From: a virus
IMG/VR virus record: IMGVR_UViG_3300043436_003709
Span: 1-47,191 of that record
DNA length: 47,191 bases
Direction: 5' to 3' (one strand)
In this document: positions 1-47,191 of the stretch, piece by piece
How the letters are laid out: every line of letters starts with the position of its first letter
How positions within the stretch are numbered: position 1 is the stretch's first letter
Translations under genes and position numbers: made by a program
The notes under the pieces: model-generated
The model's input: only the letters and a program-made list of their open reading frames with translations
Database searches by the model: none
Told to the model about the DNA's origin: nothing

Positions 1-58
1 AAAGTGCTAATGGTAATGCTATAAAAAATCCTAAATAAATTTCTAAAAACTTTTTCAT
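1..58 (-). CDS. Small membrane protein, N-terminal fragment
   Basis: Only the first 19 residues are inside the window (MKKFLEIYLGFFIALPLAL), then the reading frame runs off the left edge. The start overlaps the stop of the preceding gene as ATGA (55-58), a common coupling in this genome. The visible part is Lys-Lys followed by a hydrophobic stretch, so it is a signal peptide or N-terminal membrane anchor. Function unknown. Confidence 0.6.
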   Translation of the reverse strand, partial: MKKFLEIYLGFFIALPLAL

Positions 59-252
59 ATTTCTTCTAATGTTAATATTGATATACAATGTGGAAAGTTA
101 TCATAGTCTCTGAGTATTATCAATCCTCCTTGTTCCTTTACTACCTGGACAGCTATTCCTTCTATAACCTTTCCTGCTCCTTTTCTAGAGTTAAAGGTTA
201 CTTTATTACCTCTATACTTTTTATGATATAATACTACGTCTTCAATTTTCAT
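55..252 (-). CDS. Hypothetical small protein, 65 aa
   Basis: A 65-residue basic-then-hydrophobic protein with many beta-type residues (KVIEGIAVQVV, GGLIILRDYDN), compatible with a small SH3-like beta barrel, but I do not recognise a family. It starts inside the 3' end of the 46-residue gene upstream (11-bp overlap) and ends in an ATGA overlap with the next gene, so it belongs to a three-gene run at the left edge. Confidence 0.6.
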   Translation of the reverse strand: MKIEDVVLYHKKYRGNKVTFNSRKGAGKVIEGIAVQVVKEQGGLIILRDYDNFPHCISILTLEEI

Positions 253-382
253 CTTCTATAACTAAATAAGGTTTATCATTCTCTGTCTTCTTTATTGTAC
301 CCCTTTGTATCAATTCCTGAGTACCTTGAGGATCTTTTTGAGACATTATTAGGATTGTCTCCTCCATATAGATTACTTTCAT
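242..382 (-). CDS. Hypothetical small protein, 46 aa
   Basis: Open frame of 46 codons not matching any family I know. Three in-frame ATGs exist (382, 364 and 346); I chose 382 because the leader there is A-rich, as before most starts here. The product is hydrophilic after the first dozen residues (SQKDPQGTQELIQRG, PYLVIEDEN). It overlaps the start of the following gene by 11 bp. The GC-rich repeat at 411-481 lies just upstream of its start. Confidence 0.5.
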   Translation of the reverse strand: MKVIYMEETILIMSQKDPQGTQELIQRGTIKKTENDKPYLVIEDEN

Positions 383-410
383 ATAACTTTTGTTTAGATT
401 TTACCTCCTA

Positions 411-481
411 CAACTCGGAGGGTTGGGAGAATTTGCGCGTGACACCTTCGGTGAGGAGAGAGAAGCGCCCCCTCCTCCCCT
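411..481. repeat. GC-rich structured element, copy 1
   Basis: The 52 bases at 430-481 recur at 25871-25923 with two substitutions and one inserted base. The segment is strongly GC-rich in an AT-rich genome. It contains CACC-TTC-GGTG (hairpin), GCGC on both flanks of that hairpin, and GGTGAGGAG able to pair with CTCCTCCCC, so a pseudoknot is possible. A preceding 15-nt hairpin (411-425) is present here and a different hairpin sits in the same place at copy 2. It begins 6 nt after the stop of the 32-residue gene on the coding strand. Function unknown. Confidence 0.8.
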
Positions 482-487
482 AAGTCT

Positions 488-586
488 CTATATTGAATCT
501 ATTTGTTCTTGTGTTAAACTATCTCTCCATTCATTGATGTAAGCCTCTTCCTCATCAAGTAATGCCTGTAATTCCTCTTCTGTCAT
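488..586 (-). CDS. Acidic microprotein, 32 aa
   Basis: A 32-codon frame beginning MTEEELQALLDEEEAY and ending QIDSI. It directly follows a class I promoter (607-643) with a short A-rich leader ending GGTTATG, which is the start context used by many genes here, so it is probably real despite its size. Highly acidic and helical. No family recognised. Confidence 0.6.
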   Translation of the reverse strand: MTEEELQALLDEEEAYINEWRDSLTQEQIDSI

Positions 587-606
587 AACCTTTATTTGTT
601 TGTTTC

Positions 607-643
607 TATACCTAAATATACGAAAAAAGAGCTGCGCTAGCAA
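607..643 (-). promoter_or_regulatory. Class I promoter, TTG-N20-TATATTTA
   Basis: On the minus strand TTG (643-641), 20 bases, then TATATTTA (620-613) and GGTATA. Spacing and motifs fit the Bacteroidota -33/-7 promoter. The TTG lies inside the 5' arm of the terminator at 623-650. Confidence 0.8.
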
Positions 644-650
644 CTCTTTT
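623..650 (-). terminator. Intrinsic terminator after the SPFH gene
   Basis: Stem AAAAGAGTTGC / GCAGCTCTTTT with loop TAGC and a run of six T on the minus strand. One pair is G-U when read as minus-strand RNA, consistent with leftward transcription. It shares bases with the promoter at 607-643. Confidence 0.8.
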
Positions 651-671
651 ATCAATTATTTTTAAAATATT

Positions 672-1511
672 TTACTTTAATCCGTACAATACACTAGTAC
701 CTGATCCTAATTGTGTTGTCGGTACATTACCTTTCCACTTCTCAATCCATTGCTGTTGTATTAACATTGGAGTTAATGTTTGTTGTCTCAATCTATTTGA
801 TTCAGCTTCAGCTCTTGCATTCGCTAGTAATGCTTCAGCGTTACCATTTGCTGTTGCTACTTTGATTTTAGCTTCTGCTTCTGCTTGCTTAACTTTATTC
901 TCTGCCATTAAAGCTGACTGTACTGCATTGTTCTTAGCATTAATAGCTTTCTTAAATGAATCTGGATAGATTAGATTTGATGTGAATTGATTTAGTATGA
1001 ATCCTTCTTTCTGTAATTGTGTTACCAATATTCTTCTTACTTCAGTTTCAAATACTTCTCTATTTGAAATCAATCCATCTGCTGTATACTTATTTGCTGC
1101 TAATCTAAAAGCATCGTACACGGCCGTTTTTAAGAATCCTTCTTCAATTTCTGGTAAGCTTCTTCTATATTTTGCAAAGATAGCTGGTACTTTATCTCTC
1201 TGTACTGAGTAATTCATAATAGGTGATACACTGAATTCAGATCCATCTTTACTATTTACAATGAATGAATTGTCTCCTTCTTCTGATTTCTTATACTCTT
1301 TATGTTGAATATAAGTTGGAAATTCATAGATCTTTGTTGACATAGGATTGTAAAATACTAATCCAGTACATTCTGTAACATCGCTTACTCCTTTACCTGA
1401 CCCATATAGATTTACTTTTACACCTACATGCCCGGCATCAATACGTTCACATGAGAATACTCCCACTACTAATAACACTACTAATCCTAATACTACTAAA
1501 ATTCTGTTCAT
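672..1511 (-). CDS. SPFH/band-7 (prohibitin-like) membrane protein
   Basis: 279 residues. Residues 1-20 form a hydrophobic export signal ending VFSC, a possible lipobox, so it may be a lipoprotein or an anchored periplasmic-side protein. Residues about 24-200 have the band-7 layout (AGHVGVKVNLYG at the start, then repeated beta strands), followed by an Ala/Glu-rich helical region at about 185-245 (KQAEAEAKIKVATANGNAEA) typical of prohibitin/stomatin oligomers. Band-7 proteins form ring or scaffold assemblies on membranes; what a phage uses one for is not settled. It sits alone between two promoters and ends in a strong terminator. Confidence 0.85.
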   Translation of the reverse strand: MNRILVVLGLVVLLVVGVFSCERIDAGHVGVKVNLYGSGKGVSDVTECTGLVFYNPMSTKIYEFPTYIQHKEYKKSEEGDNSFIVNSKDGSEFSVSPIMNYSVQRDKVPAIFAKYRRSLPEIEEGFLKTAVYDAFRLAANKYTADGLISNREVFETEVRRILVTQLQKEGFILNQFTSNLIYPDSFKKAINAKNNAVQSALMAENKVKQAEAEAKIKVATANGNAEALLANARAEAESNRLRQQTLTPMLIQQQWIEKWKGNVPTTQLGSGTSVLYGLK

Positions 1512-1554
1512 AACTTGTTGTTTAAATTTGATTTATAATTAATTATTTATTACT

Positions 1555-1590
1555 ATACCTAAATATACGAAATATATTCTTAGGAGGCAA
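1555..1590 (-). promoter_or_regulatory. Class I promoter for the SPFH gene
   Basis: TTG at 1590-1588, 20-base spacer, TATATTTA at 1567-1560 followed by GGTATA. The TTG immediately follows the TAG stop of the gene upstream (TAGTTG). About 48 nt separate the -7 box from the ATG at 1511. Confidence 0.8.
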
Positions 1591-1980
1591 CTAATCCAGC
1601 CCTAATTTTTTTCTTTTATCTGTTTTATAAGTAGAATTTTCAATGTTATCTTTAAATAACTTTTTAACTCTACTGTAAGCTTTGCTCCATATTGGAATTA
1701 CTCCTACATCTGTAATGTGATATGGAAATATCAATGAGTACTGTGTTTGAAAAATGGAAGGATTATTTCCATGTCTGACTGTATATCCTTTTACATTTAA
1801 AACAAACTTATCATTCCATCTTTTAGTTACTCCGTTTATAAGATTTTCATTTTCAATTCTATCTAAATAATCTGAAATGTCTTTATCTGAGATTGGAGAT
1901 CCTAGCTCACATGTTGTAACAGTTTCTATAATTCCTAAAACTACTAAACCTGCAATTAATAATATTAATAACACTACCAT
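1591..1980 (-). CDS. Hypothetical membrane-anchored protein, 129 aa
   Basis: Residues 1-21 are a strongly hydrophobic segment (MVVLLILLIAGLVVLGII), the remaining ~105 residues are soluble and mixed in charge with a Lys-rich tail. No family recognised. It follows the 74-residue membrane protein with a 2-nt gap, so it is part of a run of small membrane proteins transcribed together from upstream. Confidence 0.65.
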   Translation of the reverse strand: MVVLLILLIAGLVVLGIIETVTTCELGSPISDKDISDYLDRIENENLINGVTKRWNDKFVLNVKGYTVRHGNNPSIFQTQYSLIFPYHITDVGVIPIWSKAYSRVKKLFKDNIENSTYKTDKRKKLGLD

Positions 1981-1982
1981 AA

Positions 1983-2207
1983 CTATTCTTCTTTTTCTTG
2001 TTTAACTTCTTCTTTCTCTGGCTTAATTATCTTCATCAGATATAGTCCTAAGTATCCAAATGCTACAAACACTACTCCAAATAATACTATTCCGATATTA
2101 AATAAGTAAGTATCCTCTTGATTCATCAAATAAAATACTAAGTCTACTAACTGAACTAATCCTAATCCTAAGAATAGTCCTACTAAAACTTTAATAACTG
2201 TCTTCAT
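1983..2207 (-). CDS. Two-TM small membrane protein, 74 aa
   Basis: Two predicted membrane helices at about residues 4-27 and 36-60, then a charged Glu/Lys tail (KPEKEEVKQEKEE). The start overlaps the stop of the gene before it by one base (TAATG). Unknown function; context of consecutive small membrane proteins suggests envelope-directed early genes. Confidence 0.65.
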   Translation of the reverse strand: MKTVIKVLVGLFLGLGLVQLVDLVFYLMNQEDTYLFNIGIVLFGVVFVAFGYLGLYLMKIIKPEKEEVKQEKEE

Positions 2208-2410
2208 TACTTTGAACTTGAGCTTGTATTTCTAAATAAAATTCCACATAGGATATTAATTCCTAATGCTTGCCAAAAGCCAATTGGATTGAATCCATCT
2301 GCTGCTCCTACTAAAGCGTTGTTCCAAAGCCATTGTGTTGGCCATGCTAATAAAATCGCTATTACAACTAGCGCTCCTAATCCTGCTAATACTAATCCTA
2401 CTTTTTCCAT
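2207..2410 (-). CDS. Small phage membrane protein with FWQALG motif, 67 aa
   Basis: Hydrophobic segment at about 5-24 ending in LAWPTQWLWN, then a short loop and FNPIGFWQALGINILCGILF forming a second hydrophobic segment. I recall proteins of this layout, with a Trp-rich turn and the FWQAL sequence, as small hypotheticals in many tailed phages; no function is established. Coupled to its neighbours by 1-2 bp spacing. Confidence 0.65.
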   Translation of the reverse strand: MEKVGLVLAGLGALVVIAILLAWPTQWLWNNALVGAADGFNPIGFWQALGINILCGILFRNTSSSSK

Positions 2411-2412
2411 AA

Positions 2413-2649
2413 TTATAATTCGTTTTCTGGTGTTCCTGTTACTGCATCAATTTCTGTATACCTTGAGTTAACTTGCTCTTTAAGAACCTCTCTAAGGTAT
2501 TTTATATTCTCTACTCCTACCGATCGTACTGCTCTCTGAGGATCTTTAAACAATTTGTCGTGAGTCTTTCCATTCTTTTTTATAACTTGAATGTAATTTC
2601 CTTTTAAGTCTGCCATCAATTCCTTTGGTGTTTTTACTTTGCCTTCCAT
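2413..2649 (-). CDS. Hypothetical protein, 78 aa
   Basis: Hydrophilic, basic in the first half (KTPKELMADLKGNYIQVIKK) and acidic at the end. Helical by composition. No motif recognised. Three bases separate it from the 79-residue gene before it; same operon. Confidence 0.55.
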   Translation of the reverse strand: MEGKVKTPKELMADLKGNYIQVIKKNGKTHDKLFKDPQRAVRSVGVENIKYLREVLKEQVNSRYTEIDAVTGTPENEL

Positions 2650-2652
2650 GTT

Positions 2653-2892
2653 TTAATTTATGTATAATAAGTTTCCTTGTTGATCTTCTATCTTTGTTAC
2701 TTCCATTTTCTTATCCATATGGTCTAAAATAAATCCTCCATGCATTTGGAAGTACATATTAAAGGCTTGATGGAAAGCTTCATAGGGAGGAGTCATTCTA
2801 TTCTCATCCTTATGCTTTAAGAAGTATTCGTAAAACCAAGCCAGATCATACTGGCCTGATTTTCTCATCTGTATATACTTTTCTCTATCCAT
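2653..2892 (-). CDS. Hypothetical protein, 79 aa
   Basis: Soluble, rich in aromatic residues and His/Met (YEAFHQAFNMYFQMHGGF). No family recognised. Its ATG overlaps the TAA of the DUF932 gene by one base (TAATG), so it is likely translated by re-initiation after that gene. Confidence 0.55.
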   Translation of the reverse strand: MDREKYIQMRKSGQYDLAWFYEYFLKHKDENRMTPPYEAFHQAFNMYFQMHGGFILDHMDKKMEVTKIEDQQGNLLYIN

Positions 2893-3716
2893 TAGTTAAC
2901 CAATGCTGTAGCTAATTTAAAAAGCTTTTGATTAACTTCTAGATCTTTCTCGAATGATTTAATCTTTCTAACCTTTCTTACTTTAGCACCATTCAATGCT
3001 GCTGAATATCCTCCTTGAGTAATCTTCTCTTGGATTACATTAAATACTTTCCAGAGATCATTTCCTTTATCAGCATCTCTTACAGGAGTTAGAACGTCTT
3101 GAATAGTCTCTTCATCCCACTCAGCATCGATTCTATTAGTTCTCAATTGCATTGCATCAATTGCTAACTGTCTTTGCTCTGCAGGAGTCAATTCTCTTAA
3201 CTGCATTTTGTTAAGAATGTCTACTTTATTAGGAAGATCAGCTACTGCTTGAGATACTACTCCTCTTAATTCTTCGAAGGTATATCCTGTATGTCTGATT
3301 CTGAATGCTGAGAATTCTTCATCAGCTACTACTAATCCATTTGAGCATACTAATCTGTAGATTCCAATTCTGAATTGAAAAGAATTAAATCCGTCATGAG
3401 AGTTCGTTAAAATGATTCTTGGGAAGGCATCATCACCATTCTTTCCTTTGATCATAAGATCTGGATTCTGAAATGATACCATATGTTTTGAGAAGATTGT
3501 AGTCTTGTCAGACTTTCTAGCCTTTCTTTGAGAGGCTGTTACTGGCTTCCATCCTAACTTTTCTAAGTCATCGATGATAGTCTCAGTATTGACATGTAAG
3601 TACTTATTACTTAGCTTATCGCTTGTTGGTGCTGTAGCGAATGCTACTGGTGCTAAAGCTTTTACTTGATCTTTTGAAAGGTAAGAATCTAAACCTGTAG
3701 TGAATTTTGATAACAT
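2892..3716 (-). CDS. DUF932 phage/plasmid-like protein
   Basis: 274 residues. The centre (about residues 95-150) carries the conserved DUF932 stretch with SHDGFNSFQFRIGIYRLVCSN followed by GLVV; the fold is widespread in phages and plasmids, usually near early or anti-defence genes, with no proven biochemical role. C-terminal ~80 residues are helical and basic. Start chosen at the first ATG, which follows the promoter at 3742-3777 with a GTTATG context. It is the first gene of the run 3716-1591. Confidence 0.85.
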   Translation of the reverse strand: MLSKFTTGLDSYLSKDQVKALAPVAFATAPTSDKLSNKYLHVNTETIIDDLEKLGWKPVTASQRKARKSDKTTIFSKHMVSFQNPDLMIKGKNGDDAFPRIILTNSHDGFNSFQFRIGIYRLVCSNGLVVADEEFSAFRIRHTGYTFEELRGVVSQAVADLPNKVDILNKMQLRELTPAEQRQLAIDAMQLRTNRIDAEWDEETIQDVLTPVRDADKGNDLWKVFNVIQEKITQGGYSAALNGAKVRKVRKIKSFEKDLEVNQKLFKLATALVN

Positions 3717-3741
3717 AACTTATTGTTTTTAATTGATTTCT

Positions 3742-3777
3742 ATACCTAAATATACGAACTAACTTCGTAACTAGCAA
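3742..3777 (-). promoter_or_regulatory. Class I promoter for the DUF932 operon
   Basis: TTG (3777-3775), 20 bases, TATATTTA (3754-3747), GGTATA. Lies in the 59-bp cassette repeated at 4087-4145. About 30 nt from the -7 box to the ATG at 3716. Confidence 0.8.
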
Positions 3778-3801
3778 CTAATTCACAAACTTTTTTTAAT
3801 T
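3743..3801. repeat. Duplicated promoter cassette, copy 1
   Basis: 59 bases identical, except one, to 4087-4145. It spans the whole class I promoter plus the tract of seven T/A and the last codons/stop of the gene upstream, so the unit was duplicated as an intergenic cassette, bracketing the 87-residue gene. Confidence 0.85.
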
Positions 3802-4063
3802 AATTTGGTACAAATACTTCTAGATCTTCAAAATTTACCCTAGATCTTGTTCCTAATTGATTTGTTTCCTTACAATTGTAGCCTGTCCTACCTACCTTAA
3901 CTTCAAACTGTCCTAGTATATCAAACGTAACTTCTCCTAACCCATCTCTCTTTTGACATCTTACATTTACTCCATCAAAATAGTACGTAGAATGCCATAA
4001 ACTATAAGTATTTTTTGGTTTCCATCTAAAAACTGTACCTGATAAAAATTGTTCTTTTGTCAT
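3800..4063 (-). CDS. Hypothetical protein, 87 aa
   Basis: Soluble, beta-rich by composition, with two Cys (VRCQKR, YNCKET) and several Trp/Tyr. I do not recognise it. It is a single-gene unit: its own class I promoter lies at 4086-4121 and its stop runs into the next promoter cassette. Confidence 0.6.
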   Translation of the reverse strand: MTKEQFLSGTVFRWKPKNTYSLWHSTYYFDGVNVRCQKRDGLGEVTFDILGQFEVKVGRTGYNCKETNQLGTRSRVNFEDLEVFVPN

Positions 4064-4085
4064 AATGTTTGTTGTTTTATTATTG

Positions 4086-4121
4086 ATACCTAAATATACG
4101 AACTAACTTCGTAACTAGCAA
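4086..4121 (-). promoter_or_regulatory. Class I promoter for the 87-aa gene
   Basis: TTG (4121-4119), 20 bases, TATATTTA (4098-4091), then GGTATC. Same spacer sequence as the promoter at 3742-3777. Confidence 0.8.
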
Positions 4122-4145
4122 CTAACTCACAAACTTTTTTTAATT
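4087..4145. repeat. Duplicated promoter cassette, copy 2
   Basis: Second copy of the 59-bp unit at 3743-3801, 344 bp away, one mismatch (AACTCAC versus AATTCAC). Includes the promoter and the poly-T/A tract next to the stop of the gene upstream. Confidence 0.85.
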
Positions 4146-4396
4146 TATTTTACAAGACCTAGTACTTTAGCTCTGTAATAACTCACTTCTTTACCTGTCT
4201 TAGGATTTAAGTACATTTGTTTTGTTTTCGGAAGATTCTTTTGATATTTTTCCTTTTTATTGAATTCATCTAAGTATTCTTTAGGGTATTCGAACTCTGC
4301 TTTCTCAATACCACTTATGATACTCTCCGTTCTATATGTATAGGTTGTCTTTATACCTGTTAAATCGCATACAAATACTTTTACTAGACTATTCAT
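4145..4396 (-). CDS. Hypothetical protein, 83 aa
   Basis: Soluble, basic C-terminal half (KKEKYQKNLPKTKQMYL, then NPKTGKEVSYYRAKVLG). The C-terminal NPKTG.EV.YYRA pattern suggests a small nucleic-acid-binding or structural turn but I cannot name a family. Overlaps the gene upstream by 8 bp. Confidence 0.55.
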   Translation of the reverse strand: MNSLVKVFVCDLTGIKTTYTYRTESIISGIEKAEFEYPKEYLDEFNKKEKYQKNLPKTKQMYLNPKTGKEVSYYRAKVLGLVK

Positions 4397-4694
4397 TATT
4401 TTTAAGCTTTAACTCCTTAATTAGTATCCATGTATCTATAGCGTCATCAGCCATCGACCACTCAGTATAATGCTTTAAACAGTTCTCTAAAGCTTTTACC
4501 CATTCCTTTGAAGTAAGTGATATCTCAAAACTAGTATCCATCCCTTCTAATTCTATTTCAAATAAAAGAGCTGTCTTTTTATTATTGTTTATAGCTTGTT
4601 CAATACCTTCTTTAATACTGTTAGTAATATTTACTGATTTCTCTTGAAGGAACTGTTTTAAATCCTCTAAAGATTCTATCTGCAGGTTTTTCAT
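4389..4694 (-). CDS. Hypothetical protein, 101 aa
   Basis: Helical and acidic, beginning LQIESLEDLKQFLQEK and ending with a Trp-rich helix (ADDAIDTWILIKEL). No motif recognised. Second gene of the operon 5013-4145; it follows the preceding stop by 4 nt. Confidence 0.55.
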   Translation of the reverse strand: MKNLQIESLEDLKQFLQEKSVNITNSIKEGIEQAINNNKKTALLFEIELEGMDTSFEISLTSKEWVKALENCLKHYTEWSMADDAIDTWILIKELKLKNNE

Positions 4695-4698
4695 ATAC

Positions 4699-5013
4699 TT
4701 ATTTATTAATTTGTTTTTGATTAGTTGGCATTAGGTTCTTTACAATTGTTTCTGTATCCATCTTATTTACCTTTTGATTTGTTAATAATACATATACAGG
4801 TCCATTATAGTCATAGGTTTTCATAGGTATGTTAATCATACTCTCACCTATACCGGGCTGTTTAATTGGTTCTGTTATTCTTCTATTTCCGTCAAATGAC
4901 CTAAATTCATTAGAGGTTACTCTATACCAATTTTCCTTAATACATACTTCAAGTACTCCTGCTGTATTAAAATCGTTAAGTTTCTTTGCTGTATGTCCTG
5001 TTTTCTCTGCCAT
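4699..5013 (-). CDS. Hypothetical protein, 104 aa
   Basis: Soluble protein starting MAEKTGHTAKKLNDF with a beta-rich centre (WYRVTSNEFRSFDGNRRI) and a polar tail. I do not recognise a family. First gene after the promoter at 5032-5067; start context GATTATG. Confidence 0.55.
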   Translation of the reverse strand: MAEKTGHTAKKLNDFNTAGVLEVCIKENWYRVTSNEFRSFDGNRRITEPIKQPGIGESMINIPMKTYDYNGPVYVLLTNQKVNKMDTETIVKNLMPTNQKQINK

Positions 5014-5031
5014 AATCTTTTTTTAATTTCT

Positions 5032-5067
5032 ATACCTAAATATATGAACAAAGATTCATATAGGCAA
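5032..5067 (-). promoter_or_regulatory. Class I promoter with spacer hairpin
   Basis: TTG (5067-5065), 20 bases, TATATTTA (5044-5037), GGTATA. The TTG directly follows a TAG stop codon. The spacer forms a hairpin TATATGAA / TTCATATA whose 3' arm covers the first half of the -7 box. Confidence 0.8.
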
Positions 5068-5196
5068 CTATTTTTTAAATAATTTAAAGAAATCTGTATT
5101 AATAGTTTTCTCTCTTAGCTTCTCATTCAACTCATGTTGTTTGGTTAATTGATTGGCAACTATCCTTTCTCTGGAAGGTTTAGTTTTCTTTTTCAT
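5068..5196 (-). CDS. Basic microprotein, 42 aa
   Basis: I place the start at the internal ATG at 5196 (MKKKTKPSRERIVANQ), giving 42 residues and a 17-bp overlap with the HNH gene; the longer frame to 5250 would overlap it by 71 bp. Very basic and helical. No family recognised. Ends in the stop that abuts the promoter at 5032-5067. Confidence 0.5.
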   Translation of the reverse strand: MKKKTKPSRERIVANQLTKQHELNEKLREKTINTDFFKLFKK

Positions 5197-5839
5197 TTCT
5201 TCTATAGTTTTCTGAGATGTATTGTGAACTGTCTGTAGGATCGAATTCATCTTTCCAAAGCCCTAATGACTCTAAATGTTCTTTCATTGTATCATCTATC
5301 TCCCAATCGAAGTCTACTGCTTGTCTATCGACAGAATCTTCCATTGCGATGACTTGCCTATCAGTAATAGGTGATACCGAGTACAGGAAAGAACAGTTAT
5401 AACACATAAGTTCTATATTGGTAAGCTCGTAGTTGACCTTATTCCTATCCTTGAATTGAAGTACCAAAGGTATTTTATGATCCGTTACTCTCTCTTCATG
5501 AAAGCCACATCGACTACATTCCTCTTTCAAATAACCTTCAAAGATTAATCTCTGTTTGATTTTAGCTGGCTCGAAAGAAGCTACTGATATCTTTCCTTCG
5601 ATCAATTCCTTAAGAGGTGCTTGCTTGCCTTTGTTAGGAAGATATTTAGGAATACCAATACCTGATTGGTTCTTATGAACCTCCCATAGAGTTACTCCTT
5701 GATCATTTACATATGTTCTGGCAAACTTCTTGTAATGAACAAAGCTACATCTAAGAAAGCGAGCAGCTCCTCTATTACTCTTAGAGTTCTGCATCGCTCT
5801 TAGACAATCCTCTTTTGATATAAATTTAGCTTTTGGCAT
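5180..5839 (-). CDS. HNH-type homing endonuclease-like protein
   Basis: 219 residues. Residues ~8-42 look like a helix-turn-helix (SKEDCLRAMQNSKSNRGAA). The centre carries C108-x2-C111, then D120-H121 (TDHKIPL), N141 (LTNIELMC) and C146-x2-C149, which is the layout of a zinc-stabilised HNH nuclease core. The C-terminal 60 residues are acidic. Such free-standing nucleases are common selfish genes in phages, cutting DNA to spread themselves. It could instead be a non-mobile phage HNH protein. It sits 1 nt downstream of the zinc-finger gene. Confidence 0.75.
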   Translation of the reverse strand: MPKAKFISKEDCLRAMQNSKSNRGAARFLRCSFVHYKKFARTYVNDQGVTLWEVHKNQSGIGIPKYLPNKGKQAPLKELIEGKISVASFEPAKIKQRLIFEGYLKEECSRCGFHEERVTDHKIPLVLQFKDRNKVNYELTNIELMCYNCSFLYSVSPITDRQVIAMEDSVDRQAVDFDWEIDDTMKEHLESLGLWKDEFDPTDSSQYISENYRRNEKEN

Positions 5840-6241
5840 TTATTCGTCGTCGTCTAGATCTAAATCTTCAATATCTTCTAAGTCTTCTAAGTCTTCTTCT
5901 ACTTCTTCGATTTCTAATTCATCATCTAAAGTCTTTTCAATAACAGCATCTAATGCTTTAGCATCATCTGTTAGTTCATCTTCATCGTAATTTAGAATCT
6001 CTAAAGGAATATTTCTTACTCCTCTTGAAGTATTCTCTAACTCTTGAAGTCTTCTAGCTGTATCTTGATCTACTATATCAAGTTCAGTCGCTGTATAATC
6101 TCCTTCCCCGATTACTAATATACGGCCTACCTTAGGCTTTACATCTGAGCAGTTAACACAGAAGTCATATCCGTATTTTTCTAATCGGAGTTTTGGCATA
6201 TCATTGCCACATCTTGTACAAGGAATCATTTCTAAATTCAT
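5840..6241 (-). CDS. DksA/TraR-like zinc finger protein with acidic tail
   Basis: 133 residues. N-terminal C8-x2-C11 (CTRCGNDMPKLRL) and C28-x2-C31 (FCVNC) form a four-Cys zinc ribbon of the DksA/TraR type. The C-terminal ~35 residues are almost only Asp, Glu and Leu. DksA-type proteins bind RNA polymerase through its secondary channel; the acidic tail could mimic DNA. This role is inferred from the zinc motif only. ATGA overlap (6238-6241) with the gene upstream. Confidence 0.65.
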   Translation of the reverse strand: MNLEMIPCTRCGNDMPKLRLEKYGYDFCVNCSDVKPKVGRILVIGEGDYTATELDIVDQDTARRLQELENTSRGVRNIPLEILNYDEDELTDDAKALDAVIEKTLDDELEIEEVEEDLEDLEDIEDLDLDDDE

Positions 6242-6624
6242 AACCGTTTTTGTTTATTAATTACTATTTCAATTAATTTTTTAAGGCATTCAAGTTCTGC
6301 TTCTTCATATGTTAGATGACTTGGTTGTGGAGAATAATAATCACCAGCATTAAAATAATAACCTACTTTCACCATTTGTTTCCATTCTGCATTTACAAAT
6401 GAGTCTAGTTCATACTTCTCTCTAAACCATCTAAATGCTTGTGAGAATGTTGGTACATTAGGGCATTCCCCTCTATTTTCTGTACTTAAATAAGGTGCAC
6501 AAATATCACCACCTTGTATTTTATAATCTAAAAATCGACCATTATAAAATGCAAAACAAGGTTCATCAAATCCTAATTTTTTTAAAGCTAATGCTTGTTC
6601 GTAGGGTATAAATTCTTTTTCCAT
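6238..6624 (-). CDS. Conserved phage hypothetical protein, 128 aa
   Basis: Begins MEKEFIPYEQALALKKLGF with a FDEPCFAFYN stretch, then FSQAFRWFREKYEL and ends with YEEAELECLKKLIEIV. I recall this pattern as a common hypothetical protein of Bacteroidota genomes and their phages, function unknown. Helical C-terminus. First gene after the promoter at 6644-6679. Confidence 0.75.
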   Translation of the reverse strand: MEKEFIPYEQALALKKLGFDEPCFAFYNGRFLDYKIQGGDICAPYLSTENRGECPNVPTFSQAFRWFREKYELDSFVNAEWKQMVKVGYYFNAGDYYSPQPSHLTYEEAELECLKKLIEIVINKQKRL

Positions 6625-6643
6625 ATCTATTTATCTAATTTCT

Positions 6644-6679
6644 ATACCTAAAGATATGAAATTGCCTCCGAAGAGGCAA
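6644..6679 (-). promoter_or_regulatory. Class I promoter, TTG-N20-TATCTTTA
   Basis: TTG (6679-6677), 20 bases, TATCTTTA (6656-6649), GGTATA. The first half of the spacer is a perfect hairpin (see terminator at 6662-6679). Confidence 0.8.
6662..6679 (-). terminator. UUCG hairpin overlapping the promoter spacer
   Basis: Minus-strand stem TTGCCTC / GAGGCAA closed by the stable loop TTCG, followed by only TTTC. The weak T-tract makes it a moderate terminator; the -33 TTG is the first three bases of the stem. Confidence 0.6.
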
Positions 6680-6689
6680 CTATTATTTA

Positions 6690-7016
6690 CTATTTTTTTA
6701 TACTTGTTATCACATTCCATACTTGCTCAGGTGTTTCAAAGTCTACTGTAATCATATACTTTCCATCTGACAGTTCTATTTTACCATCCCAATCAGCAAG
6801 TGTTGGTACTTGATAAATGTAGTACTGTATCAAAGCAAACTGTTCTTTACTAAAATGAACTTTAAATAAGTTTTCTATAATTTGTAGGAACTTTTCTTCA
6901 TAGATTGACATATCCATTCCAATCTCTTCCTCCATAAAGTCTCTTCTATCTTCAATCTCTCTTAAAAGGATTATGCTTTCAATGAAGAGTTTCTTTTCTA
7001 CTACCTCTCTAGCCAT
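6690..7016 (-). CDS. Conserved phage hypothetical protein, 108 aa
   Basis: I use the ATG at 7016 (MAREVVEKKLFIES), 22 nt after the upstream stop; the longer frame to 7091 would overlap that gene by 53 bp. Mostly helical; the C-terminus has LADWDGKIELSDGKYMI followed by a VWNVI segment, a pattern I recall from hypothetical proteins of Bacteroidota phages. Function unknown. Confidence 0.65.
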   Translation of the reverse strand: MAREVVEKKLFIESIILLREIEDRRDFMEEEIGMDMSIYEEKFLQIIENLFKVHFSKEQFALIQYYIYQVPTLADWDGKIELSDGKYMITVDFETPEQVWNVITSIKK

Positions 7017-7038
7017 ATCCTTTTCTCTTATTTGAATG

Positions 7039-7251
7039 CTAACCTTTAAGTAATTGTTTAGCGTTTTCCTTAATTCCTTCTTGAGCACCATATGTATAGC
7101 TTTTTACTTCGAAAATTGTTAAAAAATCATTCACTGGTAGCATTTTAGTTAATGAAAAGAATTTGATAGCTTCTTCTCTACTTAATGCTTCAACTACTCC
7201 TACTGGTTCTTGTGTAGGATTACTTTTTGAATAAAAACAAAACTTTGCCAT
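7039..7251 (-). CDS. Hypothetical protein, 70 aa
   Basis: Starts MAKFCFYSKSNPTQEPVG and has a SREEAIKFFSLTK helix; resembles small proteins that modulate side-chain-rich strands but no family is recognised. Three nt downstream of the 114-residue gene, so co-transcribed. Confidence 0.55.
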   Translation of the reverse strand: MAKFCFYSKSNPTQEPVGVVEALSREEAIKFFSLTKMLPVNDFLTIFEVKSYTYGAQEGIKENAKQLLKG

Positions 7252-7254
7252 AAT

Positions 7255-7599
7255 TTACTGTTCTTTTGCTGCTTGATTTAAAGCGTTAATTATAATTTTA
7301 TTAAGATATTCTATATAGATAAAGAATCCTATAATCGTCTTATCCTTTAATTCTCTGTCTCTCTCAACAGTTAAACCTAAAGGTGATAGTCCTTGATTCA
7401 ATTTAGCTCCTAACTCCATAGCGATGTCGTCTTGTTCTTTCTTAGACATCCCTGTGAATGTGGTAGGAAGGAATTGTACCTTTACTCCTTTTTTGTTTGG
7501 ATCTTCATTGACATCAATCTTCAATACAAATTTATGTCCTTTGAAGTTTACTTTAGTTACTTCTGAAAGTATTTGTTTTATTTCGTTTAATAAGTTCAT
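7255..7599 (-). CDS. Hypothetical protein, 114 aa
   Basis: Soluble alternating helix-strand protein (VNFKGHKFVLKIDVNED, then GVKVQFLPTTF, then a polar helix). No motif recognised. It is the first gene downstream of the glycan block and carries a class II motif (7612-7620) 12 nt before its start. Confidence 0.55.
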   Translation of the reverse strand: MNLLNEIKQILSEVTKVNFKGHKFVLKIDVNEDPNKKGVKVQFLPTTFTGMSKKEQDDIAMELGAKLNQGLSPLGLTVERDRELKDKTIIGFFIYIEYLNKIIINALNQAAKEQ

Positions 7600-7611
7600 A
7601 TCTGTTTTTAA

Positions 7612-7620
7612 TATAAATAG
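7612..7620 (-). promoter_or_regulatory. Class II motif CTATTTATA
   Basis: Minus-strand CTATTTATATTAAA 12 nt upstream of the ATG at 7599. The same motif sits 12-15 nt before other starts (32288, 42186, 41103). No TTG lies 20 bases upstream, so it differs from class I promoters. Confidence 0.5.
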
Positions 7621-7621
7621 T

Positions 7622-8848
7622 TTAGTTTTTACATATTATATAGTTGTTCTGATATTCTGTAAATGCGTTGATTGTTATTTTAAAAATATCCAATTCAAAC
7701 TCTCCTACCTCTCCACTCTCTTTTATTATCTCAGATAGTTGTTGTATTATCCCAAAAGATTGATGTGTCAGTTGTTTTGCATCAAACTCAACTACTATAT
7801 CATTTTCACCTTGAGGATCGTTCCACTTCGTATTAAGTACTCGTTTTTTTAAATCGTACGATGTATTCTTATATTCAGTTTCATAATATGCTGCAAATAA
7901 TATTCCCAGTTCATCATCAATATAAATTCTATCACACCATGGTTCTAGTAGTTCTAATGCCTGTAAGTTACAATGCTTAACAACAAAGGCAATATTATAT
8001 TTTGGTGGAACTTTTGGCATCATCAGTTCATCATGCAGTACATTACTTCCCCACTTTCTCCACCACTCTCTAAATTTAATTGCCCTTAATGCTGTATACT
8101 CCTCAGAGTCTTTTGGCTTATACCAAATTGTTCCATCCGGTAGAGGAATCTCAGCTACTATCTCTAATCCATCTTTAAATCTACTTCCTCTACAAGTCAT
8201 ATGATATGTAAAACAATCTCTTGACTGAACTAAGTCATAGCCAGCTAAATACATTCTGTTAAAGATATCTGAGTCTTCTAGTTCCATTGGAGCAAATAGC
8301 TTATCATGTCCTCCTATAGCTTGGAAGTCTTCCTTGTACATACACCATGGAGCAAAGATTCCATTTGTAGTTTGATCTTTATACAGAATTTGATTCTCCT
8401 GTACAAATTTTAAGAAGTCTTCTTTCTTAAACTCTTCCGGCTCTGTTCCAAACAGTCTTACAAATTTCTCAGGCCCTGGAGGGTGTAATGGCGGTTCAAC
8501 TCTAGTGGCTGCTACAACTGTCTTGTCTTTTAAATGCTTAAGTAAGTTCTCAACATATCCCGGAGCTACAACCATATCAGCATGAAGTATGCTGAATGCT
8601 CTTGTTTTTGATATCTCAACTCCTTTATCGTAAAGTATGGTATGTCCTTGTCTTTCTGGACCTTTGTTTCTATACTTGATTATGTTATCTCCTTCTAGAG
8701 ATTGAATCCAATCCCAAGTACCATCTGTTGATGCATCATCTAATAGAACAATATCATGTTGATTTCCGTAATGCTCTTGAATAGAGCCTACTGCTTGTTT
8801 TAAGTATTTTAAATTATTCCTGGAAGGAATTACAAAACTTATTCTCAT
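7622..8848 (-). CDS. Family 2 glycosyltransferase with C-terminal extension
   Basis: 408 residues. GT-A fold: RISFVIPSRNN at the N-terminus, LLDDASTDGTWDWI (nucleotide binding), LHADMVVAPG (DxD position, here HAD) at about 88, and LEDSDIFNRMYLAGY (acidic catalytic region) at about 190-205. Residues ~280-408 form an extra domain without recognisable motif, perhaps acceptor recognition. GT2 enzymes transfer a sugar from a nucleotide donor. Overlaps the SDR gene upstream by 4 bp (ATGA), so it belongs to the sugar-synthesis operon. Confidence 0.85.
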   Translation of the reverse strand: MRISFVIPSRNNLKYLKQAVGSIQEHYGNQHDIVLLDDASTDGTWDWIQSLEGDNIIKYRNKGPERQGHTILYDKGVEISKTRAFSILHADMVVAPGYVENLLKHLKDKTVVAATRVEPPLHPPGPEKFVRLFGTEPEEFKKEDFLKFVQENQILYKDQTTNGIFAPWCMYKEDFQAIGGHDKLFAPMELEDSDIFNRMYLAGYDLVQSRDCFTYHMTCRGSRFKDGLEIVAEIPLPDGTIWYKPKDSEEYTALRAIKFREWWRKWGSNVLHDELMMPKVPPKYNIAFVVKHCNLQALELLEPWCDRIYIDDELGILFAAYYETEYKNTSYDLKKRVLNTKWNDPQGENDIVVEFDAKQLTHQSFGIIQQLSEIIKESGEVGEFELDIFKITINAFTEYQNNYIICKN

Positions 8849-9612
8849 TTTAATTTATTATATACATTTCTAATTCCTTGTTCTAATCCGATAAAAGCTA
8901 TTGGTAGTTCGTTATAGTTCCCTATATAGTTCTCTCCTGGGAGTGGGTCTTCTATATTAACTGGTACTTTGTTTATTGACAGGTTATTTATTTGCTGAGC
9001 TATATTGCTTAGTGAGACAGTATCGCTGTATATACAGTCTATTTCTTTTGGAAGATCTTTACCTGCTATGTAGTGTTTAACTATGCTTACTAGGTCGGGC
9101 ATATATATAAAGTCCATTAACTTATCCTGGTGTATTTTTATTGGGGTACTTTCTAATACACTATTAATACAGGTTTTTATAAATCTTGTACCTAATTCAT
9201 TTTCGTCAAATACTCCATATATCCTCAGGTTGTAGAAGTCATCATGCTTTTGAATAAGTCTGTGTATAATTTTCTTACTAAAGCCGTACGGAGAGTATTC
9301 TCTTCTAAATTCAGCTCCTGAGCCAAATGATATAAGTTTTTTAAACTGTTCTTTCTTTCTAATCAAATTATAGAACATAATTAAATTATAGAAGCTAACA
9401 GTCTCATCATCTTCCTGTAACCTACTTCCTCCAATTGCAGCTGTATGTATCACTACATCGAAATTCTTTCCTTCAAAAAACCTGTCAACAGACTTAGTAT
9501 CGGTTAAATCCAGTTCTTGTTTACTGGGGGAGATTATATGATATCTCTCCCATAAACTGTTCCTAAGACTTTTAGCAATATACCCATTGCCGCCTGTAAT
9601 TAATATCTTCAT
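8845..9612 (-). CDS. NAD-dependent sugar epimerase/reductase (SDR)
   Basis: I start at the ATG at 9612 (MKILITGGNGYIAKSL), 1 nt after the upstream stop; the longer frame adds 11 residues before a canonical Rossmann start. 255 residues. GGNGYIA is the NAD(P)-binding turn; YSPYGFSKK supplies the YxxxK catalytic pair; IHTAAIGG is the usual second motif. Size and layout resemble dTDP-4-dehydrorhamnose reductase or GDP-fucose synthase, which reduce or epimerise 4-keto sugars. Substrate is not determinable; the neighbouring 4,6-dehydratase would supply a 4-keto sugar. Confidence 0.85.
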   Translation of the reverse strand: MKILITGGNGYIAKSLRNSLWERYHIISPSKQELDLTDTKSVDRFFEGKNFDVVIHTAAIGGSRLQEDDETVSFYNLIMFYNLIRKKEQFKKLISFGSGAEFRREYSPYGFSKKIIHRLIQKHDDFYNLRIYGVFDENELGTRFIKTCINSVLESTPIKIHQDKLMDFIYMPDLVSIVKHYIAGKDLPKEIDCIYSDTVSLSNIAQQINNLSINKVPVNIEDPLPGENYIGNYNELPIAFIGLEQGIRNVYNKLK

Positions 9613-9613
9613 A

Positions 9614-10150
9614 CTATTTCTCTTTACTAAAATCTCCAAATTCAACTAAGATAGTATTAATGCCATCTGTCCTATTTAGAGCTTTTTCGTATGCTGGAAT
9701 TATATCCCCTGGTTCAAATAGTTCTATAATCTCTATATTTTTCGTCATTTGACGGAAAGCTTCTGAGAAGTTTCCTTTATGTTGACATTGAGGATCTACT
9801 GGTCTTTCACTTCCTACCGCTACTCTTGTTATAACCTTAGGAGTACATTTACCATTTGACATCTCAATAAACTTATCTAAATGGTTAACTATTTGATCCA
9901 CTCCCATAAGAAGAAAATTCCATCTAGGGTAGGTTGATACAGGTATCATTCCTTCAATTGCCATTCCATTTGCTAAGCCTGTTTGGAAATATTCAGCCAC
10001 CGGTAACTCTAATTTCTTGTCAGCTGGCAGATGGGCCATAGTATCAAACAGCCCTGTTCCTTCATACTCAACTGCTTGACCTATGAATAATGTTTTAGGA
10101 TGTTCAGCCAATAGGCTCATTGCTTTTTTTAATTCTTCAAAGTATTTCAT
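9614..10150 (-). CDS. TPP-enzyme beta-type subunit (transketolase/E1-beta pyrimidine domain)
   Basis: 178 residues covering only the pyrimidine-binding domain of 2-oxoacid dehydrogenase E1-beta or transketolase. Features: LFIGQAVEYEGTG near residue 20, LPVAEYFQTGLANGMAIEG (Glu of the ELPVAE stretch corresponds to the TPP-activating Glu), STYPRWNFL, and a gap region before the C-terminus. The usual C-terminal transketolase domain is missing. It lies 9 nt after the E1-alpha-type gene, so the two should form one heteromeric enzyme. In sugar clusters such pairs attach a two-carbon unit to a keto sugar; that use here is inferred. Confidence 0.75.
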   Translation of the reverse strand: MKYFEELKKAMSLLAEHPKTLFIGQAVEYEGTGLFDTMAHLPADKKLELPVAEYFQTGLANGMAIEGMIPVSTYPRWNFLLMGVDQIVNHLDKFIEMSNGKCTPKVITRVAVGSERPVDPQCQHKGNFSEAFRQMTKNIEIIELFEPGDIIPAYEKALNRTDGINTILVEFGDFSKEK

Positions 10151-10159
10151 ATCCCTGTA

Positions 10160-10786
10160 TTAAAATTGAACTCTCATTCCTGCTCCTGCATGAGGATATT
10201 TTGTATTTTCATACTGGTAGTATATTAAGTTTTTTTGTCTTAATAATCCTCCTTTGTATTCTGATTCTAAATAATATGGACGATCCCTTTTCCAGATATC
10301 CGGTGTTGGTGTACATACAGATTTTCTATTATCCTCTACTACAAATGTAATAGGTAAGTCATGATTTAAACTGTACTTATATGCTTCATGGAATGCTCCT
10401 GTCTCTGCAGACATATCTCCTACCCAGCACCAAACTCTATTAGACTTACCTTGGTGTTTAATTGCTAGAGCAATACCTGCAGCTATGGAAGGAATACCTC
10501 CTACAATGGAGCTACATATAAACTTATACTCAGGAAGATTAACTACCATAGATTTCCCCTCCATAATATTCTCCTTCATTACTTCAGCTGGAATTCCTTT
10601 TAACAGTCCTTGGTAATGGTTTCTCCAAGTGCAGCACACCCAGTCATTCTCTATATCTACATCTTTATATAGTTCAATCATTAAATCTTCATTTCCTGAA
10701 TAAAGATGTATAGGTGCTTTAATCTCACCTCTGTTAAATGAATCTCCAATTTCTACTTCGAACTGGATTAGTTGCTCTTTTACCAT
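10160..10786 (-). CDS. TPP-enzyme alpha-type subunit (E1-alpha-like)
   Basis: 208 residues. The TPP-binding motif is present: G123-D124-M followed 28 residues later by N153 (GDMSAETGAF ... VVEDN). Upstream, NHYQGLLKGIPAE resembles the His-containing loop of E1-alpha (usually HRxHxxxLAxG). It is shorter than pyruvate dehydrogenase E1-alpha (about 320-400 residues). Overlaps the 4,6-dehydratase gene by 7 bp and is followed by the beta subunit. A split, compact TPP enzyme in a phage sugar operon is unusual; a role in branched-sugar synthesis is the best guess. Confidence 0.75.
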   Translation of the reverse strand: MVKEQLIQFEVEIGDSFNRGEIKAPIHLYSGNEDLMIELYKDVDIENDWVCCTWRNHYQGLLKGIPAEVMKENIMEGKSMVVNLPEYKFICSSIVGGIPSIAAGIALAIKHQGKSNRVWCWVGDMSAETGAFHEAYKYSLNHDLPITFVVEDNRKSVCTPTPDIWKRDRPYYLESEYKGGLLRQKNLIYYQYENTKYPHAGAGMRVQF

Positions 10787-11736
10787 ATAAATTTTTCTCT
10801 ATAATATTCTACAATATATTTTAATTCAGTATCGAAGTTTATTTGAGGCTTCCATCCTAATGCTCTTAGTTTATCATCATTCAGAGCATATCGGATATCT
10901 TGCCCTTGTCTATCATACGAGAAGTCTATAAAGTCTTCCAGTATATAAACCTGATCTTTATTATACAATGTAAGAACTTTTTTAATGGTTTCCAAATTAC
11001 TTTGCTCAAATCCTCCACAAATATTAAATATTTCATTCTGTACTCCTGATTCGATTACCTTTATAACAGCATTGGCTGTATCCTGAGCATGAAGCCAGGT
11101 CCTGATTGGAGTACCTCTATTGTGTAGTGGAATCTTCTTTCCTAGTTTTAAATACTTTAAAGCTTTAGGAATTAACTTCTCAACATATTGTCCCATTCCG
11201 TAATTGTTTGTTGGTCGAACTATTACATATGGAAGGTTATATGTTCTACCCCATGCTGTTACAAGCATATCTGCTGCTGCTTTAGTAGCTGAATATGGAT
11301 TAGAAGGTTTAAGTAAGTCTGTTTCAATATGCTCTCCCTCTTCAATATCTCCATATACTTCATCTGTACTGAAGTGAAGTAGTGTTGGCTTTGTTGAATG
11401 TTCTCCTCTATGATTCTTGATTAGTTCTAATAAGTTATGTACTCCATTTACATTTGAAGATACAAACTCATCTGAATTAGCAATTGAATTACCTACATGT
11501 GTTTCAGCTGCTGTATTGATTATATAATCGCAGTCGTATAAAAACTTTAAATCATTTATATCACAATTAACAAATGAGAAATTACTATACTCTTGAAATT
11601 CTTTTAATAGAGTTTTATTGGCTGCATATGTTCCTTTATCAACTCCCTTAACATACCATCCTTTATTTAAACAAGCTCTTGTTACATAAGCTCCTATAAA
11701 GCCTAAACAACCTGTTACGTAAACTACTTTTGTCAT
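10780..11736 (-). CDS. Nucleotide-sugar 4,6-dehydratase (RmlB-like)
   Basis: 318 residues, extended SDR fold. TGCLGFIGAYV is the NAD-binding loop; STDEVYGD carries the Asp-Glu pair used for dehydration at C5/C6; NPYSATKAAADML contains YxxxK; RPTNNYG and DRQGQDIRYA match the dTDP-glucose 4,6-dehydratase family. The product would be a 4-keto-6-deoxy nucleotide sugar, the entry point for 6-deoxy and dideoxy sugars. The nucleotide carrier (dTDP, CDP, UDP) cannot be told from sequence alone. No sugar nucleotidyltransferase is in the window. Confidence 0.85.
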   Translation of the reverse strand: MTKVVYVTGCLGFIGAYVTRACLNKGWYVKGVDKGTYAANKTLLKEFQEYSNFSFVNCDINDLKFLYDCDYIINTAAETHVGNSIANSDEFVSSNVNGVHNLLELIKNHRGEHSTKPTLLHFSTDEVYGDIEEGEHIETDLLKPSNPYSATKAAADMLVTAWGRTYNLPYVIVRPTNNYGMGQYVEKLIPKALKYLKLGKKIPLHNRGTPIRTWLHAQDTANAVIKVIESGVQNEIFNICGGFEQSNLETIKKVLTLYNKDQVYILEDFIDFSYDRQGQDIRYALNDDKLRALGWKPQINFDTELKYIVEYYREKFIW

Positions 11737-11756
11737 ACTGTATTTTTTATTAACTA

Positions 11757-12419
11757 TTAGACAATGACATATGGTATTAATTTTGCTCGCTCTTGATATG
11801 TTATATCTGGTTTCATCTTATATAGGTTAATGTTTGTATTTTCAACTAGTAAACATAGTAGTACATCCCCTACCTTACCGTGTATATCTAATCCTACAGC
11901 ATATTGTAAATACTTAAAATAGAACCTTTTATGTATAGCTATACAGTGACATCCTACTAACTGGTGACTTTCTAGATCATAGTTGTTTTGTATTCTAGAA
12001 AATGTTAGTTTCGTGTCAACTACCTCAGCAGTTGCCATATCACCCAGTATTATTATATCCCAATCTGCTGGTAAATTTGCTTGTATGTTGTCAATATTTA
12101 TATTTTTAAATACCGTATCATCATCACATATTACGTAGGACTCGTAGTTATTACTCATTGCGTCTAGGTGAATTGATATACTACTGGCCCAGTTACCTAC
12201 TAGGTATTGATTTGCTGGTACAGGGTAACACTCTGGGCGATATTTTATTTTATATTCTTCAGGTACAAATAAGTCGCCTCGTATTCCTCTATACACTTCG
12301 TACTCTAGTCCGATTAGTTTTGCCGTAGTTTGAAAATGTTCTAATCGTTGTTTTGCATCGGGCACATTTTTTACGTAAATGTGGTTAAATGCTGAGTTTA
12401 TATTTTCTCCTAATGTCAT
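11757..12419 (-). CDS. Family 25 glycosyltransferase
   Basis: 220 residues. The N-terminus (FNHIYVKNVPDAKQRLEHF) and the following EVYRGIRGD are the family 25 (LPS beta-galactosyltransferase) start; CDDDTVFKNI supplies the DxD metal site; HLVG-type and HCIAIHKRFY stretches follow. Members act on lipooligosaccharide or collagen hydroxylysine; the acceptor here is unknown. ATGA overlap with the GT2-GT10 gene upstream places it in the same operon. Confidence 0.85.
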   Translation of the reverse strand: MTLGENINSAFNHIYVKNVPDAKQRLEHFQTTAKLIGLEYEVYRGIRGDLFVPEEYKIKYRPECYPVPANQYLVGNWASSISIHLDAMSNNYESYVICDDDTVFKNINIDNIQANLPADWDIIILGDMATAEVVDTKLTFSRIQNNYDLESHQLVGCHCIAIHKRFYFKYLQYAVGLDIHGKVGDVLLCLLVENTNINLYKMKPDITYQERAKLIPYVIV

Positions 12420-14071
12420 ACTGTTAGTTTTTTAAAGTATTTGTTAAATAGTTGATCGTTGGTATAGGTATATTCTTTAGCTTTTTCAAAATTCTCTTTG
12501 ATATATTTTTCTCTAGAATAGTAGTCTTCTTCTGTTAGGGTATTGATTAGGTTAATAAGCTCTTCCTCTGTGTTAAATATAAGAAAACCTTTTGTATTAA
12601 AAAACTCACCTATGTTTTGGCAGCCTTTATAAATTGGTATAACTCCTGTTAGAAAACAATCTAATATCTTTTCTGTAAAATAATTATCATGCACTCCATT
12701 TTCAATTGCTATAGAAAATTTATATTCTTTTAATCCCTCAATCTTACCTTGAATCTCTCTCACCCCTACTCCGTAAAGGTCTACATTAGGTATCTTAAGA
12801 TTAATAATCTTTTGAACACAGCCTACTCTAAATCTATGACCTTCTGTCATTAACTTATTTGAGGTAATAAAAGAGATATGCTTTGATTTATCTTTATAGA
12901 TCTGAATTAGAGAATCGTCTTGAAGAAGTGGATGCTCTGCTTTATGAACGTTTTTATTTAAGACTACTTCATAACCTCCGTTCCTAAATACAGCATTTGG
13001 TAATTTAAGTAACTCTTTATCAAAGGTTAGTATCAAATCAAACATTTGACTATTCTCTTTCACAGCAGTATATACTTCGTTCTGAGAGAGTAAATGCGGG
13101 GCTTCATGTACATCTGCTACAATTAATCCTCTATTTACTTTTATCTCTCCTTTTACAAACTTTAATATTTCTGTATCTTCGATAAGAGTTATGTCAAATT
13201 CTCCATCCTGTAAATTATATGTATAAGAAAATGTTTGAGGTATATTATTCTTTTCTCTAAAGTTCCCCAGTACGTTTACCTGTGGTAGTTTTTCTCCTAG
13301 CAGATTTTCTCTATACTTCTTTCTATCTCTAATTTCCAATTCATACTTACTATTGTCTTTATTTTCTCTTTCGTGAGTACGGACTTGATTGGCTTTACTA
13401 TGATTGTATACACAGTCGTAGAAGTCTACTACTTGAATCTTTTCTTTAGGACACATCTCCATACATGGATATTGGAAGGCTAGGTCTGCTGCATGCCAAT
13501 AATATTCTCCGTCTTGTAGAGATCTTAAATCTTCTAGTTTAACTGCTTGTAGTAGAAATGCTCTATAAGTTCTCAAGTGAGAAGCTCTCCAATGATCTTG
13601 ACGGTAGAGTTTATGCTTATGTACAAACTCTGAATGCTCTGTTGATTGCGGGTAAGGAAGTGTTGATTCAGCATCTTCTCCATTCCATACAATAAACCCT
13701 CCGTAAGTCATCCAGCAGTCTTTTTCGTTATAAAAAGTATTAAGTTTTTCTAAAACTGTTTCGTCATATAACCAATCATCCCCATCTAAGTGAATTACGA
13801 TTTCCTCAGGATCTTCTATATAACTATTCAGATTATGAAAATAATTATACATAGCTCCTTTATTTTCAGAATTTTTTATAACATTCCAGTTAGGAAGCTC
13901 TCCTACAATCTCCTTTACTTTTTCATAGGTATTGTCTGTAGAAGCATCATCTATGTATGTAACTTTGTAATTTGTATATGTCTGATTTAGAATGCTTGCA
14001 AGATTGTATTCAATCCATTCTTCATTATTATATGAAGGAGTTATTATTCTAAACTTATTTTGCTTTTCCAT
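12416..14071 (-). CDS. Bifunctional glycosyltransferase, GT2 fused to GT10-like
   Basis: 551 residues. Residues 1-~240: GT-A, family 2, with ITPSYNNEEWIEYNLASIL, YIDDASTDNT and VIHLDGDDWL (DxD). Residues ~380-551: a fucosyltransferase-like (GT10) GT-B domain, marked by YKFSIAIENG, then YFTEKILDCFLTGVIPIYKG, the donor-binding signature of alpha-1,3-fucosyltransferases. The region between is a linker or acceptor module. Likely adds two sugars in sequence, the second a fucose-like 6-deoxy sugar, matching the 6-deoxysugar enzymes nearby. The 28-bp overlap with the preceding gene is large for this genome; the start could be slightly later. Confidence 0.8.
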   Translation of the reverse strand: MEKQNKFRIITPSYNNEEWIEYNLASILNQTYTNYKVTYIDDASTDNTYEKVKEIVGELPNWNVIKNSENKGAMYNYFHNLNSYIEDPEEIVIHLDGDDWLYDETVLEKLNTFYNEKDCWMTYGGFIVWNGEDAESTLPYPQSTEHSEFVHKHKLYRQDHWRASHLRTYRAFLLQAVKLEDLRSLQDGEYYWHAADLAFQYPCMEMCPKEKIQVVDFYDCVYNHSKANQVRTHERENKDNSKYELEIRDRKKYRENLLGEKLPQVNVLGNFREKNNIPQTFSYTYNLQDGEFDITLIEDTEILKFVKGEIKVNRGLIVADVHEAPHLLSQNEVYTAVKENSQMFDLILTFDKELLKLPNAVFRNGGYEVVLNKNVHKAEHPLLQDDSLIQIYKDKSKHISFITSNKLMTEGHRFRVGCVQKIINLKIPNVDLYGVGVREIQGKIEGLKEYKFSIAIENGVHDNYFTEKILDCFLTGVIPIYKGCQNIGEFFNTKGFLIFNTEEELINLINTLTEEDYYSREKYIKENFEKAKEYTYTNDQLFNKYFKKLTV

Positions 14072-15015
14072 TTATTTATACTATAGTATTTTTTATAATT
14101 CTCCTTAGCCGCTTTACTACACTCCTGGTAGAATTCTTCATCGTAACTCAATCTTTCAGCTAACATTGCTGCTTTTTCTACATCCTCTACATCAACTGCT
14201 AGGTCTGGATGACAAAGTCTCTGTGTATCTACTTTTTCATTTCCTATACAAGGTATTCCAAAGTAAGCACAATTTAAGCTAAAAGTTCCAGCTGCTACAG
14301 TCGGCATAAGATGTACGGCATATTTGAATGAGCTTAATTGCTTCATCCAATCTGTCCACATAACTCTTGGTAGATGCTTTACCAATTGATCTTCACCCTC
14401 TCTCATTGCATGAGAAGTCTGTCCCCATATTGGAACTTCAAACCTTTGTGCTACTGTGAAGCTTTCCATACCTCCATACCATCTAGCAAAATTCCCTCCT
14501 ATAATAACCTTTTCTTCTCTAAGAGGTTGAATATCTTGTACTATAGAATCAATCATTAAAGTAGGGATAACGTGCACAGGTACGTTAGGAAACATTCCTT
14601 TATAGTATTTTACATCATGTTCGTTGTGTGCAAAGATACCATCACAAGCTACCATCATGTTAAAGAACCTAACCTGATCGTACATATCATAATCATTCCA
14701 CCACCAGTGAGGTCCTTCTTGAACTATGTATACTTTTTTATTTGCAAGCTTTAATCTCTCTACAGGTTCTTTTATTAAAAGATCACTTACTGGATTTCTA
14801 TCCTCTACAAGTTGGCTTCCTTCGGCACTTAGGAATGTTTTTCCTTTAGGAAAAATAACAAAGATATGATCGTAACCTTCTACTTTTAAGAAATCATGAA
14901 TACAGAAATGATCAGCATTTAGTGCATGCATCCAAGCAAACTCAGTTCGCATGTTAGGATGGTTAGAGGGAATCTTTCCCTCAAAACCCATCTCTGTCAT
15001 AAATGCTATCTTCAT
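14044..15015 (-). CDS. GT-B glycosyltransferase-like protein
   Basis: 323 residues. Starts MKIAFMTEMGFEG and has GT-B character: IFAHNEHDVKYY (end of N-domain), then VHVIPTLM, and a C-domain with LMPTVAAGTFSLNCAYFGIPC, which resembles the acidic/Gly-rich donor loop region of GT4-type enzymes with A-G-T-F in place of the usual EGFG. Substrate unknown. Located 1 nt after the dehydratase gene; part of the glycan operon. Confidence 0.65.
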   Translation of the reverse strand: MKIAFMTEMGFEGKIPSNHPNMRTEFAWMHALNADHFCIHDFLKVEGYDHIFVIFPKGKTFLSAEGSQLVEDRNPVSDLLIKEPVERLKLANKKVYIVQEGPHWWWNDYDMYDQVRFFNMMVACDGIFAHNEHDVKYYKGMFPNVPVHVIPTLMIDSIVQDIQPLREEKVIIGGNFARWYGGMESFTVAQRFEVPIWGQTSHAMREGEDQLVKHLPRVMWTDWMKQLSSFKYAVHLMPTVAAGTFSLNCAYFGIPCIGNEKVDTQRLCHPDLAVDVEDVEKAAMLAERLSYDEEFYQECSKAAKENYKKYYSINKWKSKISLE

Positions 15016-15016
15016 A

Positions 15017-16327
15017 CTATTTGTTAAAGAATTTATCTACGATTGTTCCTATGTACTCTATTTGCTCTAATGTAATAACTGGAGAGCATCCTAGGAAGAA
15101 AGTATCTGTTGTTACTTTTCTCGATACTGGATACTTTTCGATTACTTCTTTTGAATCAATCAAATGAGAGTATCCTGGTTGAAGCATAATATTACCTGCA
15201 AAGTAAGGTCTTGTTTGAATCTTATTTGCTTCTAGGAATTGACAAAATTCAGATCTTGTAAACCCTACTCCGTCTCTAACTGTTAAGGCAACTGCAAACC
15301 AATCTGGATCTGATTTAGCTGTAGCTTTAGGAAGTATAAATTTATCTTCATACTTCTTAAAGATATCAACAATTGCTTTATGATTTCTTCTTCTTAGTAC
15401 TCCGATCTCCTCTAGCTTACCTAACTGAACATTCCCCATTGCTGCTTGTAACTCTGTAGGTTTTAAATTGTATCCGATCTCTTCGTAAGTATATTTGTGA
15501 TCAAATACTTCATTAGGAAGACTTGGTAACCAATTACTAAATCTGATACCACATGAACCACACTCTAAAGCATTTGCTTTACCTTGACAGTAACATCCTC
15601 TACCCCAATCTCTAAAACTTCTTAGTATCTTTTCTAGTTGTGGATCACTACATGCTACAAATCCTCCTTCACCCATTGTAATGTGATGTGCTGGATAGAA
15701 TGAACATGAAGACATTTTACCAAATGATCCTAACATCTTACCATCGTAAGTTGTTCCTAAAGCATCACAACAATCTTCTAACAGAATTAAATCGTATTTG
15801 TTTACAATTTCCATTAATCGATCCATGTTAGGTGGATTGCCCAATACGTGAGCAAATGTAATTATCTTAGCATCCGGATGATCAATGCATGCTTGCTCTA
15901 CTTGATCTAAATCTAGGTTAAGAGATTCTAATTCAATATCAACAAAGATTGGCGTAAAGCCTACCTGAATGGTAGGACTAAGTGTAGCTGGAAATCCAGC
16001 TATTGGAGTAATTACTTTTGTACCTTTTGGAAGGTTTAATCCTCTCTTAGATGTCAGAGCTAACATCATTAATAAATTAGCACTTGAACCGCTATTGACA
16101 ATAACTCCGGTCTTCTGTCCTAGCTTCTTAGGAAACTTTCTTTCAAACATTGCTCCTTCTTTTCCTAGAACTAACCATCCTTCAAGCATAGTCCTAACAA
16201 CTGCTTGAGCTTCCTGGCTATCGAAATAAGGTCCAGCATATTGAACTAAGTCCTCTCCTGCTACCCATTTCTTCTCGCTATCTTTCTTTGTAATATACTC
16301 TTGTACTAAATTTAAAATACTATCCAT
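15017..16327 (-). CDS. rfbH: RfbH/E1-type PMP-dependent nucleotide-sugar 3-dehydratase
   Basis: 436 residues, DegT/DnrJ/EryC1/StrS fold. In place of the catalytic Lys of aminotransferases it has His: SFYPAHHITMGEGG (H214-H215), as in CDP-6-deoxy-hexulose 3-dehydrase (E1, RfbH, DdhC). Cysteines C187-x57-C245-x1-C247 followed by C256/C259 nearly match the E1 [2Fe-2S] pattern C-x57-C-x1-C-x7-C. This enzyme removes the 3-hydroxyl of a 4-keto-6-deoxy sugar using PMP and a ferredoxin-type reductase (E3, not seen here). It indicates 3,6-dideoxysugar chemistry in this operon. GTTATG start context. Confidence 0.85.
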   Translation of the reverse strand: MDSILNLVQEYITKKDSEKKWVAGEDLVQYAGPYFDSQEAQAVVRTMLEGWLVLGKEGAMFERKFPKKLGQKTGVIVNSGSSANLLMMLALTSKRGLNLPKGTKVITPIAGFPATLSPTIQVGFTPIFVDIELESLNLDLDQVEQACIDHPDAKIITFAHVLGNPPNMDRLMEIVNKYDLILLEDCCDALGTTYDGKMLGSFGKMSSCSFYPAHHITMGEGGFVACSDPQLEKILRSFRDWGRGCYCQGKANALECGSCGIRFSNWLPSLPNEVFDHKYTYEEIGYNLKPTELQAAMGNVQLGKLEEIGVLRRRNHKAIVDIFKKYEDKFILPKATAKSDPDWFAVALTVRDGVGFTRSEFCQFLEANKIQTRPYFAGNIMLQPGYSHLIDSKEVIEKYPVSRKVTTDTFFLGCSPVITLEQIEYIGTIVDKFFNK

Positions 16328-16334
16328 AACTAAT

Positions 16335-16958
16335 TTATAAAGTGTCGTAATAATTATTCTGTCTTTCTTGTCTTTGGATTGTTTTTGGATGGTACAGGGA
16401 ATAATCCTCTTCCATTGGTAAAGTTGTATAGGCTTTAAATCCCTCTAACCTCTCATGAACTTTATTTATCCATTTTATCTCAGGAGTATTTCTGTAAACT
16501 CTCCATTGAAAGTCTGGCCAATTAATCCATCCTTCTGAATTTACATTCCAGTTCCATTTCTGGATATGATTCTGTGTAAGTCCTTCTACAGTATTAACTC
16601 TAGGTACCAGTATTACGTCTAGTTCAGGATTTAATTCTAGGATACTTGGTAAGGATTCTATAAGAGGTGTACAAGGAATTTCATCAGCATCTATCTGAAA
16701 GATATAATCTCCTGAACAGTATGTTGTGAGTAAGTTCTTCCAATCTGCAAAATGTCCTTGGAAGGATCCTTTATACCAGTTGAGTTCTCCGTTTACAGAT
16801 TTACTTCTAAGGTATTCTTCAACTCCTTCATCTCCACTACCTTGATCATAAAGTACCACTATTTGATCTTCTTTTCTTTTATTCTTTAAAAGAAATGTAA
16901 TAAGTTTCTGTATTTCCAAAAACTCATCCCTTACTGTTATTGCATAAGTTATTTTCAT
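16335..16958 (-). CDS. Family 2 glycosyltransferase (WaaE/KdtX-like)
   Basis: 207 residues, compact GT-A enzyme: MKITYAITVRDEFLEI at the start, LYDQGSGDEGVEEYL, FQIDADEIP (DxD at about 107), and WINKVHERLEG near the end, which is the conserved WxxxVHE block of WaaE/KdtX-type beta-glycosyltransferases. The ATG is only 3 nt after the -7 box of the promoter at 16962-16992, so its mRNA may be leaderless; the MKITYAITV strand makes a later start unlikely. Confidence 0.8.
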   Translation of the reverse strand: MKITYAITVRDEFLEIQKLITFLLKNKRKEDQIVVLYDQGSGDEGVEEYLRSKSVNGELNWYKGSFQGHFADWKNLLTTYCSGDYIFQIDADEIPCTPLIESLPSILELNPELDVILVPRVNTVEGLTQNHIQKWNWNVNSEGWINWPDFQWRVYRNTPEIKWINKVHERLEGFKAYTTLPMEEDYSLYHPKTIQRQERQNNYYDTL

Positions 16959-16961
16959 ACA

Positions 16962-16992
16962 TTAATATATGAACTTTATTCTTTATCTGCAA
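16962..16992 (-). promoter_or_regulatory. Class I promoter at the head of the glycan operon
   Basis: TTG (16992-16990), 20 bases, TATATTAA (16969-16962). The -33 lies in the last codons of the upstream gene. Only three bases separate the -7 box from the ATG at 16958, implying a leaderless or very short-leader transcript. Confidence 0.75.
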
Positions 16993-17437
16993 CTTCTATC
17001 TCAAAAAATCCTATCATCTCTAAAGCATCTATAAAATCTCTTTGTCCAAACATCTGAGCATTTCTCATATCCATTTTATGTGTTTGACCTTTAGGGAAGT
17101 TTGCTTTTTCTTCCTCTGTAATCTCAATAGCTTTTACTGCAGACCACATCCAGTTATCTTTCGATGTACCGTCTAAGAATACCATTCCTTTTCCTGGAAG
17201 AGTAATTGTGGAAGGAAACCATACTTGACTATCTTTGTCAACATACATTATATCTTTGTAGAGTTCTGGTGCTGATTCTATTGCCTGTACTACAGCAGGA
17301 CTTCCAACTTTCATTACTGATGAGGATGATTTTCCGCATCCAAAACAAAGCCAAGTTGTTAAATCTTTTTCTATTTGCTGTTCATAACATGCATTACTCC
17401 CTCCACAAGGGCAATCCATTAATTGATCTTTTTCCAT
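16976..17437 (-). CDS. Conserved phage zinc-ribbon protein, 153 aa
   Basis: N-terminal C9-P-C11 and C31-F-G-C34 (WLCFGCGKSS) make a zinc ribbon. The rest (ELYKDIMYVD, VWFPSTITLPGKGMVFLDG, THKMDMRNAQMF, DFIDALEMIGFF) matches a hypothetical protein I recall from T4-like cyanophages and marine myoviruses. No function known. It is located between the two glycan sub-blocks and its 3' end contains the -33 of the next promoter. Confidence 0.7.
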   Translation of the reverse strand: MEKDQLMDCPCGGSNACYEQQIEKDLTTWLCFGCGKSSSSVMKVGSPAVVQAIESAPELYKDIMYVDKDSQVWFPSTITLPGKGMVFLDGTSKDNWMWSAVKAIEITEEEKANFPKGQTHKMDMRNAQMFGQRDFIDALEMIGFFEIEVADKE

Positions 17438-17439
17438 TA

Positions 17440-17973
17440 TTATATTTTTTTAGTTATTACGTAATTTCCTTTACTATTCTGGAGATTATATTGATTGTCT
17501 GTGTTCAATTTACTGAACATATTGTAAAAGTAGCTGTATCTGTCGTCCTCAAGTCCGTCACCGTCAAAAGGTGTAAAAGATATCCCACTAACCCTTCCTG
17601 ATCTTAGCAAAGGAGCTATCTCAGTACTTAGAACTTTCTGTAAAAATAAAGCTTTTAGCAACCTATTAGGATCTTTATCATTCCATTTGTACTGCTGCAA
17701 TGTATTTGGTGCGTTTAAATTTCCAAATTTTAATTCGTGGTATTTACTATCAGGATCATACACTAACCTAACTTCAAAAGGAGTGCTTGTTTCATCCCCT
17801 ACAAACTCCATAGGCTTAAAAACTCTTACGTCTCCTATATGAGCTGTCTTTACTGTCCATTGAGTAATTTCATTTAGAATATATTGTTTGGTAACCTCTT
17901 TCCTTTCAGCTAAGTTTGTATATTTACCTAATGTTTGATAAATCTCAGTTGCTAGTACTGTCAAGGCTCTCAT
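17440..17973 (-). CDS. Conserved phage hypothetical protein, 177 aa
   Basis: C-terminal block GISFTPFDGDGLEDDRYSYF followed by NMFSKLNTDNQYNL and YVITKK resembles a hypothetical protein found in T4-like marine phages. The N-terminus is helical (VLATEIYQTLGKY). No catalytic motif visible. Spaced 2 nt from the gene after it and directly abutting the glycosyltransferase gene upstream. Confidence 0.6.
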   Translation of the reverse strand: MRALTVLATEIYQTLGKYTNLAERKEVTKQYILNEITQWTVKTAHIGDVRVFKPMEFVGDETSTPFEVRLVYDPDSKYHELKFGNLNAPNTLQQYKWNDKDPNRLLKALFLQKVLSTEIAPLLRSGRVSGISFTPFDGDGLEDDRYSYFYNMFSKLNTDNQYNLQNSKGNYVITKKI

Positions 17974-19269
17974 CTATTCTATTTTTTTTAATTGTGGTAA
18001 TTGTATCTTCTTTAATTGAGGTAATTTTAACTGTACCTGCTTTGGAAATTCAGGAATATGCTGTGTTAGAAGGTTATTTAGCGTCTCTCTCATCTTTTCA
18101 TACGAGAATTGTGTTCTACTCTTATGTCCTTGTCTTTTAGCTAAAGGTTTCCATTTACCGTAATTGTCGTATATATCTTTAAACGCCTGCCCTACTTGAA
18201 CTGGATCTGCAGAAAACCATTGACTCTCTCTAAGTAACATCTTATCGACTGCTGCTGACGGATGTACGTTAGTAAGAGTTCCTCCTACGTACTTTACAAA
18301 TTCCTTATCAAGAAAATCCATGTGCCCTGACCAAGCTGATGCTATTATTGGTTTATTTACTAAGCTAAACTCTAGTAAAGGTCTTCCAAATCCTTCTCCT
18401 TTAGTTAGAGAAACCATTGCTTTTACCTTACCGTAGTTATATAGTTCGTTAATCTCTGTATCGGTCATATCACCGTGGAGTAAGTATATGTTTGGTAAAT
18501 CACCTTTAACAGTCTTTCTTATTGCATCTATCCTATCTAGTAGTTCTTCTCTATCCATAATAGATGTTCCTGATCCTGCTTGTACTTTTAATAGTAGGGC
18601 TGGTTTTTTTCCTCTAGGTTTATTTTTAAATGTTTCTAAGAAAGCTTTTATAGTATATCCAATATTCTTTCTATCCTCTCCTAAAGCTCCTGGTAGCCAG
18701 TGTCCTACTGCTAGAAAACAAAACATCTCATCTATCTCTTCGAATTTAAGCTTTGTAGGAAATGCAAGTGGACAATATTTTTCGATATCAACTCCTTCGA
18801 ATAGTACTTCAACCTTTGTACTTAGCTCTACTGTTCCTGTTACTTGTCCTGTTCTATTGTCTTGCATATTGAATTTAGACTCTTCAAACACCTTCTTACC
18901 ATGCTCAGAAGATACCAATACTAAATCCATATTATTACATCCCTGAATCCAGGAAGGATCACAAAGTGTTGTTTCGATACCGGCTGTTACTCCGATGTTA
19001 TATTTACCGACCTTTTGAAATTCATTTGGTACTGTAATCTGAATCCAGATATCTGGCTGTTGAGTTAGTTGTGGGATGATTCTAGAAGACAAAGATTCAT
19101 TGTTATGATCTTTTAAGTATCCAAATCTAGTATTACCCCATCTCTGGGAAAGTATTTTTACATCGTACTTATCTAAATCGATAATTGATTGTACAAAGTC
19201 TCTTGCTCTTGCTCCATATCCTGAGTAAGTGTCAACTGGGCAGCTTACTACTAATGTTGGTTTGCTCAT
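17974..19269 (-). CDS. Family 4-like glycosyltransferase
   Basis: 431 residues, GT-B fold. N-domain begins TLVVSCPVDTYSGYGARAR; C-domain has FLAVGHWLPGALGEDRKNIG, YLLHGDMTDTEINELY and the donor-phosphate signature TKGEGFGRPLLEFSLVNKPI (E-x7-E type) at about 290-310. The C-terminal 20 residues contain a tandem duplication of QLPQLKKI, possibly recent slippage. Family 4 enzymes are retaining transferases; substrate unknown. GTTATG start. Confidence 0.85.
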   Translation of the reverse strand: MSKPTLVVSCPVDTYSGYGARARDFVQSIIDLDKYDVKILSQRWGNTRFGYLKDHNNESLSSRIIPQLTQQPDIWIQITVPNEFQKVGKYNIGVTAGIETTLCDPSWIQGCNNMDLVLVSSEHGKKVFEESKFNMQDNRTGQVTGTVELSTKVEVLFEGVDIEKYCPLAFPTKLKFEEIDEMFCFLAVGHWLPGALGEDRKNIGYTIKAFLETFKNKPRGKKPALLLKVQAGSGTSIMDREELLDRIDAIRKTVKGDLPNIYLLHGDMTDTEINELYNYGKVKAMVSLTKGEGFGRPLLEFSLVNKPIIASAWSGHMDFLDKEFVKYVGGTLTNVHPSAAVDKMLLRESQWFSADPVQVGQAFKDIYDNYGKWKPLAKRQGHKSRTQFSYEKMRETLNNLLTQHIPEFPKQVQLKLPQLKKIQLPQLKKIE

Positions 19270-19271
19270 AA

Positions 19272-20714
19272 CTAGTATAGTAATTTATGTGTTATACGTT
19301 TTTTAGGCCTGTCTGTAATCTTATGTAATTCAAATCTTGCTCTTGGAACAAACTTTTCAAATGATTCATCCATTGCATCGATTATATTCTCGCACATCTG
19401 TCTTGCTGACATTCCTGATTCATCAGATGTTACCCATTCTCTTGCTTTCAATCCTTTAGCATCTCTTTCTTCTTTTGGCATATTATATGCCTGTAAAATA
19501 GCTTTTGCTACATCTTCTGGTGCACATCTATCATCGAAAATATAAGGAGTTGGAACTGAACCTACTAGTGATATGTTTGAAGGAAATACTGGGATAGCCC
19601 ACTCTCCACACTCCTTATAAGTGCCTCTATGGTTGGAAGGGAAATCAGGAGTAAAATCAATCCACTTACCATTTTCGTCTGTAAATCTCATCTGATCTTG
19701 CATACCTCCGGTTACATTGGCAATAATCATTCTACCTGCCATCATAGTCTCTGTCAGAGATAATCCCCATCCTTCGTTTGAAGTAATTAGTAATCCTATA
19801 TCAGCTGCATTGTAAAGTAAATTCATCTGAGGAGTGTCTAACTTATCTTGAGAGAAAAATACATTTGTATTTTCATCACATAAAGCTTCTCTTACTGCAT
19901 AAAGATCTGTACCGTTTTCATCGACAGCCTGTGTATGCATTACTAAAGCACATTTCTTAGCTTTCTCTTCTCCAATCATATCACAGAATAGCTTATAAGA
20001 AAATATTACATCTCCTGGAGATTTTCTTCTGATGTTTCTAGAATTAAATACTACTACGAAGTCAAATTCCTTTCCTTGAAACATATTCTTTTTGAACTCT
20101 TGAAGTAGTTCAAAATTCTCATGACCTTCTCTAATAGGGAAGAAATATTTATCATTTATTCCATGAGGAACATATTTAATAATTTTATCTTTAGCTGACT
20201 CTCCTAAAACTATTTCGTTGATATTTTTAGTTTGTTTTGAGATAGCCATTAACAAGTCACATGATTCGTAATAAGATTTGTTATATAAAGGTGCTGGAAG
20301 ATCATCCCAGATGTTTAGGTAGTGAATTGGAATTTCATTTCTGATCTCTCTTTCAATTTCAAACAACCAAGTCCAATATCTTGGATCAGTGAAGATAAAA
20401 ATAGCATCTGGTTTTTCTTGAGCTACTAAGTTTCTTATTTGCATTGCATCTCCATATCCATTATTGGGAAGTACTCTTACCCAGGCATCTTCAATACCGG
20501 CGAATTTATTTACATCTGAGGATATATCAAGACCTTTTCCTACTTCAGGGTGATTGATTGCTGCTCCAAGATTTATCCAATTAAAGTGATGTGCTGTTCC
20601 TACAACAATCTCTCTTGCCATAGTTGCGATACCGGAATGCATCCTAATATCATCGCATAACAAAAGAATCTTTTTACGATCCTCTTTCTTAACATAACGA
20701 AATTTTTCTTTCAT
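19272..20714 (-). CDS. Family 4-like glycosyltransferase, 480 aa
   Basis: GT-B enzyme. N-domain: ILLLCDDIRMHSGIATMAREI, the GxGG-like acceptor loop replaced by HSGIA. C-domain: VVFNSRNIRRKSPGDVIFSY (start), NVFFSQDKLDTPQMNLLYNA and ITSNEGWGLSLTETMMAGR, with the Glu pair of the donor site. C-terminal tail is basic. 2 nt before the next glycosyltransferase, so these two form a pair. Acceptors unknown. Confidence 0.85.
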   Translation of the reverse strand: MKEKFRYVKKEDRKKILLLCDDIRMHSGIATMAREIVVGTAHHFNWINLGAAINHPEVGKGLDISSDVNKFAGIEDAWVRVLPNNGYGDAMQIRNLVAQEKPDAIFIFTDPRYWTWLFEIEREIRNEIPIHYLNIWDDLPAPLYNKSYYESCDLLMAISKQTKNINEIVLGESAKDKIIKYVPHGINDKYFFPIREGHENFELLQEFKKNMFQGKEFDFVVVFNSRNIRRKSPGDVIFSYKLFCDMIGEEKAKKCALVMHTQAVDENGTDLYAVREALCDENTNVFFSQDKLDTPQMNLLYNAADIGLLITSNEGWGLSLTETMMAGRMIIANVTGGMQDQMRFTDENGKWIDFTPDFPSNHRGTYKECGEWAIPVFPSNISLVGSVPTPYIFDDRCAPEDVAKAILQAYNMPKEERDAKGLKAREWVTSDESGMSARQMCENIIDAMDESFEKFVPRARFELHKITDRPKKRITHKLLY

Positions 20715-20718
20715 GTAA

Positions 20719-20907
20719 TTATTTTAATTTAATATTTGTCTGTGTGTGAAGTTTTTGTTTAAATCCTTCTTCTGTAAGATACAAATAAATCGCTCTATCT
20801 ACAAGCTTTTGTAATGAAAATTTATACCTTACGCACTGTTCTTTAAATTCCTGTAGAAGATCCTCTTCTACTTTAACTGATGTTAATTTTTTACTAGTGT
20901 TTAGCAT
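20719..20907 (-). CDS. Ribbon-helix-helix DNA-binding protein, 62 aa
   Basis: LTSVKVEEDLLQEFKEQCVR forms the ribbon and first helix and FSLQKLVDRAIYLYL the second helix of an RHH (Arc/MetJ/CopG-type) repressor. It heads the run of glycosyltransferase genes and could regulate that operon. Both this protein and the 47-residue RHH protein at 32145-32288 begin MLNT, suggesting they are relatives. Confidence 0.75.
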   Translation of the reverse strand: MLNTSKKLTSVKVEEDLLQEFKEQCVRYKFSLQKLVDRAIYLYLTEEGFKQKLHTQTNIKLK

Positions 20908-20934
20908 TTGATTGTGTTTTAGTTTATATACATA

Positions 20935-20942
20935 TATAAATA
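20935..20942 (-). promoter_or_regulatory. Possible class II motif TATTTATA
   Basis: Located in the 40-bp gap before the RHH gene, inside a TATATTTATATATG tract, 27 nt from the ATG. No TTG at the class I distance. Low confidence because the whole gap is AT-rich. Confidence 0.3.
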
Positions 20943-20947
20943 TACCT

Positions 20948-21889
20948 CTATACTAAAACACCTGCATGACAATGCTCTGTTCCTTTATATTCACAAAGCA
21001 TACAATTTGACTTGGAAGGTTTCTTCTCATACTCCTTATCAATATACTGTCCTTGTTTATCAAAAGCATCATCAATAAATTTTGTGAGTGCTGTAGTGGC
21101 TTGTCCTCTTTTAATCTTTCCTGAAGGAGGTACAAACTCTTGAACTCTTCTACCCATAGCTGGAAATACTGGATCTTTAGGAACTTTTCTCTTTACAATA
21201 AAGTACTTTACATCCACTTTATCAATATCTATATTGAATTGTCTTGCTAAAAATTCTTTGTAAAGAAGTAATTGTGCTAGCTTTTTATCATCTTTCTTTG
21301 CCCAATCATTCCATCCTGAAGTTGACGTTTTAATATCTAAAATGATATATTTGTCATCCTGTTCATCGTAGAGAACAATATCAATATATCCTTTGAAGAA
21401 TACATTGTCGGCTATTTTATGTATCAATGGAATTTCTACTCCAACCAGCTTAGTGTACTTGGTACTGAAGTAAACAGAGCGTTTCTTACGTACGTACTCT
21501 AGAATTTCAATACCATCATTATGAAACTCAGATAACTCTTGAGAGGTAGAGAAATGTTTTCCATACTTTTCTTTCTCTTGAGTATAGATTGTTTGCATCT
21601 TCTCCAATAGAAGTGTATTCAAATCCATCTCATTTGACTTCTTTACAGTTCCTTCATAGAGTTCTGTCAACCATTCCTGCACCACTTCGTGTACTGCTGT
21701 ACCGAATACTGTATGAATGGAAGGCTTGTACTCCTGTAATCCTTTAACATATTTCAATGCCCATTGATGAGGGCAAGTATTATATGCTAGAGTTTGACTA
21801 TATGAAATTGATTTGCTGATATTATAATCGATGACTGGATTGTAGAAATCTCTTATCAGGGTTACTTGTTTAAGAGTTTTCTTTGCCAT
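20948..21889 (-). CDS. PD-(D/E)XK nuclease, Cas4/RecB-like
   Basis: 313 residues. YNTCPHQWALKYVKG (Cys ~38) at the N-terminus, FGTAVHEVVQEWL, then GYIDIVLYDEQDDKYIILDI followed by KTS: the D-(x)n-D-I-K core of RecB-family nucleases. The C-terminus has three more Cys (SNCMLCEYKGTEHC), so with the N-terminal Cys it could hold a 4Fe-4S cluster as in Cas4/AddB. Such phage exonucleases act in recombination or DNA degradation. Overlaps the DUF3310 gene by 20 bp. Confidence 0.85.
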   Translation of the reverse strand: MAKKTLKQVTLIRDFYNPVIDYNISKSISYSQTLAYNTCPHQWALKYVKGLQEYKPSIHTVFGTAVHEVVQEWLTELYEGTVKKSNEMDLNTLLLEKMQTIYTQEKEKYGKHFSTSQELSEFHNDGIEILEYVRKKRSVYFSTKYTKLVGVEIPLIHKIADNVFFKGYIDIVLYDEQDDKYIILDIKTSTSGWNDWAKKDDKKLAQLLLYKEFLARQFNIDIDKVDVKYFIVKRKVPKDPVFPAMGRRVQEFVPPSGKIKRGQATTALTKFIDDAFDKQGQYIDKEYEKKPSKSNCMLCEYKGTEHCHAGVLV

Positions 21890-22139
21890 CTTTTAAATTT
21901 TTGATTTCTCTCTTTAAATACCATAAAGCTTTTTCAAGTTCCTGGATTGTATCGTCTTTTTTTCCAGCTCTTGAAATATATTTAACAGTATTTCCTAAAC
22001 AGAAACCTAACTTCCAGGCTTCAATAACTTTAATTGCTTCGTAGGGGTTGTCTTTTCCTCCGTAGTGTTGAGGATGGTTTACTAGTTCTTTCTTTTGACT
22101 TGGCTCGTCAATAGTAAAGATTGCTTCTCTATCATTCAT
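21870..22139 (-). CDS. DUF3310 protein
   Basis: 89 residues with the family signature: NHPQHYGGKDNPYEAIKVIE followed by FCLGNTVKYISRAGKK and ELEKALWYLKREI. DUF3310 proteins are widespread small phage proteins associated with nucleotide metabolism and replication genes, without proven activity. First gene after the promoter at 22160-22190. Confidence 0.85.
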   Translation of the reverse strand: MNDREAIFTIDEPSQKKELVNHPQHYGGKDNPYEAIKVIEAWKLGFCLGNTVKYISRAGKKDDTIQELEKALWYLKREIKNLKDGKENS

Positions 22140-22159
22140 AATAACATTTTTATATTACT

Positions 22160-22190
22160 ATAATATAAGAAAAAAGACTTGTAAAAACAA
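22160..22190 (-). promoter_or_regulatory. Class I promoter, TTG-N20-TATATTAT
   Basis: TTG (22190-22188), 20 bases, TATATTAT (22167-22160). The TTG and most of the spacer are the terminator hairpin of the lysis operon. Confidence 0.8.
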
Positions 22191-22195
22191 GCCTT
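22174..22195 (-). terminator. Terminator of the lysis operon
   Basis: Minus-strand stem AAGGCTTGT / ACAAGTCTT (one G-T pair), loop TTTT, followed by TTTTTC. It begins at the stop codon of the spanin-like gene and its 3' T-run merges into the promoter at 22160. Confidence 0.85.
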
Positions 22196-22595
22196 ATTTA
22201 ATTAAAAGATATGATGTAGTTAGTATACCTACAATAGTTCCAACTTTCCATATAAAGGTTTTAGTCCTCTGACTTTTTAATTCTTTATGTAATTGTTCTG
22301 AAAGTTCTTTTGATAGCTGTAATTGATCGTTTTGAGTATTAATAATTAATTGGTTATTTTTATCTTTACTTTCTAATAGAGAGATAATTGTATCTTTTTG
22401 AGTTTCTCTTGCTTCTAGTTTTATTACCTTTTCTTGAGTAAGTTTTAATTCTTCCTTATATCTATCTCCAAGTATTAAATCCTTTACTATAAGTTTAGCA
22501 ATTGGTGTATTAATTTTTACCTTCGTTGTATCTGTCTGCGAAAAACTGTTCAAGCTCAGAAGCAGAATAGTTACTAATAACATTAATTTTTTCAT
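22194..22595 (-). CDS. Putative spanin-type protein with signal peptide and C-terminal TM
   Basis: 133 residues. Residues 1-19 are a signal peptide (MKKLMLLVTILLLSLNSFSQ), residues ~45-110 are a long coiled coil, and residues ~113-132 (TFIWKVGTIVGILTTSYLLI) form a C-terminal membrane helix. Unimolecular spanins have an exported N-terminus, coiled coil and C-terminal TM, but they usually carry a lipobox Cys, absent here. It overlaps the preceding coiled-coil gene by 86 bp, as Rz/Rz1 pairs often do. Last gene of the lysis operon. Confidence 0.55.
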   Translation of the reverse strand: MKKLMLLVTILLLSLNSFSQTDTTKVKINTPIAKLIVKDLILGDRYKEELKLTQEKVIKLEARETQKDTIISLLESKDKNNQLIINTQNDQLQLSKELSEQLHKELKSQRTKTFIWKVGTIVGILTTSYLLIK

Positions 22596-22857
22596 CTGTT
22601 TGTTGTTTGATTATAGATATATTGTTATCTATATGGTGAATTTCTTTTGTGATATTAACTACGTTGTCTTTCACTGAGTCTATTTTAGTGTCAATTTTTT
22701 CATTAATTATTTGTGCTGAGTCTATTTTAGTTTGAAGTGCTTCAATTTTGTCTTTATAAACCTTTACATCAGTCCTAATACTGTTAGTAGTAAAAATACT
22801 ATAACCCAGTAGTATAACTATAATAATAAGTAAAATATTTTGTTTATTTTGTAACAT
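22510..22857 (-). CDS. Putative inner-membrane spanin (Rz-like)
   Basis: 115 residues: N-terminal TM (NILLIIIVILLGYSIF), then a coiled coil of about 90 residues (VYKDKIEALQTKIDSAQIIN and following heptads). This is the layout of i-spanins, which link inner to outer membrane in the last step of lysis. Position right after the holin gene and 14-bp overlap with it support this. Long overlap with the next gene in another frame also fits a spanin pair. Confidence 0.6.
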   Translation of the reverse strand: MLQNKQNILLIIIVILLGYSIFTTNSIRTDVKVYKDKIEALQTKIDSAQIINEKIDTKIDSVKDNVVNITKEIHHIDNNISIIKQQTDEKINVISNYSASELEQFFADRYNEGKN

Positions 22858-23278
22858 TTCGTTCTCCCTTATGTTTATCTAGTTTATCTAAGATTTGAGT
22901 CAGTAATTCATTCTTAACTACTCCTACCATTGAGGCATTTTTTAGAATAGAGATTAACTGGAATACTAGGAATGGAGCCATAATTGTCTCACTTAACCAT
23001 GATGTTCCAGCAAATCCTTTTTCTATTGTTAGAATAGCAGATAACATTACTATCCAAAATCCAAATGTTCTTAGTACTTTTAATGCTTTGCGAGTTTGAA
23101 AACCTTCTTTTTTTATTCCAGACCATACACCAAAAAATCCATCAGCAAATACTACAAATGCTACTGAAAGATATTGTTCAATGTTGTCCATTGTTAGTTC
23201 CATAAAATAGGAACTTATGAATGCTAATGCTGTTGTCAATGTAAGTGTAATTATTAATGAGGCTTTCATCTTATACAT
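22844..23278 (-). CDS. Holin, phage_holin_4-like
   Basis: 144 residues with about four hydrophobic segments (~5-23, ~38-52, ~72-86, ~100-112) and a charged C-terminus (KLDKHKGERN). VVFADGFFGVWSGIKKEGF followed by KALKVLRTFGFW is the pattern of phage_holin_4/toxin-secretion holins. It is placed between endolysin and spanin-like genes. Two starts are possible (23278 or 23269); the first has the GTTATG context. Confidence 0.75.
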   Translation of the reverse strand: MYKMKASLIITLTLTTALAFISSYFMELTMDNIEQYLSVAFVVFADGFFGVWSGIKKEGFQTRKALKVLRTFGFWIVMLSAILTIEKGFAGTSWLSETIMAPFLVFQLISILKNASMVGVVKNELLTQILDKLDKHKGERNVTK

Positions 23279-23280
23279 AA

Positions 23281-23898
23281 CTATTTTACAAATTCATAAT
23301 ATTTTTTAGTTTTCTCATTTCTGTCTTGAAGACCATGTGTACCACCGTTTATACGTTTTGTAAGAGCTAGAATGGCTGCATCGTTTATTCCTTGATCACA
23401 AATTGACCATAACTTATTTTTATCAAAGAAGAACATAGCTGATTCAAATGCATAAACTGTAGCTACTAGATCAGGGTTGGTCATAATTTCTGGTTTGTCT
23501 AAGTACTTAGCAAACTCAGCATAATTTGATTTACCAGTTAATTGAAGAGCTCCTCTTCCTCTAAACTTCCAACCATCTCCTGAGGCTATATCTCCATTAC
23601 CCATTCTTGAGGCATATACTACATTTGCTATTTTCTCAGCATTTCTTGCAAAAGCATTAGCGTCTCTTCCAGCATTTTTAAAATACTTAGGGAAAATTTT
23701 ATTTAATCCTGCTGCAGAGTAGTTTAGGTTTTCTGAGAATAATTTATACCCTCCTGTTTCGTGAGAGGTTTGTGCAAAGAAATGTGCAGCTCTTACGGGA
23801 GTTAATTTATAAAACTCCATTGCTTTTTTCATTGTTCCAGGACCGAATGCTCCATCTGCTGTTACTCCAATTTTTGTTTGTAGACTTCTTAAACTCAT
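23281..23898 (-). CDS. Endolysin, glycoside hydrolase family 19
   Basis: 205 residues. Residues 1-~30 are a short peptidoglycan-binding-like segment (GVTADGAFGPGTMKKAMEFY). The GH19 (chitinase/lysozyme) core follows: AHFFAQTSHETGGYKLFSEN, with the catalytic Glu in HETGG, then LNYSAAGL, and the second conserved block GWKFRGRGALQLTGKSNYAE. It cleaves the glycan strand of peptidoglycan. No signal peptide, so it depends on the holin. Complete and of normal length. Confidence 0.9.
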   Translation of the reverse strand: MSLRSLQTKIGVTADGAFGPGTMKKAMEFYKLTPVRAAHFFAQTSHETGGYKLFSENLNYSAAGLNKIFPKYFKNAGRDANAFARNAEKIANVVYASRMGNGDIASGDGWKFRGRGALQLTGKSNYAEFAKYLDKPEIMTNPDLVATVYAFESAMFFFDKNKLWSICDQGINDAAILALTKRINGGTHGLQDRNEKTKKYYEFVK

Positions 23899-23922
23899 TT
23901 TTTACTTATTTTTAATAATTTA

Positions 23923-24660
23923 CTATTTACTTTCTGTTGCATATTTAACTCCCATAATGGTACCTACAATGGAAAAGGCATTGGTTAATAAAATACCAAA
24001 CATATTTGACCATGTTGATCCAATTATCTGTGTATCTTTAGAGGTATATATGGCAAGGCAGTACATAATCGATGTTATCACTCCTACTCCTATTATTACC
24101 ATTAACGCAACTTTAACTACCACTCCTACTAATTCTGACTGGCTTTTCTTTATTAGTACATCTAAATCATTTAATGCATTATTTTTTTCAATCTCAATTG
24201 AATTTTTTAATGCTTCGGATTTTTCTAATTCTAATTTTAAATCCTCAGTTAATTTTTCAATCTTCTTTCCAGCTTCAATAGTTTCAGTAATGTCTGAAGC
24301 TATTTTCATTACTTTTGAAATCTTTCCATTTTCATCGAAAATGGGATTATAAGTTGCTTGCAAATAAATGGCAGTACCATCACGTTTTACTCTTTCAATT
24401 TCTCCAGAAAAAAATTCACCTCTTCTTAATGTTTTCCAAAAATCTTCATATTCTTTTGAATCTGCATAGGATGGCTTGACAAATATACTATGATGTCTGC
24501 CAATAATTTTGGGAGAATCACTTACTTTATATCCTAAAGTTTGCAAAAATATACTATTGGCCTGAAGGATGATACCATCCAGATCAAACTCAATAATAGC
24601 ACTACTCTTATCAATTGCTTCCAATCGACTCAGTAATTCTGAGTTGTTTAATTTTTTCAT
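23923..24660 (-). CDS. PAS-domain membrane protein in the lysis cassette
   Basis: The reading frame extends to a TTG at 24678, but the first ATG is 24660, used here (245 residues, MKKLNNSELL). Residues ~12-125: PAS domain (IIEFDLDGIILQANSIFL, GRHHSIFVKP, FFSGEIERVKRDGT, YNPIFDENGKISKVMKIASD), as in Aer/MCP-type sensors. Residues ~127-175: coiled coil. Then two membrane helices, ~178-203 and ~217-238. It lies between the endolysin and a small holin-like gene. No kinase, HAMP or methyl-accepting part is present. A role as a signal-sensing holin or holin regulator is inferred. Confidence 0.8.
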   Translation of the reverse strand: MKKLNNSELLSRLEAIDKSSAIIEFDLDGIILQANSIFLQTLGYKVSDSPKIIGRHHSIFVKPSYADSKEYEDFWKTLRRGEFFSGEIERVKRDGTAIYLQATYNPIFDENGKISKVMKIASDITETIEAGKKIEKLTEDLKLELEKSEALKNSIEIEKNNALNDLDVLIKKSQSELVGVVVKVALMVIIGVGVITSIMYCLAIYTSKDTQIIGSTWSNMFGILLTNAFSIVGTIMGVKYATESK

Positions 24661-24680
24661 GTCAATTAAACTACTCAAAA

Positions 24681-24986
24681 CTATTCTTCTGTATTCTTAT
24701 TACCTCCTTTAAAACCTGCAAATTTTTCAATTACATCTGGAAGGAATGAACCTAATGTAATGTACATGAATGCATCAAAGATGTACTCGTTTAATTCTAA
24801 AGGTTTGCCAAGGTAACCTGTTATAAGGTCTACTATAATAGCAATTACCATTACCATGAATGACATGAATCCAATTACAACTTTTTCGTTGTAGTCGTTT
24901 GATTTTTTAAAGATACTGAAAAATCCCATAAAATAATTTTTTAAGTTAGTTAGTACATAACGAATTGGTAATAACAAATTTTTCAT
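24681..24986 (-). CDS. Holin-like two-TM protein, 101 aa
   Basis: Two hydrophobic segments (~39-57 VVIGFMSFMVMVIAIIVDL, ~70-85 DAFMYITLGSFLPDVI) separated by a short loop, with a charged C-terminus (KGGNKNTEE). First gene of the lysis run, 20 nt before the PAS gene. Small size and position suggest a holin or antiholin; no family named with certainty. A class II motif lies upstream. Confidence 0.55.
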   Translation of the reverse strand: MKNLLLPIRYVLTNLKNYFMGFFSIFKKSNDYNEKVVIGFMSFMVMVIAIIVDLITGYLGKPLELNEYIFDAFMYITLGSFLPDVIEKFAGFKGGNKNTEE

Positions 24987-25003
24987 AGTAACTGTTTTGA
25001 TCT

Positions 25004-25013
25004 ATAATAAATA
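25004..25013 (-). promoter_or_regulatory. Possible class II motif before the lysis operon
   Basis: Minus-strand GCTATTTATTATAG, 17 nt before the ATG at 24986; one base off the CTATTTATA form. It follows the terminator at 25018-25043 directly. Confidence 0.4.
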
Positions 25014-25017
25014 GCAC

Positions 25018-25043
25018 AAAAAAAAGAGGCACAAGGCCTCTTT
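25018..25043 (-). terminator. Intrinsic terminator before the lysis operon
   Basis: Minus-strand stem AAAGAGGC / GCCTCTTT, loop CTTGT, followed by eight T. Strong terminator ending the GroESL-to-zinc-ribbon transcript. Confidence 0.9.
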
Positions 25044-25064
25044 GATGTTTAAGTAGAGTCTGGT

Positions 25065-25298
25065 TTACTCTCCTATATTCATGTGTTTTAATTCCTTTGG
25101 AAGGAACTCAGTATTGACATGACCGCAGGCCATGCATGCGAATACCGGAATAGGCATGTAGGTTGTTTGCCCGGTACCTGTTAATATTCCTGATGCTTTT
25201 CTAATGTGAAGGGCTTCTTCAAAGAAGGTGTGTCCACACTTCTCGCATTCTACCGGCAGTGTTTGATCAATCGATAGGTTCATTCTTGGTTGTTCCAT
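25065..25298 (-). CDS. Phage zinc-ribbon protein, 77 aa
   Basis: C18-x2-C21 (CEKCGHTFFEEAL) and C55-x2-C58 (CMACGHVN) make a four-Cys zinc ribbon of the rubredoxin/zinc-beta-ribbon type, with a conserved RKASGILTGTGQTTYMPIPV core. I recall close relatives in T4-like and marine phages as hypothetical proteins. Overlaps the gene upstream by 19 bp. Function unknown. Confidence 0.75.
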   Translation of the reverse strand: MEQPRMNLSIDQTLPVECEKCGHTFFEEALHIRKASGILTGTGQTTYMPIPVFACMACGHVNTEFLPKELKHMNIGE

Positions 25299-25555
25299 TG
25301 TCTTTGTTTTTCTTTACCACATAACTCGTCTACCTTTACCTCCTGACCTGCAATTTGAAATACAGTGGTCGGGGTAATATATGGTCCTTTTTTTGATATG
25401 TTTGCCGCTCTTTCTAAAAGTAGTTCCATGTTACCATTAGTAATAGATGTACGTAATATTTCTATAATTGTTGTAAATCTCTTCTGATGTATTGTAGGGG
25501 TGGGGATTATTCCTTCCTCTAGGAGTTCGTAGTACTTTTTTACTGAGTCTGACAT
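25280..25555 (-). CDS. Hypothetical protein, 91 aa
   Basis: Helical soluble protein (KKYYELLEEGIIPTPTIHQK, MELLLERAANISKKG). No family recognised. Shares an operon with the zinc-ribbon gene it overlaps and follows the 87-residue membrane gene by 5 nt. Confidence 0.55.
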   Translation of the reverse strand: MSDSVKKYYELLEEGIIPTPTIHQKRFTTIIEILRTSITNGNMELLLERAANISKKGPYITPTTVFQIAGQEVKVDELCGKEKQRQWNNQE

Positions 25556-25560
25556 ATCTT

Positions 25561-25824
25561 TTATGTGTTATTTTTTCTTAGGGTAGTATTTTCTTTTTTC
25601 TTTGGTTTTTCTCCCTCAACATTTACAGCTTTAATTTCTTCTGATATTACCTCAATATTCAATATATCAACTTCTGGTTCATTTACTTCTTGTACCTCTT
25701 GGTTATTGTAAAAGTCTTTTGTTATTTCCGTTAATGACCTTTGTCCTTTTGTTAGGTATGCTCCAATTGCGATTGATGCAGCAAATATAACAATAAGTAG
25801 TGTAATACTTTCTAATCCTGTCAT
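25561..25824 (-). CDS. Membrane-anchored acidic protein, 87 aa
   Basis: N-terminal TM (SITLLIVIFAASIAIGAYL) followed by an acidic stretch (EVQEVNEPEVDILNIEVI) and a basic tail (KPKKKENTTLRKN). No family recognised. The GC-rich repeat copy 2 lies 18 nt before its start. Confidence 0.6.
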   Translation of the reverse strand: MTGLESITLLIVIFAASIAIGAYLTKGQRSLTEITKDFYNNQEVQEVNEPEVDILNIEVISEEIKAVNVEGEKPKKKENTTLRKNNT

Positions 25825-25842
25825 GATATTTTTTTGTTTTGT

Positions 25843-25923
25843 CTCCCCCCTTTGGGTGGAGTGTTAATAAAATTTGCGCGAGATACCTTCGGTGAGGAGA
25901 GAGAAGCGACCCCCTCCTCCCCT
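25843..25923. repeat. GC-rich structured element, copy 2
   Basis: Bases 25871-25923 match 430-481 (two substitutions, one inserted A). The hairpin with TTC loop is kept: C-G in copy 1 becomes U-G here if read on the plus strand. The preceding hairpin (25843-25861, CTCC/GGAG and CCC/GGG around TTT) differs in sequence from that of copy 1 but occupies the same place. It starts 8 nt after the stop of the histone-like gene on the coding strand. Confidence 0.8.
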
Positions 25924-25931
25924 GCCGGTCT

Positions 25932-26105
25932 TTACTTTGCTTTTGATTCTTCTGTTGAAGCTTTTCTATACTCTGTGATTAATTTCTTAACCTCTCCAAT
26001 TGCTTTACGTGCATTGGCTTGTGACTTCTTAGTTGTTCCGTTGTGTTGTGCAGCAAATTCTTGATACATCCCGTCAATCTTCTCAAATAACTCTTGTTTG
26101 TTCAT
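25932..26105 (-). CDS. Histone H1-like DNA-binding protein, 57 aa
   Basis: Start taken at the internal ATG at 26105 (MNKQELFEKIDGMYQEF), 22 nt after the GroEL stop; the longer frame overlaps GroEL. The core (GTTKKSQANARKAIGEVKKL, then EYRKASTEESKAK) matches the short histone H1-like (Hc1) proteins of Bacteroidota, which bind DNA with a basic helix. A phage copy could shape phage or host DNA. Likely third gene of the GroESL transcript. Confidence 0.7.
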   Translation of the reverse strand: MNKQELFEKIDGMYQEFAAQHNGTTKKSQANARKAIGEVKKLITEYRKASTEESKAK

Positions 26106-26127
26106 CTTGTTTGATTTTAAATTAATA

Positions 26128-28070
<1,943 letters not shown>

Positions 28071-28099
28071 AAACTGATTTTAATTTAAAACTTATTTTA

Positions 28100-28130
28100 T
28101 TAATATATGGATAAATATCTAAGGAAACAA
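28100..28130 (-). promoter_or_regulatory. Class I promoter for groES-groEL
   Basis: TTG (28130-28128), 20 bases, TATATTAA (28107-28100), 29 nt before the groES ATG. Lies just after the DNA polymerase stop. Confidence 0.8.
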
Positions 28131-28133
28131 CTT

Positions 28134-30467
28134 CTAATGGCCCTCTGCGAAATTATTTGCTATCTGCGGCGGTGCTTTTAAAGTTACTCCTGGAAGCTTT
28201 GTTGTCTGTTCCATCAACTCTTGAACGTAAGGCATAAACATCTCTGCTTGATCTTCTCTTACATTTATAATTAACTGGTCATGAATCTGAGCTTGTACTC
28301 TAGCATCTATTCCTAACTCTTTTGCTTTTCTGTTGATCTGAATTGCTGCCCTATTTACAACCGCCGCTGCTAGTGATTGTAACTGATAATTCAAGCAGTT
28401 GTTTAATCCATTTCGATAATCTCTATACATCTGCATTACAGGATCCTTTCCGTAGGTAGTCTCTAAATCCTTTCTGAATCTCCAGTCTAATACTTGATCT
28501 CCAAATTTTTCAAAGATAAGTTTTACTTTTGGTAAGTGACGAATACGTCCTACTTTATTCTGAATGAAGCCATGCTTCTTAACTTGCTCTCTTGAATTAA
28601 TTCTCCATTCCTTTAATTGAGGAAAACCGTCTAAGTAACCTGCTACTAAAGTGTCTGCTTCTTTCTGAGATATATCTAAAGTCTTTGCTAATGCATATGC
28701 TTCCATTCCGTAGGCAATTCCTAAAGAATAAGCCTTAGCTTGATTTCTTTTTACTGGATCTAATTTCTTTAAGAAGATAGGAGATTTCGTATCAGGAGAA
28801 ACACCGTCTGGATACTTTAACTTATCTTGATCTAACTTCTCAGTTCTAATAGCAACAGTAGAATAAAAATCCCATCCGTTGTTAAAAATCTCTTGAAGAT
28901 TAATATCACCTGCTACAGAAGCAAAGCAGTGAGGTTCTAGAGAAGTATAGTCATTATCAATTAACTTTCTTCCTTCTCCTGCAATTAAGAACTCTCTTAC
29001 TACGTTTGTATATTTTACAAGTAGCGGGGTATCTTCTCCTTCTTCTTTAGGTTTTGGTAATTGCTGAGCATCTGAACCGTATCTTCCTGATACTGTACCG
29101 TGCTGCTTGTAATAGAAATAATATCTTCCGTCTTCTTGACCGTCTAGGAATCTATCGATGTAAGTTGATTTAATCTTTAGTAACTTATTGTACGTTCTAA
29201 GATTATTTGCCCATTCATAAGTCTTAGATAACTCCTCTAACATATCCATATCGAATTGATCTTGACCTTTCTTAGTCTGAGTAAGAGGTTTAATTCCCAT
29301 ATACTTGAATGCAATCTCACCTAAGTGTTTCTTAGATTGTATATTCAAATACTCTCCTTCATTTTCTTCCTTCCACATTGACGTAGAAATTCTAACAACT
29401 TCTATTTCATCTAGCAATTTTAAATCCCCTGTCAGTAGGAACTGCTTTACATTACTCTCTTCTAACTCCTCAATAGCTTTTTTAGTTAAAGAATACTTTC
29501 CTGTCTTCTTACTTCTTTCCAATGGAAGAGAATGAAGCATAATTAAATTCTGTGCCCAGTTCCCTTTGTTAGAAGGAGGGTAAGTATTGAGTGCTGTATC
29601 TACTACCCACTCCTTGGCCTCTGGAATAGATATTATACTGTTGATTACAATTCTCTTATTTAATTCTAAATCGTTTGTAATATCTTCTTTAGTCTTTTCT
29701 AGTAACGGAAGGTCTAAAGCTACTCCTAACTCTTCCATTGGAACAGTTACTTCTTTATAAAGAGGCATTACTTCTTCTTCAAAGAAGAATTTCTCCAGTC
29801 CTTCTTCCTTTAATACTTTTAAAAAGTGATTACATACCCTGAGTGTTAAATCCGTATCGGCAGCAGCATATTTGGAAAGAATTGCCATATCTGCTTTATA
29901 GATTTCGTAAAGATCTTTTGTAGTTGATCCTCCATTTGCTTTGATAGATTCTTTTAGTTCTACCTGCTCTTTGTTGGCTGCTTCCTCTACATTCAATCCA
30001 ATCTCTTTCTGAATAGAAATTGCTAGAGGTTTAAGTCCAAACACACCCATACCAGCACCTTCCTCTTGTACTGTATGAACAAGGAGAGCTGTATCTACCC
30101 AAAGATCTTCTAACAAAGATACTCCGTAGTAGTTCTTAGTAATACGGCAGTCAAAAGAAGCATTGTGCATTACTAGTTTCTTACCCTTAAGGAGCGGGAG
30201 TAACTTTTTAGTAATACCATGTGCTCCTTTTCCGCCAATAGTACATTCCTCTAATTGATTTGTTTCTGTATTCCATTTCTGAGTTGGTAGGTAAAATCCT
30301 ATCCCCTCCTCTCCAGATATAGACCATCCTACAATTTGATCCTTTCTTACATTTATTCCTGTTGTCTCAGTATCATAAGCAAGAACTTCTGATTGGTTGA
30401 TATGTTCGATAAGGAGGTTAACTGTTTCTATATCCTCTACTAGGTAGTATTTTTTTTCTATTTGCAT
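28134..30467 (-). CDS. Family A DNA polymerase with 3'-5' exonuclease
   Basis: The frame opens with a TTG at 30482; I use the ATG at 30467, 1 nt after the upstream stop (777 residues). Exonuclease: LAYDTETTG (D32, E34), HNASFD (near 105) and YAAADTDLTLR (near 205). Polymerase: SGRYGSDAQQLP, motif A NDYTSLEPH (D506), motif B RNQAKAYSLGIAYG (R574, K578, Y near 586), motif C QIHDQLI (D730). In family A the residue after that Asp is normally Glu; here it is Gln. No 5'-3' exonuclease domain. Replicative phage polymerase. Confidence 0.93.
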   Translation of the reverse strand: MQIEKKYYLVEDIETVNLLIEHINQSEVLAYDTETTGINVRKDQIVGWSISGEEGIGFYLPTQKWNTETNQLEECTIGGKGAHGITKKLLPLLKGKKLVMHNASFDCRITKNYYGVSLLEDLWVDTALLVHTVQEEGAGMGVFGLKPLAISIQKEIGLNVEEAANKEQVELKESIKANGGSTTKDLYEIYKADMAILSKYAAADTDLTLRVCNHFLKVLKEEGLEKFFFEEEVMPLYKEVTVPMEELGVALDLPLLEKTKEDITNDLELNKRIVINSIISIPEAKEWVVDTALNTYPPSNKGNWAQNLIMLHSLPLERSKKTGKYSLTKKAIEELEESNVKQFLLTGDLKLLDEIEVVRISTSMWKEENEGEYLNIQSKKHLGEIAFKYMGIKPLTQTKKGQDQFDMDMLEELSKTYEWANNLRTYNKLLKIKSTYIDRFLDGQEDGRYYFYYKQHGTVSGRYGSDAQQLPKPKEEGEDTPLLVKYTNVVREFLIAGEGRKLIDNDYTSLEPHCFASVAGDINLQEIFNNGWDFYSTVAIRTEKLDQDKLKYPDGVSPDTKSPIFLKKLDPVKRNQAKAYSLGIAYGMEAYALAKTLDISQKEADTLVAGYLDGFPQLKEWRINSREQVKKHGFIQNKVGRIRHLPKVKLIFEKFGDQVLDWRFRKDLETTYGKDPVMQMYRDYRNGLNNCLNYQLQSLAAAVVNRAAIQINRKAKELGIDARVQAQIHDQLIINVREDQAEMFMPYVQELMEQTTKLPGVTLKAPPQIANNFAEGH

Positions 30468-30468
30468 A

Positions 30469-31074
30469 TTAGTCAAATCCAAAGTATAAGTCGTTTGTTA
30501 ACTGTGTAATATCGCCTCTCTCTATAATCTCTTTTGTAAGTATCTGTTTGCTCTCTAAGCATAGTCCAAATCCGTACTTTGCGTATTTTAATGTTCTATT
30601 AAAAGTAGCGACAGGCTTTTCAATATGTTCATCCAGGACTAACTTCCCTAAGAGTAGGTGTTCAAAAAATTTAGCATGGTAGACGAATTGATACTCTTCT
30701 TTTCCTTTTGGTAGTATGTAGGCAGCTTTTACAATTGTAAAATCAAACCGATCTAAAGTATCTTCACATGGCAAGTACAGACTTCTTACCAGCTCTACCA
30801 TCACTTTTGTTTCTTTATTTAAAAACCCTACGCAGTTTTCATTTTCGTAAACTCTCTTGTACTTTTTACTTTTTTGATACTTCCGCAATGCTTGGTTGAA
30901 GTCTTCCTCACAATCAAAAAAGATATCTATATCCCGTACTTTCTGTTTTTGAAAAATATTTTTAAAACATCCTCCTGCTATGAAGCCTTTTGTCCCTTTA
31001 ACGTACTGTCTTAACTGGTGTAGTTCTTTATACCCTATTGCAGGGTGCTGGTCGTACTTTCTTATTTTATCCAT
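30469..31074 (-). CDS. Pol-beta-type nucleotidyltransferase
   Basis: 201 residues. GFIAGGCFKNIF with VRDIDIFF supplies the GG and D-x-D motifs of the nucleotidyltransferase superfamily (as in CCA-adding enzymes), followed by a helical C-domain with a catalytic-type Asp (TLDRFDFTIVKA). Without the RNA-binding tail of CCA enzymes, substrate is unknown. It precedes the polymerase gene by 1 nt, so may share its replication operon. Confidence 0.65.
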   Translation of the reverse strand: MDKIRKYDQHPAIGYKELHQLRQYVKGTKGFIAGGCFKNIFQKQKVRDIDIFFDCEEDFNQALRKYQKSKKYKRVYENENCVGFLNKETKVMVELVRSLYLPCEDTLDRFDFTIVKAAYILPKGKEEYQFVYHAKFFEHLLLGKLVLDEHIEKPVATFNRTLKYAKYGFGLCLESKQILTKEIIERGDITQLTNDLYFGFD

Positions 31075-31092
31075 AACTGATTTTATATATTA

Positions 31093-31123
31093 TAAAGATA
31101 AGAAAAGAGCTGCAATTAAGCAA
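31093..31123 (-). promoter_or_regulatory. Class I promoter for the nucleotidyltransferase-polymerase operon
   Basis: TTG (31123-31121), 20 bases, TATCTTTA (31100-31093). The TTG lies in the terminator stem at 31104-31129. Confidence 0.8.
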
Positions 31124-31129
31124 CTCTTT
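31104..31129 (-). terminator. Terminator fused to promoter
   Basis: Minus-strand stem AAAGAGTTGC / GCAGCTCTTT (one T-G pair), loop TTAATT, then TCTTATC. Same stem family as at 623 and 31496. Confidence 0.75.
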
Positions 31130-31140
31130 CTATATTATTT

Positions 31141-31458
31141 TTAATTTACTGTACCGTAGTTTTTAGGATTTGTTGCGATTGCAATTGCTTTTTCTACTGC
31201 TAACTCTAAAGGAATATTTTCTAAATGAAATTCCTTGCTTAACTTTACTAAAGCTTTATGCATGTTGTTATTAAATCCTCCTTTCGGTAATTCTATTCCT
31301 AGTCTTTTTAATTCTGTAGTTATTCCTTCTCCAAAGTGGTCTGAGGTTTGTTTTACGTCTTTCGGAGTCCATGCTTTGATGTTAAGTTCTATTTCCTCTT
31401 TTGCTTGAGAAGTTAATAGAATTTCTGCTTGTAACGTTTTTGAATTAAAATTTTCCAT
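31141..31458 (-). CDS. Hypothetical protein, 105 aa
   Basis: Soluble, helical, with the segment GFNNNMHKALVKLSKEFHLE and ELAVEKAIAIATNP. No family recognised. A one-gene unit between two promoter-terminator modules (GTTATG start). Confidence 0.6.
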   Translation of the reverse strand: MENFNSKTLQAEILLTSQAKEEIELNIKAWTPKDVKQTSDHFGEGITTELKRLGIELPKGGFNNNMHKALVKLSKEFHLENIPLELAVEKAIAIATNPKNYGTVN

Positions 31459-31480
31459 AACTATATTGTTTAAATTATTA

Positions 31481-31516
31481 ATACCTAAATATACGAAAAG
31501 AGCTGCGGTTAAGCAA
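31481..31516 (-). promoter_or_regulatory. Class I promoter, TTG-N20-TATATTTA
   Basis: TTG (31516-31514), 20 bases, TATATTTA (31493-31486), GGTAT. The TTG is inside the stem at 31496-31523. Confidence 0.8.
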
Positions 31517-31523
31517 CTCTTTT
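31496..31523 (-). terminator. Terminator fused to promoter
   Basis: Minus-strand stem AAAAGAGTTGC / GCAGCTCTTTT, loop TTAACC, then CGTATATTTA. Ends the 89-residue gene transcript. Confidence 0.75.
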
Positions 31524-31526
31524 GTA

Positions 31527-31796
31527 TTAAAATTCCCCGTAAAGATCAAACTTTTCTGGCTCTGGAGGTGTCCAAGTAACTGTTTGTGTCTTGATAGCAA
31601 ATAGATTTCCTTCTAGAGGTTCAAGTCGGTAAGCTCCTTTAAACTCTGTTGCTCTCATATAAGCTGTAAGAGTTGGTACTAATCCTTCAATTGGCTCTCT
31701 TGGACTATCTTTCCATAATCCTAACCATCTATCTCCTGGAGGTTTTCTCTTTGCTATTACGTCCAGTACTTCCTCTACTCTAGAATTTGCTTCCAT
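31527..31796 (-). CDS. Hypothetical protein, 89 aa
   Basis: Pro- and Trp-containing soluble protein (RKPPGDRWLGLWKDSPREPI, TVTWTPPEPEKF). I do not recognise a family. The start overlaps the LAGLIDADG gene stop by one base (TAATGG), so it is translated with it. Confidence 0.55.
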   Translation of the reverse strand: MEANSRVEEVLDVIAKRKPPGDRWLGLWKDSPREPIEGLVPTLTAYMRATEFKGAYRLEPLEGNLFAIKTQTVTWTPPEPEKFDLYGEF

Positions 31797-32167
31797 TATT
31801 GTTCGTATTTATTAAATTCGTTTAATAGTTGATCTATTCTCTCTCTTCTCCTTTTTCCCATATGTGGGTAGATTGTATTCAATACAGTCCTGATTCCTTG
31901 TCGACTTGTTACAGCCCATATGTACTGTTCTTTATAGTGGTTTTTGTATTTCTTTACATAGGAAGATTTCCCTGGATATATTTTATGTAGGGTATCAATA
32001 GTATCTTCGTCAGTGGAACTTACTGTTAGTTCTGCACAGAGATACCCTGTTTTTTTATTATACCTACAGCTTATACTTCCTTCTCCTTCTATAATTCCCA
32101 CTAACCATCCTAGTTCAAAATCAGAGATATTAAGATCTCCTATTTTAGTTCTTTTCTTTTGTATCAT
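31796..32167 (-). CDS. LAGLIDADG-type homing endonuclease, single motif
   Basis: The frame starts with a TTG at 32170; the first ATG is 32167. 123 residues. LVGIIEGEGSI is the LAGLIDADG motif with acidic residue (EGEGS), followed by beta strands and a basic C-terminus (GKRRRERIDQLLNEF). One motif means it would act as a homodimer. It overlaps the upstream RHH gene by 23 bp and precedes the 89-residue gene; no intron is visible. Selfish mobile gene. Confidence 0.8.
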   Translation of the reverse strand: MIQKKRTKIGDLNISDFELGWLVGIIEGEGSISCRYNKKTGYLCAELTVSSTDEDTIDTLHKIYPGKSSYVKKYKNHYKEQYIWAVTSRQGIRTVLNTIYPHMGKRRRERIDQLLNEFNKYEQ

Positions 32168-32288
32168 CAAGCTCTTTTTTAATTAACATTTCCACAAGCC
32201 ATTGCAACTTCAATCCATTCTCATTACAGTGTTTTTTTAACCTGTCGTGAAGTTCTTTTTTTATTTGAATTGAAGTTGTATTTAGCAT
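32145..32288 (-). CDS. Ribbon-helix-helix protein, 47 aa
   Basis: Short frame beginning MLNTTSIQIKKELHDRLKKH, then NGLKLQWLVEMLIKKEL. It matches the RHH pattern: a short strand (TSIQIKKEL), then two helices. It begins with the same MLNT as the RHH protein at 20719-20907. Overlaps the LAGLIDADG gene by 23 bp. A possible operator is the palindrome at 32327-32342 upstream of its start. Confidence 0.65.
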   Translation of the reverse strand: MLNTTSIQIKKELHDRLKKHCNENGLKLQWLVEMLIKKELDDTKEKN

Positions 32289-32300
32289 TGTATTCTTTAT

Positions 32301-32309
32301 TATAAATAG
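32301..32309 (-). promoter_or_regulatory. Class II motif CTATTTATA
   Basis: Minus-strand CCTATTTATAATAAAG, 12 nt upstream of the RHH ATG at 32288, the same distance as at 7612-7620. Followed on the 5' side by the queF terminator. Confidence 0.5.
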
Positions 32310-32326
32310 GCTTGTTTTATAAAAAA

Positions 32327-32342
32327 CTATAGAATTCTATAG
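32327..32342 (-). terminator. Palindromic AT-rich terminator after queF
   Basis: Perfect 16-bp palindrome CTATAGAATTCTATAG followed on the minus strand by TTTTTT. Its flanks extend the symmetry slightly. Could also serve as the RHH operator. Starts 2 nt after the queF stop. Confidence 0.6.
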
Positions 32343-32344
32343 AA

Positions 32345-33268
32345 CTATTGTCTAAGAGTTTTTTCTAACCTACATCTTACGTCCGGGAAGAATGTAGGAA
32401 TTAAGTGTTTATGTGTAGCTCTTATTGGATTAATATCTAAACCTCCCCTTCTTGTGTACATGGCACATACCATCAACTCTTCTGGAGAGTATGCTTTCAA
32501 TAAATGCATAAAGACCATTTCAACAATTTCTTCATGGAAATGTGATACCTGTCTGTGACTTACAATATACTTTGCTAATGATTGTAAATTAGGAACAACT
32601 CCTGCTTTAGGCTTGATATGAATAAATACATCACCCCAGTCTGGTTGATTTGTTACTCTACAATTTGATCTTAAAAGATTTGATTGTACTTTTATTTCTC
32701 CTATTTCGAAGTCATCATCTACTTCGTCTGCTTCCAATTGTGTAGCATCTGAATGATAAGAAGTAAATTCAATTGCATTTAAGTCAACCAAAGCATCCAA
32801 TGGTGCATATCCTCTAAAGGCATAGCTTGGAGTATGGTCTGAGGTAAACATCTCTACTTCTACTTTTGTTTGTAGTAAGTCGGATAAATCTCTTTTTACT
32901 CTGTCTTTTAAAATTGCAATACATTCATGATCTGTATCTCCCATTTGAGTCATATTAAATGAATTCAAATACAATTTAATTGATTTAGACTCTACGTGTA
33001 GTTTTGAATCTGCTGGATACCAGATCTTTAACATTCCAACTACTGGAAGTCCTTTTGTAGTGATTGCTGATACTTCGTATGCATTCCAAACATCTCCTCC
33101 AACGAATGGTAAGTTGTTGTCATCTATTCCGTATGCTTCTCTGTTTAAGTATCTAGGAATTTCTACTAATAGACTTGGATCATAAGTATCTTTATACCCT
33201 TCTCCTCCTACTTTACCGAGATGTTTTCCTGCGATTGCAATTACTGCTTCTTGATTTAATTCTGCCAT
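32345..33268 (-). CDS. queF: QueF, NADPH-dependent preQ0 reductase
   Basis: 307 residues, the two-domain (E. coli type) enzyme. The QueF motif ESKSIKLYLNSFNM is present, and the second half has LLRSNCRVTNQPDWGDVFIH (catalytic Cys), then SHRQVSHFHEEIVEMVF (active Glu-His) and YTRRGGLDINPIRA. It reduces 7-cyano-7-deazaguanine to 7-aminomethyl-7-deazaguanine (preQ1). Directly upstream of genes for kinase, formyltransferase and DpdA-like protein, so it probably feeds DNA modification rather than tRNA queuosine. Slightly longer than E. coli QueF. Confidence 0.9.
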   Translation of the reverse strand: MAELNQEAVIAIAGKHLGKVGGEGYKDTYDPSLLVEIPRYLNREAYGIDDNNLPFVGGDVWNAYEVSAITTKGLPVVGMLKIWYPADSKLHVESKSIKLYLNSFNMTQMGDTDHECIAILKDRVKRDLSDLLQTKVEVEMFTSDHTPSYAFRGYAPLDALVDLNAIEFTSYHSDATQLEADEVDDDFEIGEIKVQSNLLRSNCRVTNQPDWGDVFIHIKPKAGVVPNLQSLAKYIVSHRQVSHFHEEIVEMVFMHLLKAYSPEELMVCAMYTRRGGLDINPIRATHKHLIPTFFPDVRCRLEKTLRQ

Positions 33269-33269
33269 A

Positions 33270-33794
33270 TTATTTTATATAGTTTAATATTTGTTCAACT
33301 CTTTGTTTAGGACTTCCTGTTACTGTTAAATAATCTCCTCCTAATGTCTTAATTACCTCTAAATTACTTCTAAATTGATTATCAATTTTAGTTCTCCATT
33401 CCTCATTTACACTTCTTACTCCATCGTCTACTGATCTAAACTCAATAGGAAAATAGATATAATGTGTATATTGATCTTTAACTCTTGTCCAAGTATCTAG
33501 AATATAATCATATGCACTATTGGATAAATTATCCATATAAGTAGAATATACTACTAAATCTAAATAACATCTATCCAATATCACATCTTTAGGACAAAGC
33601 AATGCTTCTAAGTGGAAAGAAGATATAGCAAGCTGTGTTTCAGAAGTTCCTTGTTCGTTAATAGGAAATCCATATTTACCAACTGTTCTTGTTGATTCGT
33701 TTATAAAATTAAACTTTGGTAATCTATCTTTTAATAATTCATAAACAGTAGTCTTTCCTACTGATGATGCTCCTACTAATGCTACTCTTTTCAT
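33270..33794 (-). CDS. P-loop kinase (AAA_28/NadR-like)
   Basis: I start at the ATG 33794 (MKRVALVGASSVGKTTVYEL), 2 nt after the upstream stop, dropping nine residues of the longer frame. 174 residues. Walker A GASSVGKTT, then ESTRTVGK, LDRCYLDLVVYS (the D-R of the lid-nucleoside-kinase type). It resembles AAA_28/NadR-type and deoxynucleoside-kinase-like P-loop proteins. Substrate unknown; placed between queF and the formyltransferase gene, so a role in base or nucleotide modification is plausible. Confidence 0.75.
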   Translation of the reverse strand: MKRVALVGASSVGKTTVYELLKDRLPKFNFINESTRTVGKYGFPINEQGTSETQLAISSFHLEALLCPKDVILDRCYLDLVVYSTYMDNLSNSAYDYILDTWTRVKDQYTHYIYFPIEFRSVDDGVRSVNEEWRTKIDNQFRSNLEVIKTLGGDYLTVTGSPKQRVEQILNYIK

Positions 33795-33796
33795 AA

Positions 33797-34324
33797 CTAA
33801 TTTTTTAAAAAGTCTACCCAAAGACTTACTGATATACTGTGTAATATACGAAATACTTCTCCAATCTCCAACCCTTTTATAGAAACTTTTCTACTACGAA
33901 GTATCTCTCCTTCGTCAACTCCTTCTGTTACTCTATGAATAACACATCCGGAAGATTCTAATCCTAAGTCGAAAGCCTTTTGCTGAGGATCTTTTCCTTT
34001 TAATATCTCGTGTTCTGTAATTAATCCTGGATGTCCGTTATAGATTTCAAATCGATTACAGATATTCGGAGGCATAATTCGTAACCATCCATGTAGAGTT
34101 ATAATAGGATCTTTGTAGTTAGAAAGTATTTGTAAGAGTTCTTCTTCTGTAGGTTTATTTTCTACAAAGATTAAATGCCTATCCTTTAAAGCTGGATGAA
34201 TCTTTCTTATGTGCTCTGGTCTTTTATTTGTAATTATCAGATCAGGCCATCTTCCTAGTAGCTTTGATACTTCTACAATCTCTGATCCTGTTTGACTAAA
34301 AAATGCTATATGTATCCTATTCAC
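33797..34324 (-). CDS. PurN-type formyltransferase
   Basis: 175 residues. Starts with GTG (34324); no ATG is nearby and the codon before it is a stop. The catalytic triad of formyltransferases is visible: YNGHPG (Asn, His) and VTEGVDEGEIL (Asp), with GWLRIMPP ahead. It resembles GAR transformylase but is in a modification-gene run; the acceptor is more likely the aminomethyl group of preQ1 (see findings). Uses 10-formyl-tetrahydrofolate in the known family. Eight nt after the DpdA-like gene. Confidence 0.75.
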   Translation of the reverse strand: MNRIHIAFFSQTGSEIVEVSKLLGRWPDLIITNKRPEHIRKIHPALKDRHLIFVENKPTEEELLQILSNYKDPIITLHGWLRIMPPNICNRFEIYNGHPGLITEHEILKGKDPQQKAFDLGLESSGCVIHRVTEGVDEGEILRSRKVSIKGLEIGEVFRILHSISVSLWVDFLKN

Positions 34325-34332
34325 CTACTACC

Positions 34333-35133
34333 TTATACTTTCTTTCCATTTACAAGCCAATTAAACTTATGAATATTCCCCTGAACTTTGTTTAGGTCTA
34401 TCTTATCTGCAGGATAGTTTATGAGTTCAAATAATTTTTGTGAATCTTTATGCCATAATCCCATCTCTCCATAGGATGTTCCTTTTATTCCTGCTACCAC
34501 TGGATTGGAAGTATCTAGAGAGTATATCCATTTATAATCTGAGTAGAAGGAGAATTCTAAGGCAATCGAACAGCCTAATAAGTGGTGTTTCTTTTTCTCA
34601 TTTATAATACCGTCTCTCAATAAATCTCCCAGTAGCTTAACCCTTCCCATACACCAGCTTACCAGTTTATTAGGATGAGGAAAAGTCTGCGTATAATACG
34701 AATAGTCAAATGAAATTGCAATCATATCTACATTTGCAATCTTATCCATATACTCGTAACATGTCTTAATCTGCTCGTAAGTCTTTCCTTGAACAACTCC
34801 TATTTTCTTTCCTGGGAGATTTTTATGTTTGTTATTCCATTCTGTCATTTGTTGTACGGTCTTCTTTGTATCTTCTAAAGCATCTGGAACTATATACCAA
34901 TCTGGTTTTAGTTCTAATACCCAACCTGCAAACTTCTCTGCATCAAAAGCTTCTTCTAATTCAAAAATAGAATTATCTAAAATAATTTCCCTACCTGCTT
35001 CTTTAGCTTGTTTAAATAAAGCTAAATACTCAGGATCTTCTTCCATTAAATGTACTAATGCATAATCTCCGTCAGTAATTTTTTGAACCTCCTTAAATAT
35101 ACTTTTCGGTGCTTCGTGGTAAATTTTAATCAT
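34333..35133 (-). CDS. dpdA: DpdA-like DNA guanine transglycosylase (TGT family)
   Basis: 266 residues. Stretches IILDNSIFELEEAF, WYIVPDALEDTKKT and IGVVQGKTYEQIKTCY, then AISFDYSYY and SLDTSNPV follow the order of phage transglycosylases that swap guanine for 7-deazaguanine in DNA; the two Asp residues (VPD, SLD) are the likely catalytic pair. The Zn-binding Cys/His cluster of tRNA-guanine transglycosylase is missing, as in DpdA. Its neighbours (queF, folE2, queD, queE) complete the pathway. Symbol given for family resemblance. Confidence 0.75.
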   Translation of the reverse strand: MIKIYHEAPKSIFKEVQKITDGDYALVHLMEEDPEYLALFKQAKEAGREIILDNSIFELEEAFDAEKFAGWVLELKPDWYIVPDALEDTKKTVQQMTEWNNKHKNLPGKKIGVVQGKTYEQIKTCYEYMDKIANVDMIAISFDYSYYTQTFPHPNKLVSWCMGRVKLLGDLLRDGIINEKKKHHLLGCSIALEFSFYSDYKWIYSLDTSNPVVAGIKGTSYGEMGLWHKDSQKLFELINYPADKIDLNKVQGNIHKFNWLVNGKKV

Positions 35134-35326
35134 TTTCTTGGGCTAAATTATCTAAATCTTCAAATATTCCTTCCATTTGTGCTGTAATACTGTTTAACGT
35201 CTCCTGTAATTGCTCATCAATAGACAGTTCGATTGCTTTGTATGCTACAGACAAGGGAACCATATCTGTATGTAAAGTATCAATATATACTTTATTCTTT
35301 TCTAAAAAGTCAATTGCTTCTTGCAT
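35126..35326 (-). CDS. Hypothetical protein, 66 aa
   Basis: Acidic helical protein (AIDFLEKNKVYIDTLHTDMV, AQMEGIFEDLDNLAQEN). No family recognised. Its stop overlaps the DpdA-like start by 8 bp; 1 nt after the MazG-like gene. Possibly a small partner. Confidence 0.55.
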   Translation of the reverse strand: MQEAIDFLEKNKVYIDTLHTDMVPLSVAYKAIELSIDEQLQETLNSITAQMEGIFEDLDNLAQEND

Positions 35327-35327
35327 C

Positions 35328-35990
35328 TTATTCTCCTGTTAGTTGTTTTAAATACGGTTTCTGAATTTCCTTGTCTGTGAAAAATTGTTTTAGGTTCGGT
35401 CTAAAATAGTTTACATTTTTCATTACTTTTCTATCTCTTGAACGGTACACTACATAAAAATCTCCAACTTTTTCGTAATGACATTCCTCACCTTGTTCAC
35501 TCGATCTTTGAATGACAGTTGCTTGAGCTTCTTCTTCTGTTTTGCAAGCTTTAGACAAATTTGACGCTTGTACTTCTTGATATGCCGGCCATATCTTATC
35601 CTTAAGGCCATGTAACATAGTACCGTTCCCAGTGGCAACATAAGTAATATCGCACAAAGCATCCAGAACCTCGATGATGTCTCCTTTCTCGCAAGCTTCT
35701 CTATATTCTTCCAATTCCTCAAGGATGAAATTGTATACAAATTCCCATTCTTTTCTTTCTGGTACGGTTGGTTCATAATTATTTGGTTTGCCCATTACGG
35801 CATTAAATTCTTCTACTTCGTCAATAAAAGGTACTGAAATTCTTTTTAGATCTCTAATTTCATTTTTACGAATACTTATTTCCTCTATAACATCATCTCC
35901 AAGTTCAATCTTGGACATCATTACAAGGTCTACAATTTGTGAGTGGAGTAATTCTAATAACTCATCTTGCCTTTGTTCTAATTTAGTCAT
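35328..35990 (-). CDS. MazG-like nucleotide pyrophosphohydrolase
   Basis: Start moved from 36047 to the ATG at 35990 (MTKLEQRQDELLELL) because the promoter -7 box is at 36005-36012. 220 residues. FILEELEEYREACEKGDIIE and LDALCDITYVATGNG contain the acidic EELxE...ExxD...D residues of all-alpha NTP-PPases, then YQEVQASNLSKACKTEEEA. Such enzymes hydrolyse (d)NTPs to NMP and PPi; in a modification operon it may remove unwanted nucleotides. C-terminal ~60 residues are extra. Confidence 0.75.
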   Translation of the reverse strand: MTKLEQRQDELLELLHSQIVDLVMMSKIELGDDVIEEISIRKNEIRDLKRISVPFIDEVEEFNAVMGKPNNYEPTVPERKEWEFVYNFILEELEEYREACEKGDIIEVLDALCDITYVATGNGTMLHGLKDKIWPAYQEVQASNLSKACKTEEEAQATVIQRSSEQGEECHYEKVGDFYVVYRSRDRKVMKNVNYFRPNLKQFFTDKEIQKPYLKQLTGE

Positions 35991-36004
35991 AACTTTATTT
36001 TTTA

Positions 36005-36035
36005 TTAATATAAGAAATTGGCTCCGAAGAGCCAA
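36005..36035 (-). promoter_or_regulatory. Class I promoter for the MazG-DpdA-QueF operon
   Basis: TTG (36035-36033), 20 bases, TATATTAA (36012-36005), 14 nt before the ATG at 35990. Its TTG is in the hairpin at 36018-36035. Confidence 0.8.
36018..36035 (-). terminator. UUCG hairpin, terminator of DUF4494 gene
   Basis: Minus-strand stem TTGGCTC / GAGCCAA with loop TTCG, followed by TTTC. Weak T-tract. It is the same design as at 6662-6679. Confidence 0.6.
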
Positions 36036-36039
36036 CCTA

Positions 36040-36237
36040 TTATTCAATTACTTTTAGAATCTTTGATTGATTAACTCCTACTACTGTGAAGTTAGACTCT
36101 CCTTCGAACTCTTTATAGATCTTTGCTTCAGCATCTGTTGCTGAGATTGCATCTACTAAGTATAATTCTTTTACTCTTTGGATACGACCTCTGTCGTTCT
36201 CATGCTCCAACTGCACTGTTACTTGCCAATAATTCAT
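36040..36237 (-). CDS. DUF4494 protein, 65 aa
   Basis: MNYWQVTVQLEHENDRGRIQ followed by VKELYLVDAISATDAEAKI is the DUF4494 family pattern, a small protein of Bacteroidota and their phages. No known function; the order beta-strand then helix is typical. Between FolE2 and the promoter for the MazG gene. Confidence 0.8.
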   Translation of the reverse strand: MNYWQVTVQLEHENDRGRIQRVKELYLVDAISATDAEAKIYKEFEGESNFTVVGVNQSKILKVIE

Positions 36238-36249
36238 TTTTATTTGTTT

Positions 36250-37248
36250 TTAGTATATTAATGATTTTAAATCTGCTACTGAAATTAGATCATCAAAACC
36301 GTTCTGCACCCCTTTTGTTATTACTGATATCGCATCATGTGAGTGTAGTGATTCGTTATGAGATGCAATAACTTTAAAGTCTTTAATTTCTTTTACCTTA
36401 TCTAATTTCTCATAAAGAAGTCTTACTGCATCTTCTACAAATTTAGTATTTGCTGCATTTAGTTCTGCAAATGCCTGTTCATCTTCTCTTTTACAGAACA
36501 CTACTGTCTCTGTCTGTAAAGCTTCTTGACATAAGTCTCTTAAATCCTCTATCCAGAAAGTATTATCTGTCTTAATAGATATTCTTGCTACAGACCTTTG
36601 TGAGTGCGGTGTTGCGTAAACCTCTCTACTATCCATTGCGTAAAGGGACAATTCTGTCGAACAGGGACAAGTCGATGAATAAACAAAGTCAAAATGAAGT
36701 ATATTATCACAAACGCCTTCTCTATTCATAATACTTTCAAGAGTAACTTTGTAATATTGCCACCCACCATTCTTACTGCCATCTTTTTTTACAGATCGCA
36801 AGGACTCCTGCCAAATTCTATAATTAAACGTAAGAAGTAAGTGTGCTTCATAAGAACCTAAAGTATCTCTATAATGTTGCAATATCTCTGGTAGCTTATC
36901 TATATCGAAAGTCTCATCTTTATATTCATAGAACGATCGCAAAATTCTACTCATATTGATTCCTTTCTTAACTCCCTCTAAAGAAACCGTACCTACTACT
37001 GAGGTTTCTATTTCATTAACTCCTCCATCTTTCCTCTGTACTTTTAATGGAAGTTTAAAATTAGAAATACCTACTCTCTCTATAGGTACTTTTGCTCCTT
37101 TAATTAAATCTCCGTTCTGTAGGTCTGGCATATTATCCAGGTACTCTTCAGAAGGAATAAAGACTCTATCATAGGAGGTATTTATTGCATACTCCTTTGT
37201 TGTGTTTTTTTCAATTCCTGTAAGTGCTACTTTAAGTTTGTTTTCCAT
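36250..37248 (-). CDS. folE2: GTP cyclohydrolase FolE2 (type IB)
   Basis: 332 residues. PIERVGISNFKLPL, GVKKGINMSRIL, STCPCSTELS (C194, C196) and the HSQRS stretch match FolE2, the alternative metal-dependent GTP cyclohydrolase that makes 7,8-dihydroneopterin triphosphate, the first step toward 7-deazaguanine and folate. It is 332 residues, longer than the usual 250-280, mostly from N- and middle insertions. First step of the modification operon with QueD and QueE to the right. Confidence 0.9.
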   Translation of the reverse strand: MENKLKVALTGIEKNTTKEYAINTSYDRVFIPSEEYLDNMPDLQNGDLIKGAKVPIERVGISNFKLPLKVQRKDGGVNEIETSVVGTVSLEGVKKGINMSRILRSFYEYKDETFDIDKLPEILQHYRDTLGSYEAHLLLTFNYRIWQESLRSVKKDGSKNGGWQYYKVTLESIMNREGVCDNILHFDFVYSSTCPCSTELSLYAMDSREVYATPHSQRSVARISIKTDNTFWIEDLRDLCQEALQTETVVFCKREDEQAFAELNAANTKFVEDAVRLLYEKLDKVKEIKDFKVIASHNESLHSHDAISVITKGVQNGFDDLISVADLKSLIY

Positions 37249-37288
37249 TTTTTAATGTTTTTTATGGAGGTTCTACGACTCCTTTTTA

Positions 37289-37319
37289 TTAATATAACAT
37301 TTTTTATTCTATCTTGCAA
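37289..37319 (-). promoter_or_regulatory. Class I promoter for folE2
   Basis: TTG (37319-37317), 20 bases, TATATTAA (37296-37289). The TTG directly follows the TAG stop of the phosphoribosyltransferase gene (TAGTTG). Confidence 0.8.
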
Positions 37320-37715
37320 CTACTTTTTTAAATAATCTTGAACAGCATCTGAATCTTTTCTCTCCCATGGATATACAATCCAATCTGATCCTACTTCTTT
37401 TGTGTAAAAATCAGGAGTAAATGATGCTGTTTTCTTATAGTGGAGTGTTGCAGTATATCCTGCTACAATCTTTTTTAACGTCTCTCCTGTATCGCAGATG
37501 TCATCTATTACCAAAGTATCTTTATTGATTTTCGTTACATAAGGAATGTTTAGCTTATGTGAGATCATTACGGCCGGTATTAATCCTCCTCTTTCAATTC
37601 CTGTGATTGATTTAATTTGTACGCCTGATGATGCTAGTGTATGGCATAGATCTTCAACAAGAATATTTATATCATCCCAACTTAAGTATACTTTGTGTCC
37701 TACCTTTAGTGCCAT
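37320..37715 (-). CDS. Phosphoribosyltransferase (purine-type)
   Basis: 131 residues. TLVIDDICDTGETL is the PRPP-binding loop with DDxxDTG; ITGIERGGLIPAVMI is the PPi loop of hypoxanthine/xanthine-guanine type I PRTases; C-terminal VGSDWIVYPWERKD matches the Gpt-like hood end. It would convert a purine base plus PRPP to the nucleoside monophosphate. The base it serves is unknown; a phage role in base salvage is inferred. Confidence 0.8.
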   Translation of the reverse strand: MALKVGHKVYLSWDDINILVEDLCHTLASSGVQIKSITGIERGGLIPAVMISHKLNIPYVTKINKDTLVIDDICDTGETLKKIVAGYTATLHYKKTASFTPDFYTKEVGSDWIVYPWERKDSDAVQDYLKK

Positions 37716-37719
37716 ATTA

Positions 37720-38013
37720 TTAAATTCTTGCGATCGTAATTCCTTCTGCTCCTACGATTTTTAGTTCAGAAATAATCTCATCTCCTGATACTTGTGGGTC
37801 TGTTGACTCTAATACGTAGTTTACTAATTCTTCGATAGATACTTTATCTTTAAAACCTGCCTTACCTGAGTCACTTGGAATTAATACTAACTCTAAGTTA
37901 AGGTCTTGATTAAATTGTAATTTATAATCCCAGATGTAAAACCCATCTGCTTTTGGATATGATTTTGATAATTCTCTATCTCCTGCTAAATTAATTAAAT
38001 CTCTTAATGTCAT
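37720..38013 (-). CDS. Hypothetical protein, 97 aa
   Basis: Soluble protein starting MTLRDLINLAGDRELSKSY with an acidic middle (LNLELVLIPSDSGKAG). No family recognised. Spaced 4 nt from the phosphoribosyltransferase gene and part of the same run. Confidence 0.55.
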   Translation of the reverse strand: MTLRDLINLAGDRELSKSYPKADGFYIWDYKLQFNQDLNLELVLIPSDSGKAGFKDKVSIEELVNYVLESTDPQVSGDEIISELKIVGAEGITIARI

Positions 38014-38024
38014 AGTAATTTGTG

Positions 38025-38210
38025 TTATTTAATTGAATATTTCTGTTTTCCGTCTATTGATTGGGCTGTAATACCCCCGTTTGTTATACTTGTTAGTTCT
38101 AGGAAGCAGCTAGTTTTAATTAAATGCCTTACTTGTGCTGTTTCCATTTGTCCTTTCTTCCACAAGTAGTGGAGTACTTTTAATGTGTCAAATTCGTTTG
38201 GCTTTCTCAT
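38025..38210 (-). CDS. Hypothetical protein, 61 aa
   Basis: Start taken at the ATG 38210 (MRKPNEFDTLKVLHYLW), 1 nt after the queE stop; the longer frame to 38234 would overlap queE. Looks like a small winged-helix or helical protein (TAQVRHLIKTS, GGITAQSIDGKQKYSI) but no family can be named. Confidence 0.55.
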   Translation of the reverse strand: MRKPNEFDTLKVLHYLWKKGQMETAQVRHLIKTSCFLELTSITNGGITAQSIDGKQKYSIK

Positions 38211-38211
38211 A

Positions 38212-39048
38212 TTACACGTACCTATTTTTACCAAACATCATAATATGAAGCCTAGGAGCAAATCTCCAACCTCTCTTCAATGCTTGTTCTGCTATCCATC
38301 CTGTTCTACTGTTCAGAGTATTAACATCTACTCCTTCAGGCATCAAGCATATATCCGATGGTTCAAATCCAGTTAACTGACTTAGTATCTCCTCTATCTC
38401 AATAATGTCTTGATCTGTTGCTACAACAAATTTTAATTGAAAGTCAGTTAAATACTTTTTACTTCCGTCAATATAAGATTGAATTACTGGAATGTTAATT
38501 CTTAATCTCTCATGTTTCTCAGCCCACTTCTCGTTGTACTTAATTCCAGTTCCTTCCAGATTGGCTTGGTGAGGAGTTGAAGTAGATAATTTAGGTGACA
38601 TTGAAACTAAGTCTGTGTGTTGTGCTATCTTATCACTAAAAATAGTTGCGTTTGTTTCAATAGTTGTATGATAACCTAGAGTCTGTAGTTTATCTAACAA
38701 TTCCTCTAATGCTTCAGTTTGCATTGTAGGTTCTCCTCCTGAAATAACTATGTGTTTGATTTTTTGTTGTAAAGTATTTTCTACAACTATTTGAATAATT
38801 TCGTCAATCTCCATTTTATTCTTTTCAGGATTATGAGAAGAATAAGGTGTATCACATGGTGATCCTTTCCCATCCAATCCAACCCAAGCGCATCTTAAAT
38901 TACATGCTGAGGTTCTAATGAATAGGCAAGCTGTTCCTGTTAATTTTCCTTCTCCTTGAAAAGTACCTGCATACTTAAACCCTGTTGAATCATTTGTGAG
39001 GTTATCCTTTATGGGAAATATTCCTCCTTGTACTAAATTTATTTGCAT
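38212..39048 (-). CDS. queE: QueE, 7-carboxy-7-deazaguanine synthase (radical SAM)
   Basis: 278 residues. GTFQGEG near residue 28 is the QueE start motif. Radical-SAM Cys: C49-x3-C53 (ACNLRC) and C65 (GSPCDT), an unusual x11 spacing before the third Cys. VISGGEPTMQTE is the SAM/Gly-rich strand. The C-terminus (DICLMPEGV, LHIMMFGKNRYV) matches QueE. The enzyme rearranges 6-carboxytetrahydropterin to CDG. Longer than E. coli QueE (223 residues), largely because of the cysteine-loop insertion and C-terminal part. Confidence 0.85.
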   Translation of the reverse strand: MQINLVQGGIFPIKDNLTNDSTGFKYAGTFQGEGKLTGTACLFIRTSACNLRCAWVGLDGKGSPCDTPYSSHNPEKNKMEIDEIIQIVVENTLQQKIKHIVISGGEPTMQTEALEELLDKLQTLGYHTTIETNATIFSDKIAQHTDLVSMSPKLSTSTPHQANLEGTGIKYNEKWAEKHERLRINIPVIQSYIDGSKKYLTDFQLKFVVATDQDIIEIEEILSQLTGFEPSDICLMPEGVDVNTLNSRTGWIAEQALKRGWRFAPRLHIMMFGKNRYV

Positions 39049-39054
39049 TTTTAT

Positions 39055-39276
39055 TTATTTTGTTTCTTTTACTTCATAAAAAAACTGTCCGTCTGGAGCT
39101 AGTACGAATGTCTTAATGGTAGTGCTTTCTTTTCCTTCTTTATTTAAAATATCAGTAAAAGCAAATATTAATTTATCTCCTACCTTTAGTTCATTACCTC
39201 CATTGTAGTACCTGTGATGAAGTTTTGGTAAAGCTTCTTCTGTTACTTCTATTAGAAACTCTAATCTACTCTCCAT
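39055..39276 (-). CDS. Hypothetical protein, 73 aa
   Basis: Start placed at the internal ATG at 39276 (MESRLEFLIEVTEEAL), giving an 11-bp overlap with queD; the longer frame (39297) would overlap by 32 bp. Soluble, with a beta-rich centre (GDKLIFAFTDI) and a DGQFFYEV tail. No family recognised. Confidence 0.5.
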   Translation of the reverse strand: MESRLEFLIEVTEEALPKLHHRYYNGGNELKVGDKLIFAFTDILNKEGKESTTIKTFVLAPDGQFFYEVKETK

Positions 39277-39727
39277 ATATTGCTGAGTTTTTACCATGTT
39301 CTTTAAATTCTACACTCACCACTCTTACTCTACCTTCTGTTTCTATTTTAATAAATTCAGATACTTTATCATAGATAAATTTAGCAAATTGTTCTGCTCC
39401 TGTGGCTGGGATTATTCTTAATTGGATGATTCTGTCTTTCCACATTTCTTTAAAATTTTCTAAATATGGATCATCTTCTGCTATAATTGTAGTGTGATCA
39501 AACATATTATCCATCCATTGTTTTGGATTCATACCGTCAATAGTGTTCTTAGCTCTTTTCATTCCTCCAAAATCCCATACCCAGTTTCTCTCATCTAGGT
39601 CTCCTTCAAAGACAATTTTAAAAGAAATGCCATAACCATGCAGGAATTGACAATGAGTGCCATCTGCTCTCCATTGACGAAATACTGTAGAGTATCCATC
39701 AAATACTTTTGTTGATTGAAATTTCAT
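39266..39727 (-). CDS. queD: QueD-like 6-carboxytetrahydropterin synthase
   Basis: 153 residues. C26 and H30 in THCQFLHGYGISF form the catalytic Cys and a metal His; WVWDFGGMK, FDHTTII and PATGAEQFAKFIYD and the C-terminal EHGKNSAIY align with 6-pyruvoyl/6-carboxy-tetrahydropterin synthase. It differs from canonical QueD in having HGY instead of HGH and no FxAAH motif near the start, so metal binding may differ. Converts dihydroneopterin triphosphate to 6-carboxytetrahydropterin for QueE. Confidence 0.75.
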   Translation of the reverse strand: MKFQSTKVFDGYSTVFRQWRADGTHCQFLHGYGISFKIVFEGDLDERNWVWDFGGMKRAKNTIDGMNPKQWMDNMFDHTTIIAEDDPYLENFKEMWKDRIIQLRIIPATGAEQFAKFIYDKVSEFIKIETEGRVRVVSVEFKEHGKNSAIYGE

Positions 39728-39728
39728 A

Positions 39729-39884
39729 TTAAAAAATTAAATTATAAATTACAGTCCATAACACTACAGTTATTATTGCTATAGCAGACCATGTAACTAT
39801 TTTCATACTAGTGTCTTTGCTACTATTTTTGTTAGTTTGTTTTATTCCCATAACGTCTTTCATGTGGTCGTTTATTTGTCTCAT
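39729..39884 (-). CDS. Small single-TM protein, 51 aa
   Basis: A polar N-terminus (MRQINDHMKDVMGIKQTNKN) and one C-terminal membrane helix (IVTWSAIAIITVVLWTVIY). The promoter -7 box (39897-39890) ends five bases before this ATG, so the mRNA may be leaderless, or translation may begin at the next ATG (39863). Unknown function. Confidence 0.55.
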   Translation of the reverse strand: MRQINDHMKDVMGIKQTNKNSSKDTSMKIVTWSAIAIITVVLWTVIYNLIF

Positions 39885-39889
39885 AGGTA

Positions 39890-39920
39890 TTAATATATGA
39901 ATTTTATTTTAAGATTCCAA
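39890..39920 (-). promoter_or_regulatory. Class I promoter for the queD operon
   Basis: TTG (39920-39918, within TTTG), 20 bases, TATATTAA (39897-39890). The -33 lies in the last codons of the zinc-finger gene. Very close to the ATG at 39884. Confidence 0.75.
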
Positions 39921-40214
39921 ACTTTTTGGATAATATTTTTCATATAATTCAGCTTCTTTCCTTCCACAGTCATCACATTGAACTCCTCTTCCGACAGTAT
40001 TTAGTAGTTGATCGTATGAAGAAAGGTTGTCTAGCTCTTTCATTTCTTCTTCGGTAAGATCTGTTCGTTCTAAATTTTTCCACCAATCTTTTCTACCCCA
40101 CTTATCAATTTTTGCTTCCATTTTAGGATGAGGAATTGTTAGTGCTATAAATCCGTGATAGTAGTTTTCTTTCTGTTTACCGCAGTGGTGACATGTTTCT
40201 AATTTATTTTCCAT
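39909..40214 (-). CDS. Zinc-finger protein, 101 aa
   Basis: C8-x2-C11 (CHHCGKQKEN) and C80-x2-C83 (CDDCGRKEAE) give a four-Cys zinc site split by a ~68-residue helical insert (TEEEMKELDNLSSY). Unrecognised family; such architectures are often nucleic-acid or RNA-polymerase binding. Follows the membrane protein gene by 1 nt. Confidence 0.65.
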   Translation of the reverse strand: MENKLETCHHCGKQKENYYHGFIALTIPHPKMEAKIDKWGRKDWWKNLERTDLTEEEMKELDNLSSYDQLLNTVGRGVQCDDCGRKEAELYEKYYPKSLES

Positions 40215-40215
40215 A

Positions 40216-40554
40216 CTATTTCATAAAAAGTTGAATCATCATTATGCAAAGTGCTAACCCAAGACATATACCTGTCTTTAAAGTGAATGGTTCTTGAAAC
40301 CATGAATATGCCATGTAACTAAATACTATTACTCCTATTGAGAATCCCATTAATCTGGAAGGCCATAACTCTCCTTCAAAATGTTGTACCATATATTTTA
40401 CAGACATAATATAAAGAAAAGAAATCGGAACTCCCATTAATGAGACAAGCCATGGATTATTTTTAAACCATTCCCATCGAAATTGTCCCTGTAGTTGTAC
40501 AAACGTAAGTATTTGTGCTAATACTCCAAAACTAAAACCTATTAAAAATTTCAT
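40216..40554 (-). CDS. Phage membrane protein with four helices, 112 aa
   Basis: Hydrophobic segments at about 3-20, 35-53, 68-84 and 92-111 with loop motifs GELWPSRLMGFSIGV and EPFTLKTGICLGLAL. I recall close relatives as conserved hypothetical membrane proteins in T4-like and marine phages. Function unknown. GTTATG start. Confidence 0.7.
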   Translation of the reverse strand: MKFLIGFSFGVLAQILTFVQLQGQFRWEWFKNNPWLVSLMGVPISFLYIMSVKYMVQHFEGELWPSRLMGFSIGVIVFSYMAYSWFQEPFTLKTGICLGLALCIMMIQLFMK

Positions 40555-40560
40555 AACTTT

Positions 40561-41103
40561 TTAAATGTGTATTAAGTAATTATCTTTTTTCTGTAGTTGT
40601 GGATATTTTTCAACTACTTTGTTTATTATAATTCGTACTAATCTATCTCTGGAATCGGACACAGGGTTGAAGTATAGTTTGCTAGGTTTTTTATTTAGTA
40701 AGTAAGTTGGAACAACTTCTTCTACTAAGATTTTATAAACAGTATTAACTCTTTTATCATCAGGACATGGTTTTATTTTTTCTTGCATGTTTCCTAATGT
40801 TTTGTGATTTTGAGGAAGTGTTTTAGGGTCAAAAATTAAAGTTGAAACTCCAGGTATTCTAAATCCACTTTTAAACTCACCTGTGCTTTCTAGGTATACT
40901 GTCACTATAAGATTTCCACATCTATCTTCAAATTCCCAAGCTTTGTTAAATCCTAAAACATCTTGATGTGAAGATTCTTTGTACGAATATGAATTAAGTT
41001 CATCAATTTTTAATTCATTTAATTCAAAGAATTTAGCTTCTTCTAGATCGGTATTTATATGACTTTCGAGGATAAATTGTTTTAGGATTTCTGTAAGTTT
41101 CAT
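40561..41103 (-). CDS. Hypothetical protein, 180 aa
   Basis: Soluble; acidic helices at the N-terminus (LKQFILESHINTDLEEAKFF), an aromatic-rich beta centre and basic C-terminus (RLVRIIINKVVEKYPQLQKK). No family recognised. A class II motif sits 15 nt before the start. Confidence 0.55.
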   Translation of the reverse strand: MKLTEILKQFILESHINTDLEEAKFFELNELKIDELNSYSYKESSHQDVLGFNKAWEFEDRCGNLIVTVYLESTGEFKSGFRIPGVSTLIFDPKTLPQNHKTLGNMQEKIKPCPDDKRVNTVYKILVEEVVPTYLLNKKPSKLYFNPVSDSRDRLVRIIINKVVEKYPQLQKKDNYLIHI

Positions 41104-41118
41104 TGGTTCTATTTTTAG

Positions 41119-41126
41119 TATAAATA
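41119..41126 (-). promoter_or_regulatory. Class II motif TATTTATA
   Basis: Minus-strand CATTATTTATACTAAA, 15 nt before the ATG at 41103. Fourth base differs from CTATTTATA only at the edge. No class I TTG. Confidence 0.4.
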
Positions 41127-41146
41127 ATGGAAGATTATTATAAAAT

Positions 41147-41461
41147 TCATATGTACTGTAATAAAATGTAACTTAATTTATATCCTGTAAATGCTCCTAA
41201 TGCTGAAGGTATAGGAAATATAATCAGTCTTCCTAAATCTGTTACATATTTTGGTCTATTTAAGATTCTCCCCATAAATCCATAATATGCTAAATATCCT
41301 AGTAAAACTGCTATATCAGTTTTTGTTGCTATGAATACAACTAAAGTGGCACCAATGAAAGCAAATAAGAAATTATCTCTTACTCCTTCCCAAATTTCTT
41401 TAGCAGTAGCTGATTTGTATTCTTTTACAATTTTTTTTACTTTTGCTTTCTGTGCTTTCAT
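41147..41461 (-). CDS. Integral membrane protein, 104 aa
   Basis: Basic N-terminus (KAQKAKVKKIVKEYKS) then hydrophobic segments at about 31-49, 52-66, and 78-100. Looks like a three-helix membrane protein; unrecognised. Follows the GIY-YIG gene by 2 nt. Confidence 0.6.
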   Translation of the reverse strand: MKAQKAKVKKIVKEYKSATAKEIWEGVRDNFLFAFIGATLVVFIATKTDIAVLLGYLAYYGFMGRILNRPKYVTDLGRLIIFPIPSALGAFTGYKLSYILLQYI

Positions 41462-41463
41462 TT

Positions 41464-42186
41464 TTAGTTTTTAAATTGCCAATCGTATTTTTCTGAGTTG
41501 CATCTGTAGTTTACTAAACTTCTTGATATGTTGAATACTTTGGCAGCTTCGTTTGCACTTGTGTATTCAATTCCCTCTACTACTACTTTTTTTGTGTTTG
41601 AAGGCTTCTTCTCTCTCTTAGCTGCATGTTCTCTCAATACCTGTTTTGTTTGCTCTGTATGCTTTTTGTTATAGAAAGGATTATTTTCCCCTGTCCTATC
41701 TTGACATCTAATACAACTCCTAGCCGTTGAATTGATTCTAGTTCCACATTTACAGAAAGTCCTACCCCCTCTCCAGTTTGGATTAGCCTCTTTTTCTTTT
41801 CCGTAAATTCTACTCCTCTCTTCCTGTGTAAGTTTGTTGAGATTGTCAGCAACTGTTCTCCTTCTTCGTTCAAGGATTTTTTCCTTATATGGATGGTTTG
41901 TTAAATTGTCTCCTCCTGATGCTTGAGCTCCTATGTTATACTCTGGTTTTAGGTCAAGATATTTTTGCTCTCTTACCAGTAACTCCTCCTCTTTACATTC
42001 CTCTTTTACAATAAACTCAAAGCATTCTTTTCCGTACTTATTCCAAGCTCTTTGTAGAAGTACTGAATGGTGCTCTCCTTTCTCAAGGGCCTGTAAATGT
42101 TGTTCCCATCTTTTTTCAATTTGCTTAGAAGATCCTATGTAACTCTTTTTTGTGTCTTTATTTAGTATTTCGTAAATTCCAATCAT
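41464..42186 (-). CDS. GIY-YIG homing endonuclease (I-TevI-like)
   Basis: 240 residues. GIYEILNKDTKKSYIGSS is the GIY-YIG start; KRWEQHLQ holds the Arg, and EEELLVREQKYLDLKPEYN includes the catalytic Glu-containing helix. A Cys cluster (CKCG, CIRC) gives a zinc finger as in I-TevI, followed by NUMOD3-type pieces (NPNWRGGR, NPFYNKKHTEQTK) and a NUMOD1-like C-terminus (YTSANEAAKVFNISRS). It lies directly downstream of thyA, the gene whose intron hosts I-TevI in T4. No intron is seen; ThyA is intact. Confidence 0.85.
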   Translation of the reverse strand: MIGIYEILNKDTKKSYIGSSKQIEKRWEQHLQALEKGEHHSVLLQRAWNKYGKECFEFIVKEECKEEELLVREQKYLDLKPEYNIGAQASGGDNLTNHPYKEKILERRRRTVADNLNKLTQEERSRIYGKEKEANPNWRGGRTFCKCGTRINSTARSCIRCQDRTGENNPFYNKKHTEQTKQVLREHAAKREKKPSNTKKVVVEGIEYTSANEAAKVFNISRSLVNYRCNSEKYDWQFKN

Positions 42187-42199
42187 ACTTTTTCTTTAT

Positions 42200-42208
42200 T
42201 ATAAATAG
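42200..42208 (-). promoter_or_regulatory. Class II motif CTATTTATA
   Basis: Minus-strand GCTATTTATAATAAAG, 13 nt before the ATG of the GIY-YIG gene at 42186. Same form as at 32301-32309 (CCTATTTATAATAAAG). Confidence 0.5.
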
Positions 42209-42249
42209 CTTGAATTTACAAAAAGTAAAAGGTAGTTCTAAAAACATGT

Positions 42250-43326
42250 CTAGTTTGATAGTGGAAATTTTATTGCAGGATGTGCTTCGTAATCAGACAA
42301 TAACACATCAGAATGTGATGAACAATAAATTCCATCCCTAACGTGTACTGTTGGTAACTTTTTTGGTTCCCTTTTGATTTGCTCTTTACACCCTTCTATT
42401 TGATTCAGATAAATATGACAATCTCCTAGGTTACCAATCAACTCTTCAGGAACCATATTTACTTCATCTGCAATCATCATCAACAATAATCCGTATGAAG
42501 CAATATTAAAAGGAATCCCAAGTGGAAAATCACACGAACGTTGATTCCACATTAAAGAGATTGCTCTGGTTGGAACACCTAATTTATCTAAATTTTCAGT
42601 AGTAGCCATTTCCCAAACCAAATCTAATTTATCCGCTGTAATGTATTTTCTATGAATTTGAAATCTTTCATCGTGACTCAACTCTCTTGTATAAACTTGA
42701 AATCCATAATGACAAGGTGGAAGAACCATTTGGTCTAATTCTCCAACATTCCAAGCATTAACCATTAATCGTCTTGAGTCTGGATTTGTTTTAAGTTCGT
42801 TGATTAGATTTTGGATTTGGTCTATTGGGTCTTGTTTTCTATAATCACTCCATACCTCATCAACAGAATCAACTCTTCTATAATTGCTCCATTCTCTCCA
42901 TTGCTTACCATAAATTGGACCTAACTCACCCCACTTCTCAGCAAAATCATCATCTGTTTTGATTTTGTTGATGAATTCTTCTTGAGCCTTATCATTATTT
43001 AAAAAATTTAGAGGGGTTGTATTTTCAAAATTTTCAGATTGTTTTTTAAGATAATTAGAGAAGCAATCACCATCCCAAATATGACAATTATTATCAACCA
43101 AATACTTAATATTTGTATCACCTCGTAAGAACCAAAGTAGTTCTGTTACGATTGTTTTGAATGGCATTTTTTTTGTTGTAAGTAGAGGAAAACCATCTTT
43201 CATATTGTGACGTATTTGTCTTCCGAATACGCTTATGGTACCAGTTTGTGTTCTATCTTGTTTTGTTACTCCGTTGTCAAGAATGTCTTGAAGAAGATCT
43301 GTGTATGCTTTGTCTAGTTTATTCAT
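42250..43326 (-). CDS. thyA: Thymidylate synthase ThyA
   Basis: 358 residues, longer than E. coli ThyA (264). QTGTISVFGRQIRHN, WFLRGDTNIKYL, GPIYGKQWR, LPPCHYGFQVY (catalytic Cys) and SYGLLLMMIADEVNM are the family landmarks. Insertions of about 40-50 residues sit after WDGDCFSNY and before QDPIDQ, and a smaller one near THDERF; these are common in Bacteroidota/phage ThyA. Makes dTMP from dUMP using methylene-tetrahydrofolate for DNA synthesis. ATG overlaps the next gene upstream by 8 bp. Confidence 0.95.
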   Translation of the reverse strand: MNKLDKAYTDLLQDILDNGVTKQDRTQTGTISVFGRQIRHNMKDGFPLLTTKKMPFKTIVTELLWFLRGDTNIKYLVDNNCHIWDGDCFSNYLKKQSENFENTTPLNFLNNDKAQEEFINKIKTDDDFAEKWGELGPIYGKQWREWSNYRRVDSVDEVWSDYRKQDPIDQIQNLINELKTNPDSRRLMVNAWNVGELDQMVLPPCHYGFQVYTRELSHDERFQIHRKYITADKLDLVWEMATTENLDKLGVPTRAISLMWNQRSCDFPLGIPFNIASYGLLLMMIADEVNMVPEELIGNLGDCHIYLNQIEGCKEQIKREPKKLPTVHVRDGIYCSSHSDVLLSDYEAHPAIKFPLSN

Positions 43327-43720
43327 CTTTTTTACTTATTGCTTTTGATATAATTTCTCCAATTTGTGTATAACGTTCTACATACATCTGCTTAATATCT
43401 TCAGTCCTATTATCATCTATAAAAGTCTTATTCACAATTTTTTCAATCTTATTACGTGTTTTACTTTCAATAGAATCGGGACTTGAACTAAAAGGAATAA
43501 AGAATACTTCTTCGATTTCGTACTTATCGAATGTTAATTTTAATTTAGCAGATCTTGTATACTTTTCAATTACTTCAATTTGAACTTTACAACGTACTGT
43601 AGGTCCTAACTTAGTATACATTCTAGAACCGTCCTCAAATGGCTTATAAAGCTGAACTGTTATATTATCCTGAATGATGTTGTCTAGAATAAAATCTACA
43701 TATTTTCTAAGTATCTCCAT
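43319..43720 (-). CDS. Hypothetical protein, 133 aa
   Basis: Soluble helix-strand protein (YVDFILDNIIQDNITVQLYK, IEVIEKYTRSAKLKLTF). No family recognised. Overlaps thyA by 8 bp, so it is translated just before it. Confidence 0.55.
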   Translation of the reverse strand: MEILRKYVDFILDNIIQDNITVQLYKPFEDGSRMYTKLGPTVRCKVQIEVIEKYTRSAKLKLTFDKYEIEEVFFIPFSSSPDSIESKTRNKIEKIVNKTFIDDNRTEDIKQMYVERYTQIGEIISKAISKKDE

Positions 43721-43944
43721 TACTTTTTATTTCTTAAATTATTTCTTTTAATATCTGCAGCTAATTCAAATTTATCTCTGATAAAGATATACTGGTAAAA
43801 AGGCATTCCTTCCTCTTGTAATCTCTTTACGTAAGTCTTTACTAATCTCTCAGCATTAATACAATGTCTTAGAGTCTTACATGAATTGATTACTTTCTCA
43901 ATCCATACTTCAATATCTACCGGTGTGTTACTTTCTGCTGCCAT
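43720..43944 (-). CDS. Hypothetical protein, 74 aa
   Basis: Helical, two Cys (SCKTLRHC), basic C-terminus. No family recognised. One-base overlap TAATGG with the next gene. Confidence 0.55.
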   Translation of the reverse strand: MAAESNTPVDIEVWIEKVINSCKTLRHCINAERLVKTYVKRLQEEGMPFYQYIFIRDKFELAADIKRNNLRNKK

Positions 43945-44162
43945 TATAGTCTACTGAATTTTAATGTTTTAGTTGCTTCTACTGCTTCCATAAATTGTTT
44001 ATGTGCTGAGTTTTGTGATGGTTTTCTTCCGGATGGAGTTGTTATTTTCTTTATTGCTCTAGGTTTTCCTTGATCACCCCAATGAATAAAATAGTTTTCT
44101 CTATCTTTTACAAATGCTATTTCATTTCCATTCACTGTCACTGTCAATAATGTTTTTACCAT
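43944..44162 (-). CDS. Hypothetical protein, 72 aa
   Basis: Beta-rich start (LLTVTVNGNEIAFVKDR) and basic centre (GKPRAIKKITTPSGRKPSQ). No family recognised. Overlaps its upstream neighbour by 7 bp. Confidence 0.55.
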   Translation of the reverse strand: MVKTLLTVTVNGNEIAFVKDRENYFIHWGDQGKPRAIKKITTPSGRKPSQNSAHKQFMEAVEATKTLKFSRL

Positions 44163-44530
44163 TTTATTTTATCAAATATGTTATTTAGAATGTTTTGTTT
44201 TTTTCCTCTTATTGTTTCTTCAAGGTCTGCTCTTTGTTTTGATACTTCTTGTTTAATTCTTAGAATTGCTCTCTCTAATACCTTATTATCAAGATTTAGA
44301 GGATATATCTGTTTTGAATTTACAATTTCTGCTCTCTTATCATCTATAATTAAATCAAGATGTAAGTGCGGTACTTGTATGAAGTATTTAGGAGTGTCGG
44401 GATCTTTTAGTGGTGTTTCAGATTTAGGGTGATAGAGTAATTTTAATATATTTCTATATCCTCTTAAATCTTCTTGAGGTAAATTGTATCTAAATTTTTT
44501 AGCGATTTTAATTCTAGTTCTTCTAAACAT
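44156..44530 (-). CDS. Hypothetical protein, 124 aa
   Basis: Basic N-terminus (MFRRTRIKIAKKFRYN), a beta segment HLHLDLIID, then a long coiled coil (VLERAILRIKQEVSKQRADL). No family recognised. Confidence 0.55.
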   Translation of the reverse strand: MFRRTRIKIAKKFRYNLPQEDLRGYRNILKLLYHPKSETPLKDPDTPKYFIQVPHLHLDLIIDDKRAEIVNSKQIYPLNLDNKVLERAILRIKQEVSKQRADLEETIRGKKQNILNNIFDKIKW

Positions 44531-44535
44531 AACCT

Positions 44536-44766
44536 TTATTTTTTAATTACTTTTTGAATTCTATCAAATAACTTTTTTAGATCTTGTTCATCATTTATTG
44601 ACCATTTCTCTGTTTTTAGTACATAAAAACATCCTTCACCTCTATCAATTCCTAAATCTGATTCACATTCAATTGTCAAAAATTCATCTTCATCTTGATG
44701 TGATATGCAATTTGCTTCTTGTGAGAATTTAAATGTTGCTCTTTCTAATAAAATTTCTTCTTCCAT
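44536..44766 (-). CDS. Hypothetical protein, 76 aa
   Basis: Acidic, with Cys at the beta strands (ANCISHQDEDEFLTIECESD) and a Lys-rich C-terminal helix. Starts in GGTTATG context after the promoter at 44785-44820. Unrecognised. Confidence 0.55.
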   Translation of the reverse strand: MEEEILLERATFKFSQEANCISHQDEDEFLTIECESDLGIDRGEGCFYVLKTEKWSINDEQDLKKLFDRIQKVIKK

Positions 44767-44784
44767 AACCTTTGTTTTAAATTT

Positions 44785-44820
44785 ATACCTAAATATACGA
44801 AATATATTTTAAGTATCCAA
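44785..44820 (-). promoter_or_regulatory. Class I promoter for the 76-aa gene and thyA run
   Basis: TTG (44820-44818, within TTTG), 20 bases, TATATTTA (44797-44790), GGTATA. It begins one base after the TAG stop of a 27-residue gene. It probably drives the run 44766 to 42250. Confidence 0.8.
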
Positions 44821-44821
44821 A

Positions 44822-44905
44822 CTATTTTAATTTATTTTTATTGTTACTGATAACCATTAAGGTAAGTACAAATCCTAACCAAATGAAGCTATTTATTAAT
44901 TCCAT
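44822..44905 (-). CDS. 27-aa single-TM microprotein
   Basis: Reads MELINSFIWLGFVLTLMVIS followed by a Lys/Asn tail, then TAG immediately in front of the promoter -33. ATG is 10 nt after the upstream stop in an A-rich leader. Likely a real membrane microprotein because of the start context and the precise stop-promoter junction. Function unknown. Confidence 0.5.
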   Translation of the reverse strand: MELINSFIWLGFVLTLMVISNNKNKLK

Positions 44906-44915
44906 TTTATTTTAA

Positions 44916-45533
44916 TTAATCCCACCATCCTCGTATATCTTGTTTTATAATTTTAAATAATAAATCAAATACTCTTTCTTGATTGATGTGGCCAATATTC
45001 ATTGCAATAATTTTTTTAATTTCAGATTCATCTTTACCATCTAAGGTAAATGGTCCTTCACCATTCATCACTCTTTTATAGATTCTTGGGTATTTTTTAA
45101 AATATTCGTCAAAGTTTTCTTCTGTAACTTCTGAATTCCATTGTGATAGGGTTGGTTGTCCTTCAACAGGTGTAAACCACTGTCTGTCCTTATGATAATC
45201 CATATACTCTATTGCATAATCCTCGTCCTGTACTTTCTGGATTAGCTTAACGCATAATCTCATTCTCTTGGCATCAAGTTGTGCTCGAGTATGTAAATCT
45301 CTATCACCAATATATTTAGCCTGTGCTTTTAATTTATGTTTTAAAATATCAAAGATGTAATGACTGTCCCAATTTCTATCTTTCCAGATGATTGGAAACC
45401 AGTAGATAAGGTTTTGAATACCCCATTTAATGTCTTTATGATAATATCTAGCTTCATGTTCCCACCAAAGATATATTCTTCTAAAGAAATTTGGTCTTGG
45501 TCTGTTTTTTAAGTCTTCAAAAAAATCTTCCAT
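44916..45533 (-). CDS. Conserved phage hypothetical protein, 205 aa
   Basis: Trp/Tyr-rich: RRIYLWWEHEARYY, NLIYWFPIIWKDRNWDSHYI, and a helical middle (DAKRMRLCVKLIQKVQDEDY) with QWFTPVEGQ. I recall this pattern (WP-IWKDR-WD) from many phage hypotheticals. No motif of known activity. Its stop is next to the 27-residue gene. Confidence 0.7.
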   Translation of the reverse strand: MEDFFEDLKNRPRPNFFRRIYLWWEHEARYYHKDIKWGIQNLIYWFPIIWKDRNWDSHYIFDILKHKLKAQAKYIGDRDLHTRAQLDAKRMRLCVKLIQKVQDEDYAIEYMDYHKDRQWFTPVEGQPTLSQWNSEVTEENFDEYFKKYPRIYKRVMNGEGPFTLDGKDESEIKKIIAMNIGHINQERVFDLLFKIIKQDIRGWWD

Positions 45534-46060
45534 TATACTGTATGTTCAATTTGTACTCTTACACAATTCTGAGGTAAGCGGTGTATGTGTCGGTAGTTGT
45601 TAATCATTCCCATCATGTTAGCTGAACCTACTGCATTGGCTGAATGTATTACAGTATCTGTTACAGGTTTACCATCCAACCATTCATTTATTAACCATTT
45701 TACACAATCCATTCCTGTTTTTTCAGTAATGTTACTATAATCAAGAGTGTAGTTATGGTATACGTTTTTATGCCATTCTTGCATTGCTGAAGGCCCTAAA
45801 TCATGATCTAATGAGATTAATTCGATGTTTTCTAACCCATGATATGTAACTGTATCTACAAATTGTTCATAATTTCTTACTACAATCCATCCTGAATCAA
45901 CTGGTGTTCTTACATCGTCTAGATATATTTTTACTTTATTCATAATATGTTTCATTATTTCTTGTTCTAGTTTTTGTAACTCTTCTGATTGTTTTCTAAA
46001 TTCAGGTCCTAGTTTTTTATGTAAATCTTCTAAAGTTATACAAGGTGTTGCTTTATACAT
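45533..46060 (-). CDS. Cyclic-phosphate-processing receiver-domain (cREC) protein
   Basis: 175 residues. From about residue 43: KIYLDDVRTP, then VVRNYEQFVD, ELISLDHDLG, TGMDCVKWLI and VIHSANAVGSANMMGMI, which follow the cREC domain, a receiver-fold module predicted to act on cyclic nucleotide-phosphate or RNA ends. The first ~40 residues form an extra helix, and an alternative start lies at 45943 (MNKVKIYLDD). ATG overlaps the upstream gene by 8 bp. Confidence 0.7.
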   Translation of the reverse strand: MYKATPCITLEDLHKKLGPEFRKQSEELQKLEQEIMKHIMNKVKIYLDDVRTPVDSGWIVVRNYEQFVDTVTYHGLENIELISLDHDLGPSAMQEWHKNVYHNYTLDYSNITEKTGMDCVKWLINEWLDGKPVTDTVIHSANAVGSANMMGMINNYRHIHRLPQNCVRVQIEHTV

Positions 46061-46340
46061 CTTTAAATTTTAAAAACTGTTTGTAATATTCTTGCTCTAA
46101 TTGCTCAGGTGCGAATTCTTCCCAATGCTGTACAATTCTTTGAGCACATACTTTATGTAATTCTTCTAAAAAAGCTACACACCAGTGTTCATCTAAAGCA
46201 TCAATATAATCATTCGCTAGTTGTTTATAGTCGGGGAATGATCCTGTTTCACTAGAGATTACTGCTTCTTCCATTGTTACTGGGATTCTGTGTACATAGA
46301 CATGAACGTATGTACTATTATCTAATCTGATTGATTTCAT
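46053..46340 (-). CDS. Hypothetical protein, 95 aa
   Basis: Helical, acidic, starting MKSIRLDNSTYVHVYVHRIP with two Trp and Cys residues (DEHWCVAFLEELHKVCAQR). No family recognised. ATGA overlap with the next gene upstream. Confidence 0.55.
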   Translation of the reverse strand: MKSIRLDNSTYVHVYVHRIPVTMEEAVISSETGSFPDYKQLANDYIDALDEHWCVAFLEELHKVCAQRIVQHWEEFAPEQLEQEYYKQFLKFKDV

Positions 46341-46513
46341 AATCCTTTTTCTTTTTTAAATATTTCTAGTGATTCTCGGTTGAATTGGTTTCTTGGTTTA
46401 TCTTTTAACCACTCTGCAAATTCAATAGCGTAATCATCTGCTATTTTTTCACAATATTTTGCATTTTCTTTAAAATCTACAAAACCGTCTTCAAACTTTT
46501 CTCTTAATGTCAT
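46337..46513 (-). CDS. Hypothetical protein, 58 aa
   Basis: The ATG at 46513 (MTLREKFEDGFVDFKENAKY) forms an ATGA overlap with the upstream stop and is preferred over the ATG two codons earlier at 46519. Helical, charged. No family recognised. Confidence 0.55.
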   Translation of the reverse strand: MTLREKFEDGFVDFKENAKYCEKIADDYAIEFAEWLKDKPRNQFNRESLEIFKKEKGL

Positions 46514-47076
46514 TTCCATTTATCTTTTAAAATTACATCCCAATAACAAGTTTCTGTTTTTACTCCATCTTTTGTTGAAGTCCAAACACATGGAAATCCT
46601 TTTCTAGCTTGTTCAAGTCTTTGTTTAGTTGTCCCTTTTGCATGTCTTGAATAAAATAACCAGCACTCCCAATAATGGTCTGCTTCAACAGGTCTGAATG
46701 TTAAAGCTATTTGCCATTTAAAAAATACAAAACTCCATACCGGGTTCCATTCGTGTCTATAGTCTGTGTCTGACCATTTTGTTTTCCATCCATGTCCTAC
46801 AAAATCAAATCCTATTTTTTTAGGAACTGATTTGCTTCTTCTACTGTAATCATAGAATAATTTATCAAATCCTATTTTCTCAAGATGTGATTTATTTTTT
46901 AATTCTTCAACCGCTTTGTCAATTGCTTCTTGTTTTGTGTACTTTCTCCATACTCTAGGTAGGAAATAAGGAGTTCCAATTGCAACCTCACCAATGTATA
47001 GTTTTGGTATGATTGGTTTAAAAGGAGAGAAATAAACACTCATCCAATCAAATCTGTATTTAAACCAGTTTTTCAT
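46510..47076 (-). CDS. Conserved phage hypothetical protein, 188 aa
   Basis: Trp/Tyr-rich soluble protein with WFKYRFDWMSVYFSPFKPII, EWNPVWSFVFFKWQIAL, DHYWECWLFYSRH and a C-terminal basic end. I recall a widespread phage hypothetical with the HYWECWL pattern. No activity known. Confidence 0.65.
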   Translation of the reverse strand: MKNWFKYRFDWMSVYFSPFKPIIPKLYIGEVAIGTPYFLPRVWRKYTKQEAIDKAVEELKNKSHLEKIGFDKLFYDYSRRSKSVPKKIGFDFVGHGWKTKWSDTDYRHEWNPVWSFVFFKWQIALTFRPVEADHYWECWLFYSRHAKGTTKQRLEQARKGFPCVWTSTKDGVKTETCYWDVILKDKWK

Positions 47077-47191
47077 AAATTATTTTTATTTTTTCTATTA
47101 ATTTTTCTTGCGAGAATTCATTATATTCTCTAATTACAATCAATTTCTCTTCCTGAGAGAGATTCTGTACTTCATTAGCTGAATTAGCTGT
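47060..47191 (-). CDS. C-terminal fragment of a gene running off the right edge
   Basis: Open in frame from the window edge to TAA at 47060-47062; the visible 43 residues are helical and charged (QNLSQEEKLIVIREYNEF, then EKLIEKIKIIYEKLV). It overlaps the following gene by 17 bp. The N-terminus lies outside. Confidence 0.5.
   Translation of the reverse strand, partial: TANSANEVQNLSQEEKLIVIREYNEFSQEKLIEKIKIIYEKLV

Follow-up and report, generated by a model that had tools for sequence, protein, structure and literature searches.

Phage lysis is commonly pictured as timed by an intrinsic holin clock, which in a few phages is modified by antiholins. A phage-encoded PAS receptor that leads to lysis is VqmA_phage of phage VP882, which responds to the host autoinducer DPO. 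VqmA_phage shares with the protein described here that it is phage-encoded and contains a PAS domain, but it works at the lysis-lysogeny switch by binding DNA and activating transcription, and is not a membrane protein of the lysis cassette. Class II holins, which possess two transmembrane (TM) helices in an N-in/C-in arrangement, resemble the TM hairpin studied here in TM number, likely orientation and endolysin-side location, whereas the hairpin protein carries a large N-terminal sensor or receiver-linked domain and shows no family match. In the bacterial CheA–CheY–flagellar switch pathway, a kinase signals via a stand-alone receiver to a membrane-bound partner. The same order of kinase, stand-alone receiver and protein target, with intact motifs, is found in relatives of the locus described here, yet in this case the system is phage-encoded, located in lysis regions and equipped with its own two-TM target gene in the cassette. 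Lysis inhibition in phage T4 involves the holin T and the antiholin RI, which is believed to respond to the DNA of a superinfecting phage and to keep the holin in check (PMC8385771). The likeness to the present case would lie in a lysis timing controlled by a putative condition-sensing protein; RI, however, is periplasmic and contains no PAS, GAF or kinase, while here cytoplasmic sensing is fused or signalled to a TM hairpin. Family searches revealed no relation of the hairpin protein to T4 T or RI.

An earlier note on this DNA knew of no described lysis protein combining a PAS domain with membrane helices, and a search of open-access PMC full texts indeed yielded none, nor any description of such a sensor or phosphorelay lysis system. 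What is new is the combination: no lysis system described in these texts is wired in this way and the membrane family is absent from all libraries searched, its function being what we infer below.

A PAS–hairpin protein between lysis genes

All data were obtained in silico from metagenomic contigs. The window, i.e. the whole stretch of DNA analysed, is a virus record of 47,191 bases. The gene under study is encoded on the minus strand (the earlier note gave none), and its features and those of its neighbours are as follows:

23923..24660 (including the stop codon), minus strand: PAS–coiled-coil–2TM protein, 245 aa, ATG at 24660
24283..24597, minus strand: PAS domain, residues 22-126 (Pfam PAS_9, E=4.7e-12; kinase-proximal type of phage kinases according to the PAS tree)
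24136..24282, minus strand: signalling helix / coiled coil, residues ~127-175 (AF2 helix; alignment with unfused effectors)
24046..24132, minus strand: TM helix 1, residues ~177-205 (hydropathy and AF2)
23938..24030, minus strand: TM helix 2, residues ~211-241, near-invariant QIIGSTWSNMFGILLTNAFSIVGTIMGVKYA (conservation, hairpin alignment A1)
24681..24986, minus strand: 101-aa 2-TM holin-like protein of the hol2 family, a recurrent neighbour (holin PHROG match weak, E=0.31)
23281..23898, minus strand: GH19 endolysin (PF00182, 5e-9; phrog_181, 1.8e-59)
22844..23278, minus strand: Phage_holin_4_1 family holin (PF05105, 2.7e-7; phrog_199, 7.6e-5)
22510..22857, minus strand: i-spanin-like protein with N-terminal TM and coiled coil (several weak Rz-like PHROG matches, E 0.05-0.2)
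22194..22595, minus strand: candidate second spanin with signal peptide, coiled coil and C-terminal TM (suggested by overlap with the i-spanin-like gene and by position; no family match)

An in-frame TTG at 24678, further upstream, is a less likely start than the ATG. Since orthologues of the protein retain 59-73% identity over their full length in dozens of phages, the reading frame is not a chance one. The PAS assignment is supported by two curated profiles of the superfamily (PF13426, 46.5 bits at a cut-off of 27; PF08447, 43.9 bits at a cut-off of 25.6) as well as by the NCBIfam sensory_box model (7.2e-15). AlphaFold2 places behind the PAS domain an unbroken helix from residue 125 to 205, in which the coiled coil runs into TM1, followed by a helix from residue 211 to 243, in a model of moderate confidence (mean pLDDT only 70). 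By hydropathy, the two C-terminal segments span residues of about 177-205 and 217-241. Pfam, hydropathy and AlphaFold2 hence bear out the layout given in the earlier note, a 245-residue protein with PAS, coiled coil and two C-terminal TM helices between a GH19 endolysin and a holin-like gene, and its statement that kinase or signalling output is missing also holds, as neither a kinase nor another catalytic domain was found in the protein.

All genes of the cassette lie on one strand and are transcribed in the order 101-aa 2-TM gene, PAS-hairpin gene, GH19 endolysin, Phage_holin_4_1 and the two overlapping spanin-like genes, with gaps of 20-24 nt flanking the PAS-hairpin gene. Close upstream of the lysis genes the window encodes a groEL (544 aa) and groES (101 aa) pair (26128-28070, minus strand). 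Elsewhere on the minus strand it carries a glycosyltransferase/sugar-nucleotide island (7622-20714; two GtrB-like genes, NDP-sugar epimerase, aminotransferase and glycosyltransferase), GTP cyclohydrolase-like, QueE-like radical SAM and MazG-like genes (32345-39048), which are possibly a deazaguanine DNA-modification set, and a homing endonuclease (phrog_314) adjoining a thymidylate synthase whose 358 aa exceed the matched profile span (41464-43326).

A hairpin family with three input wirings

A first scan of IMG/VR returned 275 relatives, many of which match only residues 130-245 and possess a different N-terminus, while others match the PAS domain alone. Scanning IMG/VR with a profile of the hairpin (alignment A1) raised the number to at least 531 relatives, whereas the same profile found a single locus in 84,980 bacterial and archaeal genomes, on a 16.8-kb contig of an uncultured-bacterium bin in which the kinase-receiver version described below is present too. 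The TM hairpin is thus a family of its own and nearly virus-specific. It bears no Pfam, NCBIfam or PADLOC name, and none of the holin families of Pfam, PHROGs or NCBIfam matches it; membership in a defence system was dismissed for want of a PADLOC match. Only phrog_1544, an unannotated PHROGs entry of 200 aa, is weakly matched, the window protein reaching E=3.7e-4 and the protein of locus L059 1.3e-5; the aligned part comprises coiled coil and hairpin, and some of the likeness may stem from coiled-coil composition. When 50,697 phage records were searched by tblastn with the PAS-TM protein, an unfused hairpin and the receiver, any matches were to PAS or were noise, with none credible for the hairpin, and a phage kinase used as query retrieved generic PAS and histidine kinase matches. 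The hairpin profile found in the PDB weak coiled-coil noise only (interferon gamma), and a BFVD fold search returned the phage relatives A0A6J5L941, labelled 'histidine kinase', and A0A6J5PRT3, uncharacterised, neither with a lysis annotation. Homology to the neighbouring hol2 family was likewise discarded, as hhalign detects none (probability 0.5%).

TM2 is near-invariant over 69 aligned non-redundant copies. This invariance is partly inflated by ascertainment, because TM2 peptides were among the search patterns; it is also seen in kinase-adjacent hairpins that were found via the kinase PAS (e.g. L036-L039, L041 and L066).

Clustering at 95% identity left a non-redundant set of 73 hairpin genes, in which three kinds of input can be distinguished. 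In the most frequent one (52/73), the cassette ends, all on the same strand, with a histidine kinase, a single-domain receiver and the hairpin protein. The kinase (HATPase_c, 3.2e-14) usually contains one or two PAS domains and sometimes a GAF domain, the receiver directly before the hairpin gene comprises about 143 aa (PF00072, E=4.1e-9), and the hairpin protein possesses an extra N-terminal domain of about 75 aa, hereafter N-domain, which occurs in all kinase-receiver copies and in no sensor-fused copy. Locus L114 is a 53rd receiver-carrying case, whose receiver was missed by ORF calling and recovered by a later search. In 17 of the 73 genes, including that of the window, one or two PAS domains take the place of the N-domain, and kinase and receiver are missing. 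Two further genes (L123, L125) have a GAF domain fused to the hairpin (PF01590, E=2.3e-17 and 6.3e-18). Searches of 14 PAS-fused and 2 GAF-fused records, several of them short fragments, turned up neither a relative of the phage receiver nor a HATPase_c, and the 47-kb record of the window phage, possibly incomplete, contains no histidine kinase, receiver or receiver-linked N-domain. The one exception to this pattern is L103 (5574-6230), an N-domain hairpin gene in a 177-kb record without kinase or receiver anywhere; its gene order resembles that of the related locus L067, where both are present.

By their motifs, kinase and receiver of these relatives look functional. The 53 kinases compared retain the H-box RHDMHSGINTY and DNGxG as well as the N-box Asn, and a few of them, mostly second ones in tandem loci, vary in N-box spacing or G2 motif; the 52 receivers retain the acidic pair (DD), the phospho-Asp (FVDLN), Ser and Lys. 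Tandem kinases before one receiver occur at L065, L089, L093, L098, L108 and L111, where the second kinase frequently departs from the usual G2 motif and lacks a recognised PAS. At two loci (L046, 964-1860; L055, 3452-4348) we observed 298-aa kinases with two N-terminal hydrophobic segments, lacking PAS and GAF, with GH19 close by. The receiver lacks a DNA-binding domain and must therefore act by contacting a protein, for which the product of the adjacent hairpin gene would be the obvious candidate. The occurrence of the same hairpin behind a histidine kinase and receiver or fused to a GAF domain strongly supports the proposal of the earlier note that the signal enters through the PAS and the response is given by the TM hairpin, and the window protein looks like a compact one-protein form of a two-component system.

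In a tree of the hairpin, limited to 92 columns, the PAS-fused copies form one supported clade (99/96) beside the kinase-receiver copies, while the GAF-fused copies are placed elsewhere. The hairpin was therefore rewired separately at least twice. In the PAS tree, whose finer branching is weak, the fused PAS falls with the second PAS of the phage kinases, the kinase-proximal one, and apart from the first; the fused GAF shares 54-64% identity with its counterpart in phage kinases. Hence, the sensor joined to the hairpin is of the domain kind that feeds the kinase in relatives. The trees are unrooted; from the wider distribution of the kinase form we infer that it is ancestral.

Linkage to cell-wall enzymes

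The earlier note had named a consistent absence of orthologues from lysis genes as a finding that would refute a role in lysis. This objection clearly fails. To evaluate the linkage, we used 36 non-redundant PAS-fused loci flanked on either side by 1.5 kb or more. A cell-wall enzyme is located within 4 kb, mostly adjacent, in 34 of them, i.e. an M15 peptidase in 18, GH19 in 12, GH24 in one and less certain candidates in three. The partner enzyme is thus exchanged among at least three unrelated families (GH19, M15, GH24) while the linkage persists. The three weaker calls arise because the label 'LDT' of a recurrent neighbour of about 201 aa is a guess for a protein with no Pfam match. With its two TM helices and its place in a lysis cassette at these 34 loci, the protein also agrees with a definition of holins as having at least one TM helix and a gene in the lysis cassette. 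In the kinase-receiver version a wall enzyme lies within 5 kb in 36 of 52 cases and none was recognised in the remaining 16. Another holin-like gene is found nearby at most loci, including the window, and in some fused loci none was recognised.

As a control, GH19, M15_3 and phage-lysozyme genes were located in 28 whole records of 53-430 kb. Here, the nearest wall enzyme lies within 5 kb of the hairpin gene in 20 of 25 enzyme-bearing records compared to 3.05 expected under uniform placement (P=9e-16), and for GH19 alone in 16 of 20 records compared to 1.9 expected (P=1.9e-14), values which are indicative only, since uniform placement takes no account of the modular build of phage genomes and the records are in part related to one another. 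Hairpin and wall enzyme are far apart at L123 (91 kb), L103 (77 kb), L099 (53 kb) and L024 (18 kb). A neighbour of L123 shows, by eye, a T9SS-like C-terminal domain, on which basis the host is probably a member of the Bacteroidota. A recurrent protein of about 200 aa with the motif NWSEGCQVFK (L071, 1763-2368; L083, L100 and others) sits beside GH19 or other lysis genes, has no significant family match and is possibly a new wall enzyme.

PAS signal and proposed mode of action

The closest structural relatives of the window PAS are the flavin PAS domains of MmoS (3ewk), NifL (2gj3) and Aer (8dik), which serve as redox sensors, along with short LOV proteins. In this respect the 'Aer/MCP-type' label of the earlier note is appropriate for the fold class, but it does not extend to the flavin-contact residues of Aer, MmoS and NifL, which are not matched; the window PAS, by contrast, belongs to the kinase-proximal type that stands second in the phage kinases. 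The positions of the FAD-binding residues R57, H58 and D60 of Aer are occupied by V, K and S, the NR-x-K motif reads ER-V-K, and only the Trp of the FW/MW motif is common to the window PAS and the Aer-type FAD site. Because the Aer-type FAD residues are absent, the suggestion that a redox signal is read through this PAS is not supported, and redox/FAD was demoted as its signal. In the phage kinases redox sensing is plausible from sequence, as aligned examples of their first PAS carry the flavin-type NR-x-KDG motif (NifL match 3.5e-31).

Taken together, we regard the window protein as probably a signal-gated membrane effector of phage lysis, most likely an antiholin-like or holin-activating regulator. 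Hereby, the cytoplasmic PAS would detect an intracellular or membrane cue, and its state would shift the register of the continuous helix whose membrane part is TM1, so that the TM1-TM2 hairpin would take up one state or another and thereby restrain or license the holin or holins beside it. In the relatives, phosphotransfer from the kinase to the single-domain receiver and docking of the phospho-receiver on the N-domain of the separate hairpin protein would drive the same hairpin and act on it as the PAS does.

Instead of acting on a holin, the PAS-hairpin could itself be the pore-forming holin, N-in/C-in and class II-like with the PAS as gate, leaving to hol2 or Phage_holin_4_1 the role of antiholin or another step. 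Two TM helices, a short loop and a place beside the endolysin fit a class II holin, the polar and small residues along TM2 are highly conserved, and in some fused loci no other holin candidate is recognised nearby. However, the majority of loci, the window among them, do have such a gene close by, the hairpin lacks a holin family match, known holins diverge fast whereas TM2 is near-invariant here, and TM2 shows no significant amphipathic moment (p=0.13). We therefore consider a pore-forming role unlikely. A late membrane signalling protein outside lysis, serving superinfection exclusion, membrane-stress signalling or host takeover and merely sharing the late lysis operon, would account for the kinase-receiver copies without a recognised wall enzyme within 5 kb; it appears rather unlikely in view of a linkage which survives the exchange of GH19, M15 and GH24 and recurs in 20 of 25 records as large as 53-430 kb.

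It is also conceivable, with a still lower probability, that the PAS is a degenerate dimerisation module and not a sensor, and the protein a constitutive membrane scaffold. The absence of Aer/MmoS-type flavin residues would agree with such a module, while the second PAS of NifL, which relays without a cofactor, illustrates that a PAS may do without one. Against decay of the domain argue the core motifs HHSIF, FWxxL, GExER and QATYNPI, which are invariant across the clade. Moreover, the PAS slot is filled elsewhere by a ligand-sensing GAF or by a domain tied to a catalytically intact kinase-receiver pair, which would be hard to understand if no input were needed.

Returning to the signal-gated effector, the sensor wirings found on a hairpin of the lysis region make it appear that these phages assess conditions ahead of host lysis. 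For a large group of environmental phages there is, in our estimate, an even chance that a two-component pathway leading from a PAS/GAF kinase via a receiver to the hairpin decides the time of lysis and was compressed at least twice into sensor-gated switches, one of which is the window gene. If true, a phosphorelay or a PAS/GAF sensor acting on a membrane protein of the lysis cassette would make the measurement of the cell by phages before they kill it directly testable, with the kinase His, the receiver Asp, the PAS pocket and the hairpin as defined parts. The natural swaps of sensors on one output would moreover provide modular material with which to ask how membrane proteins are driven by sensory helices.

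Follow-up and report, generated by a model that had tools for sequence, protein, structure and literature searches.

The 7-deazaguanine gene block and its relationship to phage immuto

The window (the whole stretch of DNA analyzed, 47,191 nucleotides) is an incomplete, 47-kb piece of the genome of a phage related to the 160-kb Flavobacterium phage immuto. Its minus strand carries queD, queE, folE2, a TGT-fold dpdA, a formyltransferase gene, a kinase gene, and queF (Table 1). The co-occurrence of FolE2, QueD, QueE, QueF, and a DpdA-like protein described in an earlier note was borne out, each being encoded by an intact open reading frame, and a PurN-type formyltransferase gene, also intact, indeed lies two genes upstream of queF. 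The proposal that a kinase and a MazG-like enzyme flank this gene held for the kinase, encoded between the formyltransferase gene and queF, but not for the MazG-like gene, which is further upstream, past dpdA. The true start of the MazG-like protein may lie further in, since its immuto counterpart has 174 aa.

Table 1. Predicted genes of the 7-deazaguanine block, with window coordinates
Feature	Position	Strand	Supporting matches and remarks
queF, bimodular NADPH-dependent preQ0 reductase (preQ0 to preQ1), 307 aa	32345..33268	-	QueF_N 7e-34, QueF 3e-21 (Pfam)
AAA_28/thymidylate-kinase-like P-loop kinase	33270..33821	-	AAA_28 2e-13; phrog_2107 1e-24
PurN-fold formyltransferase (DpdN type), 175 aa, GTG start	33797..34324	-	Formyl_trans_N 6e-14; predicted preQ1-amine formylation
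DpdA-type DNA-guanine transglycosylase, 266 aa	34333..35133	-	TGT fold; 83% to immuto's annotated DpdA
MazG-like (PRA-PH) nucleotide pyrophosphohydrolase	35328..36047	-	PF01503 1e-9; immuto hydrolase at same place
folE2, GTP cyclohydrolase IB, first pathway step	36250..37248	-	PF02649 (GCHY-1/FolE2) 1e-65; NF010200 261 bits, cut-off 215
Small phosphoribosyltransferase-like protein, conserved in cluster	37320..37715	-	PF00156 4e-6; phrog_8995 3e-18
queE, radical-SAM 7-carboxy-7-deazaguanine synthase	38212..39048	-	phrog_2076 2e-50; Radical_SAM 5e-10; TIGR03365 6e-21
queD, 6-carboxytetrahydropterin synthase	39266..39727	-	PF01242 (PTPS) 6e-14; phrog_2389 1e-39

The block is syntenic with that of Flavobacterium phage vB_FspM_immuto_2-6A (NC_055915). 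Because immuto and dozens of IMG/VR contigs share this gene order, the clustering of the pathway genes is not a matter of chance. Identity to immuto is 84% for the formyltransferase, 83% for DpdA, 81% for QueF, and 96% for the polymerase. However, immuto has FolE1 where the window has the unrelated FolE2 (FolE1 of locus L001 matches PF01227 at 9e-45), and the two QueE proteins share 29% identity, whereas the window QueE is 88% identical to that of locus L181. An Rfam scan of the window found no family, and no tRNA genes were found in it.

A search of the window confirmed that QueC is absent from it. In immuto, queC is located at 18622-19287, approximately 11 kb upstream of queD, and only approximately 7.5 kb of the window is left beyond queD; most likely, queC is missing because the fragment ends before reaching it. 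Beyond the window, queC was found in immuto and in nine long relatives, which, although outside the fragment, complete the preQ0 genes of a Dpd system (folE, queD, queE, and queC).

DpdA, its kinase partner, and QueF

By sequence, the DpdA-like protein had no match in Pfam, NCBIfam, or the PDB. Its AlphaFold model (pLDDT 92) was informative, as the 50 best PDB fold matches were all tRNA-guanine transglycosylases (best E value, 2e-8). These matches, together with invariant residues that include D53, D84, and D207, identify the TGT-fold transglycosylase of a Dpd system. Identity to homologues in Campylobacter phages is 39%. In one of these, CP220, the gene right after that of the homologous DpdA (gp056) encodes a homologue of the kinase (gp057), which matches the family profile at 2e-54; no formyltransferase match was found there, unlike in the window. 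The base dADG has been reported in CP220-type Campylobacter phages (cited in PMC6884629). The kinase is also encoded near the formyltransferase in 68 of 75 loci and is a conserved partner of the DpdA type found here. The kinase, the MazG-like enzyme, and the phosphoribosyltransferase-like protein fall outside a formyl-preQ1 scheme; they are unexplained by it, and we count them against it.

The argument that QueF implies preQ1 rather than preQ0 withstood closer inspection. The protein is of the bimodular nitrile reductase type, keeps the NADPH motif along with its catalytic residues (Cys, Asp, His, and Glu), and matches Vibrio cholerae QueF (3bp1) with an E value of 8e-48, with ESKSxKLYLNS, SNCxxTNQPDWG, and FHE conserved; the motif and residues were also placed by alignment with Escherichia coli QueF. 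Its score of 267.3 bits for TIGR03138 is below the NCBIfam equivalog cut-off (293.45 bits), though this is still the best family, and the shortfall counts against formyl-preQ1. The same shortfall might suggest that the enzyme acts as an archaeal QueF-L and that the pathway ends in a base of the archaeosine type, not in preQ1, all the more as QueF and QueF-L are hard to tell apart by sequence in phages (Hutinet et al., PMC6884629). We give this very little credence: the bimodular architecture, NADPH motif, and catalytic residues are those of bacterial QueF, tested phages with such genes carried mainly dPreQ1 (PMC6884629), and the enzyme that tailors the base, being a formyltransferase, requires an amine acceptor. 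Phage Dp-1, with DpdA and a QueF homologue, has likewise been shown to contain dPreQ1 in its DNA (PMC6884629).

A formyltransferase linked to dpdA and queF

The formyltransferase model (pLDDT 94) has PurN as its best PDB match (4s1n; TM score, 0.83), and catalytic N96, H98, and D137, the Asn/His/Asp set of 10-formyl-tetrahydrofolate-dependent enzymes, are invariant in all 108 relatives aligned. This shared fold and identical triad, as well as the occurrence of PurN-like genes in other phages, could indicate an auxiliary GAR transformylase that raises the host purine supply, in which case the phage DNA would carry dPreQ1. However, the NCBIfam score (54.2 bits) is far below the PurN equivalog cut-off (150.1 bits), and the acceptor loop differs. 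The GxGSN-type loop of PurN binds the phosphate of GAR; its Asn, present in three control PurNs, is Glu in 108/108 formyltransferase relatives, which also have an added, nearly invariant LKGKDPQ motif that differs from the controls. Despite the fold and catalytic residues, the sequence thus indicates an enzyme other than PurN. The marks SQTGSE, NGHPG, and LKGKDPQ split the putative preQ1 formyltransferases from PurN, so that misannotated genes could be renamed.

Genomic setting separates the two groups as well. Among 93 distinct formyltransferases, with only loci with enough flank being scored, dpdA lay within 8 kb in 82 of 82 loci (81 in a tighter window), and queF lay within 2.5 kb in 73 of 75, the linkage to both genes expected of DpdN. 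Three loci without a nearby queF (L059, L188, and L294) weigh against the formyl-preQ1 reading, although they comprise two fragments and one metagenome-assembled genome (MAG). The three control PurN genes, from phages or phage records, are located away from dpdA, two of them beside purine genes, and a role in purine synthesis is accordingly very unlikely. KVP40-type phages with QueF gave no match to the window formyltransferase, so that the formyltransferase predicts QueF, but QueF does not predict the formyltransferase. We considered queF loci without a nearby dpdA (L117, L119, L122, L126, L128, and others) as counterexamples but rejected them, as both genes are present at other positions in two of the longer contigs, and the remaining loci are fragments.

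Alternatively, the enzyme could be a sugar N-formyltransferase serving the aminosugar/glycosyltransferase cluster at 7.6 to 20.7 kb of the window, where a DegT aminotransferase and glycosyltransferases are encoded; sugar N-formyltransferases were indeed among its structural matches. Approximately 13 kb separates the gene from that cluster, though, and in essentially all relatives it lies between dpdA and queF, making this the least credible alternative. Linkage and motifs led us to set aside both the sugar and the PurN readings. The assignment of the gene to preQ1 formylation, offered earlier as an inference, is thus supported by the non-PurN score, the family-specific acceptor loop, and the linkage to DpdA and QueF, with the chemistry itself being predicted. 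At least 564 relatives of the formyltransferase are present in IMG/VR, to which widespread phage pathway the window adds a folE2-bearing member. A single relative was found in bacterial genomes, in a Clostridiales MAG, and that locus is probably phage DNA.

Predicted formyl-preQ1 pathway and a possible exchangeable position

An overall model is proposed based on which genes are present, on their folds and catalytic residues, and on the linkage between them. FolE2, QueD, QueE, and QueC (just outside the fragment) would convert GTP to preQ0, which QueF would reduce to preQ1, creating a primary amine. The DpdN-type enzyme is predicted to transfer a formyl group from 10-formyl-tetrahydrofolate to this amine, on either the free base or DNA, and DpdA would exchange guanine in DNA, in part or in full, for the modified base. 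The phage DNA would then contain 2'-deoxy-7-(formylamino)methyl-7-deazaguanosine, a nucleoside expected to protect it from restriction. We place the probability that this Flavobacterium-type phage makes formylated preQ1 and inserts it into its own DNA at roughly 85%.

The formyl-preQ1 inference is good but not new. Cui et al. (NAR, 2023) reportedly described a formylated preQ1 base in phage DNA and named the enzyme DpdN, and the immuto formyltransferase is presumably the published example. That pathway reportedly likewise combines a formyltransferase, QueF, and DpdA, and the predicted base, 7-(formylamino)methyl-7-deazaguanine, is the same; the window differs in that folE2 replaces folE1 and in having a queE of a lineage other than that of immuto. 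No description of fdPreQ1 was found in papers citing Cui et al. 2023.

What is new here are hints from three loci, of 92 with dpdA, that lack the formyltransferase yet retain the kinase and queF, and in which other acyl-transfer candidates take its place. One, L082, encodes an FkbH-GNAT protein and an epimerase-like protein (strong calls), another a kinase-GNAT fusion (weak call), and the remaining one amidoligase-like and GNAT-like proteins (weak calls), such that in at least one of the three the replacement is clearly an acyl-transfer enzyme. For the proteins at this position in L257 (6123-7079) and L281 (7009-8055 and 8557-9012), PDB sequence searches gave no match, and the only relatives found were the same contig itself or near-identical copies. 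We tentatively suggest, at somewhat less than even odds, that different enzymes for tailoring the preQ1 amine can occupy the position between dpdA and queF, a formyltransferase in most phages, and that these three phages carry new N-acyl-preQ1 bases (e.g., acetyl, glyceroyl, or aminoacyl). If the swaps are real, preQ1 in phage DNA would be an amine handle to which several kinds of amide cap can be attached, comparable to carboxymethylcytosine in phage S-B43, a carboxyl handle joined to glycine (PMC12783734), and every swap would point to a candidate enzyme and its product.

A predicted formyl-preQ1 pathway and its formyltransferase

Judged from its genes and their arrangement, the DNA modification pathway encoded in this 47,191-base IMG/VR virus record belongs to an already known kind, and the earlier note, which described a route to formyl-preQ1, had read it correctly. 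The base 2'-deoxy-7-(formylamino)methyl-7-deazaguanine has reportedly been found in phage DNA, and a formyltransferase for it is said to have been predicted and named DpdN, both by Cui et al. in NAR in 2023. Near-full-length INPHARED matches to the window-type formyltransferase occur only in immuto records (Flavobacterium phage vB_FspM_immuto_2-6A, the nearest isolate), as would be expected if immuto were the published DpdN example. The genes and coordinates first assigned to the cluster are right, all on the minus strand, and their order is identical in immuto (160 kb, Immutovirus), which shares 84% identity in the formyltransferase and 83% in DpdA; the MazG-like and phosphoribosyltransferase-like genes are kept across the immuto group.

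Features of the modification cluster in the window, in transcription order, and guest genes in relatives
Feature	Position	Strand	Place
queD	39727-39266	minus	first
queE	39048-38212	minus	second
phosphoribosyltransferase-like gene	37715-37320	minus	between queE and folE2
folE2	37248-36250	minus	between phosphoribosyltransferase-like and MazG-like genes
MazG-like gene	36047-35328	minus	between folE2 and dpdA
dpdA	35133-34333	minus	directly before formyltransferase
formyltransferase	34324-33797	minus	between dpdA and kinase
AAA_28 kinase	33821-33270	minus	between formyltransferase and queF
queF	33268-32345	minus	last
nuclease/homing-type guest genes	L242 8525-9139; L216 9042-9413; L082 6146-6871		modification cluster

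PurN is closest in fold to the modeled formyltransferase (pLDDT 94; 4s1n, TM 0.83), and all 108 distinct relatives keep the catalytic residues N96, H98, and D137. Identity as PurN itself was rejected: the protein scores 54 bits against an equivalog cut-off of 150, carries QTGSE at the GxGSN loop, and has LKGKDPQ where PurN has other sequence. The loop Glu is present in 108/108 relatives, with Asn at that place in three control PurNs. The PurN loop Asn binds phosphate; an acid in its stead hints that the acceptor carries no phosphate there, which would mildly favor preQ1 as the free base, rather than a nucleotide, as substrate.

Linkage to dpdA and queF

Searches seeded with the window formyltransferase family yielded many closely related contigs, and the neighbor figures are linkage counts, not independent events: of 93 distinct ORFs, 82 had over 1.5 kb of upstream sequence, all of them with dpdA within 8 kb (81 in a tighter window), and 75 had over 3 kb of downstream sequence, 73 of them with queF within 2.5 kb. 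KVP40-type phages have QueF and gave no match to the window-type formyltransferase. The formyltransferase is nearly always found with QueF, but QueF occurs without it, an asymmetry that an enzyme acting on preQ1 would predict. Control PurN-like genes of S-SKS1 and an Acinetobacter record adjoin purine genes, and that of P-SSM2 lies away from any annotated dpdA. In two relatives (L059 9232-10513 and L294 786-2196), dpdA and the formyltransferase stand immediately 5' of a DNA polymerase A gene; no queF was found in either record, and their preQ1 might come from the host.

Sequence searches with DpdA matched no described family; its AlphaFold model (pLDDT 92, pTM 0.90) had tRNA-guanine transglycosylases as all 50 best PDB matches (best E 2e-8, TM ~0.6). 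Campylobacter phage CP220 carries a homologue. Cui et al. reportedly linked subfamily DpdA3, which we take to include the CP220-type DpdA, with full guanine replacement; if that assumption holds, replacement in the window phage may be extensive. Heavy modification by dADG has been reported for phages of the CP220 kind (cited in PMC6884629). The window QueF is of the two-domain bacterial type and keeps ESKSxKLYLNS, SNCxxTNQPDWG, and FHE in comparison with V. cholerae QueF (3bp1, E 8e-48); its 267 bits fall under the NCBIfam equivalog cut-off of 293, and it is named QueF for its motifs and for having that family as its best match. In phage Dp-1, which has DpdA and such a QueF gene, dPreQ1 was found in DNA (Hutinet et al., PMC6884629).

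The kinase, present in 68/75 loci, is an enzyme that the known base-exchange scheme does not need. A P-loop kinase also follows dpdA in CP220 (gp057, L221 6813-7355), where no formyltransferase match was found.

The window itself lacks queC, as noted earlier. Immuto queC (18622-19287) lies ~11 kb upstream of queD, farther than the ~7.5 kb that the window still covers on that side, and a gene at the corresponding place would lie outside the window; because queC was also found in 9/9 long relatives, its absence most likely reflects truncation of the fragment.

A possible exchangeable slot between dpdA and queF

Counted from dpdA, 92 distinct loci extend 3.5 kb or more downstream, and 89 of them have the formyltransferase. 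The three exceptions retain the kinase and queF, and no formyltransferase was found in their contigs, which are fragments. One slot (L081/L082/L079) holds a methylmalonyl-CoA-epimerase-like protein and a 508-aa FkbH-GNAT protein (TIGR01686 151 bits, over cut-off; GNAT 3e-11); another (L257) has a C-terminal GNAT-like domain on the kinase (E 0.002, under cut-off); and in the third (L281), one protein weakly resembles amidoligases (E 0.02) and another is weakly GNAT-like (Pfam E 0.003, phrog_1249 8e-4). A Pfam scan of some cluster representatives recognized no acyltransferase in formyltransferase-bearing slots. This apparent exchange was recognized in hindsight, not predicted, and draws on one strong case and two weak ones; it is a lead rather than a result.

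Other extra ORFs in the 107 distinct slots form small clusters and include nucleases, homing-type endonucleases, a ferredoxin, an ornithine-cyclodeaminase-like protein, and unknowns. An ornithine cyclodeaminase/mu-crystallin homologue (Pfam 5e-70) stands beside the formyltransferase in L178 (1164-2093) and L031. The modification cluster is repeatedly host to guest genes of three sorts: non-specific nuclease, SNase-like, and homing-type (GIY-YIG-like).

In-place enzyme swaps and neighboring genes

The window FolE2 occupies the place of an unrelated FolE1 in immuto and most relatives (L001 9359-10069). Fetched loci had FolE2 in 10 cases, FolE1 in 149, and both in none; these non-homologous enzymes have been swapped in place, apparently more than once. 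QueE was also replaced in place, being 29% identical to immuto QueE and 88% to that of relative L181, with most neighbors of queE 81-96% identical to immuto.

A sugar cluster partly common to immuto (window 7622-20714) encodes glycosyltransferases, a GDP-mannose-dehydratase-like epimerase, a DegT aminotransferase, and a split thiamine-diphosphate E1/transketolase pair, and could decorate virions or DNA. Phage-encoded GroEL and GroES adjoin the modification cluster (window 26128-28070), with GroEL 96% identical in immuto.
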